The notes under the pieces are model-generated. The model made no database searches, had not been told where the DNA came from, and saw nothing but the letters and a program-made list of their open reading frames with translations. Shown here one piece after another: positions 1 through 64,000 of a DNA stretch of 64,000 bases. The first letter of the stretch is position 1. Each line of letters begins with the position of its first letter. Where the stretch lies: the NCBI RefSeq assembly GCF_014205215.1, contig NZ_JACHNC010000001.1:6940501-7004500 (forward strand), in the 5' to 3' direction. Source of the DNA: Actinoplanes lobatus (GTDB lineage Bacteria; Actinomycetota; Actinomycetes; Mycobacteriales; Micromonosporaceae). The position numbers and the translations under genes are program-made.

Positions 1-571
1 GTTCCGCCCAGGTCTCCAAGGGAAGGCCGAGCCTGCTCGCGGCCTCCTGGAACGACTCGAGGCGCTCCACCGGGATCGACATGTTGAGCACCGCGACGGC
101 GCCCCGGCCCGCCCCGCCGGCCCGCCTGCCGCCGCTGCCGTCGGTCCGTTCCAGCAGGCTGTCCTTCACCTCCCGGCGCAGACGTTTCGCCGACCAGGCG
201 TACTCCTCCGCCTTGCGCAGCCAGAACTCCTGCTCGGGCTCCGAGAGGGCGGCCACCTCGGCGTGGTGGGTGAAACTCAGCCCCTCCCGGCGCCGGGACA
301 TCGGAAAGCGCCGTGCCACCCAGGCATGGTTGCGCAGCGTCTGGTAGTCCAGCTGGGTGAGCTTCACGGCGTCCTGGTACCGGCCGCTGAAGGCGGTCTC
401 CCCGTAGACGAGCCAGTCCCCGAGGCACCAGGCCGAGGAACTGTACACATCGGAGAGATAGCCACCGACTCCGAGCCACCTGTCGAACGGCATCTGGTGC
501 GGCAGGACGAGTCCTCGCCTGGTCACGAATGCCGAGCTGTCGAGCGCCTGCACTGGCGAGTCCCCGCCCAT
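1..571 (-). CDS. LmbU-family transcriptional regulator (partial, C-terminus cut by window edge)
   Basis: Reading the minus strand from an ATG at 571 gives at least 190 codons with no stop before the edge. The start is preceded by AAGGAG at a normal spacing. Visible segments include SSSAWCLGDWLVYG (about residues 45-58), LDYQTLRNHAWVARRFP (about 73-89) and SRRREGLSFTHHAEVAAL (about 91-108). This is the pattern I know from LmbU/NovE-type activators of lincomycin, novobiocin and similar clusters, a DNA-binding family of roughly 200-230 residues. It is divergent from the NRPS operon across a 226-bp gap, the usual place for a cluster-situated activator. Which promoters it binds is inference. The family call rests on recalled motif similarity, not on a search. 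Confidence 0.8.
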   Translation of the reverse strand, partial: MGGDSPVQALDSSAFVTRRGLVLPHQMPFDRWLGVGGYLSDVYSSSAWCLGDWLVYGETAFSGRYQDAVKLTQLDYQTLRNHAWVARRFPMSRRREGLSFTHHAEVAALSEPEQEFWLRKAEEYAWSAKRLRREVKDSLLERTDGSGGRRAGGAGRGAVAVLNMSIPVERLESFQEAASRLGLPLETWAE

Positions 572-605
572 GCCGTCTCCTTCAACAAACCCGCGAACGG
601 CGATT

Positions 606-611
606 ATCTTA
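606..611 (-). promoter_or_regulatory. Possible -10 box of the LmbU-like gene
   Basis: On the minus strand this hexamer reads TAAGAT, fitting the TANNNT consensus of the main actinomycete sigma factor. It lies 34 bp upstream of the ATG at 571. No convincing -35 is seen at 17-18 bp, so this is weak evidence. Confidence 0.3.
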
Positions 612-646
612 ACCACGCCGGGATCGCGAAGTAAACCAAACAATTG

Positions 647-735
647 CTATTCGTCTCGGCCGCTATCGCTTTTCTATCGACATCGCATTTGGCTTCCGGG
701 CTCTCTTGACCCAATTGATCGGCGCTCCATAGCCT
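647..735 (+). promoter_or_regulatory. Promoter/operator region of the main NRPS/PKS operon
   Basis: A TTGACC (706-711) and a TAGCCT (730-735, TANNNT type) are separated by 18 bp, which would start transcription near 742 and leave a leader of about 55 nt. Upstream are three heptamers: CTATTCG (647-653), CTATCGC (663-669) and CTATCGA (674-680). The last two start exactly 11 bp apart, one helical turn, as is usual for SARP-type direct repeats. The same -35, 18-bp spacer, CTATCGC and CTATTCG occur before the PKS gene at 58299. Within the leader, 752-765 can form a small GGCA/TGCC hairpin. The rest of 572-797 is relatively AT-rich with nothing else recognisable. Confidence 0.6.
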
Positions 736-797
736 GACGTCCGATCCCTTTGGCAAGACTCTGCCCAGCGCCTTTGAAAATCAGCGGGAAGGGAACC

Positions 798-3700
798 ATG
801 GGAAGCCTCCACGCATCCGCCGCCGCGGCATTACGGCCCCGTACAGCGCAACGAGGTCCTCTGTCGCACGGCCAGCAACGGCTGTGGTTCCTCGACCGCT
901 GGCTGGCGGGCCGGCCGGTGTTCAACATGCCGGTCACGCTCCGCCTCACCGGCCCGCTGGACGCCGGCCTTCTCATCGGCGCGGTCCGGGCCGTGGCCGC
1001 CCGGCACGACGTGCTGTTCACCGTGTTCGAGGAGGGCCCCGGCGGACCCCGCCAGCGGGTGATGGACAGCCGGGATCTGCCGTGCCCGGTGACCGACCTC
1101 GCGGAGCTGGGGGAGAACGCGGCGCGGGCGCGGGCCGAACAACTCGCCGAACAGGACGCGCGACGCCCCTTCGATCTCGCGGCAGGCCCGATGGTCCGGG
1201 CGCACCTCTACCGGCTGGCCGCGGAGACCCACTGGCTTCAGCTGACGTTCCACCACATCGCCTTCGACGGCTGGTCGTTCGGCGTCTTCCAACGTCAGCT
1301 CGTCGCGGCCTACCGCGCCGGCGCGGCGCCCGGCGAGCCGCTGGACGTGCAGTACGCCGACTACGCCCTGTGGCAGCGCGAGACGCTGACCGGCGAGGCC
1401 ACCGACCGCGCCCTGGATGCGTGGACCCGCGCCCTGGCCGGCGCACCGGACGTCCTCGACCTCGGCGCCGACCGACCACGTCCGGGCGAGCTCAGCTACC
1501 GCGGCCGCACCGAGCGGTTCACACTGCCCGGGATCCCCGTCGTGGCGCTGGAGAAGTTCGCCGCCGGGGAGGGGGTGACCCCGTACGTCGCGCTTCTCGC
1601 CGCCTTCCAGGCCCTCGTCGCCCGGCATGCGGGCAGCGACGACATCGTGCTCGGCTCGCCGACGGCGGGCCGGGGGCCCGCGGCGCTCGACGAGATGGTC
1701 GGCTTCTTCGCGGACTCGCTGGTCATCCGGACCCGCCTGGACGGCGACCCGACCTTCCGCGAACTCGTCACCCGCACGCGGGCCGGGGTCCTGGACGCCC
1801 TGTCCCGCAGCCGGATGCCGTTCGACCTCGCCGTGAACCATCTGCGCCCGGCGCGCGACCTCAGCTTCAGCCCGGTCGTCCAGGTGGTGTTCGGCCTGCA
1901 CGAGGAGGACGCCGCCGAGGTGCTCGGCGACGGCGTCGGCATCGAGCGCGCCGACATCGACACGGGCACGGCGAAGTACGACCTCACCTGGTCGGTCCAC
2001 CGGGGGGCGAACGGGCTGCGGCTGGACGTGGAATACGCGACCGACCTGTTCGACGCCGCGACCGTGCGGACCCTCGTCAGCCACTGGGAGACGCTGCTGC
2101 GGGGGGTCGTCGCCGACCCGGACGTTCCGCTCAGCCGGATCGAGCTGGCGTCCGAGGACGAGGCCCACCGGCTGCGGCGCTGGTCGGGCGAGGAACGGCC
2201 GGCACCCGCCGGCACGGTCCACGACCTCGTCGCGCTCAGCGCCGCCGCGCGGCCGGACGCGGTGGCGGTCACGGGCGCCGACCAGACGCTCTCGTACGCG
2301 GAACTGGAGCGGCGCAGCACGGCGCTGGCCCGGCGGCTGCGGGCGATGGGCGTGGGGCCGGAGGACTGTGTCGGCGTCTGCATGACGCGGTCGCCGGAGA
2401 TGGTGGTGGCCTGCCTCGCGATCCTGCGGGCCGGCGGCGTGTACGTACCCCTGGACACGGCGTTTCCCGCCGACCGCATGGCGTTCATGCTGCGCGAGGT
2501 CGGCGCGGAGACCGTCCTGATCCATCCGCCGACCGCCGGGGTGGTCCCGGACGGCCCGTGGCGCGTCGCCGATGTGGGCGAGGCCGAGGACGAGGGTCCG
2601 GACACGGAAGCCGCACTGCCCGAGGTGGGACCCGGCAACGGCTGCTACGTCATCTTCACCTCGGGGTCGACCGGCCGGCCGAAGGGCACCACGGTGACCC
2701 ACGGCAACGTCCTGGGACTCCTCAACGGCGTCCGGGAGCGGCTGCCGTTCGGCCCGGACGACGTGTGGACGTTCTTCCACAGCCTCGCGTTCGACTTCTC
2801 GGTGTGGGAGGTCTGGGGCGCGCTGACCACCGGAGGGCGCCTGGTCGTGGTGCCCTACGACGTGAGCCGTGACGCCGACGCGTTCCACCGGCTCGTCCAC
2901 GGCGAACGGGTGACGATCCTCAGCCAGACACCGTCGGCGTTCCGGCAGTTCGAGACGGCCGACGACCAGGCCGGCGTCGAGCTGTCGCTACGGGCCGTGG
3001 TGTTCGGCGGCGAGGCCCTGCACCGGCCCTCGGTCCGGCGCTGGGCCGCCCGGCACGGCTACGACGCACCCCTGCTCGTGAACATGTACGGCATCACCGA
3101 GACCACGGTGCACGTCACGTACGTGGCCCTCGCCGAGGACGACCTCGGCCGTGATCTGACCCAGATCGGGAAACCCCTGCCCGGCGTGGTCGCGCAGGTG
3201 CTCGACGCGTACGGGCGGCCCTGCCCGGCCGGGGTGACCGGCGAGATCCATGTCGGTGGCGCGGGCCTCACCCGCGGCTACACCGGGCGGCCCGGGTTGA
3301 CCGCCGAGCGGTTCGTGCCCGATCACCTCACCGGGCGGCCCGGTCGCCGCCTCTACCGCACCGGCGACCTCGGCCGGTGGAACGCGCGGGGCGGACTGGA
3401 GTACGCCGGGCGCGCCGACTCCCAGGTGAAGGTTCGTGGCTACCGCATCGAGACCGGCGAGATCGAAGCCGTCCTCGGGCAGCATCCGCGCTTGCTGGAG
3501 GCGGCCGTCATCGCCCGCGGCGACACCGACGGCCACGTCGACCTGGCCGGCTACCTGGTCGCCGACGGCATCGCGCCGTCGCCTGACGAGCTGCGCGCGT
3601 GGCTGCGGCGGCGGGTCCCGGATTACATGGTGCCCCGCCATTTCGTGGTCCTGGACGCGCTGCCGCTCACCCCGCAGGGCAAGGTCGACCGCCGGGCCCT

Positions 3701-6700
3701 GCCCGCACCGGAGGCCGTACGCCCGGAACTCGCCCAGGAGTACGTGCCGCCCCGGGGTCCGGTCGAGGAGCTGCTGGCCGAGATCTGGGGCGAGGTGCTG
3801 GCGGTGGACCGGGTCGGCCGGCACGACAACTTCTTCGACCTCGGCGGCGACTCCATCCGCAGCATCGGCGTGCTCGGCCGGGCCCGCGGCAGCGGGCTCG
3901 CCTTCGACCTCCAGGATCTGTTCCGCAGCCCGACGCCGGCCGGGCTGGCCGCCCTCGTGCGGACCACCGCGCCGGCGGCCGCGGGTCCCGAACGCGAGCC
4001 GTTCGCGATGCTGACCGAACAGGACCGGGCCCTGCTGCCGGACGGGGTCGAGGACGCCTACCCGATGGCGGAACTCCAGGTGGGCATGGTCTACGAGATG
4101 GAGCTCAACCCCGAGCGCCGGGCCTACCACAACCTGGACGGCCTGCGTATCGCCGGCCCGTTCGACGAGGAGCGCTTCCGGGAGGCGACGGCCCGGGTCG
4201 TCGCCCGCCACCCCATCCTGCGGACGGCGTTCGACCTCAGCGGGTTCAGCGAGCCGATGCAGCTGGTGTACCGCACCGCCGAGATGCCGTTCACCGTGGC
4301 CGACCTGCGCCACCTCGACGAGGCGGCCCGGGACGAGGCGCTCGACGAGTACGTGCTGGCCGAGCGGCGCCGCCCGTTCGACCACTCCCGCCCGCTCCTG
4401 CTGCGTTTCGCCCTGCACCGGCTGACCGACGAGTCCTTCCAGTGGACGCTCACCGAACACCACGCCATCTTCGACGGGTGGAGCCTGCACTCCACCATCT
4501 CCGAGATAGCCGAGCTCTACCAGCGGCTGCTGGCCGGCGACGACCCGGTGCTCACGCCGCCGGACTCCGCCTACCGCGACTTCATCGCCGCCGAGCGGGA
4601 GGCCCTGGCGTCCGAGGAGAGCCGGCGGTTCTGGCTGGAACGCGTCGGCGACCGCCCGGACTGCCGGCTGCCCCGCCGCCCGTCCGACCGGCCGGAGCGA
4701 CTGTCCGGGCGGGCACAGCCGCATGAATGGCGGGCCCACTACCCCGAGCAGGGCTACGGCGCCGTCGAAACGCTCCTGCCGGAGGATCTGTGCGACGGCC
4801 TGCGCGACCTCGCCCGCCAGTGCGCGGTCCCCCTCAAAGCGGTGCTGCTGGCCGCCCATCTCAAGGTGATGAGCCTGGTCACCGGTGTGTCCGACCTCCT
4901 GGTAGGGCTCACCGCCAACGGGCGGCTGGAGGAGGAGGGCGGGGCCGAGGTCCGGGGCATGTTCCTCAACACCGTGCCGTTCCGCATCGCGCTGCCGGAC
5001 GGCAGCTGGCTCGAACTGATCCGTGCGGTCTTCGCGACCGAGCGCGAGCTGCTGCCGCACCGCCGGTATCCGCTCGGCGCGCTCCAGCGGGAGGTCGGCG
5101 GCGACCCGCTGTTCGAGGTGAACTTCGTCCACAACCACTTCCACGTCCTGGATCGCGCGTTCGGTCCCGGCCTCATGCGCATCGAGGACGGCAAGATCGA
5201 CAGCTTCGCGACGGACCGGGTGGAGCCCACCAACTTCCCGCTCAACGTCGGCATGGTCCGCAACCCGTACTCCAACCGCCTCCTGTTCGGCATGGACTAC
5301 CACACCGACGTCCTCACCCGGGACCAGGTGCTGCTGTACCGCGACTACTACCTGCGGGCGATGACCGAGATGGTGGCCGATCCCGAGGCGGCGCACCGGT
5401 CGGTGTCCCTGCTGGGCGACGACGAGCGGGCGCTGCTGGAGACATGGAACTCACTGACGGCCGACGTCCCCCCGGCGCCGGTGCACCGCATGGTCGAAGC
5501 GCGGGCCGCGGACGCGCCGGACGCGGTCGCGGTGGAGTCCGGCGGCACCGCGCTCACCTACGGCGAGCTCAACGCGCGGGCGAACCGGGCCGCCCGCCGG
5601 CTGCGTGACCTCGGCGTCGGCCCGGACGTCCCGGTGGCGCTGTGCATGGACCGCTCACTCGCCACGATCACGTGCCTGCTGGCCGTCCTCAAGGCCGGCG
5701 GTGTCTACGTGCCGATCGAGCCCGACTACCCGGCCGAGCGCATGGAGTACATGCTGCGCGAGGCCGGCGCCCCCATCGTGCTGGCCGACGCGCGGGCCGC
5801 GGACCGGGTGCCGGCCGGGCCCTGGTGGGTCCGAACCGTGGAGAACAGCCTGTGGGACGAGGGCGACGACGGCAACCTTCCCGGTGGTGCGGGACCGGAC
5901 AACGGCTGCTACGTGATCTTCACGTCGGGTTCGACCGGACAGCCGAAGGGGGTGGTGACCCGGCACCGCAACGTCACCGAGCTGCTGCACGGCGGCGAGT
6001 TCCTCCGGCTCGAAGCCACGGACACCCTGCTCCAGCTGGCACCACTGTCCTTCGACAACTCGACCTTCGAGGTGTGGGCGCCCCTCGTGGGCGGGGCCCG
6101 GCTGGTCCTGGCTCCGGCCGAACGGTACGGCCCGGCGGAGATCGCGGAATGGGTGGCCGAGGCGGGCGTGACGGTTCTGCACGCGACGGCGTCGCTGTTC
6201 GCGTTGCTGGTCGATCACGAGCCGGGGATGTTCGACGGTCTGCGCCGCTTCCTGACCGGCAGTGAGACCGTCTCGCCGGGTCATGTGGTGCGGATTCTGG
6301 ATCGTTGCCCGGATCTGGAGGTGGTCAACTGCTGGGGGCCGACGGAGACGACGACGTTCTCGGTGTGCGGTGTGTTCCGGCGTGGTTCGGTGCCGGCGGG
6401 TGCGTTGCCGCTGGGTTCGCCGTTGGTCAACACCCAGGTGTGGGTTCTGGACGAGGCCGGCATGCCGGTGCCGGTGGGTTCCGCGGGCGAGCTGTACGTG
6501 TCGGGCCCGTGCCTGGCGAGGGGCTATCTGGGCCGGCCGGGGCTGACGGCGGAGCGGTTCGTGCCGCACCCGTTCCGGGCCGGGGAACGGCTCTACCGGA
6601 CCGGGGACCGGGGCCGGTGGTCGGTGGACGGGCTGGTGGAGTTCCTGGGCCGGACCGATCACATGGTCAAGGTGCGCGGCTACCGGGTCGAACTGGGCGA

Positions 6701-7310
6701 GGTCGAGGCCGCCCTGCGCGAGCATCCGGGTATTCGCGAGTGTGTGGTGGTGACCCGGCCGGACGGGGCGGCCGGGGTGGACCTGGTCGGCTATCTGGTG
6801 GCGGACGGAGTGGGCCTGTCGTCGGGTGAGGTGCGCTCCTGGCTGGGCGGCCGGCTTCCGGCGTACATGGTTCCTCGCTTGTTCGTGTTCCTGGACGCCT
6901 TGCCGTTGACGCCGCGGGCGAAGGTCGATCGCCGCGCGCTGCCGGATCCGGAGCTGGTGCGCGCGGATGTGGGGCAGGAGTACGTGGCGCCGGTGGGCCC
7001 GGTCGAGGAGCTGCTGGCGGAGATCTGGTGCCGGGTGCTGCGTGTCGACCGGGTCGGCCGGCACGACAACTTCTTCGACCTCGGCGGCGACTCCATCCGC
7101 AACATCCAGCTGGTGGGGCATGCCCGCGCCAACGGACTCACCGTCGGCCTGCAAGACCTTCACCGCCATCCCACCGTGGCGAGCCTGGCCGAGGTCGTCC
7201 AGCCTCGCGGGTCCGTCCCGAAACGGGCGAAGACGTCGGCGTTCGATCTCCTCTCCGACTGCGACCGGGAGCGGTTGTCCGCGCGCGGGTCGGCCGGGGA
7301 CGCGCGGTGA
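798..7310 (+). CDS. Two-module NRPS, C-A-T-C-A-T
   Basis: Predicted 2170 residues, from ATG 798 with the purine-rich site GGGAAGGGA just upstream; an in-frame TTG at 750 is less likely. C1: start motif near residue 22, HHIAFDGW near 152. A1: about 475-970, FTSGSTGRPKG near 620. T1: GGDS near 1018. C2: starts at EDAYP near 1086, HHAIFDGW near 1221. A2: about 1560-2060, FTSGSTGQPKG near 1708. T2: GGDS near 2098. Reading the specificity pocket by eye, A1 gives D-F-W-S-V-G-M-V-H-K, close to the known threonine code. A2 gives D-N-F-H-L-G-C-T-F-K, which I do not recognise. There is no epimerase or TE. The C-terminus (FDLLSDCDRERL) resembles the T-to-C linkers inside the next protein, as if the gene had been split there. 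The next gene overlaps by 4 bp, so the two proteins are probably made and act together. The C1 domain could acylate the first residue. Confidence 0.93.
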   Translation: MGSLHASAAAALRPRTAQRGPLSHGQQRLWFLDRWLAGRPVFNMPVTLRLTGPLDAGLLIGAVRAVAARHDVLFTVFEEGPGGPRQRVMDSRDLPCPVTDLAELGENAARARAEQLAEQDARRPFDLAAGPMVRAHLYRLAAETHWLQLTFHHIAFDGWSFGVFQRQLVAAYRAGAAPGEPLDVQYADYALWQRETLTGEATDRALDAWTRALAGAPDVLDLGADRPRPGELSYRGRTERFTLPGIPVVALEKFAAGEGVTPYVALLAAFQALVARHAGSDDIVLGSPTAGRGPAALDEMVGFFADSLVIRTRLDGDPTFRELVTRTRAGVLDALSRSRMPFDLAVNHLRPARDLSFSPVVQVVFGLHEEDAAEVLGDGVGIERADIDTGTAKYDLTWSVHRGANGLRLDVEYATDLFDAATVRTLVSHWETLLRGVVADPDVPLSRIELASEDEAHRLRRWSGEERPAPAGTVHDLVALSAAARPDAVAVTGADQTLSYAELERRSTALARRLRAMGVGPEDCVGVCMTRSPEMVVACLAILRAGGVYVPLDTAFPADRMAFMLREVGAETVLIHPPTAGVVPDGPWRVADVGEAEDEGPDTEAALPEVGPGNGCYVIFTSGSTGRPKGTTVTHGNVLGLLNGVRERLPFGPDDVWTFFHSLAFDFSVWEVWGALTTGGRLVVVPYDVSRDADAFHRLVHGERVTILSQTPSAFRQFETADDQAGVELSLRAVVFGGEALHRPSVRRWAARHGYDAPLLVNMYGITETTVHVTYVALAEDDLGRDLTQIGKPLPGVVAQVLDAYGRPCPAGVTGEIHVGGAGLTRGYTGRPGLTAERFVPDHLTGRPGRRLYRTGDLGRWNARGGLEYAGRADSQVKVRGYRIETGEIEAVLGQHPRLLEAAVIARGDTDGHVDLAGYLVADGIAPSPDELRAWLRRRVPDYMVPRHFVVLDALPLTPQGKVDRRALPAPEAVRPELAQEYVPPRGPVEELLAEIWGEVLAVDRVGRHDNFFDLGGDSIRSIGVLGRARGSGLAFDLQDLFRSPTPAGLAALVRTTAPAAAGPEREPFAMLTEQDRALLPDGVEDAYPMAELQVGMVYEMELNPERRAYHNLDGLRIAGPFDEERFREATARVVARHPILRTAFDLSGFSEPMQLVYRTAEMPFTVADLRHLDEAARDEALDEYVLAERRRPFDHSRPLLLRFALHRLTDESFQWTLTEHHAIFDGWSLHSTISEIAELYQRLLAGDDPVLTPPDSAYRDFIAAEREALASEESRRFWLERVGDRPDCRLPRRPSDRPERLSGRAQPHEWRAHYPEQGYGAVETLLPEDLCDGLRDLARQCAVPLKAVLLAAHLKVMSLVTGVSDLLVGLTANGRLEEEGGAEVRGMFLNTVPFRIALPDGSWLELIRAVFATERELLPHRRYPLGALQREVGGDPLFEVNFVHNHFHVLDRAFGPGLMRIEDGKIDSFATDRVEPTNFPLNVGMVRNPYSNRLLFGMDYHTDVLTRDQVLLYRDYYLRAMTEMVADPEAAHRSVSLLGDDERALLETWNSLTADVPPAPVHRMVEARAADAPDAVAVESGGTALTYGELNARANRAARRLRDLGVGPDVPVALCMDRSLATITCLLAVLKAGGVYVPIEPDYPAERMEYMLREAGAPIVLADARAADRVPAGPWWVRTVENSLWDEGDDGNLPGGAGPDNGCYVIFTSGSTGQPKGVVTRHRNVTELLHGGEFLRLEATDTLLQLAPLSFDNSTFEVWAPLVGGARLVLAPAERYGPAEIAEWVAEAGVTVLHATASLFALLVDHEPGMFDGLRRFLTGSETVSPGHVVRILDRCPDLEVVNCWGPTETTTFSVCGVFRRGSVPAGALPLGSPLVNTQVWVLDEAGMPVPVGSAGELYVSGPCLARGYLGRPGLTAERFVPHPFRAGERLYRTGDRGRWSVDGLVEFLGRTDHMVKVRGYRVELGEVEAALREHPGIRECVVVTRPDGAAGVDLVGYLVADGVGLSSGEVRSWLGGRLPAYMVPRLFVFLDALPLTPRAKVDRRALPDPELVRADVGQEYVAPVGPVEELLAEIWCRVLRVDRVGRHDNFFDLGGDSIRNIQLVGHARANGLTVGLQDLHRHPTVASLAEVVQPRGSVPKRAKTSAFDLLSDCDRERLSARGSAGDAR
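6170..6520 (+). repeat. Near-identical A-domain block, copy in A2 (second copy 9413-9765 in A3)
   Basis: From just after the A4 region to the A6 region, the A2 and A3 domains are almost identical in DNA, with only scattered differences visible by eye. The block contains the specificity positions equivalent to 278, 299, 301, 322, 330 and 331. The A4-core position equivalent to 236 lies outside it and differs (Asn against Val). Near identity continues in patches to the T domain. Confidence 0.8.
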
Positions 7311-10300
7311 CGGAGGTGATGCAGCGCCGGGAGGCGGCCGGCGGGATCGAGGACGCCTACCCGATGTCGGCGCTCCAGGTCGGCATGGTCTACGAGATGG
7401 AGCGCGACCCCGAACGGCTGCCCTACCACAACGTCCACACCCTCCGGATCCCCGAACGGTTCGACGAACATCGGTTCCGGCGGGCGGTGGCACATGCCGT
7501 GGCCCGCCACCCGATCCTGCGCACCTCGTTCGCGCTCGTGGGGTTCAGCGAGCCGATGCAGCTGGTGTACGACGTGGCCGAGGTCCCGATCACGGTGGCG
7601 GACCTGCGGACGGCGGACGAGAGCACGACCCGGGCGGCGCTGACGTCCTATCTGGACAGCGAACGGCGGACGCCGCTGGACGTGACGACCGCGCCCCTGT
7701 GCCGGATGGGCGTGCACGTGCTGGCCGGCGACGCCTTCCAGTGGACCCTCACCGAGCACCACGCCATCCTCGACGGCTGGAGCCTGGCCTCGGTCGTCGC
7801 CGAGATCACGGACGGCTACCGGCGGCTCCTCGCGGGGCAGGAGCCGCAGGCGGCACCGCTGCGCTCCACCTACCGGGACTTCATCGCCGCCGAGCGGGAG
7901 GCCCTGCAATCACCGGAGAGCCGCGAGTTCTGGCAGGAACGGCTGGACGAGCGGCCCGACAGCCGCCTGCCGCGCTGGCCGGACGACCGCCCCGCCATGC
8001 CGGCCGCCGAGCCGGTCCGGGGAGAGCACCACCGCCCCGGCTCGCTGATCAGCCCGCTGCCGGCCGACCTGGCTCCCCGGCTGCGGGACCTGGCCCGCCA
8101 CTGCCGGGTGCCGCTCAAGTCGGTGCTGCTGGCCGCACACATGAAGGTGATGAGCCTGGTCACCGGCTCCGCCGACGTCGTCGCGGGCCTCACCGCGAAC
8201 GGGCGGCTGGAGGAGGAGGGCGGCGCCGACGTCTGCGGCCTCTTCGTCAACACCGTACCGCTCCGGTTGGAGCTGCCCGGTGGCACCTGGCGTGACCTGA
8301 TCGGGGCGGTCTTCGACGCGGAGAGCGCACTGCTGCCGCACCAGCGCTACCCGATGGCCGCGCTCCAGCGGGAGCTGGGCGGCGCGCAACTGGTCGAGAC
8401 CAACTTCGTCTACACCGACTTCCAGCAGATCCCCGCCCCGGCGGCGGGGGACGGGGAAAGCCTCACCGACATTTCCCGTACGCACTTCGCCCTCGTCGTC
8501 GCCTTCGGCCGGGAATCGGGAACCGGGGGCCTGAACCTGGAGATGGAGTACGACGCACGGGCGTTCCCGGCCGCTCAGATCGCCGTCCTGCGCGACCACT
8601 ACGTGCGTGTGATGACCGCGATGACGGCGGATCCGGCCGCCGGGCACCGATGGGTGCCCTTGCTCGGCCAGGGCGAGCGGGCGCTGCTGAAGTCCTGGAA
8701 CTCGCGGACCGCCGACGTGCAGCCGGACCCCGTGCACCGGCTCGTGGAAAGGCGTGCCGCGCAGGCGCCGGACGCGGTGGCGCTCGTGACGGAGACCGGG
8801 TCGCTGACGTACGGCGAGCTGAACGCGAGGGCCAACCGGATGGCCCGGCGGCTCCGGGCCCTCGGCGTCCGCGCCGACACCGCGGTCGGCGTCGGCGTCC
8901 GCCGTTCGGTCGCGATGGTGACCAGCTGGCTGGCCGTGCTCAAGGCCGGCGGCATGTACGTGCCGCTCGACCCCGACCTCCCGGCCGAACGCCTGCGGTA
9001 CATGCTCACGCGGGCCGGCGCCCCGCTCGTCCTCACCGCGGGCGACGCCGTTCCCGAGGGCCCCTGGCGGCAGCTCACGGCCGGCGAGGAGCTGTGGACG
9101 GACGGCGACGGCGACGACCTCCCGGGCGGCGCCGGTCCGGACGACGGCTGCTACGTGATCTTCACGTCGGGTTCGACCGGGCAGCCGAAGGGGGTGGTGA
9201 CCCGGCACCGCAACGTCAGCGAGCTGCTGCACGGCGGCGACGCCATGACGGTGCCGGCCGGCGACACCCTGCTCCAGATCGCCCCCGCCTCGTTCGACGT
9301 GTCCACCTTCGAGGTGTGGGCGCCGCTCGTCGGCGGCGGGCGACTGGCGCTGCCGCCGGCGGTGCGGTTCGGGCCGGCGGAGATCACCGAATGGGTCTCC
9401 CGCTTCGACGTGACCGTTCTGCACGCGACGGCGTCGCTGTTCGCGTTGCTGGTCGACCACGAGCCGGGGATGTTCGACGGTCTGCGGCGCCTTCTGACCG
9501 GCAGCGAGACCGTCTCGCCGGGTCATGTGGTGCGGATCCTGGATCGTTGCCCGGATCTGGAGGTGGTCAACTGCTGGGGGCCGACGGAGACGACGACGTT
9601 CTCGGTGTGTGGTGTGTTCCGGCGTGGCTCGGTGCCGGCGGGTGCATTGCCGCTGGGGCTGCCGTTGGTCAACACCCAGGTGTGGGTTCTCGACGAGGCC
9701 GGCATGCCGGTGCCGGTGGGCTCTCCGGGCGAGCTGTACGTGTCCGGCCCGTGCCTGGCACGCGGATACCTCGAACCGGGAACGACCGCCGAACGATTCG
9801 TGCCGCACCCGTTCCGGGCCGGGGAACGGCTCTACCGGACCGGGGACCGGGGCCGGTGGTCGGTGGACGGGCTGGTGGAGTTCCTGGGCCGGACCGATCA
9901 CATGGTCAAGGTGCGCGGCTACCGGGTCGAGCTGGGCGAGGTCGAGGCCGCCCTGCGCGGGCACCCGGATGTGCGGGAATGTGTGGTGGTCGCCGTACGC
10001 GGGGACCTGGCGGCCTACCTGGTGGCCGACGGCGAGAGCCTGTCGTCGGGCGAGGTGCGGTCCTGGTTGAGCGGCCGGCTTCCGGCGTACATGGTTCCTC
10101 GCTCGTTCGTCTTTCTGGACGCTCTGCCGTTGACGCCGCGGGCGAAGGTCGATCGCCGCGCGCTGCCGGATCCGGAGTCGGTGCGGGCGGATGTGGCGCG
10201 GGAGTACGTGGCGCCGGTGGGCCCGGTCGAGGAGCTGCTGGCGGAGATCTGGTGCCGGGTGCTGGGCGTGGACCGGGCCGGCCGGCACGACAACTTCTTC

Positions 10301-13300
10301 GACCTCGGCGGCGACTCCATCCGCAGCATCCAGGTCCTGGGACTGGTCAGGGAGGCGGGACTGACCGCGAGCATGGCGGCCCTGCTGGCCGATCCGACGC
10401 CGGCCGGCTTCGCCGCCACCCTGGGACAGAGCACGGCGGAAACCCGGTCCACGGCCTTCTCGCTCGTCACCGAGGACGACCGCAAGCTGCTGCCGGACGG
10501 CCTGGCGGACGCGTACCCGATGTCGGAGCTCCAGGCCGGCATGGTGTACGAGATGGAGCGCGACCCCGGCCGCAGCCCCTACCACAACGTTCACACCATG
10601 CGGCTGACCGGATCGATCGAGGAGGAGTGCTTCCGCGATGCGCTCGCCCGGGTGACCGCCCGGCACCCCGTCCTGCGTACCTCCTTCGCGATGAGCCGCT
10701 TCAGCGAGCCCCTGCAGCTGGTGCACCCCACCGCCGAGATCCCGTTCACCGTCCACGACCTGCGCGGCGAGCCGGCGGACAGGCAGCGGGCCGTCATCGA
10801 CGAGCATCTCCGTGCCCAGCGCGGCACCCCGCTGGACCCGACCGTGGCGCCACTGTGCCGGATGGCCGTCCACCTCCTGTCCGACACGACCTTCCAGTGG
10901 ACGGTCACCGAACACCACGCCATCCTCGACGGCTGGAGCCTGACCTCCATGCTCTCCGAGATCACCACCCTCCACGAGGAACTTCTCGCCGGGCGCGACC
11001 CGGGTGACGCCCCGCCGCGATCGCTCTACCGGGACTTCATCGCGGCCGAACGCGAGGCGCTGCGCACGCCGGCCACCCGCGACTACTGGCGCGACCGCCT
11101 GGCCGGCAGCGACGGGAGCCCGCTGCCCCGCTGGTCGGCCGACGCACACGAGGCACTGGGCGACACGCTGCCGGGTGAGCGCCACGACCGGGACGAGGCC
11201 CTGGGACACGGCTCGCTCGTCACCCCGCTCGGCGACGACCTGCGGGCCGACATCGAGGAGTTCGCGCGCCGGGCCGGCGTCCCGTTCAAGTCCGCGGTGC
11301 TCGCCGCCCATCTGCGCGTGGTCGCCGCGGTCACCGGCGGCCGGGACGTCACGATCGGCCTCTCCTCGCACGGGCGCCTGGAGGAGGCGGACGGCGCCGA
11401 GGCGTGCGGCCTGTTCCTCAACACCCTGCCGTTCCGCGTCGCGCTCCCGGACGGAACCTGGCAGGACCTGGCCCGGGCCGTCCTCGACGCCGAGCACGAG
11501 GTCATGCCGCACCGCCGCTACCCGATGGCGGCGCTGCAACGGGAACTCGGCCGCACGTCGCTGTTCGAGGCGGGCTTCGTCTACAACGACTTCCACCGCT
11601 TCGGGCGCCTGGCCGACGGCGACGGCGGGTGGCGCTTCGACGCGGCCGGCCAGGGCCCGTCCGGCTCCTCCCGCACCAGCCTCCCGCTGCTCGTCTCGGT
11701 GAGCCGGGAAGCCGGGGCCGACGGGCTGCGCCTTGAGCTCGAATACGACACCCGGAAACTCACCAGCGACCAGGTGACGCTTCTGCGCGACTATCACGTG
11801 CGCTGCCTCCGGGCGATGACCGCCGGCCCGTCGACACGGCACACCACCGTCACCCTCGCCTCCGGACGGGAAGCCCGAAAGGTTTCGGCCTGGTCGCGGC
11901 CGGGGCTGCCGGTCCCGGGCGCGACGACCGTGCACGAGCTGGTGGCGGCCGCGACCCGTGCGTGGCCGGATGCGGTGGCACTGACCTGCGGCGAGACCTT
12001 CCTGACATACCGGGAGCTGGACGAGCGCGCCGGCCGTCTGGCGCAACGCCTGCGCCGCCTCGGCGTCGGCCCCGAGGTGTGCGTCGGCGTCTGCGTGGAG
12101 CGGTCCTGGGAGACCGTGGTGGCGTGCCTGGCCGTGTTGCGGGCCGGTGGAGTGTACGTGCCCCTGGACACGGCGTTCCCGCCCGAGCGGATGGAACTCA
12201 TGCTGCGCGACGTCGCGGCGCCGCTGGTCGTGGTGCACGCCGCCACCGCTTCCCGGGTGCCGGGCGGCCCCTGGGCACAGGTCGACCTCGGCGACGACGC
12301 GACGGATCCCGGCGACTCCGTCCCCCCGGCGGTCGATCCGGACGCCGGCTGCTACGTGATCTTCACGTCCGGGTCGACCGGCCGCCCGAAGGGGACGACC
12401 GTGACCCACCGCAACGTGGTGCGGCTCATCCGCGGCGTACGCGAGCACCTGCCGTTCGGCCCCGGCGACGTGTGGTCGCTGTTCCACAGCTTCGCGTTCG
12501 ACTTCTCGGTGTGGGAGCTGTGGGGCGCGCTCACCACCGGCGGCCGCGTCGTGGTGGTGCCGTACGCCGTGAGCCGCGACGCCGACGCGTTCCACCGGCT
12601 CGTACGCGACGAACGGGTGACCGTCCTCAGCCAGACGCCGTCCGCGTTCCGCCAGTTCGAGACCGCGGACGAGCGGGCCGGAGGCGACCTCGCGCTGCGG
12701 GCGGTGGTGTTCGGCGGCGAGGCCCTGCACCGGCCGTCGGTGCGCCGCTGGGCGTCCCGGCACGGCTACGCGTCACCGCTGCTGGTGAACATGTACGGCA
12801 TCACCGAGACCACCGTCCACGTCACGTACCTGGAGCTCGACGCCGGCCACGTCGAAGGGACCGTGAGCCGGATAGGCCGGCCCCTGCCGGATCTCGGCGC
12901 GCACGTGCTGGACCGCGACGGCGTGCCCTGCCCGATCGGCGTCACCGGCGAGCTGCACATCTCCGGTGCCGGACTGGCCCGCGCCTACGTCGGCCGCCCG
13001 GCGCTGACCGCCGAGCGGTTCGTGCCCGACCACCTGTCCGGAACCCCCGGCGCACGCCTGTACCGCAGCGGTGATCTGGCCCGATGGAACCCGCGGGGCA
13101 GCCTGGAATACCTCGGGCGGGCCGACACCCAGGTCAAGATTCGCGGATACCGGATCGAGACCGGTGAGATCGAGAACGCGCTCGCCACCCACCCTCGGCT
13201 CCTCGAGGCCGCCGTCGTTGCGCACACCGATCCGGAGGGCCGGACCGAGCTGGTCGCCCACCTCGTGCCGGACCCGGCCGGGCCGGGCGCGCCGACCGCC

Positions 13301-16300
13301 GACGAACTGCGGGCATGGCTCGGCCGCGGCTTGCCGGACTACATGATCCCGCGCCATTTCATCGTCCTCACCGCGCTTCCGCTGACTCCCCAGGGCAAGG
13401 TCGACCGGCGTGCGCTGCCGGAGCCGGGCACCGACCGGCCGGCACTGGAGCAGCGGTACGTACCGCCCAGCGGCGACGTCGAGGAGATCCTGGCCGGCAT
13501 CTGGCGCCAGGTGCTGGGCATCGACCGGGTGGGCCGGCACGACAACTTCTTCGCCCTCGGCGGCGACTCCATCCGCAGCATCCAGATCGTCGGCCGGGCC
13601 CGGGACGCCGGGCTCACCCTGGAACTCCAGCAGGTTCTCGACGCACCGACGCTGGCCGGGCAGGCCGCGGCCCTGGACCTGACCACACGCCACGAGGCGC
13701 CGGCGACCCAGCCGTTCTCCCTGGTCCTCCCGGACGATCGCGCGCTGCTGCCGGCCGGGCTGGCCGACGCCTACCCGATGGCACAGCTGCAGGTCGGCAT
13801 GGTCTTCGAGATGGAACGCGACCCGGCACGCAATCCCTATCACAACATCGAGACGATGCGCCTGGCCGGCCGCTTCGACGAGGCGTGCTTCCGGGAGGCG
13901 GTCGACCGCGTGGTGGCCCGGCACCCGGTGCTGCGTACCTCGTTCGACCTGGCCGGGTTCAGCGAGCCGATGCAGTTGGTGCACAGCGCCGTCGAGGTGC
14001 CCTTCACCGTCGTCGACCTCCGCGGCGGCACCACCGCACCGCTGCGCGACTACGTCCGCGACCAGCAGCACGCACGGTTCGACCTGTCCGCGGCGCCGCT
14101 GTTCCGGATGGCCGTGCACGTGCTGTCCGACCACGCGTTCCAGTGGACCATCACCGAACACCACGCCATCCTCGACGGCTGGAGCATGGTCTCCACCATC
14201 TCGGAGATCACCGGCCTGTACCGCCGGCTGCTCGCCGGTGACCAGCCGGCGACCGAGCCCCTCCGCTCGCTCTACCGGGACTTCGTCGCCGCCGAACGGG
14301 CGGCCGTCAGCTCGCCGGAGATCGCGGCGTTCTGGCGGGACCGCCTCGCCGCGGCCCCCGGCGGGCGGATGCCCCGATGGTCCGGCGGCCCCGCCCTCGC
14401 CGTACGCCCGGAGGAACGACACGACCGCGACGAGGCCGCCGGCCACGCAACCCTGACCACCCCGATCTCCGCCGAACTGCTGGCGGCGCTGGAGAAGTTC
14501 GCCCGCCGCGCCGAAGTGCCCCTCAAGACGGTCGTGCTCGCCGCCCATCTCAAGGTGGTCGGCCTGATCACCGGCTCGACCGACGTCCTCATCGGCATGA
14601 CGGCCAACGGGCGTCTGGAGGAGCCCGACGGTGCCGAGGCGCGCGGGCTCTTTCTCAACACGGTGCCTTTGCGGGTACGGCTGCCGGAGGGCAGCTGGCA
14701 GGACCTCGTACGCGGCGTCCTGCGCGCCGAGCGCGACCTGCTGCCCCGCCGCCGCTACCCGATGGCCCTGCTCCAGCGGGAGTTCGGCGGCGACGCGCCG
14801 CTGGTCGAGACCAACTTCACCTACAACAACTTCCACCGCATCGCGCGGCTCACCGTGGACGGCACGCTCGACCGGGACGGGACCGAGGTGCAGCCCGGCG
14901 TGGCGCGCACCAACTTCCCGCTGGACGTGACCGTCAGCCACGACCTCGACGCCGGCGGCCTCCTCCTGGAGATCGGCTACTCCCTCCGGGATCTCACCGA
15001 CGACCAGGTCGGACAGCTTCGCGACCTCCACCTGCGTGCCCTGGACGCGATGGCACGCAACGGCGAGACCCACCACCGGGCGTCATCCCTGCTCGACGCC
15101 GAGCAGACGCGCCTGCTCACCGAGTGGCAGGGCACGAACGCGCCCGGGGCCACCGCCCCCGTGCACGAGCTTCTGCGGGAGCGCGCGCGGTGGTGGCCGG
15201 ATGTGGTGGCGGTGGAGTCGGAGGGGGAGTGTTTGACGTTTGCTGGGCTTGATGCGCGTAGTGAGGCGTTGGCGCGTTGTCTGGCGGCGGCTGGTGTGGG
15301 TCGTGGTGGTGTGGTGGGTCTGCATTTGCGGCCGGGTGTGGATGCGGTGGTGGCGGTGTGGGCGGTGTGGAAGGCGGGTGGCGCGTTCCTGCCGTTGGAT
15401 CCGGATCTGCCGTCGATGCGGCTGGAAGCGATGGTGCAGGACGCGGGGCCTGTGGTGGTGGTGTCGCGGGAGTCGTGCGCCTGGCCGTCGGTGTCGCCCG
15501 ACGGTGATGGCGACGCGGTTCTCCCCACGGTGGGGGCGCGGGATCTGGCGTACGTCATGTTTACTTCCGGCTCGACCGGCCGTCCGAAGGGTGTGATGGT
15601 CGAGCACGGTGGTCTGGCCAATTTCGCTGAGCGGATGCTGCAGTCCCGGATGGGTGGGTTGGAGCATGCCAGGGTTTTGACGGGGTCGTCGGCGTTCATT
15701 TCGGACTTCTTCCTGGCTCAGGTTTTGCCGTTGCTGGGTGGTCACACCCTGGTGGTGGTTTCGGGTCGTGATCCGCGGGATTTGGTGGCGTGGGCGCAGG
15801 ATCCGGATCGGGCGGTTCAGGTCATCGATGCCACGACGTCGCAGGTGCAGTTGATGGTGGAGGCGGGGCTGCTGGATGCTCCGTGTCCGCCGCGGCTGAT
15901 CGCGGTCGGTGGGGAGGCATGTCCGCCGGATCTGTGGCAGGTTCTGCGATCCCGGCCTGGGTTGGCGGCTTTCAACACGTATGGGCCTGCGGAGACGACG
16001 GTCGAGGTGGCGGTGGCGGAGATCGCCGCGTACCCGTATCCGGTGTTGGGTCGTCCGTATGGCGGTGCCCGTCTGTATTTGGTGGATGAGTCGCTTGGTC
16101 TGGTGCCGCCGGGTTCGGTGGGGGAGATCGTGGTGGGTGGCCCGGGTGTGGGCCGTGGTTATGTGGGTCGGCCGGGGGCGACGGCGGCGGTGTTCGTGCC
16201 GGATCCGTTCGGTGGGCCGGGTGGCCGTTTGTATCGGACCGGTGATCTGGGCCGGTACACGGCCGATGGTCAGATCGAGTTCCTGGGCCGCCGGGATCTT

Positions 16301-19300
16301 CAGGTGAAGATTTTGGGTCAGCGGGTGGAGTTGGAGGAGGTCGAGGCGGTTCTGCGTGGCCATCCCGGGGTGGTGGCGGCAGCGGTGAGTGTTCACCGGC
16401 GGCAGTTGGTGGGGCACGTCGTGCTGGACGGCGGGACGGTCTTGCCGGATCGGGACTATCTGGCGGCGCGGTTGCCGGTGGTGGCGGTTCCGGCGGTGCT
16501 GGTCGCGGTCGAGGCGTTGCCGATGACGGCCGGTGGCAAGCTTGATCGGCGGGCGTTGGCTGAGCCGCCGGAGTTGTCGCGCCGGGATGTGGTGGCTCCG
16601 CGGACGGAGACCGAGCAGCGGATCGCCGCGGTCTGGCAGAGCGTGCTGGGTGTGGACCGGGTCGGTGTCCACGATGACTTCTTCGCCCTCGGTGGGCACT
16701 CGCTGTTGGCTGTTCGGCTGACCATGCGGGTCAGTGCGGAGTTGGGTGCCGAGGTTGCGTTGCATGAGGTGTTCGCCCGGCCGACGGTGGCGGCGCAGGC
16801 GGAGTTGGTCGATCGGCATGGTGGCGGCACGGTCGAGCGGATTCCGCGGGTCGAGCAGGCCGGGATCGCGTCGCATGCGCAAGAGCGGCAATGGTTCCTC
16901 TGGCAACTCGCCCCGGACGATCCGACCTACAACGTTCCCTGGGGCTACGAGGTGCGGGGCGAGCTGGACCTGACGGTGCTCGGCAACTCGTTGAACACCC
17001 TCTTCGAGCGCCACGAGTCGCTGCGTACGACCCTGCACCTCGACGCGGACGGGCGCGTGGTGCCGAGGCTGGACGCCGTCGAACCGGGCGCGGTGGCGTT
17101 CTCGGCGGCCGGCGAGGCGGAGCTGAAGGGACTCGTCGAGCGGGCGGCCCGGCAGCCGTTCGACCTCACCACCGGGCCGATGCTGCGGGTCGACGTCTGG
17201 CGTACGGCGCCGGACCGGCACGTCGTGCTCTTCGTCGCACACCACGTCGCCGTCGACGAATGGTCGATCGGTGTACTCGAGCGGGAGTTGTGGGAGCTGT
17301 ACCGGGCAGGAGGCGACGCGGTGCTGTCGCCGCCGGCGGTCCGCTACGCCGACTACGCGGCCTGGCACCGCGACCTGGTGGCGAGCAGAGCGGACGAGGA
17401 TCTCGCGTACTGGCGGGAGGCGCTGGACGGCGCCACGTCGTCCTGGCCCCAACCCTCTTCCGGCCTCGGCGCCGCCGACGAGCGTGCCCGGATCGTGCCG
17501 GCCGAACGCTTGCGAGGGCTGGACGGGATCCGCTCGCAGGCGGGCGCCACGGAGTTCATGCTCTACCTGGCGGTGTACTGCCTCCTGATCGCCCGCAGCT
17601 CCGGTGAGCGGGACATCACGGTCGGCATCCCGGTCTCGGGGCGTACCCATCCCGACCTGGCGCCGGTGGTGGGCTTCTTCGTCAACACCCTGGCGTTGCG
17701 GGTGACGGTCGATCCGGCCGACGACTTCCTGGCGTATCTGCGGCGGGTCCGGTCGGTGGTCCTGGCGGCGTTCGCCCACCAGGAGACGCCTTTCGAGCAT
17801 GTGGTGCGCGCGGTCGCGCCCGACCGCGCCGACGGCGTCAACCCACTGTTCCGCACGCTCTTCTCCTTCGCCCCGGAGGCAGCGACCGGCGACCGTCCGG
17901 CTGAGCCGGCCGCCGACGGGCTGGCCCTCGGCGACCTGCCGATCGCGAGCGGCGGCAACCACTTCGACCTGTTGATGGGAACCGCGCGTACGGCCGAGGG
18001 GCTGCACCTGAAGTTGGAGTTCAGCACCGCGATCCTCGGGGCGGGTGAGGCCGAGGATCTGCTGGGGTCGTTCGTGGATCTGCTGGCGGCGGTCGGCGGG
18101 TCGCCTCAGGTGGTGGTGTCGGAGCTGTTGCGCGCCAGCGGCCCGGAGCGGGAACGGATGGCCGGATGGACCGGTGACCCGGAGGCTCCGGCGTTCGGCG
18201 TTCCCGTACACGAGCTGCTTCGGGAGCGCGCGCAACGGTGGCCGGACCTGGTTGCGGTGGAGGCGGACGGGGAGTGTTTGACGTTCGCCGGGTTCGATGC
18301 GCGCAGCGAGGCGCTGGCGCGGCGTCTGGCGGCGGCCGGTGTGAGTCGTGGTGATGTGGTGGGTCTGCATCTGCGGCCGGGTGTGGATGCGGTGGTGGCG
18401 GTGTGGGCGGTGTGGAAGGCGGGTGGCGCGTTCCTGCCGTTGGATCCGGATCTGCCGTCGATGCGGCTGGAAGCGATGGTGCAGGACGCGGGGCCCGTGC
18501 TGGTGGTCTCTCGGGAGCCGTGCCCGTGGCCGTCGGTGACGCCCGACGGCGATGCCGACGGAGTCCTCCCCACGGTGGGCGCGCGGGATCTGGCCGCGGT
18601 GATGTTCACCTCCGGCTCGACCGGCCGGCCCAAGGGCGTGATGCTGGAACACGGCGGCCTCGCCAACTTCGCCGAACGCCAACTGCTGCCGAGGCTACGC
18701 AGGGCCGGGGTCGGCGAGCACGCCCGGGTCGTCACCGGCACGTCGGCGTTCATCTCCGACTTCTTCCTGGAGCAGACCCTGCCGCTGCTGGGCGGCCACC
18801 GGCTGCTCGTGCTTTCCGGCATGGAGGGCCGCGACCCCCGTCTGCTGGTGGAACGGGCACAGGATCCGCAGCGGGCGGTGGACGTCGTCTGCACCACCAC
18901 CTCGCAGGTCCAGCTGCTGGTGGAGGCGGGACTGCTGGACGCTCCGTACCCGCCCCGGCTGATCGAGCCGGCCGGTGAGGCGTGCCCGCCGGACCTGTGG
19001 CAGGCCCTACGATCGCGGCCCGGCATGGCGGCCCACAACATCTACGGCCCGGCCGAGACGACAGTCGACACGACGTGTGCCGACATCGCCGCGTACCCGT
19101 ATCCGGTGTTGGGTCGTCCGTACGGCGGTGCCCGCCTGTATCTGGTGGATGAGTCGCTGGGTCTGGTGCCGCCGGGTTCGGTGGGGGAGATCGTGGTGGG
19201 TGGCCCGGGTGTGGGCCGTGGCTATGTACGGCGGCCGGGGGCGACGGCGGCGGTGTTCGTGCCGGATCCGTTCGGTGGGCCGGGTGGCCGTTTGTATCGG

Positions 19301-22300
19301 ACCGGTGATCTGGGCCGGTACACGGCCGATGGTCAGATCGAGTTCCTGGGCCGCCGGGATCTTCAGGTGAAGATTTTGGGTCAGCGGGTGGAGTTGGAGG
19401 AGGTCGAAGCGGTCCTGCGTGGCCATCCCGGGGTGGTGGCGGCAGCGGTGAGTGTTCACCGGCGGCAGCTGGTGGGGCACGTCGTGCTGGACGACGGGAC
19501 GGCCTTGCCGGATCGCGACTATCTGGCGGCGCGGTTGCCGGTGGTGGCGGTTCCGGCGGTGCTGGTCGCGGTCGAGGCGTTGCCGATGACGGCCGGTGGC
19601 AAGCTTGATCGGCGGGCGTTGGCTGAGCCGCCGGAGTTGTCGCGCCGGGATGTGGTGGCTCCGCGGACGGAGACCGAGCAGCGGATCGCCGCGGTCTGGC
19701 AGAGCGTGCTGGGTGTGGACCGGGTCGGTGTCCACGATGACTTCTTCGCCCTCGGTGGGCACTCGCTGTTGGCTGTTCGGCTGACCATGCGGGTCAGTGC
19801 GGAGTTGGGTGCCGAGGTTGCGTTGCATGAGGTGTTCGCCCGGCCGACGGTGGCGGCGCAGGCGGAGTTGGTCGATCGGCACGGTGGCACGGTCGAGCGC
19901 ATCCCGCGGGTCGAGCAGGCCGGGATCGCGTCGCATGCGCAAGAGCGGCAATGGTTCCTCTGGCAACTCGCCCCGGACAACCCCGCGTACAACGTCCCGT
20001 GGGGCCACGAGATCCACGGGGAACTCGACGCGGCCGTGCTGGGTTCGGCGGTGGACGCCCTCGTCGCCCGCCACGACGCCCTCCGCACCACGTTGCACCT
20101 CGACACGGACGGCCGGGTCGTGCAACGGATCGGCGTCGCGGGCCGGACCGGCCTGACGGTGCACGACGCCGGCGACGCCGAACTCCCCGGGCTCGTCGAG
20201 CGGGCGGCCCGGCAGCCGTTCGACCTCACCACCGGGCCGATGCTGCGGGTCGACGTCTGGCGTACGGCGCCGGACCGGCACGTCGTGCTCTTCGTCGCAC
20301 ACCACATCGCCGTCGACGAGTGGTCGATGGGCATCTTCGAGCGTGAACTGTGGGAGCTGTATCGCACGGGCGGCGACGCCGAACTGCCGCCGCCGGAGGT
20401 CCGCTACGCCGACTACGCGGCCTGGCACCGCGACCTGGTGGCGAGCCGCGCCGACCAGGACCTCGCATTCTGGCGCCATACCCTCGAAGGCGCACCCACC
20501 TCGGCCTGGCCGGACCGGAACGCCGCCCGCACGGCCGCCCCCGGCGAGCGTGCCCGGCTCGTGCCAGCCGACCGGCTGCAAGGGCTCGACCAGGCTCGTG
20601 CCGAAGCGGGCGCGACGGAGTTCATGGCCTACCTGGCGGTGTACTGCCTCCTGATCGCCCGCAGCTCCGGCGAGCGGGACATCACGGTCGGCATCCCGGT
20701 GTCCGGGCGTTCGCACCCTGACCTGGCGCCGGTGGTGGGCTTCTTCGTCAACACCCTGGCGTTGCGGGTGACGGTCGATCCGGCCGACGACTTCCTGGCG
20801 CATCTGCGGCGGGTCCGGTCGGTGGTCCTGGCGGCGTTCGCCCACCAGGAGACGCCCTTCGAACATGTGGTGCGCGCGGTCGCGCCCGACCGCGCCGACG
20901 GCGTCAACCCACTGTTCCGCACCATGTTCGCCTTCACCGCCGGAGCATCCCGGACCGACGGCCCGCTGCCCACCGGCCTCACCGTGCGCGGCCTGCCGAT
21001 CGAGGGCCGCGACAGCCATTTCGACCTGTCCCTGAGCACTACCCGTACGACCGAAGGGCTCCACCTGACGCTGGAATTCGGTGCCGGAATTCTCGCCGAC
21101 GGGGAGGCCGAGGGTCTGCTGGGGTCGTTCGAGGATCTGCTGGCGGCGGTCGGTGGACCGGTGTCGGACCTACTGGCCGCGAGTGGCCCGGAGCGGGAGC
21201 GGATCGCCGCGTGGACCGGCGATGTCGAGATTCCGGCCCTCGCCGCCCCCGTGCACGAGCTGTTGCGGGAGCGCGCGCAGTGGTGGCCGGACCTGGTTGC
21301 GGTGGAGGCGGAGGGGGAGTGTTTGACGTTTGCTGGGCTTGATGCGCGTAGTGAGGCGTTGGCGCGTTGTCTGGCGGCGGCTGGTGTGGGTCGTGGTGGT
21401 GTGGTGGGTCTGCATTTGCGGCCGGGTGTGGATGCGGTGGTGGCGGTGTGGGCGGTGTGGAAGGCGGGTGGTGCGTTCCTGCCGTTGGATCCGGATCTGC
21501 CGTCGATGCGGTTGGCCGCGATGGTGCAGGACGCGGGGCCCGTGGTGGTGGTGTCGCGGGAGCCGTGCGCCTGGCCGTCGGTGTCACCGGATGAGGATGC
21601 TGACGCGGTCCTTCCGCGGGTGGTGGCCCGGGATCTGGCGTACGTCATGTTCACTTCCGGCTCGACCGGCCGTCCGAAGGGTGTGATGGTCGAGCACGGC
21701 AGTCTGGCCAATTTCGCTGAGCGGATGCTGCTGTCGCGCTTCGGTGGGCTGGAGCACCTCAGGGTTCTAACCGGAACGTCGGCGTTCATTTCGGACTTCT
21801 TCCTGGCCCAGGTTTTGCCGTTGCTGGGTGGTCACACCCTGGTGGTGGTTTCGGGTCGTGATCCGCGGGATTTGGTGGCGTGGGCGCAGGATCCGGATCG
21901 GGCGGTTCAGGTCGTTGATGCCACGACGTCGCAGGTGCAGTTGATGGTGGAGGCGGGGCTGCTGGATGCTCCGTGTCCGCCGCGGCTGATCGCGATCGGT
22001 GGTGAGGCGTGTCCGCCGGATCTTTGGCAGGTTCTGCGATCCCGGCCTGGGTTGACGGCCTACAACACGTATGGGCCTGCGGAGACGACGGTCGAGGTGG
22101 CGGTGGCGGAGATCGCCGCGTACCCGTCGCCTGTGTTGGGTCGTCCGTATGGCGGTGCCCGTCTGTATTTGGTGGATGAGTCGCTGGGTCTGGTGCCGCC
22201 GGGTTCGGTGGGCGAGATCGTGGTGGGTGGTCCCGGTGTGGGCCGTGGTTATGTCGGGCGGCCGGGGGCGACGGCGGCGGTGTTCGTGCCGGATCCGTTC

Positions 22301-23698
22301 GGCGAGCCTGGTGCCCGTTTGTATCGGACCGGTGATCTGGGCCGGTACACGGCCGATGGCCAGATCGAGTTCCTGGGCCGCCGGGACCTCCAGGTGAAAA
22401 TCCTGGGTCAGCGGGTGGAGTTGGAGGAGGTCGAGGCGGTCCTGCGTGGCCATCCCGCGGTGGTGGCGGCAGCGGTCAGTGTTCACCGCCGGCAGTTGGT
22501 GGGGCACGTCGTGCTGGACGGCGGGACGGCCTTGCCGGATCGCGACTATCTGGCGGCGCGGTTGCCGGTGGTGGCGGTTCCGGCGGTGCTGGTGGCGGTC
22601 GAGGCGTTGCCGATGACGGCCGGTGGCAAGCTTGACCGGCGGGCGCTGGCCGAGCCGGAGGAGCTTTCACAGCGGGACGTGGTGGCTCCGCGGACGGAGA
22701 CCGAGCAGCGGATCGCCGCGGTCTGGCAGAGCGTGCTCGGTGTCGACCAGGTCGGCGTCCACGACGACTTCTTCGCCCTCGGCGGGCACTCCCTGCTCGC
22801 CATCCGGCTCACCATGCGGCTGAGCTCGGAATTCGGGACCGACATCCCGCTCGCCCACCTTTACACCGCCCCCACCGTCGCCGAACAGGCCGAACGGATC
22901 ACGACGCTGCCGCCCGACCGCTCGGCCGTGGTGTCCCTCGGCGGAGTCCGGGGCGCGCGACCCCTCGTCCTCGTCCACCCCATCGGCGGCACGCTCTTCA
23001 GCTATCTGGATCTGCTGAGCGAGGTACGGGACGACGTCGAGGCGTACGGCCTGCAGGGGCACCTCGGCGAGGATTCCGGTGCGTCCGACATCGCGGCGCT
23101 GGCCCGGCGCTACGCCGACGAGCTGGCACCGGTCCTCGGCGACCGGGAACCGGTGATCGCCGGCTGGTCCGTCGGCGGCGTCCTCGCCCACGAGGTGGGA
23201 CGCGCGCTCGCCGACCGTGGGATCCGCACCCACCGCCTGGTCCTGATCGACTCCGATCCGCGACCCGATGAGGCGGGCGACGCCGCGGCGTACCGGGCCG
23301 ACATCGCCACCCTCGACGCGCTCCGCCGCGAGGTCGCCGACCACGGGCCGGCACCACTGCTGAGGTCGGCCGACGCGGACCGCCTGTTCGCCGCGCTCGG
23401 CGTCGATCCGGCCGCCGTCGCCGAACTGGACGGGCCCACCACCGCCGGGCTCATCACCTTCTGGCGCGACATGTTCACCGGGCTCGCCGCCCACCGGCCG
23501 GGCGTGTTCGCCAGCCCCGCCGCACTCGTCCTCGGCCGCGGCGAGGGCCGCGACCTTGTGGCCGCGGCGTGGCGCGAGCTGACCGGAACGCTCACGGTCA
23601 CCCACGCCGGCGGCGACCACTTCCAACTGCTGCGCCGTCCATGGGTGACGGCGATCGCCGACGCCGTCCGCGGCTCCACCGCACAGACAGGAGAGTGA
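7307..23698 (+). CDS. Five-module terminal NRPS, (C-A-T)x5-TE
   Basis: Predicted 5463 residues. GTG 7307 overlaps the previous stop (GTGA) and has GGGGA upstream; ATG 7319 is an alternative. Approximate landmarks: C3 HHAILDGW 151, A3 499-960, T3 1000; C4 1203, A4 1566-2040, T4 2085; C5 2285, A5 2643-3085, T5 3130; C6 HHVAVDEW 3312, A6 3657-4110, T6 4150; C7 HHIAVDEW 4332, A7 4673-5120, T7 5160. The TE has GWSVGG with its serine near 5288 and GGDHFQLL near 5435. By-eye codes: A3 D-V-F-H-L-G-C-T-F-K (unassigned, one residue from A2); A4 D-F-W-S-V-G-M-V-H-K (Thr-like). A5 and A7 carry FISDFFLAQ and A6 FISDFFLEQ where FDxS is expected, so Asp235 appears to be missing. Modules 5-7 contain long near-identical DNA stretches. 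T5-T7 use GGHS, whereas T3 and T4 use GGDS. The TE makes this the terminal protein, releasing or cyclising the chain. Confidence 0.93.
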   Translation: MTEVMQRREAAGGIEDAYPMSALQVGMVYEMERDPERLPYHNVHTLRIPERFDEHRFRRAVAHAVARHPILRTSFALVGFSEPMQLVYDVAEVPITVADLRTADESTTRAALTSYLDSERRTPLDVTTAPLCRMGVHVLAGDAFQWTLTEHHAILDGWSLASVVAEITDGYRRLLAGQEPQAAPLRSTYRDFIAAEREALQSPESREFWQERLDERPDSRLPRWPDDRPAMPAAEPVRGEHHRPGSLISPLPADLAPRLRDLARHCRVPLKSVLLAAHMKVMSLVTGSADVVAGLTANGRLEEEGGADVCGLFVNTVPLRLELPGGTWRDLIGAVFDAESALLPHQRYPMAALQRELGGAQLVETNFVYTDFQQIPAPAAGDGESLTDISRTHFALVVAFGRESGTGGLNLEMEYDARAFPAAQIAVLRDHYVRVMTAMTADPAAGHRWVPLLGQGERALLKSWNSRTADVQPDPVHRLVERRAAQAPDAVALVTETGSLTYGELNARANRMARRLRALGVRADTAVGVGVRRSVAMVTSWLAVLKAGGMYVPLDPDLPAERLRYMLTRAGAPLVLTAGDAVPEGPWRQLTAGEELWTDGDGDDLPGGAGPDDGCYVIFTSGSTGQPKGVVTRHRNVSELLHGGDAMTVPAGDTLLQIAPASFDVSTFEVWAPLVGGGRLALPPAVRFGPAEITEWVSRFDVTVLHATASLFALLVDHEPGMFDGLRRLLTGSETVSPGHVVRILDRCPDLEVVNCWGPTETTTFSVCGVFRRGSVPAGALPLGLPLVNTQVWVLDEAGMPVPVGSPGELYVSGPCLARGYLEPGTTAERFVPHPFRAGERLYRTGDRGRWSVDGLVEFLGRTDHMVKVRGYRVELGEVEAALRGHPDVRECVVVAVRGDLAAYLVADGESLSSGEVRSWLSGRLPAYMVPRSFVFLDALPLTPRAKVDRRALPDPESVRADVAREYVAPVGPVEELLAEIWCRVLGVDRAGRHDNFFDLGGDSIRSIQVLGLVREAGLTASMAALLADPTPAGFAATLGQSTAETRSTAFSLVTEDDRKLLPDGLADAYPMSELQAGMVYEMERDPGRSPYHNVHTMRLTGSIEEECFRDALARVTARHPVLRTSFAMSRFSEPLQLVHPTAEIPFTVHDLRGEPADRQRAVIDEHLRAQRGTPLDPTVAPLCRMAVHLLSDTTFQWTVTEHHAILDGWSLTSMLSEITTLHEELLAGRDPGDAPPRSLYRDFIAAEREALRTPATRDYWRDRLAGSDGSPLPRWSADAHEALGDTLPGERHDRDEALGHGSLVTPLGDDLRADIEEFARRAGVPFKSAVLAAHLRVVAAVTGGRDVTIGLSSHGRLEEADGAEACGLFLNTLPFRVALPDGTWQDLARAVLDAEHEVMPHRRYPMAALQRELGRTSLFEAGFVYNDFHRFGRLADGDGGWRFDAAGQGPSGSSRTSLPLLVSVSREAGADGLRLELEYDTRKLTSDQVTLLRDYHVRCLRAMTAGPSTRHTTVTLASGREARKVSAWSRPGLPVPGATTVHELVAAATRAWPDAVALTCGETFLTYRELDERAGRLAQRLRRLGVGPEVCVGVCVERSWETVVACLAVLRAGGVYVPLDTAFPPERMELMLRDVAAPLVVVHAATASRVPGGPWAQVDLGDDATDPGDSVPPAVDPDAGCYVIFTSGSTGRPKGTTVTHRNVVRLIRGVREHLPFGPGDVWSLFHSFAFDFSVWELWGALTTGGRVVVVPYAVSRDADAFHRLVRDERVTVLSQTPSAFRQFETADERAGGDLALRAVVFGGEALHRPSVRRWASRHGYASPLLVNMYGITETTVHVTYLELDAGHVEGTVSRIGRPLPDLGAHVLDRDGVPCPIGVTGELHISGAGLARAYVGRPALTAERFVPDHLSGTPGARLYRSGDLARWNPRGSLEYLGRADTQVKIRGYRIETGEIENALATHPRLLEAAVVAHTDPEGRTELVAHLVPDPAGPGAPTADELRAWLGRGLPDYMIPRHFIVLTALPLTPQGKVDRRALPEPGTDRPALEQRYVPPSGDVEEILAGIWRQVLGIDRVGRHDNFFALGGDSIRSIQIVGRARDAGLTLELQQVLDAPTLAGQAAALDLTTRHEAPATQPFSLVLPDDRALLPAGLADAYPMAQLQVGMVFEMERDPARNPYHNIETMRLAGRFDEACFREAVDRVVARHPVLRTSFDLAGFSEPMQLVHSAVEVPFTVVDLRGGTTAPLRDYVRDQQHARFDLSAAPLFRMAVHVLSDHAFQWTITEHHAILDGWSMVSTISEITGLYRRLLAGDQPATEPLRSLYRDFVAAERAAVSSPEIAAFWRDRLAAAPGGRMPRWSGGPALAVRPEERHDRDEAAGHATLTTPISAELLAALEKFARRAEVPLKTVVLAAHLKVVGLITGSTDVLIGMTANGRLEEPDGAEARGLFLNTVPLRVRLPEGSWQDLVRGVLRAERDLLPRRRYPMALLQREFGGDAPLVETNFTYNNFHRIARLTVDGTLDRDGTEVQPGVARTNFPLDVTVSHDLDAGGLLLEIGYSLRDLTDDQVGQLRDLHLRALDAMARNGETHHRASSLLDAEQTRLLTEWQGTNAPGATAPVHELLRERARWWPDVVAVESEGECLTFAGLDARSEALARCLAAAGVGRGGVVGLHLRPGVDAVVAVWAVWKAGGAFLPLDPDLPSMRLEAMVQDAGPVVVVSRESCAWPSVSPDGDGDAVLPTVGARDLAYVMFTSGSTGRPKGVMVEHGGLANFAERMLQSRMGGLEHARVLTGSSAFISDFFLAQVLPLLGGHTLVVVSGRDPRDLVAWAQDPDRAVQVIDATTSQVQLMVEAGLLDAPCPPRLIAVGGEACPPDLWQVLRSRPGLAAFNTYGPAETTVEVAVAEIAAYPYPVLGRPYGGARLYLVDESLGLVPPGSVGEIVVGGPGVGRGYVGRPGATAAVFVPDPFGGPGGRLYRTGDLGRYTADGQIEFLGRRDLQVKILGQRVELEEVEAVLRGHPGVVAAAVSVHRRQLVGHVVLDGGTVLPDRDYLAARLPVVAVPAVLVAVEALPMTAGGKLDRRALAEPPELSRRDVVAPRTETEQRIAAVWQSVLGVDRVGVHDDFFALGGHSLLAVRLTMRVSAELGAEVALHEVFARPTVAAQAELVDRHGGGTVERIPRVEQAGIASHAQERQWFLWQLAPDDPTYNVPWGYEVRGELDLTVLGNSLNTLFERHESLRTTLHLDADGRVVPRLDAVEPGAVAFSAAGEAELKGLVERAARQPFDLTTGPMLRVDVWRTAPDRHVVLFVAHHVAVDEWSIGVLERELWELYRAGGDAVLSPPAVRYADYAAWHRDLVASRADEDLAYWREALDGATSSWPQPSSGLGAADERARIVPAERLRGLDGIRSQAGATEFMLYLAVYCLLIARSSGERDITVGIPVSGRTHPDLAPVVGFFVNTLALRVTVDPADDFLAYLRRVRSVVLAAFAHQETPFEHVVRAVAPDRADGVNPLFRTLFSFAPEAATGDRPAEPAADGLALGDLPIASGGNHFDLLMGTARTAEGLHLKLEFSTAILGAGEAEDLLGSFVDLLAAVGGSPQVVVSELLRASGPERERMAGWTGDPEAPAFGVPVHELLRERAQRWPDLVAVEADGECLTFAGFDARSEALARRLAAAGVSRGDVVGLHLRPGVDAVVAVWAVWKAGGAFLPLDPDLPSMRLEAMVQDAGPVLVVSREPCPWPSVTPDGDADGVLPTVGARDLAAVMFTSGSTGRPKGVMLEHGGLANFAERQLLPRLRRAGVGEHARVVTGTSAFISDFFLEQTLPLLGGHRLLVLSGMEGRDPRLLVERAQDPQRAVDVVCTTTSQVQLLVEAGLLDAPYPPRLIEPAGEACPPDLWQALRSRPGMAAHNIYGPAETTVDTTCADIAAYPYPVLGRPYGGARLYLVDESLGLVPPGSVGEIVVGGPGVGRGYVRRPGATAAVFVPDPFGGPGGRLYRTGDLGRYTADGQIEFLGRRDLQVKILGQRVELEEVEAVLRGHPGVVAAAVSVHRRQLVGHVVLDDGTALPDRDYLAARLPVVAVPAVLVAVEALPMTAGGKLDRRALAEPPELSRRDVVAPRTETEQRIAAVWQSVLGVDRVGVHDDFFALGGHSLLAVRLTMRVSAELGAEVALHEVFARPTVAAQAELVDRHGGTVERIPRVEQAGIASHAQERQWFLWQLAPDNPAYNVPWGHEIHGELDAAVLGSAVDALVARHDALRTTLHLDTDGRVVQRIGVAGRTGLTVHDAGDAELPGLVERAARQPFDLTTGPMLRVDVWRTAPDRHVVLFVAHHIAVDEWSMGIFERELWELYRTGGDAELPPPEVRYADYAAWHRDLVASRADQDLAFWRHTLEGAPTSAWPDRNAARTAAPGERARLVPADRLQGLDQARAEAGATEFMAYLAVYCLLIARSSGERDITVGIPVSGRSHPDLAPVVGFFVNTLALRVTVDPADDFLAHLRRVRSVVLAAFAHQETPFEHVVRAVAPDRADGVNPLFRTMFAFTAGASRTDGPLPTGLTVRGLPIEGRDSHFDLSLSTTRTTEGLHLTLEFGAGILADGEAEGLLGSFEDLLAAVGGPVSDLLAASGPERERIAAWTGDVEIPALAAPVHELLRERAQWWPDLVAVEAEGECLTFAGLDARSEALARCLAAAGVGRGGVVGLHLRPGVDAVVAVWAVWKAGGAFLPLDPDLPSMRLAAMVQDAGPVVVVSREPCAWPSVSPDEDADAVLPRVVARDLAYVMFTSGSTGRPKGVMVEHGSLANFAERMLLSRFGGLEHLRVLTGTSAFISDFFLAQVLPLLGGHTLVVVSGRDPRDLVAWAQDPDRAVQVVDATTSQVQLMVEAGLLDAPCPPRLIAIGGEACPPDLWQVLRSRPGLTAYNTYGPAETTVEVAVAEIAAYPSPVLGRPYGGARLYLVDESLGLVPPGSVGEIVVGGPGVGRGYVGRPGATAAVFVPDPFGEPGARLYRTGDLGRYTADGQIEFLGRRDLQVKILGQRVELEEVEAVLRGHPAVVAAAVSVHRRQLVGHVVLDGGTALPDRDYLAARLPVVAVPAVLVAVEALPMTAGGKLDRRALAEPEELSQRDVVAPRTETEQRIAAVWQSVLGVDQVGVHDDFFALGGHSLLAIRLTMRLSSEFGTDIPLAHLYTAPTVAEQAERITTLPPDRSAVVSLGGVRGARPLVLVHPIGGTLFSYLDLLSEVRDDVEAYGLQGHLGEDSGASDIAALARRYADELAPVLGDREPVIAGWSVGGVLAHEVGRALADRGIRTHRLVLIDSDPRPDEAGDAAAYRADIATLDALRREVADHGPAPLLRSADADRLFAALGVDPAAVAELDGPTTAGLITFWRDMFTGLAAHRPGVFASPAALVLGRGEGRDLVAAAWRELTGTLTVTHAGGDHFQLLRRPWVTAIADAVRGSTAQTGE
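9413..9765 (+). repeat. Near-identical A-domain block, copy in A3
   Basis: Partner of 6170-6520. Both copies use more T-ending and G-ending codons than flanking sequence, consistent with a shared recent origin or gene conversion. Confidence 0.8.
15225..16470 (+). repeat. Module 5 adenylation repeat (partner 21315-22560 in module 7)
   Basis: The A5 and A7 coding sequences are near-identical over most of this span at an offset of 6090 bp, including the stretch encoding FISDFFLAQ. Short divergent islands occur near 15500-15540 and 15640-15690. Wobble positions are enriched in G and T compared with neighbouring C-rich wobble DNA. Confidence 0.8.
16027..16915 (+). repeat. A-T-C junction repeat, module 5/6 copy
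   Basis: Almost identical to 19090-19975 at an offset of 3063 bp, dropping to 3060 after a single 3-bp length difference in the linker (HGGGTVER against HGGTVER). It spans the end of the A domain, the whole T domain and the first residues of the next C domain. Confidence 0.85.
19090..19975 (+). repeat. A-T-C junction repeat, module 6/7 copy
   Basis: Partner of 16027-16915. Further identical patches follow in the C domains, for example about 17147-17247 against 20207-20307 and about 17571-17830 against 20635-20900. This is the pattern expected from segmental duplication of whole modules plus later conversion. Confidence 0.85.
21315..22560 (+). repeat. Module 7 adenylation repeat (partner 15225-16470)
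   Basis: Near-identical to the module 5 A domain. The two predicted binding pockets are the same, so modules 5 and 7 probably activate the same building block. Confidence 0.8.
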
Positions 23699-23699
23699 C

Positions 23700-25493
23700 G
23701 TGCTGATCCTCGGAATCAGCGGTCTCGACCGGGCTGCCGCGCTCAAGAAGCGGATGATGCCCGACCTCGACCGGCGCGAGCAGCGCCTGGTGCAGGGCCT
23801 CGACTCGGCCGCCGCCCTGGTCGACGAGAACGGCGTGATCGCCGCCTCGGCGCAGGAACGGCACGACGGCGTCAAGGGGACGGGCACCTTCCCGGCCGAC
23901 GCCGTCGCCGCCTGCCTGCGGATGGCCGGCGCCACCCTGGACGACGTCGACCTCGTCGCCCACGGCTTCCGCTATCAGCACTCCCCGGCCTTCGAGATCG
24001 ACGGCTACGTGCGGCGGTGGTACCGGGAGGCGTACAGCGAAGAGGTCCAGCTCGACGTGCTGCGGTCGCATTACCCGGACCAGGACTGGGAACGCAAACT
24101 CGTCCGCGTCCCCCACCATTTGGCGCACGCCGCGAGCACGTACCACCTGAGCGGCTTCCGCGACGCGCTGGTGCTGGTCGCCGACGGGATGGGCGAATCG
24201 GAGTCGACCACCCTGTTCAGCGGGCACGACGGTCGGCTGGACACGTTGCGCACCTATCCCATCGCGAGCTCGCTCGGCATCCTCTACAGCGTCGTCACCC
24301 AGTATCTCGGCTTCCTGCCGGGCATGGACGAGTACAAGGTGATGGGGCTCGCCCCGTACGGCGACCTGGGTTCCTTCCCGGACGCCGGGCTGGTCACCCT
24401 CCGCCCGGGCGGCGGTCTGAGCGTGCCGCTGCTGGCCTGTGACAAGACGCCGGAGGAGCGGGAGACCCACCGCGGCGCGATCCGCCGCCTCGAAGAGCTG
24501 TTCGGCCCGGCCCGCCATCCCGACGCCCCGATCACGCAGCGGCACATGGACGTCGCCGCCGTCCTGCAACGGTCGCTGGAGCAGAGCCTGCTCCTCGTCC
24601 TGGACGAAGGGCTCACCGCGGCCACCGGGGAGACGTACCGCGATCTCTGCATGGCCGGCGGCGTCGCCCTCAACTGCACCGCCAACGGCCTCATCGCGCG
24701 CAGCGGCCGGTTCGACCGGGTCTTCGTCCAGCCCGCCTCGGGCGACGACGGAACCGCCCTCGGCGCGGCCCTGCACGTGTTACGCAGTCACGTTCCCGCC
24801 GTACCGAAAGCCATGGGAATGCCCTTCTGGGGCGAGGAGTTCAGCGGGACCGAGATCGAGGCGGCCCTGGCCACGCTCGGGCCCGGGCATCGGGTGGACC
24901 ATCTTCCCGGCGAGGCGCTGCTGGCGGAGACGTCCGGCCTCATCGCCTCCGGCGCGGTGGTCGCCTGGTTCCAGGGGCGCATGGAGTTCGGGCCGCGTGC
25001 CCTGGGCAACCGCAGCATCCTGGCCGATCCCACCGCGCCGGACATGCGCGCCCACCTGAACGCGGTGGTCAAGCAGCGCGAGGAGTTCCGGCCGTTCGCG
25101 CCGGCGGTGGTCGCCGAGGAGGCGGGCGAGTACTTCGAGATCGAGCCCGGCGAGGAGGCCCTCTACCGGCACATGCTCGTCGTCGCCCGGGTACGCGACA
25201 AGTACCGCGACGAGTTGCCGTCGAGCACCCACGTCGACGGCTCCGCGCGGGTCCAGGTCGTCGACCGGGAGCTCGCACCCCGGTTCCACGCCCTGATCCG
25301 CCGGTTCGGCGACGACCACGGCACCCCGGTGGTCCTCAACACCTCCTTCAACCTTCGGGGCCAACCGATCGTGCGGACGCCGCGGGAAGCCGTCGCCACC
25401 TACGCCCGCTCCGCTCTGGACGCCCTCGCCATCGGTGACTGGCTGGTTCGGCGCGAGCCCGCCGCGGCCGGGGACGGAGGCGACGATGACTGA
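23700..25493 (+). CDS. NodU/CmcH/TobZ-family carbamoyltransferase
   Basis: Predicted 597 residues, the usual size for this family. GTG 23700 follows GGAGAG and lies one base after the NRPS stop. The family transfers a carbamoyl group from carbamoyl phosphate, via a carbamoyl-adenylate, to a hydroxyl of a sugar or macrolide-type acceptor. Seen here: an N-terminal Kae1-like domain with HHLAHAAS (about residues 139-146), the DGMGE stretch (about 162-166), GGVALNCTANG (about 321-331), and the C-terminal domain with FGPRALGNRSILADP (about 430-444). No sugar-biosynthesis genes are in the window, so the acceptor is more likely a hydroxyl on the peptide, on a side chain such as Thr, or on the polyketide. 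That is inference. Codon 361 is a TTA. The following NRPS gene overlaps by 8 bp. Confidence 0.9.
   Translation: MLILGISGLDRAAALKKRMMPDLDRREQRLVQGLDSAAALVDENGVIAASAQERHDGVKGTGTFPADAVAACLRMAGATLDDVDLVAHGFRYQHSPAFEIDGYVRRWYREAYSEEVQLDVLRSHYPDQDWERKLVRVPHHLAHAASTYHLSGFRDALVLVADGMGESESTTLFSGHDGRLDTLRTYPIASSLGILYSVVTQYLGFLPGMDEYKVMGLAPYGDLGSFPDAGLVTLRPGGGLSVPLLACDKTPEERETHRGAIRRLEELFGPARHPDAPITQRHMDVAAVLQRSLEQSLLLVLDEGLTAATGETYRDLCMAGGVALNCTANGLIARSGRFDRVFVQPASGDDGTALGAALHVLRSHVPAVPKAMGMPFWGEEFSGTEIEAALATLGPGHRVDHLPGEALLAETSGLIASGAVVAWFQGRMEFGPRALGNRSILADPTAPDMRAHLNAVVKQREEFRPFAPAVVAEEAGEYFEIEPGEEALYRHMLVVARVRDKYRDELPSSTHVDGSARVQVVDRELAPRFHALIRRFGDDHGTPVVLNTSFNLRGQPIVRTPREAVATYARSALDALAIGDWLVRREPAAAGDGGDDD
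24780..24782 (+). other. TTA leucine codon in the carbamoyltransferase gene
   Basis: In-frame TTA (codon 361, context HVLRSH). In streptomycetes TTA is read only by the bldA tRNA and often delays antibiotic genes until differentiation. It is one of two found here. Confidence 0.85.
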
Positions 25494-28400
25494 GCACCAC
25501 GACGTCGCGGCCGACCACCTGCGCGAGGCGGTCACCGGGATCTGGTGCGCCGTGCTCGGCGCCGACCACGCCGGCCCCGAGGACGACTTCTTCGCCGAGG
25601 GCGGCGACTCCGCGCTGGCCGTCGAGGCCGCACTCAGCCTGCGCGCCGTCACCGGAACCGACCTCGAGATCGACATCCTCTACCAGTACCCGCAGTTCGG
25701 GCGCCTTCTGTCCTTTCTGACCGACCCGCGGCCCGAGCACGAGGAACGCCCGCTCACACCGGCCGAGGAGCTGCTCTGGTTCGTGGAACGGCTGCGCCCC
25801 GGCACGCCGGTCTACCACATCGCCGCGCTGTACCGGTTCCCCGGCCGCATCGACATCCCGCGCCTGCGGACCGCCCTCGATGCCCTCGTCGCCGGGCACC
25901 CGGCCCTGCGGCGCGGCTTCGAAGCCCCCGGCCGGGTGGTCACCGCGGCCCGGGCGACCGTCTCGTGCCGGTGGCTGGACGGCCGCGGCCTGCCGGCCGA
26001 CACGCTGCGGGAGCTGATCGACGAGCACGCCCGCCTGCCCTTCGACCTGGCCCGCCCGCCGCTGCTGCGGGCGGTCGCCGTCGAGCGGGGCGACGACGGC
26101 GACCTCCTGCTGCTCACCGTGCACCACCTGGTGTGCGACGGCGGTTCGCTGGCGATCCTGGAGGACGCCCTCAGCGAGCTCTACACCAACGGCGGAGCCG
26201 GGCCAGCGCCGGGGAGCGCCGCGATCCCCGAAGGCGCGCGGGCGGTCAACGAGGAGTCCCGGGCCTACTGGCGGCGTGTCCTGGCCGGCTGCCCCCGCAC
26301 CATCGCCCTGCCGCACGACCTGTCCCGGCCGGCCGCGCTGGACAACACCGGCGACGTCCACCGCCTCGTCTGCCCCGGGGACCTGGTGGCCGACATGGCG
26401 CGATTCGCCGCCCGGGAACGGGTGAGCCCGTTCATGACCTGGATCGTCGCCTACGTGGCGGGCCTCGTCGCGCAGACCGGCGAACGCGATGTGGTGATCG
26501 GGATCGCCGCCTCCTCGCGGACGGCCGAGCAGCGCGGCGAGATCGGGATGTTCGTCGACCCGGTGCCGTTGCGGCTGGCCGTCCCGGACGGGACCACCGC
26601 CCGGGATCTGGCCCGCCAGGTGCGCTCCGCGACCACCGCGGCACTGGCCCACCGCGGTGTGCCCTTCCAGACGATCGTCGACGATCTGGGCCCCGGCGGC
26701 GATTCCACCCGCGCGCCGCTCGTCCAGGCCGGCCTCAGCTATCTCGACGTGGCGGCAGGCGCCCTCCGGTTCGACGGGCATCAGGCCGTACGCGATCTGC
26801 TGCCCACCGGGACCGCGAAGTACGAACTGCTCTGGGCGGTCACCCGGCAGGCGGACCGCACGATCACCGAGCTCGAATACCTCAGCGGGCTGTTCACCAC
26901 CGAGCGCGCCGAGCAACTGCACGCCGGGATGATCGCGGCGGCCGGCGCGGCGTTCGCGAACCCGGACGCACCGTTGCGACTGCCCGAACGCCCGATCCAC
27001 GCCGACCGGCGCCCCCTCCCGGAGCTCATCCGACTGCGGGCCGGGCAACGGCCGGACGCACCCGCCATCCGCGACCACGGCGTCGAACTCACCTACGCGC
27101 AGCTCGACGAGCGAGCCGTCGCCATCGCCACCGGACTGCGGGCGGCCGGACTGCGCCGCGGTGACGTCGTCGCCGTACCGATGGCGCGCGGAGCCGACGC
27201 CATCTGCTCCTACCTCGGCATCTTCTACGCCGGGTGCGCCTATCTGCCGGTCGACCAGGGCCAGCCCGCGGAGCGGCTCCGGGCCGCCCTCGACGGGGTG
27301 GCCGACGCGGCGCTGGTCACCGAGGCGTCGCCGCCGCTGCCCGTGGGTCTGCGTGTGCTGCGGCTGGACCGGTTGCTCGACGACCCGGACCGGGCCGCCG
27401 ACCCGGCCGTCCCGGTGCGCGTCACCGGGGACGACGCCGCCTACCTGATGTCCACCTCCGGCACCACCGGGCACCCCAAGACTGTCGTCGTTCCCCACCG
27501 CGCGATCAGCCGCCTCGTCCCCGACGCCGCCGGCCTGGAATACCGGCGCGACGACCGCGTCGCGCACCTGTGCAATCCCGCGTTCGACGCCGCCGTCCTG
27601 GAGATCTGGGGTGCGCTCGGCGCCGGAGCCGTGCTGGCGATCGGCAACCGGGAGGACGTCTCGTCGCCGGCCCGGCTGCGCGCGTTCCTTGACGAGCACC
27701 GGATCAGCGTGCTGGGGCTGCCGACCGCGCTGCTCAACACCGTCATCGACTTCGCGCCGGACGCTCTCGGCGAGCTCCGCCTGCTGATCTTCGGCGGGGA
27801 GAAGGCCGACGAGCAGCGGCTCGCACGGCTGCTGGCACACCGGCCGCCCGCCTCGGTCGTCAACGTCTACGGCCCGACCGAGAACACGACGGTCAGCACG
27901 CTGCAGCAGGTGACGGCGGCCGGTCTCGACCCGGGCCCGCTGCCGATCGGCCGGCCGGTCTCCGGGTCGACGGCGTACGCGCTCGGACCCGACGGCGAAC
28001 CGGTCCCGCCCGGTGCCGAGGGCGAGCTGTACGTCGGCGGCGACGGCCTGGCCCGCGGCTACCACGGCAACCCCGTCCTCACCGCGGCGTCCTTCGTCCC
28101 GAACCCGTTCGGCCCCGGACGCCTCTACCGCACCGGAGACCGGGTGCGCATGCTGCCGGACGGAACCTTCTTCTTCCGGGGCCGGACGGACGACCAGGTC
28201 AAGGTTCGCGGCTACCGGGTCGAACTCGGCGAGATCGAGCACGTGCTGCGCTCCCTGCCGGGCGTCGACGACGCGGTGGTCGCCGCCCGCGCCACCTCCG
28301 ACAGCGCCGAGCTGCTGGCCTGGGTCACCGGCGCCCGCGAGGCCGCCGGGCTCACCGAGGACCTGCGGACGCGGCTGCCCGCCTACATGATCCCGGTCGT

Positions 28401-28764
28401 GGCCGTCGCCGACCGGCTGCCCCTCAACGCGAACGGCAAGGTGGATCGCGCCGCGCTGCTCGCCTCCCTGGACGCCGCGGGCACCGCCGCCGAGGCGCCC
28501 GGCGAAGACCCCGCGGACGACTCCGTGACCGAGGCCGTCGCCGCACTGTGGCGCGAATCCCTCGGCCTGGCGCGGGTCCGCCCGGACGACAGCTTCGTCG
28601 CGCTGGGCGGCCATTCCATCAAGGCGCTGAGGCTGCTCGCCCGCCTCGACGAAGAACTCGGCGTCACCGTCGATCTGGCCGACTTCCTGGCCGACCCCAC
28701 CATGCGCGCGCTGGTCGCCGCCGTGCACCACCTCCAACCGACCACGGAAAGGAATCAGCCATGA
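25486..28764 (+). CDS. Small NRPS, T-C-A-T
   Basis: Predicted 1092 residues. ATG 25486 has GGAGG eight bases upstream and overlaps the previous stop; a GTG at 25435 would add 17 residues with no better site. Landmarks: T1 DDFF near residue 34 and GGDS near 40; C with HHLVCDGGS near 212; A from about 510, STSGTTG near 657, FDAAVLEIW near 699; T2 GGHS near 1042. There is no TE or epimerase. The pocket reads approximately D-A-L-G-I-G-V-T-V-K, which I cannot assign. A leading T domain with no A domain of its own must be loaded in trans or accept a chain from another synthase. This makes the protein a candidate hand-over point between the PKS and the NRPS line, or a dipeptide-building unit. The MbtH gene overlaps by 4 bp. 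Confidence 0.9.
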   Translation: MTEHHDVAADHLREAVTGIWCAVLGADHAGPEDDFFAEGGDSALAVEAALSLRAVTGTDLEIDILYQYPQFGRLLSFLTDPRPEHEERPLTPAEELLWFVERLRPGTPVYHIAALYRFPGRIDIPRLRTALDALVAGHPALRRGFEAPGRVVTAARATVSCRWLDGRGLPADTLRELIDEHARLPFDLARPPLLRAVAVERGDDGDLLLLTVHHLVCDGGSLAILEDALSELYTNGGAGPAPGSAAIPEGARAVNEESRAYWRRVLAGCPRTIALPHDLSRPAALDNTGDVHRLVCPGDLVADMARFAARERVSPFMTWIVAYVAGLVAQTGERDVVIGIAASSRTAEQRGEIGMFVDPVPLRLAVPDGTTARDLARQVRSATTAALAHRGVPFQTIVDDLGPGGDSTRAPLVQAGLSYLDVAAGALRFDGHQAVRDLLPTGTAKYELLWAVTRQADRTITELEYLSGLFTTERAEQLHAGMIAAAGAAFANPDAPLRLPERPIHADRRPLPELIRLRAGQRPDAPAIRDHGVELTYAQLDERAVAIATGLRAAGLRRGDVVAVPMARGADAICSYLGIFYAGCAYLPVDQGQPAERLRAALDGVADAALVTEASPPLPVGLRVLRLDRLLDDPDRAADPAVPVRVTGDDAAYLMSTSGTTGHPKTVVVPHRAISRLVPDAAGLEYRRDDRVAHLCNPAFDAAVLEIWGALGAGAVLAIGNREDVSSPARLRAFLDEHRISVLGLPTALLNTVIDFAPDALGELRLLIFGGEKADEQRLARLLAHRPPASVVNVYGPTENTTVSTLQQVTAAGLDPGPLPIGRPVSGSTAYALGPDGEPVPPGAEGELYVGGDGLARGYHGNPVLTAASFVPNPFGPGRLYRTGDRVRMLPDGTFFFRGRTDDQVKVRGYRVELGEIEHVLRSLPGVDDAVVAARATSDSAELLAWVTGAREAAGLTEDLRTRLPAYMIPVVAVADRLPLNANGKVDRAALLASLDAAGTAAEAPGEDPADDSVTEAVAALWRESLGLARVRPDDSFVALGGHSIKALRLLARLDEELGVTVDLADFLADPTMRALVAAVHHLQPTTERNQP

Positions 28765-28955
28765 GCGAGGACGAGTACGACGTCGTCGTCAACGACGAGG
28801 AGCAGTACTCCATCTGGGCCGCGGGCCGCGCGGTCCCGGCCGGGTGGCAGACCGTCGGCGTACGGGGCAGCCGCGAGGAGTGCCTGGAGCACATCGAGGG
28901 GGTCTGGACCGACATGCGGCCCAAGAGCCTGCGCCTCGCCATGGGCGAGCACTGA
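28761..28955 (+). CDS. MbtH-like protein
   Basis: Predicted 64 residues; ATG 28761 overlaps the NRPS stop (ATGA) and follows GGAAAGGAA. MbtH proteins bind NRPS adenylation domains and are often needed for their solubility and activity. The family signature is clear: an N-terminal Asn-x-Glu-x-Gln-Tyr-Ser-x-Trp stretch, PAGWQTVG in the middle, and the C-terminal CLEHIEGVWTDMRPKSLR. The size matches the family. Its position inside the operon suggests that it serves some or all of the eight adenylation domains encoded around it. Confidence 0.97.
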   Translation: MSEDEYDVVVNDEEQYSIWAAGRAVPAGWQTVGVRGSREECLEHIEGVWTDMRPKSLRLAMGEH

Positions 28956-28966
28956 GGAGGATCCCC

Positions 28967-30190
28967 ATGTGGACGCTGCTGCGCACCAACCGGAGCTTCA
29001 GAACGCTGTTCGCCTCCAGCGCGGTGACGAGCTTCGGCGAGACCGCCGTCTATCTCTCGCTCGCGATCTGGGTCAAGGACCTGACGGGCTCGAACGCCGC
29101 GGCCGGCATCGTGTTCCTCACCATCACCCTGCCCGGCCTGTTCGCGCCGGTGCTCGGCCACATCGTCGACCGGGTCAGCCGGCGACGGCTGATGATCGGC
29201 ATGGATCTCGCGATGGCGGCGCTGTTCCTCACGCTGCTGGCAGTGCGCAGTGACGACCAGGTGTGGCTCATCTATCTGGTCACCCTCGCGTACGGCGTGC
29301 TCTCCGCCAGCCCGGCCCCGCCCGCGCTGCTGAAGGATGCCCTGCCGTCGGACGACGCGGCATCGGCGCGCTCCTTGCTCATGGCCGTCGGCGAGGGCGT
29401 CCGGATCGTCTCCCCGGTGGCCGGCGCCGCGGTGTACGTCGCGTTCGGCGGGGCCGCGCTGGCCGTGTTCGGCAGCGCGACCTTCCTGATCGCCGCGCTC
29501 CTGCTGATGTCCGTCCGTGTCGTGGAGTCCGAGCCCGAGCCGGTCGGCGAGCGGCTTCGCACGTCCGTCGTCGCCGGTTTCCGTTTCATTCGCGGCGTGC
29601 CGTTGCTGCTGCGCCTGTCGCTCACGACCGTGGCGTTCATGCTGGTGGTCGGGCTGCTGGAGACCGCCGTGTTCGCCGCGATCCACGGACTGGGCCGGCC
29701 GGCCGCGTTCTTCGGCGTGATCACCTCGTTCCAGGGTGGCGGCTCCGTCGTCGGCGGGCTCATCTCCGGCTCGTTCGTGAAGCGGTGGGGCGAGGTTCGA
29801 ACGACCTGCGCGGGGTACACGATGATCACCGGCGGTCTGCTGCTCTGCCTGGCCGGGAACATCCCCCTGTTCCTGCTCGGCGTCTTCTGCGTCGGGCTCG
29901 GCATCCCGTTCGTGATGATCTCCCTCGGCACCGCCCTTCACCTCTACACCCCCGGACGCATGCAGGGCCGTGTCAACGCGGCGGTCACCGCGGTCAGCGG
30001 CGGCGCTCAGGCGCTGTCGATCGCCGCCGGCGCCGCCCTCATCGGCGTGCTCGGCTACCAGGTGATGTATCTCGTGACGGCCGGCACGGCTGTCCTGTGT
30101 GCGGCATCGCTGCTGCTGGGACGGGTGCCCCAGCCCGAGATCGTGAAGTCGGTGGCCGACGACGCCTTGGATCCGGAGACCAGCCGATAG
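28967..30190 (+). CDS. MFS transporter, probable product exporter
   Basis: Predicted 407 residues, starting at ATG 28967 behind GAGGAGGA, 11 bp after the MbtH stop. The protein is almost continuously hydrophobic, with about ten to twelve membrane segments. It carries the loop 2-3 motif GHIVDRVSRRR (about residues 64-74) typical of the major facilitator superfamily. It resembles the MFS_3/EntS-like group that lacks a long cytoplasmic tail. Lying inside the biosynthetic operon, it is the best export or self-protection candidate in the window. The substrate is inferred from context only. Confidence 0.88.
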   Translation: MWTLLRTNRSFRTLFASSAVTSFGETAVYLSLAIWVKDLTGSNAAAGIVFLTITLPGLFAPVLGHIVDRVSRRRLMIGMDLAMAALFLTLLAVRSDDQVWLIYLVTLAYGVLSASPAPPALLKDALPSDDAASARSLLMAVGEGVRIVSPVAGAAVYVAFGGAALAVFGSATFLIAALLLMSVRVVESEPEPVGERLRTSVVAGFRFIRGVPLLLRLSLTTVAFMLVVGLLETAVFAAIHGLGRPAAFFGVITSFQGGGSVVGGLISGSFVKRWGEVRTTCAGYTMITGGLLLCLAGNIPLFLLGVFCVGLGIPFVMISLGTALHLYTPGRMQGRVNAAVTAVSGGAQALSIAAGAALIGVLGYQVMYLVTAGTAVLCAASLLLGRVPQPEIVKSVADDALDPETSR

Positions 30191-30206
30191 ACCAGGAGGA
30201 CCGTAC

Positions 30207-31010
30207 GTGGACCCCATCGCACCGCGACCGAGGACGGGGCGGGCCGGCGGCTGGATCACCGGCCCGTCGCCCCGGCGATCTCCGGCCCTCCGCCTGTTCT
30301 GCCTGCCGTACGTGGGCGGCGGGGCGCAGGTCTACGAGCCGTGGCGCCCCGCCTTCGGTGCGGACGTCGAGGTCTGCGCCGTCGAGCTGCCCGGCCGCCA
30401 GACCCGCATGCGCGAAAGCCCGTACACGCGCCTGGACGCGCTCGTCGGCGCACTCGCGTCCGCGATCGTGGACGAGCTCGACGTGCCGTACGCGCTCTTC
30501 GGCCACAGCATGGGATCGCTGGTCGCGTTCGAGCTGGCGCACGAGCTGCGCCGCCGCGGCGCCGGCGAGCCGTGCGTCCTGTTCGTCTCGGCCGGCCCGG
30601 CGCCGCGGCTCCCGCGGCTGATGCCGCCACTGCACGCCGCATCCGAGGAACGGGTGGTCGCCCGGCTCGCCGAACTGGGCGGTCTGCCCCAGGAGATCCT
30701 CGACGAGCCGGAGCTTCTGCGCTACTTCCTGCCGGCGATCCGCGCCGACTTCGAGGTGATCGAGACGTACGGGTACCGGGCCCGGCAACCGCTCGCCTGC
30801 CCGGTGGTGGCCTTCACCGGCAGCGACGACGAGGATCTGCCACCCGCCGGCCTGACGCCGTGGGGCGAGGAGACCACCGGCCGGTTCGACCAGCACGTCC
30901 TGCCCGGTGGCCACTTCTTCCTGCGCGGGTCGCAAGACGAGCTGCTGACGCTGATGCGCGGCGCCCTCGCCCCGTACACCCGCTCGTGGAGGAGATTCGC
31001 CGATGCCTGA
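30207..31010 (+). CDS. Type II (editing) thioesterase
   Basis: Predicted 267 residues, starting at GTG 30207 behind AGGAGGA. An alpha/beta hydrolase with LFCLPYVGGGAQVY near residue 32, the nucleophile elbow GHSMGS (serine about 101) and a catalytic histidine in GGHFFLRG (about 236). Type II thioesterases remove wrong or stalled acyl groups from carrier domains of NRPS and PKS enzymes. The size and single domain separate it from the TE fused to the NRPS. The P450 gene overlaps its end by 8 bp. Confidence 0.93.
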   Translation: MDPIAPRPRTGRAGGWITGPSPRRSPALRLFCLPYVGGGAQVYEPWRPAFGADVEVCAVELPGRQTRMRESPYTRLDALVGALASAIVDELDVPYALFGHSMGSLVAFELAHELRRRGAGEPCVLFVSAGPAPRLPRLMPPLHAASEERVVARLAELGGLPQEILDEPELLRYFLPAIRADFEVIETYGYRARQPLACPVVAFTGSDDEDLPPAGLTPWGEETTGRFDQHVLPGGHFFLRGSQDELLTLMRGALAPYTRSWRRFADA

Positions 31011-32163
31011 GAAAGCGACCGGCCTGGGACCCCTCCCCGCGTTTCTGGCGACCGACGGCACCGGCGTCGTCCCGATCGTCACGCCGATGGGCGACAAGAT
31101 GTGGCTCGTCCGCGACCACGCCCTGGGCCGTCTCGTGCTCACCGACCAGCGGTTCAGCCGGGCCGAGGCGACCAGGCCGCAGGCGCCCCGCTTCAACGAC
31201 GCCCAGCCCGCCGCCGACGCCATGATGAGCATGGACGGCGCCGGGCACGCCCGGCTGCGGCGGGTGGTGAGCGGTGCCTTCAGCACCCGCCGGGTGGCCG
31301 CGATGGCGCCCCGCGTCGAACGCCTCACCGACGAGTACCTCGACGGGCTCGCCGCGGCCGGACCGGGCGCCGACCTCATCACGGGCCTCGCCACACCCCT
31401 GCCGCTGGCCGTCCTCTGCGCGGTGGTCGGCATTCCGCCGGAGGACAGCGACGTCTTCCGCGACCGGGTCGAGGTGCTGTTCGACATCTCGGCCAGCACG
31501 CCGCAGGAGAAGTCCCGCCGCCGCATCGAGCTCGTCGACTACATGGGTGACCTGATCGAGCAGAAGCGGCGGCGCACCGACGACGACCTGCTGACCGCCC
31601 TGATCGAAGCGCACGACCGGGGCCATCTGTCGTTGGGGGAGCTGCTGACACTCGGCCTCACCCTGCTGATGGCCGGGTACGAGACCACGGTCGGCCAGAT
31701 CGGCCTCTCGGTGCTCGCGCTGCTGTCGGACCCGGCCGCCCTCGCGGAACTGCGCGGCGATCCCGTGCTCGTGGAACCAGCCGTGGAGGAACTGCTGCGC
31801 CTCACGCCGGCCACGCCGCTCAGCTTTCCCCGGGTGGCCGTGGCTCCGGTCCAGCTCGGCACGGTCACCGTCCAGGCCGGCGAAGCCGTGGTCGTCTCGC
31901 TGCTGCACGGCAACCGGGACGAGGAGATCTGGCCGCGGCCGGAGCATCTGAACACGTACGGCCGCGACGCCGTCCACCTGACCTTCGGGCACGGGGTGCA
32001 CCGCTGCCTCGGCGCCCCGCTGGCCCGCCTGCAGCTGCGGATCGTCCTGGACCGCCTGCTGCGCCGTTTCCCCCAGCTACGCCTCGCCACCGGGCCCGAC
32101 GCCGTGGTCTGGAAGTCGGGGCTGTCCATTCGCGGCCTGGTCCGGCTGCGCGTCGACTGGTAG
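31003..32163 (+). CDS. Cytochrome P450 monooxygenase
   Basis: Predicted 386 residues, starting at ATG 31003 behind GGAGGAG inside the thioesterase gene. Bacterial class I P450 features are present: I-helix LLMAGYETT (about residues 222-230) with the conserved acid and threonine, ExxR as EELLR (262-266), and the haem loop [12 protein letters not shown] with the cysteine ligand at about 335. No ferredoxin gene adjoins it, so electron transfer partners are probably housekeeping. It is likely to hydroxylate or otherwise oxidise the product, or a carrier-bound amino acid. The site is not predictable here. Confidence 0.95.
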
Positions 32164-32195
32164 CCGAGCCGGTTGCCGAGTCTAGGAGGAGCACC

Positions 32196-45321
<13,126 letters not shown>

Positions 45322-45338
<17 letters not shown>

Positions 45339-46326
45339 CCGGCTCGTGCTTCTCGCACAGGAGCAGTATGCCGCCGGGGACGCGGCATCGGACGATCTCG
45401 CGAACGTCGAAGCCGCCCTCGGTCAGGACGTCGCGCCAGCCGTCGGCGGGCAGCAGGGTCTGGCGCACCAGCGCGTGCACGTACGTGAACTCCGGCGTGA
45501 AGGGCTGGCCGGGTTCTCCGTCGATCGGGGGCTCGATCTCGCCGACGAGCAGCTTGGCGCCGGCCGGGAGCCGGGCGGCCAGGCCGGTGAGGTAGCCCAG
45601 CAGGGCGTCGCGGCCGCCGGCCAGGATCTCGTGCAGGAGGTAGAAGGTGACGACCAGGTCGACCTTGTCGATCCCGGGGATCTCGTCGAGCGCGCGGACG
45701 TCGGCCCGGACGAGCTCGATCCGGTCCTGCATGTGGTTCGCCGCGACGGCTTCCCCGGCGGCGGCGTGGGCCGCGTGGTCGACGTCGACGCCGATGCCGC
45801 GGGCGCCGAACCGGTCGCAGACGGCCATGAGGAAGCGGGCGTTGCCGCTGCCGAGGTCCAGCACGGTGCCGAAGGAGATCTTCGCCAGGGTTTCCATCAC
45901 CTGCGGGACGACGTCGGTGCGGGCCATCATCGCGGTGCCGCCGGCGACCCACCGGCCGTCCCGGGTGACGTCGGACCCGTACCGCATGCTGCGCTGGAGG
46001 AACGCGTCGATCCGGCGCATCGGCTCGCCGTATCCGCCGACCAGCCAGACGAGGAAGCCGCGATCGGCGTACACCCGGGCGCCGTAATCGGTCAGGGTGA
46101 AGCGCTCGCCCGACTCCCGCAGGACGCCACGGTGGCACAGGTATCGCAGCGTGGCGACGAGCAGCGGGTCGCGGCCCTCCAGGGAGGCGAGAGTAATCCC
46201 GCCTTTCTCCAGTGCGGACAATTCGTCGGCCATTTCGAGTGCGGCGATAGCACTGGCGAGAGCATATCCGTGAAAGAGGTCGAGAGCGGGGCGATCTTCC
46301 GGCTTGGTGGACACGGGAACAGACAC
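45322..46326 (-). CDS. SAM-dependent class I methyltransferase
   Basis: Predicted 334 residues. The start chosen is GTG 46326 because AAGGAGGA lies seven bases upstream; the open frame continues further but has no ribosome site. The N-terminal ~120 residues look like a winged-helix/dimerisation region ([13 protein letters not shown], then [13 protein letters not shown]). The SAM-binding motif [12 protein letters not shown] is at about 153-164, followed by GIGVDVD and [12 protein letters not shown]. The layout resembles small-molecule O-methyltransferases, but N- or C-methylation cannot be excluded. It is convergent with the PKS gene and overlaps its last 17 bp, and is divergent from the aminotransferase gene across 73 bp. 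The substrate is unknown; cluster context suggests product tailoring or a precursor. Confidence 0.85.
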
Positions 46327-46399
46327 GAATTCGTCCTCCTTGATCCGAGCGCGAGAGGTCGAACTTATCATTTTGGATACCACAATGGAGGGTGTGTGA
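46327..46399. promoter_or_regulatory. 73-bp divergent spacer between methyltransferase and aminotransferase genes
   Basis: It is noticeably AT-richer than the surroundings at 46361-46386 and must hold the start signals for both genes. It contains the two ribosome sites but no clear -35/-10 pair on either strand. It lacks the CTATCGC heptamers found at the two main promoters. Confidence 0.4.
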
Positions 46400-47542
46400 A
46401 TGCCGATTACACCGCGGGCCGAAATTGTCGCGCTGCCGGGATATGCGGCACGCCGATCCGAGTCGCTGCCGGCGAAGCTCGCCAACAATGAGCTTGCCGA
46501 GGCGGCGCTGCCGCCGCCGGTCGCCGCCGCGATCGCGGCCGCCGTCGCCGAGTCGCACCGGTACCCCGACATGGCCGCGACCGACCTGCTCGACAGGCTC
46601 GCCGAGAGGCACGCGCTGCCGGTCGAGCGGCTCGCGGTCGGCTGCGGCTCGGTGGCGCTGTGCCAGCAGGTGATCCAGGCGCTGTGCCGGCCGGGGGACG
46701 AGGTGATGTTCGCCTGGCGCTCGTTCGAGGCGTACCCGGTCTTCGCCCGGATGATGAACGCCACCGGTGTGCCGGTCGCCCTCGACGACGGCCACGCCCA
46801 CGACCTCGGCGCCATGCTGGCCGCGATCACGCCCCGCACCAGGATCGTCTTCGTGTGCAACCCGAACAATCCGACGGGCACCGTGGTCTCCGGCGAGGCG
46901 CTGCGGAGCTTCGTCGCCCGCGTGCCGCCGGACGTCCTGGTCGTCATCGACGAGGCGTACCGGGAGTTCGTCACCGACCCCGGGGTGCTCGACGGGCTGG
47001 AGGCGGTACGCGGTGCGGAGAACGTCGCGGTGCTGCGTACCTTCTCGAAGGCGTACGGCCTCGCGGCGCTGCGGGTCGGCTATCTGGCCGGCCCGGCGAC
47101 GGTCGCGTCGGCCGTCCGCAAGGTCGGTGTCCCGTTCGGCGTGAACGGGATCGCCCAGGCCGCGGCGGTCGCCGCCCTCGCCGTCGAGGGCGAGGTCACC
47201 GAGCGGTGCCGGCGGATCGCCGCCGAGCGGGACCGGGTCCGCGGCGAGCTGCGGGCGCAGGGCTATCCGGTTCCGGCGACCCAGGCGAACTTCGTCTGGC
47301 TCCCGCTCGGCGAACGCACCGGGGACTTCGTCGCGCACGCGGCGGCGCACGGCGTGGACGTCCGCGGCTTCGCCGGTGACGGGGTCCGGGTCACCATCGG
47401 CGGCCCGGCCGAGAACGCGGCCTTCCTCCGGGCGTCCGGATCATTCCTGTACGTCGGCCGCGAACTTGCGCAGCGCGGCGCGGTTGGGCATGCCGGTCTT
47501 GGCCAGCAGGTTGCTGACGTGCCGCTCGACGGTGCGCGGTGA
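46400..47542 (+). CDS. PLP-dependent aminotransferase, HisC-like (fold type I, class I/II)
   Basis: Predicted 380 residues, starting at ATG 46400 with GGAGGG at 46387-46392. Seen: NPNNPTG (about residues 154-160), DEAY (about 184-187) and the Schiff-base lysine in TFSKAYG (about 217). This is the arrangement of histidinol-phosphate/aromatic aminotransferases. Because a HisC-like enzyme is encoded inside the cluster, it more likely makes or consumes an unusual amino acid or keto acid than histidine. The family normally ends soon after AENAAFLRA. Here about 30 further residues run over the 3' end of the LAL gene on the other strand (102-bp overlap), which may be a non-conserved tail. Confidence 0.88.
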   Translation: MPITPRAEIVALPGYAARRSESLPAKLANNELAEAALPPPVAAAIAAAVAESHRYPDMAATDLLDRLAERHALPVERLAVGCGSVALCQQVIQALCRPGDEVMFAWRSFEAYPVFARMMNATGVPVALDDGHAHDLGAMLAAITPRTRIVFVCNPNNPTGTVVSGEALRSFVARVPPDVLVVIDEAYREFVTDPGVLDGLEAVRGAENVAVLRTFSKAYGLAALRVGYLAGPATVASAVRKVGVPFGVNGIAQAAAVAALAVEGEVTERCRRIAAERDRVRGELRAQGYPVPATQANFVWLPLGERTGDFVAHAAAHGVDVRGFAGDGVRVTIGGPAENAAFLRASGSFLYVGRELAQRGAVGHAGLGQQVADVPLDGAR

Positions 47543-50332
47543 CACGTGCAGGAGGTCGGCGATCTCCCGGTTGCCCATCCGCCCGACGAGCAGTTGCAGC
47601 ACCTCGAACTCGCGTCCGGTGACGCCCGCCGACCGCAGTTCCTCCGGGACACGGTCGACCCCGGCACGGCGCTGCGGGACCCGGGCGCCCGACCTGCGCA
47701 GCAGGGCCCGGCAGGCGTCGGCCACGGGACGGACGTCGCGGTCGTGGAAGTACCGCTCGGCGGTGCGCAGCCAGCCGGGTGGGTCGCCCCAGCCGTCCAC
47801 GATCGCCGCCTCGGCCACCAGGCGCAGGCCGAGGTTGCGGCTCATCTCGAAGGGCTCGGCCGCCTCCAGAGCCGCGGTCACCGCGTCCGCCGCCTCCGGG
47901 CCCCGCCCGGCACGGCCGAGCAGGACCGCGTACGCGAACTGGGTGAACTGCCGGTCCCATCGCAGCGCGCTCGCCGGGTCGACGGCCATCGCGTCGTACT
48001 CCGGCCAGTCGGCTTCGCCGGCCAGCACGCGCATCAGCAGATGCAGGCCGTGCCGTCCGGAGAGGTAGTAGATGCTGGGCCCGCCCTCCACCCCGGACAT
48101 CGCGCGGGCCAGCTCGTCGTGTGCGAGCCGCCGGTCCTCGCCGAGCAGTGCGCAGAACGCCCCGGCGAGCCCGTGCGCGCGGGGCGCGTGCAGGGCGAGG
48201 TTGCCGCCCCATCGTTCGAACTCGGCGAGCGCCGTGGTCATCGCGGTGCGGTCGCCCTCGTGCCCGGCGCACACCGCCCGCAGCAGCAGCAGGTAACGGG
48301 TGGTCTCGAGAAGCTTCAACCGGACCGTGGAGTCCAGCGCCTGATCGATGAGGGCGCGCGCCGCCGGGTAGTCGCCGCGCAGGATGGTGTGCAGCGCGAT
48401 GCTGGACTCGGCCTGGTAGTGAGCGGTCACCGCGCCCACCCGGCCGGCCTTGTCGCGGGACTCCTCGAGGCGGGTCGTGTCCGCGTGCCGCAGGGCGTCG
48501 TCGTTGCCGAGCCGGATCAGCGCGTGGATCTCCCAGATCGGCAGGCCGTGCCGGGCGGCGAGGCCGTTGGCCCGCTCCAGGCAGCGGGTCGCCTCGTCCG
48601 GGTTGCGGTGCCGCACGATGGCGCCGAGCAGCTGCCACGCCTGGCAGGCCACGACCGGCAGGGGTACGGCCTCGGCGACGGTGGCCGCGTGGCGGGCCAG
48701 CCGTTCGGCGCGATCGAACTGGTCGGCGCCGGTGATGTCGAGGACGAGGTGCGCCTCCACCACGTCGATCGGCGCGATGTCCTCCGGGGCCGGAACCGGG
48801 CCGAGCAGGCCGCGCGCCACCGAGGCCTGATGCACCGCCTCGTCGAGCCGGCCGGCCACGGCGGCCGCCCAGGCGACCTGGGTGTGCAGGCGGGCGCGTC
48901 GCCGGGGGGTGAGCCCGCGTACCTGATCGAGGGTGTTGATCGAGGCGAGCGCCCGTTCCACCTCACCGGCCTCGGCCAGGGCCAGCAGCAGCTGTTCGAG
49001 GGCGTCGGCGCGGTCCGACGCGTCGGTCAGCAGTTCCGTGGCGCGGTCCAGCAGGGACACCGCCGAGGCGGCGGCGCCACTGGCGAGCGCCCGCCGGCCG
49101 GCCTCGGTGAACAGCCGGCCCGCGGCGGGGCGGTCGCCCGCGTCCAGCCGCAGCCGGGCCGCCACCTCGCACCACTCGCCCGGGTGGTCGGGAAAGAGGG
49201 TGTCGACGGCTTCGGCCACCGTGGCGGCGAGCCGAACCTGTTCCGCGCGATCCATGCGAGCCAGGATCGCGTCCCGGTTGAGCTGGTGACGGAACGTGTA
49301 CCAGTCGGCGGTGTACTCGTCCGGAGCCACCAGGTGACCGGCCAGGTCGTCCTGGAGCAGGCTCAGCATGACCCGGTCGGACAGCCCGGTGGCGAGCTGC
49401 ACGACCGCGAGCGGAAAGCGCGGCCCGAAGGTGGCCGCCGCCGAGAGCACCTCGAGCGTCTGCGGCCCGAGGATGGCCAGGCGCCGGGCCAGCGGGCGGG
49501 TGAGCTCCGGGGTGACCGCGGCCGCGTGCTCGCCGAGCCGCCACGAGCCGCCGTCCGGGACGATCAGCTCCTCGTCGACCATGACCTTGAGCATCTCCTC
49601 GGCCATGAACGGGTTTCCCGCACTGCCCGCCCACAGCAGCTCCACCGCGCTCTCGGGCAACTGCGCCCCGTCGACGTCGAGGCAGGCGCCGGCCATCCGG
49701 CGCAGCGTCGGACGGCGCAGCGGGCCCAGCTCGATCAGGGTGCACCGGCCTCGCTGGGTGGCGGTCCTGGCCAGCGCGTACGCGACGCTGTCGCCCTCGC
49801 GGATGCCGCCCAGCAGCAGGGTCGGCTGCATGTCGACGTTGTCCACGAGGTACTCGAGCACCGCCAGCGTCTCCGCGTCGGCGTCGTGCAGGTCGTCCAG
49901 GCTCAGCAGGCACCCGCGGTCGTGGCCGGCGAGCCCGGTGAGCCGGAGGGTGGCCTCGGCCAGCACGACCAGGGACTCGCGGCCTCCGCCGGGCGGCTCA
50001 CCCCAGCCGGGAATCATCCGGCCGAGGATCGGCCCGTACGGTCCGAGTTCAGCCGGCTCGACCCGTTCCATCCTCAGCAGATAGAGGGCCGCCTCGGTGA
50101 GCGGCCGCAGCGGGGTGGCCGGGCCGACCGAGCTGGCCCGGCCCCGCATCAGGCGCATGCCGGCGGCGTACGCGATCTCGGTCATCGTGGACAGCAGCCG
50201 GGACTTCCCGATGCCGGCCTCTCCGGTGACGAAGACCGCGCCGCCGCGGCCTCCCCGTGCCTCGGCCAAGGCCCTCTCTACGACGCTCACCTCCCGGTCC
50301 CGGCCGATCAACATCGTCGAGTGTGGACGCAT
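47441..50332 (-). CDS. LAL-family (large ATP-binding LuxR) transcriptional regulator
   Basis: Predicted 963 residues, typical for this family. The N-terminal ATPase has Walker A GEAGIGKS (37-44) and a Walker B-like LLSLDDLHDAD (near 145). A long helical TPR-like middle follows. A C-terminal LuxR helix-turn-helix (about 905-958) contains VTGREFEVLQLL, NREIADLLHVSPRTVERHV and a Leu/Ala-rich end. LAL proteins usually activate polyketide and peptide clusters. ATG 50332 has no strong ribosome site; ATG at about 50314 is an alternative. It lies downstream of the lanthipeptide genes on the same strand across a 75-bp structured gap, so it may be partly cotranscribed with them. Its 3' end overlaps the aminotransferase gene. 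Confidence 0.93.
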   Translation of the reverse strand: MRPHSTMLIGRDREVSVVERALAEARGGRGGAVFVTGEAGIGKSRLLSTMTEIAYAAGMRLMRGRASSVGPATPLRPLTEAALYLLRMERVEPAELGPYGPILGRMIPGWGEPPGGGRESLVVLAEATLRLTGLAGHDRGCLLSLDDLHDADAETLAVLEYLVDNVDMQPTLLLGGIREGDSVAYALARTATQRGRCTLIELGPLRRPTLRRMAGACLDVDGAQLPESAVELLWAGSAGNPFMAEEMLKVMVDEELIVPDGGSWRLGEHAAAVTPELTRPLARRLAILGPQTLEVLSAAATFGPRFPLAVVQLATGLSDRVMLSLLQDDLAGHLVAPDEYTADWYTFRHQLNRDAILARMDRAEQVRLAATVAEAVDTLFPDHPGEWCEVAARLRLDAGDRPAAGRLFTEAGRRALASGAAASAVSLLDRATELLTDASDRADALEQLLLALAEAGEVERALASINTLDQVRGLTPRRRARLHTQVAWAAAVAGRLDEAVHQASVARGLLGPVPAPEDIAPIDVVEAHLVLDITGADQFDRAERLARHAATVAEAVPLPVVACQAWQLLGAIVRHRNPDEATRCLERANGLAARHGLPIWEIHALIRLGNDDALRHADTTRLEESRDKAGRVGAVTAHYQAESSIALHTILRGDYPAARALIDQALDSTVRLKLLETTRYLLLLRAVCAGHEGDRTAMTTALAEFERWGGNLALHAPRAHGLAGAFCALLGEDRRLAHDELARAMSGVEGGPSIYYLSGRHGLHLLMRVLAGEADWPEYDAMAVDPASALRWDRQFTQFAYAVLLGRAGRGPEAADAVTAALEAAEPFEMSRNLGLRLVAEAAIVDGWGDPPGWLRTAERYFHDRDVRPVADACRALLRRSGARVPQRRAGVDRVPEELRSAGVTGREFEVLQLLVGRMGNREIADLLHVSPRTVERHVSNLLAKTGMPNRAALRKFAADVQE

Positions 50333-50345
50333 GCCGGTGAACCTA

Positions 50346-50397
50346 CTCGGGGTGTCCGCCGCCTAACAGCTTGACAAGCATTGCCGACACTCCCGAG
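50346..50397. promoter_or_regulatory. Nested inverted repeats between precursor-peptide and LAL genes
   Basis: Outer arms are CTCGGGGTGTC (50346-50356) and GACACTCCCGAG (50386-50397), complementary except for one bulged base. Inside the loop is a perfect GCTTG-A-CAAGC (50369-50379). There is no T-tract. It could act as an operator for the LAL gene, or as a transcript hairpin that dampens read-through from the lanthipeptide genes. Confidence 0.4.
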
Positions 50398-50407
50398 CCG
50401 GGCGCCT

Positions 50408-50650
50408 CTACATGGGGTTCGGCGGGCAGCAGCTGGTCTCCAGGATGACCAGGTTCTCCGCCCCGGCGCCCTGCACCACGGCGGCGATCCCGGCCGTCAC
50501 CACGGCGACTGGCAGGGCCATCTGGGCCAGAGCGGCCGCCCGCACGCCGAAGTTGACCGACGGCAGCAGGCGCATGCGGCCGACGGCGTGCTCGGTGGTT
50601 TGTTCGTACTCGCCGTACTCGTCGTTCTCGTCGTTTTTGATCTCAGACAT
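50408..50650 (-). CDS. Putative class II lanthipeptide precursor
   Basis: Predicted 80 residues. ATG 50650 follows the LanM stop by 3 bp, with GAGGGGA in the end of the LanM gene as ribosome site, so the two are translationally coupled. The N-terminus is strongly acidic (MSEIKNDENDEYGEYE), as expected of a leader. Residues 35-59 are Ala/Val-rich and hydrophobic. The C-terminus reads ENLVILETSCCPPNPM. Only Thr72, Ser73, Cys74 and Cys75 cluster there; other Ser/Thr are at 18, 19, 31 and 52. A Gly-Ala-Gly-Ala stretch at 61-64 could be the leader cleavage site, giving a core of about 16 residues. Adjacency to LanM is the main support. The motif resembles no lantibiotic that I recall, so the mature structure is unknown. 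Confidence 0.7.
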   Translation of the reverse strand: MSEIKNDENDEYGEYEQTTEHAVGRMRLLPSVNFGVRAAALAQMALPVAVVTAGIAAVVQGAGAENLVILETSCCPPNPM

Positions 50651-50653
50651 GGA

Positions 50654-53600
50654 TCAGGTCCCCTCTGTCGGATGGTTGACTGTCGATGCCAGGTCGTGGG
50701 CGGGTTGGAGCAGCAGGACCGAGGGCACGTCGCCGGGGGCGGCGAGCCGCAGCAGCCCGTATCCGATACCGGCGAGCCCCGTCAGCAGGCCGGGCGTGAG
50801 GACGTTGCCGGGTACCCCGCACACCGGCCCGCCGCGGCGCAGGGCCTCCAGCACCCCGCCGGTCCGGCGGCGCAGCGCCGCGGCGGCCGGGGAGGGCCGG
50901 TCACCGGACGCCGCGATCGTCGCGAGCACTTCGAGCACGCCCAGCTCGCCGTGGCAGAGCGACAGATCGCGGTGGGCCGGACCGTCGGCCAGAGCGGTCG
51001 CGTCCGCTGCCGACATCTCGTGCGGGACGCAGACGCCGGCGAGAGCCATCCCGGGATCGCCGTTGCACCAGCCGCCGCCCACCGGCGCGCCGTCGGCGGT
51101 CGCACGGGCCACCACCTGCGAGGCCAGCCGGCGCCCGGCCGCGCGGTGGTCCGGCCGCGGACCGCATCGCACGAGTGCCCAGGCGATGCCGCTCAGCCCG
51201 TCGGCGAACGAGAGCGGCAGGGTGCCGTCGTCGTGGTCGGCGATCCGGGCGAGCCGGTCGGCGCAGTCGATCTCCGCATCGGAGGCGGATCCGAGACCCA
51301 GGCAGCGGCGCACCGCGGACAGGGCGGCCAGGCAGCCGGCGAGGCCGTCGGCCCAGCCGGGCCCGGACAGCGCCCGCGACGACCGGCCGGCCAGCGCGGC
51401 CAGCCGTGCGGCACCGTCGCGCAGCGCCGGGTCGTCCAGCAGCAGACCGAGCCGGGCCAGGCCGTACGCGATCCCGCCGAGGCCGTTCAGGCCACCCCAG
51501 CCGACCGTCTCGACCAACTCGGGGTGGCCCGTGAACAGGTCGACCAGCGCGGGCGTGCCGGCCACCGCGCCGCGGGCCTGACCGGCGTAGCGGCCGACGC
51601 CGGTCACGGCGGCCAACTGGGCCAGGAACAGCGCCACCCCGAGGTATCCCGTGCCGAGGCTCGCGCCCATCGGCAGCACCAGCCACTGGCCGTCGACGTG
51701 TTCGACACCCAGCCAGTTGACCCGCTCCTCGCCGGACATCCGGGTGACGACGGCGTCGGCCATGGTACGGGCGGCGGTGAGCAGGGCGTCCGGATGCACG
51801 ACGGGGTTCGTCGGACCGGCCGGGGCCGGGGCGCCGGGCCGGGGCGCCGGGTGGGCGGGCGCGCCGTGCCGGGTGGCCAGCGTCGCCGAGATGATCCATT
51901 CCTGCTGCCGGCGGTCCACGTGGCCGAGCCCGGCGAGGGTGTCGAGGGCGGCGGCGACCCCGGCCCGGGGCAGCGGCACGGGCAAGCACGTGCCGTCCGG
52001 GGTCCGCAGCTCACCGGAGCCGGCCGAGGCGAGGAACATCGGCACGTCGCCGTTCCACATCGCCGTGATCTCGTGCCCGACGAGCTGGGACAGCAGCGGG
52101 TTGGCGGAGCGGTTGGCGTGGAGCACCGAGAACGCCTCGTCCCGGTCCAGCGCGTCGCGCAGCACGTCCGGGTGCGTCGTCTCGTCCAGGATCGTCGCGT
52201 ACATCCAGCTGGGCCGGGTGATCACCCGGATCTCCAGATCGGCGCAGGCGGCGACGGCCGCGGCGAACTCGGCACGGTGCGCGGCGGCGAAGTCGTAGGC
52301 CTGCCGGAAACCGGCCACGATGGACTGCTCGTGGTCGCCGGGGTCGAGATCGGCGCCGGCCAGGCGGGGCCGGTTGGCCGAGCCGGTCATGGCGTACGGG
52401 CGGCGGACGAGCCGCATCCGGTCGGTGCCGGCGTCGAGCCAGTCCACCACGCTCGCCGGGCAGTGGCCGTCGCGGTCGCCGCCCAGCCCGGACAGGTCCG
52501 CGGCGCCCTGGTCGCCGATCACCAGCAGCGGCAGCAGGGCGGTGCGGTAGACCGACGAGGCGAGGGCACCGGCCGCCGGGTCGGCGTCACCGGCAGGTGT
52601 CAGCTCGGCGTTGAACAGCGTCTCGGTGTCGATCAGCACAGGGGTCCCGGCGTCGGCGACGACGTTCTCGTAGTGCATGTCGGTGGTGCGCAGCACGTGC
52701 AGCAGGGCGAGCAGCGCGCCCTGCCGGCGGTAGAACCGGTCGGCTTCGGCGGGGTCCGGCAGGTCGCGGGCCGCCACGTACGCGGTCCAGCCGTAACCGG
52801 GCCGGGCGACGGTGCGTGCGATGCCCGGAGACAGCTCGGGGTGCCCGGCCGACAGCAGGTCGATGAACCGGCCCATGACGACCTGCGTGGTCACGTCCCG
52901 CGGCTTGTAGACGACGCGGCTGCCGTCGGCGAAGTCGACGAAGCTGACCGTGCGGCCGTTGTGGTGCCGGTCGCCGAGGCCGGCCACGATGGCGACGACC
53001 GGTCCCGGGTCGGCGGTGCCGAGGAGCGCGCCGACCACCTCGTCGCGGTCGGCGGCCAGCCGGGCGAGCAGTTCCCGGGTCGCCGTCACGGCCGCGTCGG
53101 TGGCCTGGGCCAGCAGCCGCGCCAGTACGGGATACCGGGTGAGCAGCGCGGCCAGGCCGCCGGGGGACGCCGTGCGGCGCGCGAAGTCGAGGAACCGGGC
53201 CCGCTCGTCGTCCCCGGTGAGCCGGTCGCGGGCGCCCCAGCGGTGCAGTTCGGCGACGAGCGCGCGGGCGGCCAGGTCGACGAGGCCCCGGCGCAGCGCC
53301 GTACCGAGGTGGAGAGTGACCCGCGGCAGGTCGAGCCAGTCGCACGGTCCGGCGCCGGCGGTGATCCGCTCGACGGCGTCGTCGGCGAACGGCCGCAGCA
53401 CCCGGCCGAACGCGTCGCGCCAGTCGCCGCCCACCTCGGCCACCGAGGCCGGCACCGCGGCCGCCACCGCACGCTCGGCGGTCGCCACCCACGCCGGCCG
53501 GACGGTCCGGGCGGCGAGGCAGGCGGCCGGCTCGGCCCGCAGCGCCGGCATCGCGTCCGGGCTCAGCCCGAGGTCGGCGAGGCGCTGGGTGAAGGGCTCG

Positions 53601-53761
53601 CCGGGGTCCGCGCACGACGGGCCGGCGGCGGGGCCGGGATGGATCCGCTCGTGCAGGGCCAGTGCGGGCGCCCACCACCCGGCACCGAGGAGCGTCCCGC
53701 CGGTGGGGGTGGAGGGGACGGCCATGGCGAGAACGATGCCCGCCCGCTCGTACGCAGTCAT
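50654..53761 (-). CDS. LanM-type class II lanthipeptide synthetase
   Basis: Predicted 1035 residues, the usual LanM size. These enzymes phosphorylate and eliminate Ser/Thr in a precursor and then form thioether rings with Cys. The N-terminal two thirds match the dehydratase domain: GLGDRHHNG (about 265-273), VVYKPRD (about 285-291), DMHYENVV and PVLIDTETLF (about 350-370). The C-terminal third is LanC-like with repeated GL-G-xx-G helices and zinc ligands in GGWCNGDPG (Cys near 902) and LCHGELG (Cys-His near 935). ATG 53761 is the longest start but has no clear ribosome site and is buried in a hairpin; ATG 53725 (MAVPSTPTGG) is a realistic alternative. No LanT exporter or leader protease lies beside it. 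It is flanked by a LAL and a SARP regulator of the PKS/NRPS cluster. Confidence 0.92.
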   Translation of the reverse strand: MTAYERAGIVLAMAVPSTPTGGTLLGAGWWAPALALHERIHPGPAAGPSCADPGEPFTQRLADLGLSPDAMPALRAEPAACLAARTVRPAWVATAERAVAAAVPASVAEVGGDWRDAFGRVLRPFADDAVERITAGAGPCDWLDLPRVTLHLGTALRRGLVDLAARALVAELHRWGARDRLTGDDERARFLDFARRTASPGGLAALLTRYPVLARLLAQATDAAVTATRELLARLAADRDEVVGALLGTADPGPVVAIVAGLGDRHHNGRTVSFVDFADGSRVVYKPRDVTTQVVMGRFIDLLSAGHPELSPGIARTVARPGYGWTAYVAARDLPDPAEADRFYRRQGALLALLHVLRTTDMHYENVVADAGTPVLIDTETLFNAELTPAGDADPAAGALASSVYRTALLPLLVIGDQGAADLSGLGGDRDGHCPASVVDWLDAGTDRMRLVRRPYAMTGSANRPRLAGADLDPGDHEQSIVAGFRQAYDFAAAHRAEFAAAVAACADLEIRVITRPSWMYATILDETTHPDVLRDALDRDEAFSVLHANRSANPLLSQLVGHEITAMWNGDVPMFLASAGSGELRTPDGTCLPVPLPRAGVAAALDTLAGLGHVDRRQQEWIISATLATRHGAPAHPAPRPGAPAPAGPTNPVVHPDALLTAARTMADAVVTRMSGEERVNWLGVEHVDGQWLVLPMGASLGTGYLGVALFLAQLAAVTGVGRYAGQARGAVAGTPALVDLFTGHPELVETVGWGGLNGLGGIAYGLARLGLLLDDPALRDGAARLAALAGRSSRALSGPGWADGLAGCLAALSAVRRCLGLGSASDAEIDCADRLARIADHDDGTLPLSFADGLSGIAWALVRCGPRPDHRAAGRRLASQVVARATADGAPVGGGWCNGDPGMALAGVCVPHEMSAADATALADGPAHRDLSLCHGELGVLEVLATIAASGDRPSPAAAALRRRTGGVLEALRRGGPVCGVPGNVLTPGLLTGLAGIGYGLLRLAAPGDVPSVLLLQPAHDLASTVNHPTEGT

Positions 53762-53777
53762 GGGTGTTTCGCACCCA
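53761..53777. promoter_or_regulatory. Perfect 6-bp inverted repeat over the LanM start
   Basis: TGGGTG and CACCCA are separated by TTTCG. In the LanM transcript it would pair the A of the ATG at 53761 and the bases before it, hiding that start codon. If transcription begins downstream it could instead be an operator shared with the SARP gene. Confidence 0.45.
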
Positions 53778-53990
53778 CATTTCGCCGCCGGTCAGGTCGG
53801 GGGCACCTCACCGGCCCCGGCCCGGTCTCCCGGAGCCGCCACGCGGGCCCGTTCACCGGCGCCGGAACCGTCGGTCGGGCGCGGCGGCCGGGGAGAAATG
53901 TGCGGGGTGGCGCCGGATGCGGCCCGCCGTGACCCGCGGCAACTCTGGGGCCACCGCGCGTGACGATCACTACGAGTTGCGGAGCGAACG
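53778..53990. promoter_or_regulatory. Divergent region between LanM and SARP genes
   Basis: GC-rich 213 bp that must hold promoters for both genes. An imperfect palindrome GTTC-A-CCGGCGCCGG-AAC is centred near 53860. A GGAG at 53981-53984 serves the SARP start. No convincing -10/-35 pair was found, and no CTATCGC heptamers. Confidence 0.35.
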
Positions 53991-56093
53991 ATGGAGTACC
54001 GGATTCTCGGCCCCCTCGAAGCCCGGCGCGGGGGTACCGCAATAGACATAAGGGGCAGACGCCAGCTGACCGTACTGGCGATCCTGCTCGTGGACGCGAA
54101 CCGGGTCGTACCCACGGATCACCTGGTCGAGGCGGTGTGGGGCCGTAGGCCGCCGACCACCAGCCGCAGCCAGATCCACATCTGCGTCTCGTCCCTGCGC
54201 CGTCAGCTGTTCGCCGGCGACGATCCGATCGACACGCGCGCCCCCGGTTATCGGTTGCGGGTCGCCGAGGAGGAGCTGGACCTGCACGTCTTCCAGGCTC
54301 GCGTGGCGGCCGCCCGGACGGCGGTCCGGGACGCGGACCCGCGGCGTGCCGTGGCCGAGCTGCGGGCGGCGCTCTCGCTGTGGCACGGTCGCGCGCTGGC
54401 CGGCATCGGCGGCGACGCGGTACGCGCACTGGCCGCCCGCTACGACGAGCAGCGACTCGCCGTACACGAGGAATGCCTGGAGCTGGAGCTGGAGCACGGC
54501 CCGGCGAACGCCCACGACCTCGCCGGTGAACTACTGGCCCTGGTCGCCGCCCATCCGCGGCGGGAACGCCTGCTGGCCCTGCTGATGACCGCGTTGTACC
54601 GGGCCGGCCGGCAGGCGGAGGCCCTGGACGAATACCACAAGGCCCGGCTGCGGTTCGTCGGTGAACTGGGCATCGAGCCCGGCTCCGGACTGGACGCGCT
54701 GTACCAGCGGATCCTCACCCACGATCCGGCGCTGGCGGGCCCGGCCGCCCCGCCGCCGGAGCCGGTGCGTGCGGCGCGGACGGCCGACCGGGCCCCGCGC
54801 CGGCTCCCGGCCGACGTCGCGGACTTCACCGGACGCCGGGACAGCCTCACCGGCCTGTTGACGGCGCTCGAACGCACCGGCGGGACCGCGGTGCCCACGG
54901 CGGTGGTCAGCGGCCGCGGCGGCGTCGGCAAGACCACGCTGGCCGTGCATGCCGCCCACCTTCTCGCGCCGCGGTTCCCGGACGGGCAGTTGTTCGCACG
55001 GCTCTGCGGGCCGGACGGGGCGGAGAACCCGCACGATGTGCTCGGGCGCTTCCTGCGCGCGTACGGCCTGGGGGAGCGGGACATCCCGGACGGCGCCGAG
55101 GAACGGGCGGAGACCTACCGCGATCTGATGGCCGACCGCCGGGCCCTGGTGATCCTCGACGACGCGCTCACCGAGAGCCAGGTGTTCCCGCTGTTGCCGG
55201 GCACGTCGCGGTGCCGGGTGATCATCACGTCGCGCCGGCCGCTGCCCGGCCTGCCCGCCGCCGTACGGCTGCGGCTGGCGCCGTTCACCGAGCGCAGCGC
55301 GCTGGAGCTGGGCGGCCGGATCGCCGGGCACGCCCGGATCGACGCCGACCGCGCGGCCGCCGTGGCGCTGAACGAGACCTGCGGCTACCTGCCCCTCGCG
55401 CTGCGGTTGGCGGCCGCCCGGCTGGCCGCGCACCCGCACTGGACGGTCGCCGACCTCGTCGCCCGGCTCGGCGCCGGTTCCGCCTGGCTGGCGGAGATGC
55501 AGGCCCAGACCGGTGTGGAGCAGGCGTACGCCGGCCTGTCCGACGACGCGGGCCGCCTCTTCCGGCTGCTGCCGCTGGTCGAGGCGGCCGACTTCCCGGC
55601 ATGGGTCGGCGCGCCGCTGCTGGACGTGGACGTCTGCCGCGCGGAGGCGCTGTTCGACGAACTCGCCGACGCGGACCTGCTGGTCGCGCGGCCCGCTCCC
55701 GGCGGTACGCGGTACTGGGTGCCCGGCTGGATCCTCGGCTACGCGCGCCGGCTGCAGGCGCCGGAGCACGACCAGGCCCGGCGCAAGTCGCACGAACGCC
55801 TGCTGGGCGCGCTGCTCTACCTGTCCGAGATGGCGCATCGCCGGCGCGGCGGCCACGACCTGCGGCTGGCCGGGAACGGGGCGAGCCGCTGGGAGCTGCC
55901 GGGCCCCCAGGCCGACCTGATCACCGCGGACCCGGCCGGCTGGTACGGGCGGGAACGTCCCTGGGTGCTGCGGGCGGTACGGCAGGCGACCGCGGCCGGA
56001 TTCGCCGAGCACGCATGGGGACTGGCGATGTGCACGGTGACCTTCGCCGGTCTGCCGGCACCCGCCGGCCGCTATCCGGGCGACGAGTCGTGA
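53991..56093 (+). CDS. AfsR/SARP-type transcriptional regulator with NB-ARC domain, lacking the TPR tail
   Basis: Predicted 700 residues, starting at ATG 53991 with GGAG upstream. Residues 1-95 are the OmpR-like winged helix (MEYRILGPLE, RRQLTVLAILL, APGYRLRV). About 95-245 form the bacterial transcriptional activation domain (HPRRERLLALLMTALYRAGRQ). An NB-ARC ATPase follows, with Walker A GRGGVGKTT (about 307-315), Walker B LVILDDAL (about 387-394) and GYLPLALRLAAARL (about 464-477). AfsR proteins of nearly 1000 residues continue into TPR repeats; here the protein stops just as that region would begin. SARPs bind 11-bp-spaced heptamer repeats near promoters, and such repeats occur upstream of both 798 and 58299, so it is a good candidate activator of both. 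Its 3' end overlaps the amidohydrolase gene by 22 bp. Confidence 0.9.
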   Translation: MEYRILGPLEARRGGTAIDIRGRRQLTVLAILLVDANRVVPTDHLVEAVWGRRPPTTSRSQIHICVSSLRRQLFAGDDPIDTRAPGYRLRVAEEELDLHVFQARVAAARTAVRDADPRRAVAELRAALSLWHGRALAGIGGDAVRALAARYDEQRLAVHEECLELELEHGPANAHDLAGELLALVAAHPRRERLLALLMTALYRAGRQAEALDEYHKARLRFVGELGIEPGSGLDALYQRILTHDPALAGPAAPPPEPVRAARTADRAPRRLPADVADFTGRRDSLTGLLTALERTGGTAVPTAVVSGRGGVGKTTLAVHAAHLLAPRFPDGQLFARLCGPDGAENPHDVLGRFLRAYGLGERDIPDGAEERAETYRDLMADRRALVILDDALTESQVFPLLPGTSRCRVIITSRRPLPGLPAAVRLRLAPFTERSALELGGRIAGHARIDADRAAAVALNETCGYLPLALRLAAARLAAHPHWTVADLVARLGAGSAWLAEMQAQTGVEQAYAGLSDDAGRLFRLLPLVEAADFPAWVGAPLLDVDVCRAEALFDELADADLLVARPAPGGTRYWVPGWILGYARRLQAPEHDQARRKSHERLLGALLYLSEMAHRRRGGHDLRLAGNGASRWELPGPQADLITADPAGWYGRERPWVLRAVRQATAAGFAEHAWGLAMCTVTFAGLPAPAGRYPGDES

Positions 56094-57400
56094 CCGTCCG
56101 GCCGGCCGAGCTCGGCCTGCGCCCCCAGCACGGCTTGCAACAGGACGTTCGCGCCGTTGACGAGGTCGCCGGGCCCGGTGTCCTCGCCGGGTGCGTGGCT
56201 GATCCCGCGGCGGCTCGGCACGAAGATCATCCCGACCGGGGCGATCTGGGCCACGATCTGGGCGTCGTGCCCGGCCCCGCTCGGCATGGTGAGATGCGGC
56301 AGCCCCAGCCGGTCGGCCGCCTCCCGGATCACGCCGCGCAGTGCGGGCGCCGTCGAGACCGGCCGCGACCGCATGGTGGCGGTGACCTCGACCCGGCAGC
56401 CGGAGGCCGCCGCCACGCGAGCGCACTGTTCGCGTACGACGTCCTCGCCTCGAGCCTGCCGGGCGGGATCGGTGTCGCGAACCTCGGCGGACAACCGCAC
56501 GACACCGGGGATGGTGTTGGTGACGTTGGGCGCGGCCTCGATGAAACCGGTGGTGGCCGTCGCGCACACCCGGTCCTCGGCGGCGATGCGGCGGACGGCG
56601 AGGACGATCTCGGCCGCGGCGGTCAGGGCGTCGCGGCGGTCGGCCATCGGCGTCGTCCCGGCGTGCTGCGCCTCACCGGTCACTCCGATGTCCAGGATCG
56701 TACGCCCGACGATTCCCTCCACCACGCCGACCGGCACCCCCCGGCGCTCGAGCGACGGGCCCTGCTCGATGTGCAGCTCGATGAAGGCGGCCACGCTGCC
56801 CGGCGGCCAGGGCACGTCGGCCAGCCGTTCCGGCGCGCAACCGGCCGCGGCCAGGTAGGCGCCGACCGGCCGTCCGGTGCGGTCGGTGGCGCCGAGCGGG
56901 TTCTCCAGCGAACCGCACAGCATCCGCGAGCCCCAGAACGGGGTCTGCACGAGCGCGCCCTCCTCGTTGGCGAAGGCGACGACGACCATCTCGACCGGCA
57001 GGCTGACCCGGTGCTCGTGCAGGACCCGCAGCGTCTCGAGGGCGGCGAGCACCCCGTACGCGCCGTCCAGGCGACCACCCTGCACCACCGTGTCCACATG
57101 CGAACCGACCAGCAGGACCGGCTTTGCGCGGGACGTTCCCGGCCGGCGGGCGAACAGGTTGCCGGCCGGGTCCGTCTCGGCCTCCAGACCGGCCGCGGCG
57201 CACAGGTCACCGAGGAACACCCGGGCGGCGTTCTCCTCCGCGCTGAGCCCCAGCCGGGTCACCCCGCCGGCCGGGTCGGCGCCGATCTCGCCGAGTCGCT
57301 CCAGCGTGTCGATCAGTCGCGCGCCGTCGATCCGGAGCCCGGCGTGGCCGTCCAAGGCAAGGCCGCCGGATTCGCGTGCTTTCAGGTTCGACTGGGACAT
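56072..57400 (-). CDS. M20-family amidohydrolase (N-carbamoyl-L-amino-acid hydrolase / allantoate amidohydrolase type)
   Basis: Predicted 442 residues from ATG 57400 with GAAGGG just upstream; the longer open frame to 57568 encodes an Arg-rich, non-conserved extension. Zinc-dependent M20C features: GSHVDTVVQGGRLDGAYG (about 97-114, metal His and Asp), FANEEG (about 142-147), IELHIEQGPSLE (about 195-206), TNTIPG, and SGAGHDAQ near 370. Relatives hydrolyse ureido or carbamoyl bonds (N-carbamoyl amino acids, allantoate, beta-ureidopropionate). Its presence in a cluster that also encodes a carbamoyltransferase is suggestive. It could remove a carbamoyl or acyl cap, supply an unusual amino acid, or be an unrelated catabolic enzyme near the cluster. 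The exact substrate cannot be read from sequence. Confidence 0.87.
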   Translation of the reverse strand: MSQSNLKARESGGLALDGHAGLRIDGARLIDTLERLGEIGADPAGGVTRLGLSAEENAARVFLGDLCAAAGLEAETDPAGNLFARRPGTSRAKPVLLVGSHVDTVVQGGRLDGAYGVLAALETLRVLHEHRVSLPVEMVVVAFANEEGALVQTPFWGSRMLCGSLENPLGATDRTGRPVGAYLAAAGCAPERLADVPWPPGSVAAFIELHIEQGPSLERRGVPVGVVEGIVGRTILDIGVTGEAQHAGTTPMADRRDALTAAAEIVLAVRRIAAEDRVCATATTGFIEAAPNVTNTIPGVVRLSAEVRDTDPARQARGEDVVREQCARVAAASGCRVEVTATMRSRPVSTAPALRGVIREAADRLGLPHLTMPSGAGHDAQIVAQIAPVGMIFVPSRRGISHAPGEDTGPGDLVNGANVLLQAVLGAQAELGRPDGHDSSPG

Positions 57401-57450
57401 TGCCCTTCTTCCGCTCGTAGGGTTCCGTCTGTCCGGAGGGGACGACACCG

Positions 57451-58086
57451 ATGGCCCGGGTGCTGATCTGCGCGGTTCACACGCTGACCCGGTTGGGCCT
57501 GCGCGTCGTCGTCGACGGCTGCCCCGGCGTCGCGCTCGCCGGCGAGGCGGCCGACGGGCAGCAGGCACTGGGAATGGTCCGGTCGTTGCGCCCGGACGTG
57601 CTGATCGTCGACGAGGCGCCGCCTGAGGTGGACGGCGTGGAGCTGTCCCGGCGCACCCGCGACGATCCGGCGGCGCCGGCGGTGCTGTTGCTGCTCGACC
57701 ACAGCGACCAACGGGTGGTGGAGGGCCTGCGAGCCGGCGCTCTCGGAATGCTGAACAAGGACTGCGAGCCGGCCGATCTGGGTGCCGCGGTGCGGGCCGT
57801 GACCGCCGGGCGGCGGTTCGTCTCCACCCGGCCGTGCGGCCGGGCGGAGGATCGGGCCGTGCCCGGCGTCCCGCCGGCCCTGGCCCGGCTGACGCCCCGG
57901 GAGCGGGAGGTGCTCGTGCTGCTGGCCGGCGGGCTGTCGAACGAGGAGATCAGCGCACAGTTGCTGGTGACCCGGCCCACGGTCAAGTACCACGTGTCGC
58001 ATCTGCTCCAGAAACTCGACGTCCGGGACCGGCTCCAGGCGGCGGTCTTCGCATACCAGCACGGGATCACCGGGCCGGCCGGCTGA
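57451..58086 (+). CDS. NarL/FixJ-type response regulator with atypical receiver
   Basis: Predicted 211 residues, starting at ATG 57451 behind GGAGGGG. The receiver (1-120) starts MARVLICAVHTLTRLGLR. The acidic pair normally found after the first strand is replaced by Ala-Val. The phospho-acceptor Asp (about 53, LIVDEAPPEVDG) and the Lys (about 103, in NKDCEP) are kept. The LuxR helix-turn-helix lies at 147-200 (LTPREREVLVLLAGGLSNEEI, then TVKYHVSHLLQKL). No histidine kinase gene adjoins it, so it may work without classical phosphorylation, as some antibiotic-cluster regulators do. It precedes the second PKS on the same strand and is divergent from the amidohydrolase across 50 bp. Confidence 0.9.
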   Translation: MARVLICAVHTLTRLGLRVVVDGCPGVALAGEAADGQQALGMVRSLRPDVLIVDEAPPEVDGVELSRRTRDDPAAPAVLLLLDHSDQRVVEGLRAGALGMLNKDCEPADLGAAVRAVTAGRRFVSTRPCGRAEDRAVPGVPPALARLTPREREVLVLLAGGLSNEEISAQLLVTRPTVKYHVSHLLQKLDVRDRLQAAVFAYQHGITGPAG

Positions 58087-58189
58087 CTGTCGTGAGATCC
58101 ACCATGGTGCGACCGTAGGGCCCGCGACCCGAGGCCGACACCGCCGGAAGAATGGGTGCGGCCTATACCTCGGGCGGGGTCGGAAAACG

Positions 58190-58290
58190 CTATCGCCGAA
58201 CTATTCCTATTCGCGACTGTCGTTTCTCCATCGTTTGTCCTTCACCGCTTTCCCGGACTCTTGACCCTGGTCGATCGCGATTCCTAATGT
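58190..58290 (+). promoter_or_regulatory. Promoter/operator of the second PKS
   Basis: TTGACC (58261-58266), an 18-bp spacer and TAATGT (58285-58290) match the spacing at the NRPS operon promoter. Upstream heptamers are CTATCGC (58190-58196), CTATTCC (58201-58207, exactly 11 bp on) and CTATTCG (58207-58213); a TTTCTCCATCG at 58223-58233 mirrors TTTTCTATCGA at 670-680. The -10 ends 8 bp before the ATG, so the transcript is predicted to be leaderless or nearly so. The remaining spacer from 58087 holds a 10-bp palindrome CACCATGGTG at 58100-58109 and nothing else recognised. Confidence 0.6.
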
Positions 58291-58298
58291 CCGCTGGG

Positions 58299-61200
58299 AT
58301 GGCTACTGAAGAGGAACTCCGGAAGTATCTGAGGATCGCCGTCGGCGACGCTCAGGAGTACCGTCGGCGGCTGCGCGAGGCCGAGGAACGAGACCGGCAG
58401 CCGATCGCGATCGTCGGCATGGCGTGCCGCTATCCCGGAGGAGTCACCTCGCCGGAGGACCTGTGGCGGCTCGTCGCGGACGGGGTGGACGCGGTCGGCC
58501 CGTTCCCCGGCGACCGGGGCTGGGACCTGACCGCACTCTACGACCCGGATCCGGACGCCGCCGGCACCTCGTACGCCCGGGCCGGCGGGTTCCTGCACGA
58601 CGCCGCCGACTTCGACCCCGAGCCGTTCGGCATCTCGCCGCGCGAGGCCCACGCCATCGACCCTCAGCAACGGCTGCTGCTGGAGATCGCCTGGGAGACC
58701 TTCGAACGGGCCGGCATCCCCCCGGAGAGCCTCCGCGGCAGCCGCACCGGCGTGTTCGTCGGCGTGATGTACGACGACTACGCATCCCGGCTGACCCCCG
58801 CCCCCGCCGCGTACGAGGGTTACCTCAGCGCCGGCAGCGCGGGCAGCGTGGCGTCCGGCCGGCTCGCGTACACCTTCGACCTCAAGGGTCCCGCCGTCAC
58901 CGTGGACACGGCGTGCTCCTCGTCGCTGGTCGCGCTGCACCTGGCCGTGCAGGCACTGCGCCGCGGAGAGTGCCGCCGGGCGCTGGCCGGTGGCGTGACC
59001 GTGATGGCCACACCGACGTCGTTCATCGAGTTCAGCCGGCAGCGCGGCCTGTCCGCCGACGGCCGCTGCCGGGCCTTCGCGGAGTCGGCCGACGGCACCG
59101 GCTGGGCCGAGGGCGCCGGGCTGCTGCTCGTGGAGCGGCTGTCGGACGCGGTACGCGAGGGCCACGAGGTGCTGGCGGTGATCCGTGGCTCGGCGGTCAA
59201 CCACGACGGTGCCAGCAACGGCCTGACCGCACCCAGCGGCACCGCCCAGGCGCAGCTGATCGAGCGGGCCCTGGCCGACGCCGGCGTGCCGGCCGCGGAG
59301 GTCGACGTGGTGGAGGCGCACGGCACCGGCACCCGTCTCGGCGACCCGGTCGAGGCGCGGGCGCTGATCGCCACGTACGGGCGGGCACACACGGCCGACC
59401 GCCCGGTGCGGCTGGGGACGCTGAAGTCCAACATCGGGCACACCCAGGCGGCCGCCGGTGTCGGTGGAGTCATCAAGATGGTCGAGGCGCTGCGGCGCGG
59501 TGTGCTGCCCGCGACGTTGCACGCCGACCGGCCGACGTCGCACGTGGACTGGTCGGCCGGCACCGTGACCCTGCTGACGGAGCCGGTCCCGTGGCCCGCG
59601 GCCGGCCACCCGCGGCGGGCCGGGGTCTCGTCGTTCGGCATCAGCGGCACCAACGCGCACCTGATCCTGGAAGCCGTGCCGCCCGCCGCGCCGGCCGCAC
59701 CGGATCCGCCTGAACCGGGCGCCGGCGTCGTTCCGCTGCTGCTCTCGGCGGCCGGTGCCGATGCGCTCGGCGCCCAGGCGCAACGCCTCCTCGGCCCCCT
59801 GGCATCCGCCGGCCTGGCCCCGCTCGGGCTCTCCCTCGCGACCGCCCGCGGCTTTCTGCGGCACCGGGCGGTGGTGCTGGCCGCGGATCCCGGCGAAGCC
59901 GCGGCGGGCCTGCGCGCGCTCACCGCCGGCGAGTCCACGCCACAGGTGTTCCGCGGTGTGGCCGACGAGGGCCGTACGGCGTTCCTCTTCGCCGGGCAGG
60001 GCTCCCAGCGCCCGGGCATGGGGGAGGGGCTGTACCGGGCGTACCCGGCCTACGCGGCAGCCTTCGACGCGGTGTGCGCCGCCATCGACCCGCATCTGAC
60101 CCGGCCGTTGCGCGACGTGGTCTTCGCCGCCGAGGGCTCGGCCGAGGCGGCCCTGCTCAGGCGCACCGAGTGGGCGCAGCCGGCCCTCTTCGCCGCCGAG
60201 GTCGCCCTGTTCCGGCTGCTGGAGTCCTGGGGCGTACGGGCGGACGCGGTGCTCGGCCACTCCGCCGGCGCCCTGGCGGCCGCCCACGTGTCCGGCGCCC
60301 TGCCGCTGGCCGGAGCCGCCGAACTGGTGGCCGCCCGGGGCCGGGTCATGGGCCGGCTGCCGGCCGGCGGAGCGATGGTCGTGGTCAACGTCGCCGAGCC
60401 GCAAGCCGCGGCCCTCATCGCCGGCTACGAGGCCCATCTCTCGGTCGCCGCGGTGAACGGGCCGGAATCGACCGTCCTGTCCGGCGAACGCCTCGCGCTG
60501 GCCATCGTCGTGGCGGCCTTCCAGTCGGACGGCGGCAAGGCGACCTGGCTGCGCGTCAGCCACGCCTTCCACTCCCCGCTGATCGAGCCGGCGCTCGCCG
60601 GGCTGCGCGACGCGGCCACCCGCCTCGACCCGGCCGAACCCGGCATCACACTCGTCTCCGACCTGACCGGAAAGGCCGTCGAGCCCGGCGGCCTGACCGA
60701 CCCGGACCACTGGGCGCGGCACGCGCGCGGCACCACCCGATTCCTGGACGGCATGCGTCACCTCGCCGAACTGGGCTGCACCCGCTTCCTGGAGGTGGGC
60801 CCCGGCGGCGACCTGGCCGCGCCGGCCGCCGCCTGCGTGCCCGGCAGCACCGTCGTGGCGGCCCTGCGAGCCGACCGGCCGGAGCCCGCGACGTTGCTCG
60901 GCGCGCTCGCCCGGCTGCACGTCGTGGGCCAGCCGATCGACTGGGCGGGCGCCCTCGGCGCACGCGGCGCCCGGCGGATCCCGCTGCCGACGTACGCGTT
61001 CCGGCGCAGCCGATTCTGGCTGGACCCGCCCGCACCGGCCGGAGGCCACGACGCGGCCCGCGCCGCCGGTTGCACCCCGGCCGGCCACCCCCTGCTGAGC
61101 GCGGTGGCCGAGATCCCCGCAACGGGCGCCCTGCTGCTGACCGGCCGGCTGACGGCGGGCGACCACCCGTGGCTGGCCGGGCACCGGGTCGCCGGCACGG

Positions 61201-64000
61201 TGCTCCTGCCGGGCACCGCATGGCTGTCGATCGCCGGCCACGCGGCCCGGGCGGCCGGCTGCACCACGGTCGAGGAGCTGATCCTGGAGAACCCCCTGCC
61301 GGTGCCCGAGGACGCCGAGATACAGCTGCGGGTGTTCGTCGACGCGCCCGACGACTCCGGACGGCGGGCGGTCACCGTGCACGCCCGCCGGGAGGCGCAC
61401 GAGTGGGTCCGGCACGCCCACGGCATCCTCGGCGACGAACCGGCCGGACCGGTCGCCGACCTGACCGCATGGCCGCCGCCGGACGCGGAGGCCGTGCCCC
61501 TGACGCCGGACCACCTCTACGCTCAGCTCGCCGCGCGAGGACTCGACTACGGACCCGACTTCCGTGCCGTCCGGGCGATGTGGCGCCGCGGCCCGGACAC
61601 CTACGTCGAGGTGACGCGGCCGCACGACGGCCATCTCCTGCATCCGGCACTGCTGGACGCCGCACTGCACCCGCTCGTGCTGACCGGCGTGGCCGGCGCG
61701 GACGGCACACCGGTGCCCCACACCTGGTCCGGCGTCCACCTTCCGGACACCGCGGTCTCCGCACTGCGGGTACGCCTGGCCCCGGCCGGCACACGGGCGG
61801 TCTCGATCGACATGGCGGACACGGACGGCAAACCGGTGGCGTCGATCCGCTCACTCGCGCTGCGCCCGATGCCCGGCGCCCGCGACGGCCTGCTGGTTCC
61901 CTCATGGACGCCGCTCGCGATCCCGCCGGGGCCGGCCGACCGGTGGACGGAGGCGGACGGCCCCCCGCCGCAGGCGGACCGGATCCTTTACACCTGCGAC
62001 GTCCGAGGCGACGACGCCGCTGCGGTCCGGGCGGCGCTCCACCCCCTGCTGTCCCTGGCCCAGACCCTCACCTCCGACGACCGGTTCGCCGGCACCCGCC
62101 TGGCCGTACTCACCCGCGAAGCCGTCGCGGTCGATGGCGAGCAGCGGCCGGCCGGGCTCGCCCACCGGGCCGTCTGGGGCTTCGTGCGGGCCCTGCAGGC
62201 AGAGCATCCCGGCCGGTTCGTCCTCGCCGACGAGGACGGCGAGCCCGCCTCCCGGCGGGTGCTGGAGGCGGCCCTCGCGACCGGCGAGCCGCAGATCGCC
62301 CTGCGCGCCGGCGTGGCATACCGCCCGGTGCTCGTCCACGACGAACCGGCCACCGTACTCACCCCGCCGGCCGGGGAGCCGCACTGGCGCCTCGACTTCG
62401 TGGGCCGCAAGACCTTCGACGGCCTCGCCCTGGCGCCGTGGCCCGAGGCGGGCGCCGCGCTCGGGCCGGGCCAGATCCGGGTACGCATGCGGGCCGCCGG
62501 CGTGAACTTCCGGGACGTCCTGCTGACCCTCGGCGTGATCGCGCCGTCGGTGGACGCCGACGCGGCCGGCCCGGGCCAGGGCGGCGAGGGGGCCGGTGTC
62601 GTCATCGAGACCGGCCCCGGCGTGACCGCATGGCGAGCCGGCGACCGGGTGATGGGCCTGTTCGCCGGCGTCGGGCCGGTCTCGGTCACCGACCATCGGC
62701 TGGTGTGCCGCATCCCCGGCGGCTGGTCCTTCGAACAGGCCGCCGCCGTGCCGGTGGCCTACCTGACCGCGTACCACGGCCTCGTGGACATCGCCGGCCT
62801 CAGCGCCGGCGAGTCCGTCCTCGTGCACGCCGCGACCGGTGGCGTCGGCACCGCCGCGCTCGCGCTCGCCCGGCATCTGGGCGCCGACGTGTACGCGACG
62901 GCGAGCCCGGCCAAGTGGGACGTCCTGCGCGCGGCCGGGCTGCCGGACGACCACATCGCCTCGTCGCGCACACTGGACTTCGTCCGCTTCGAGGGCGTCG
63001 ACGTGGTGCTCAACTCGCTGGCCGGGGAGTTCATCGACGCCTCGCTGGGCCTGCTGCGCGGCGGAGGCCGGTTCCTGGAGATGGGCAAGACCGCGCGGCT
63101 CGACCCCGCGGCGGTCGCCGCGGCGCATCCGGGTGTCATCTACCGGGCCTACGACGTACGGGACCCCGGGCCGGACCGGATCCGGGACATGCTCGCCGGC
63201 CTTCTCGACCTCTTCGACCGGGGGATCCTCGCACCGCCGCCGATCGCCACCTGGGACATCCGGCGGGCACCGGGCGCCTTCCGTCACCTCGGCGAGGCAC
63301 GGCACATCGGCAAGGTCGTGCTCACCCTCACCGGCGACGAGGTCTGGGACACCACCCGCGCGGTCCTGATCGTCGGCGGCCACGGCCGGCTCGGCCGGCT
63401 GGCCGCCCGCCACCTGGCCACCGCGCACGGCGTCCAGCGGCTCGTGCTGATGGGCCGGCACCTGCCGGAGCCCGGCAGCGCGGCCGCACGCGACATCGCC
63501 GACCTCGCCGCCGGCGGTACCGACGTGCGCAGCGTGGCCTGCGACGTCGCCGACCCCGGCGCCCTGGCGGCGGCACTCGACGGGCTCGGCAGCGACGGCA
63601 TACGCCTCGGCGGCATCGTGCACGCGGCGGGCGTCCTCGACGACGGTGTGCTCGCCGCCCTGACCCCCGAACGGCTCGAACGCGTCCTGCGGCCCAAGGT
63701 GGACGCGGCCCTCAACCTGCACGCCGCCACCCGTGGCATGGACCTGCGCCGGTTCGTCGTGTTCTCCTCCCTCGCCGGCACGCTGGGCACCGCCGGGCAG
63801 GCCGGCTACGCCGCCGGCAACGCCTTCCTGGACGGCCTCATGGAGCTGCGGCGAGCGCAGGGACAGCCGGGCACCTCGATCGTCTGGGGCCTGTGGCGCG
63901 GCGACGGCGCCGACGGCGGCATGGGCGGCGCCCTGACCGGGGCCGACATCGCCCGCATGGCCCGGACCGGAGTGGTGGCGCTCTCCGACGAGCAGGGTCT
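58299..64000 (+). CDS. Modular type I PKS, first module KS-AT-DH-ER-KR (partial, runs off window)
   Basis: An open frame of 1900 codons starts at ATG 58299 and has no stop before the edge. The first ~33 residues form a charged helical docking segment ([20 protein letters not shown]), so it receives a chain from another PKS protein, plausibly the one ending at 45338. [11 protein letters not shown], Cys 206. AT: GHSAG, serine about 655, with HAFH indicating malonyl-Co[13 protein letters not shown] near 962 and D-x3-H near 1120. ER: starts near 1365, [10 protein letters not shown] near 1507. KR: GGHGRLG near 1693 (a His replaces the usual Thr), LDD B-type motif, then Ser and Tyr (GYAAGN). The ACP and any later modules lie outside. 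The module is fully reducing and would turn a dienoyl C6 chain into a C8 chain with saturated C2-C3. There is no Shine-Dalgarno sequence before the start. Confidence 0.94.

Follow-up and report, generated by a model that had tools for sequence, protein, structure and literature searches.

What does a lanthipeptide synthetase, paired with its own precursor peptide, do in the middle of an NRPS/PKS cluster? The question is raised by a stretch of 64,000 nucleotides from Actinoplanes lobatus (the window), in which NRPS and PKS genes with a carbamoyltransferase, MFS, thioesterase, and P450 (positions 750..45338, plus strand) and another PKS gene, open at the window end (58152..63998, plus strand), lie on either side of a small minus-strand gene set. 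This set consists of a LanM-type synthetase of 1035 aa (50654..53761; TIGR03897 and domain matches), a precursor peptide of 80 residues that starts 3 nt past the LanM stop codon (50408..50650), and, 75 nt past the peptide, a LAL regulator (47441..50332) with an N-terminal AAA_16 ATPase and a C-terminal GerE/LuxR HTH in about 950 aa. A SARP-type regulator (53991..56093, plus strand; BTAD and NB-ARC) diverges from LanM. The preliminary description had placed LanM and the peptide between these two regulators, and both the ORFs and the regulator domains were confirmed. Both ORFs had high third-position GC (peptide 0.93, LanM 0.94). A sigma-70/terminator scan of positions 47000-54200 returned no promoter-like sites and one terminator-like site (plus strand), against 0.6 expected.

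The peptide had no NCBIfam or Pfam match. A single-sequence search found six homologues and a profile at least 81 (best 7993 candidates scored), which ruled out a chance ORF. Conservation of the ORF beside LanM homologues had been proposed as a check, and the peptide adjoined LanM in 11 of 11 other genomes of the first peptide search. For a broader view, we used the best 80 of 145 relatives of the window LanM, found by two short patterns; genes were called and peptides picked with a custom GC-by-codon-position and motif script, so that peptide choice was biased toward the motif. Within these best 80 of 145, a LAL stood beside LanM in 75 of the 76 loci with sequence past the gene, L109 being the sole locus with room and without a LAL; at four others (L044, L052, L093, and L110) the sequence stopped no more than 0.7 kb from LanM. 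The LAL was downstream on the same strand in 74 of the best 80; in L082 it was convergent and hence outside the LanM-peptide operon. One Lentzea-type group accounted for 17 of the 81 LanMs (those of the 80 loci and of the window), so raw counts are not independent; at 60% LanM identity the set formed 30 subclades.

The linkage was also specific. No LAL was found in the 1.5-kb flanks, which may include contig ends, of 16 distant LanMs (26-34% identity; weak partial matches L137 and L141 excluded), and one was present in the 1.5-kb flank of both L122 (41% identity) and the window locus. The reverse search gave 13 LAL matches at E<=1e-40 in 394 genomes: all four with at least 41% identity, the window's own included, had LanM and a family peptide upstream, and the nine at 40% identity or below had neither a LanM match nor, by eye, a family peptide. 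The window genome held no second LAL of this type, the next match reaching 29% identity and 43.5 bits. LanM and the peptide thus make up, with the LAL as third gene, a conserved LanM-peptide-LAL cassette, and the LAL belongs to a subfamily tied to LanM. A literature search across titles and abstract openings returned no description of this link or cassette.

We then asked what the cassette accompanies, using one query per gene kind and two for SARP. Its neighbours varied across the clade and included NRPS, PKS, fatty-acid/condensation, class III lanthipeptide, and MacB-like ABC genes. Among the best 80 of 145 loci, matches were found to NRPS in 31, a stand-alone condensation query in 21, SARP-like regulators in 14, LanB N-domain ORFs in 12, and LanKC in 8. 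With flanks of up to 10 kb, 20 of the 30 subclades had an NRPS, condensation, KS, LanKC, or LanB match; no NRPS, KS, LanKC, or LanB match was found in 37 of the best 80 loci, nor in any of the 17 Lentzea-type loci. In six Lentzea loci the cassette adjoined a MacB-like ABC gene, and there the peptide might be exported, given this gene and the lack of a biosynthetic match. The cassette also followed particular clusters: the methyltransferase of the window cluster occurred in 3 of 67 same-genus genomes and the LanM-peptide pair in those same three, and all 10 Micromonospora genomes whose condensation-domain match reached at least 54% identity contained LanM, which was absent from Micromonospora G288 (condensation-domain match of 39%).

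These associations bear on each of the three readings first offered for the locus, an interpretation that was partly supported overall. An independent RiPP inserted here on its own was rejected, as the pair goes both with the LAL and with the cluster. Putative coregulation with the PKS/NRPS genes fared best. A hybrid product, in which the modified TSCC tail or its residues are incorporated in or loaded onto the NRPS/PKS product, is unlikely in our judgment. It draws on the co-occurrence of pair and cluster, on the NRPS and condensation counts, and on the LanB N-domain ORFs, which encode a type of protein that can act on peptides using aminoacyl-tRNA. However, an identical core, TTCC(P), was found beside PKS-NRPS, LanB-NRPS-OTC, and FabH-condensation-SbnA clusters, some cassettes have no assembly line nearby, and the window NRPS is equipped with its own thioesterases (the ORF at 7028-23698 ends C-terminally in a thioesterase domain). 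The lipolanthine-like form of this idea was weakened further, and a class III hybrid rejected, since LanKC had no match in the window; LanB, C39-ABC, MacB-ABC, SbnA, FabH, and OTC likewise had none (single tblastn query each, E<=1e-3).

The enzyme itself matched the TIGR03897 profile with 586.4 bits (cut-off 304), as a full-length class II synthetase, with a DUF4135 dehydratase at about 52028-53134 and a LANC_like domain at about 50711-51670, both on the minus strand. Compared with the CylM reference residues (D252, H254, K274, D347, H349, N352, D364, R506, and T512), eight of nine dehydration residues were identical (D264, H266, K286, D361, H363, N366, D378, and R512). The ninth, Ser518, is a conservative change from Thr512, a residue reported to be critical in CylM (eLife 07607). 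The phosphorylation Lys was Arg in 20 of 81 LanM rows (best 80 of 145 relatives plus the window), making dehydration less sure in those members.

The cyclase half told a different story. The window LanM retained the zinc ligands Cys899 (codon 51065..51067, minus strand; CylM C875) and Cys936-His937 (50951-50956, minus strand; CylM C911/H912), but the catalytic His of LanC (NisC His212) was replaced by Asp854 (51200..51202, minus strand), as aligned to the FSHG of LicM2. This His was retained in just 9 of 79 alignment rows of the best 80 of 145 relatives, L109 among them, and in 12 of 13 LAL-free controls, L131 being the exception (partial L133-L135 were left out of the 16). The NisC variants H212N/F bind zinc without detectable cyclization, according to PMC7296275. 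Judged from these residues, the cyclase half of the window LanM is probably decaying and no ordinary lanthionine ring made; with the His replaced by Asp, lanthionine rings on the window peptide are doubtful. The zinc ligands were kept in most rows of the best 80 of 145 relatives (69/77, 68/78, and 71/78), Cys-free members included.

The peptide carried HAVG (50579..50590), the counterpart of the type 2 precursor leader motif HPAG, then FGVRAAALA (50525..50551), an R-x-x-AL-like element conserved in the LAL-linked clade, and finally the C-terminal modification motif TSCCP (50423..50437; mostly T-T/S-C-C-P in close relatives), all on the minus strand. The R-x-x-AL-like element was common to 18 rows spanning the clade, with L41 invariant and R37 nearly so, and was not seen in five LAL-free precursor-like ORFs. 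In a 17-row alignment of the window subclade, P30, F34, R37, T72, C74, C75, and P76 were among the invariant positions, and Cys-Cys was present in all 17 rows. Across the clade the tail read roughly T-(T/S)-x-(S/T/C), and Cys was missing from the last 22 residues in 60 of the 79 peptide ORFs counted among the best 80 of 145 relatives (a count that omits L067, whose ORF call is probably false, and L082 ORFs lacking TYTTC); the peptide was not found in 8 of these 80 loci. We discarded the idea that the hydrophobic stretch spans a membrane, since by eye no such stretch is present in the Amycolatopsis and S. griseus-type peptides. The preliminary description had been puzzled by ring formation from adjacent Thr-Ser-Cys-Cys and had invoked distant Thr52 or Ser31. 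Neither position was conserved in the 17 rows, so long-range rings were rejected; the likely answer lies in the Cys-free tails of most relatives and the lost cyclase His, which make TSCC appear to be a variant dehydration motif.

In the LanM tree (L086, L131, L052, L044, L112, and twelve near-copies dropped; window duplicate L124 omitted earlier), the LAL-linked LanMs formed one clade with support 100. Its sister was L109, which has no LAL, keeps FSHG, has a C39-type transporter match, and has precursors that by eye carry the full type 2 leader. LanMs whose peptides have tail Cys grouped in a clade of their own (22 rows, support 98), nested within relatives that are mostly Cys-free, with zinc ligands kept in every row covering those positions. 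That pattern would fit a lanthionine or vicinal-disulphide structure, confined to the Cys-Cys subclade, that signals redox state or metal to the LAL; we hold this very improbable, as even in the Cys-tail clade D, A, E, T, F, or V stands in place of the LanC His.

The occurrence of the cassette, widespread and nearly always with a LAL, suggests that the modified peptide helps switch the neighbouring cluster on and is not itself an antibiotic. We propose that LanM would phosphorylate and dehydrate hydroxy residues of the C-terminal T-(T/S)-x-(S/T/C) motif, that its failing cyclase half probably forms no ordinary ring, and that the dehydrated peptide, trimmed or untrimmed, would be the ligand switching the LAL of the cassette (a LuxR regulator of the ATPase type), which, here with the divergent SARP, would activate the adjoining biosynthetic cluster. 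The comparisons establish the architecture of the cassette, its breadth and specificity, the residue changes, and the variety of clusters it accompanies, whereas dehydration, sensing by the LAL, and control of the cluster are inferred; we give this signalling role about an even chance. Against it, a RiPP product would also be compatible with enzyme, peptide, and activator sharing an operon, the convergent LAL of L082 lies outside the operon, zinc ligands persist even in Cys-free members, the phosphorylation Lys is Arg in 20 of 81 rows, Cys-Cys is fixed in the window subclade, and cassettes occur with MacB-like ABC genes or without a biosynthetic match.

It is quite unlikely that the genes make a small RiPP of their own, either dehydrated or bearing tiny thioether rings, with a LAL that does no more than activate its production and a shared region owed to chance. 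LanM with an adjoining precursor, the retained zinc ligands, the window MFS gene, and the MacB-like ABC of the six Lentzea cassettes would fit such a product. However, a C39 peptidase match occurred in only 2 of the best 80 of 145 loci (one query; L060 and the LAL-free L109), the cassette is linked with clusters, and its conserved element sits where a core should vary. The absence of an adjacent exporter or protease held for the C39/LanT peptidase-transporter of canonical class II systems (one tblastn query in the window), and the missing match to this leader protease also counts against a hybrid product; an MFS gene (28844-30190) and an M20-family hydrolase (56072-57400) lie within the cluster.

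On the signalling reading, we tentatively picture, at somewhat less than even chance, a new control circuit built from a recruited lantibiotic synthetase and its substrate, in which the cyclase was let go and cysteines mostly lost, the dehydroamino-acid peptide became a dedicated, perhaps covalent (Michael-acceptor) LAL ligand, and the whole was duplicated and carried across Actinobacteria together with antibiotic clusters unrelated to one another.

Many antibiotic clusters are under the control of LAL regulators, and to our knowledge what most of these sense is not known. Here a LAL subfamily comes with a peptide and a peptide-modifying enzyme of its own, which points to a candidate ligand that is simple to test. 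If the proposal is true, it would open a way to activate silent NRPS/PKS clusters in actinomycetes and would give lantibiotic enzymes a role other than making antibiotics. A further caution is that gene-content calls of "class II lanthipeptide" or "hybrid" may conceal a switch and not a product.

Among known systems, the locus resembles lipolanthines, RiPP-polyketide hybrids, in having lanthipeptide-type genes beside PKS, but these are class III according to PMC7268733, and the window gave no LanKC match (one tblastn query). That paper, citing its ref. 25, also records LanM plus LanKC clusters with Cys-free LanM precursors, in passages that mention no LAL link; given the LanKC match in 8 of the best 80 of 145 loci, these probably include Streptomyces griseus-type members of the LAL-linked clade. 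Like CylM and LicM2, the window LanM exceeds the TIGR03897 cut-off with DUF4135 and LANC_like domains and keeps phosphorylation and elimination residues (Ser for Thr512) and zinc ligands; unlike them, it has lost the LanC His, is partnered by a LAL in place of a C39 transporter, and has relatives whose peptides mostly lack tail Cys. Some clade members retain WK(N/D/Q)..HPAG leader pieces of mersacidin/lichenicidin precursors (TIGR03898), but clade peptides have gained the R-x-x-AL element and have few or no Cys; the window peptide had no TIGR03898 match and the L060 relative scored 18.7 bits against a cut-off of 23.5. Finally, the window LAL shares the N-terminal AAA_16 and C-terminal GerE of LAL regulators (MalT-like ATPase plus LuxR HTH), and differs from the others in forming a subfamily tied to LanM.

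On the reverse strand of the window (G000:C1:6940501-7004500, within a 10.4-Mb genome), a cassette opens with a LanM gene (50654-53761), followed by a peptide gene (50408-50650) starting 3 nt after it and a LAL gene (47441-50332) starting 75 nt after the peptide gene; a SARP gene (53991-56093, forward strand) is divergent from LanM. These coordinates and strands bear out the preliminary description, which had placed LanM and an 80-residue peptide between LAL and SARP regulators. Surrounding the cassette are NRPS genes with condensation, adenylation, and carrier domains, one terminating in a thioesterase, as well as PKS genes and genes for a carbamoyltransferase, an MFS transporter, a separate thioesterase, a P450, a methyltransferase, an aminotransferase, an M20-family hydrolase, and a response regulator. 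The source genome has one LanM match and one LAL of the cassette type. The LanM of Actinoplanes flavus is 92% identical to that of the window, and peptide homologues are present under the names Actinoplanes campanulatus and Paractinoplanes brasiliensis, which together assign the window to Actinoplanes or its vicinity.

The peptide was carried by 12 of 300 same-family genomes sampled, source genome counted. Its coupling to LanM, proposed from the window, held in the other 11 peptide-carrying genomes: LanM directly adjoined the peptide (11/11), LAL came after it (11/11), and a SARP-like match (at least 38% identity) lay in every fetched stretch except that of G295 (L030). In a 17-row peptide alignment G24, P30, V32, F34, R37, A39, L41, P47, T72, C74, C75, and P76 were invariant. 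A profile search recovered at least 81 proteins; CC fell inside the last 20 residues in 76 of the 81 profile-found peptides, most commonly as TTCC (66). On these counts the peptide is real and conserved.

Scanning genome contigs with a LanM alignment gave a wider family, of which the best 80 of 145 relatives were retained. Among these 80, 74 had a same-strand downstream LAL, one (L082) had a convergent LAL, and four (L044, L052, L093, L110) stop at LanM or no more than 0.7 kb from it, with no room to judge; of the 76 loci that do have room, 75 thus have a LAL. In the other, L109, no LAL was found in the 10 kb past LanM. A small gap ORF was chosen in 72 of the 80 loci, that of L067 being probably false. 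In an 18-row peptide alignment across subclades, the rows have in common a leader motif resembling (H)P-A-G-x-I-x-L, an element resembling R-x-x-AL, and a tail rich in hydroxy residues, with M1, G24, and L41 invariant and R37 and T72 nearly so. Tails include TTCCP in window relatives, DTTVSVV in Lentzea, DTSVSAP and TTVSVP in Streptomyces, PWTTMTAPW in the S. griseus type, and SPSVVSVFTGGWI in Amycolatopsis; 60 of 79 peptide ORFs counted are free of Cys over their final 22 residues. In four Amycolatopsis loci (L059, L071, L092, L099), the interval from LanM to LAL holds three family peptides in tandem. The LanM match is in two pieces in loci of the Phytohabitans type (L031, L032, L057), where the gene is split or mis-sequenced. 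The L056 cassette lies on a contig labelled Candidatus Melainabacteria, perhaps mis-binned; the set is elsewhere exclusively actinobacterial.

LanM matches above the cut-off occurred in 16 of 246 genomes sampled class-wide. Among fetched LanM loci, LAL adjoined the source-genome LanM and L122 (41% identical), which falls within the LAL-linked clade of the tree. LAL adjoined none of 16 control LanMs at 26-34% identity (15 from the 246-genome sample, one below the cut-off, plus L025; 1.5-kb flanks, three partial genes). A reverse LAL search of 394 genomes returned 13 matches at E<=1e-40: all four with at least 41% identity (source-genome LAL counted) had LanM and a family peptide upstream, and the nine at or below 40% had no LanM match and, by eye, no family peptide. 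On a quick-method LanM tree (82 rows), the LAL-linked LanMs joined with support 100, with L109 as sister (support 98). L109 keeps the FSHG motif, has a C39 peptidase match and two precursor ORFs bearing a AWKDEDHREGLAAMAHPAGDI leader, and looks like a canonical LanM locus. Cys-tailed members formed a nested clade (22 rows, support 98; four rows without the Cys label in this tree), outside which fall single-Cys L114 and L056. This nesting makes the Cys-Cys tail look like a later variant, the clade root not being firm.

Mapped onto the residues described for CylM (eLife 07607), the window LanM has every phosphorylation residue intact and, among the four elimination residues, differs at one, with Ser518 where CylM has Thr512. 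Catalytic Asp, His, and Asn and the metal Asp are present in 80 or 81 of 81 LanM rows; Lys is replaced by Arg in 20 of 81. The zinc ligands are intact in the window LanM, kept in 69/77, 68/78, and 71/78 rows, and absent from the Streptomyces subclade with the DTSVSAP tail. At the LanC His position the window LanM has Asp854, and 79 rows include R 26, D 25, H 9, F 6, and T 5; His occupies it in 12 of 13 LAL-free control LanMs. NisC H212N and H212F are described as still binding zinc, with cyclization undetected (PMC7296275). From these residues we infer that the window LanM would be a dehydratase with its cyclase idle or altered, so that the puzzle raised earlier, of extremely small rings at the crowded tail, mostly dissolves.

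The genes beside the cassette vary. An NRPS C-A, condensation, KS, LanKC, or LanB match was found in 43 of 80 loci and 20 of 30 subclades, and none of these in 37 (flank up to 10 kb). PKS-NRPS genes adjoin the cassette in the window and L040 (from a KS match), LanB-NRPS with an OTC-like gene in L042, L054, L080, L086, and L087, and FabH-ACP-condensation-SbnA/SbnB in L049-L051 and L057; a LanKC (class III) match lies near the LAL-linked LanM in L075, L095, L097, L100, L103, L106, L107, and L114. In place of a biosynthetic match, a MacB-like ABC gene is present in six Lentzea loci. ORFs that contain just the LanB N-terminal domain adjoin the cassette at 12 of the 80 loci and in 5 of 30 subclades (L111:3507-5837, reverse strand, tested with PF04738; L030:2547-4883, reverse strand, noted from a similar N-terminus only); they may be peptide or tRNA-dependent amino-acyl ligases. 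Additional clade LanMs with LAL (L222-L225) occur in G718, G727, G715, and G699, genomes already having one; for those of G715, G718, and G727 the distance to another condensation domain is 12-15 kb, and their Cys-free peptide ends in IIDTGGTGGHSS plus one residue. Loci L033 (G203) and L047 retain LanM, peptide, and LAL; in L047, though, the SARP match is split in two and neither a condensation nor a FabH match was seen, perhaps the mark of a decayed cluster.

What stays constant is the trio of LanM, peptide, and LAL; the product-making genes vary while one peptide core is kept. Such a pattern would be expected of a dedicated regulator input and not of one product's building block, which favors the modified peptide as a candidate LAL ligand, a reading to which we give about an even chance; the zinc sites mostly persist and the Lentzea loci hint at export, both of which speak against it. 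That the peptide is instead part of the NRPS/PKS product fits poorly with a core that stays the same as product-making genes differ and is unlikely, yet it keeps some weight because cassette and cluster were never seen apart where tested. In Micromonospora, LanM occurred in 10/10 genomes with a condensation-domain match at least 54% identical and was not found in G288 (39% match); the window-cluster methyltransferase occurred in 3 of 67 Actinoplanes genomes, the three with the peptide. A methyltransferase relative of window 45322-46380 (L215, in G246) has an in-frame TAG inside the matched stretch.

Searches of an open-access library turned up no paper that links LanM to a LAL. Cys-free LanM precursors are already known: in the account of PMC7268733, LanM-associated precursors of clusters with both LanM and LanKC are without Cys, uncounted there, and in each of the four lanthipeptide classes some of the clusters also carry machinery for polyketides, fatty acids, or non-ribosomal peptides.
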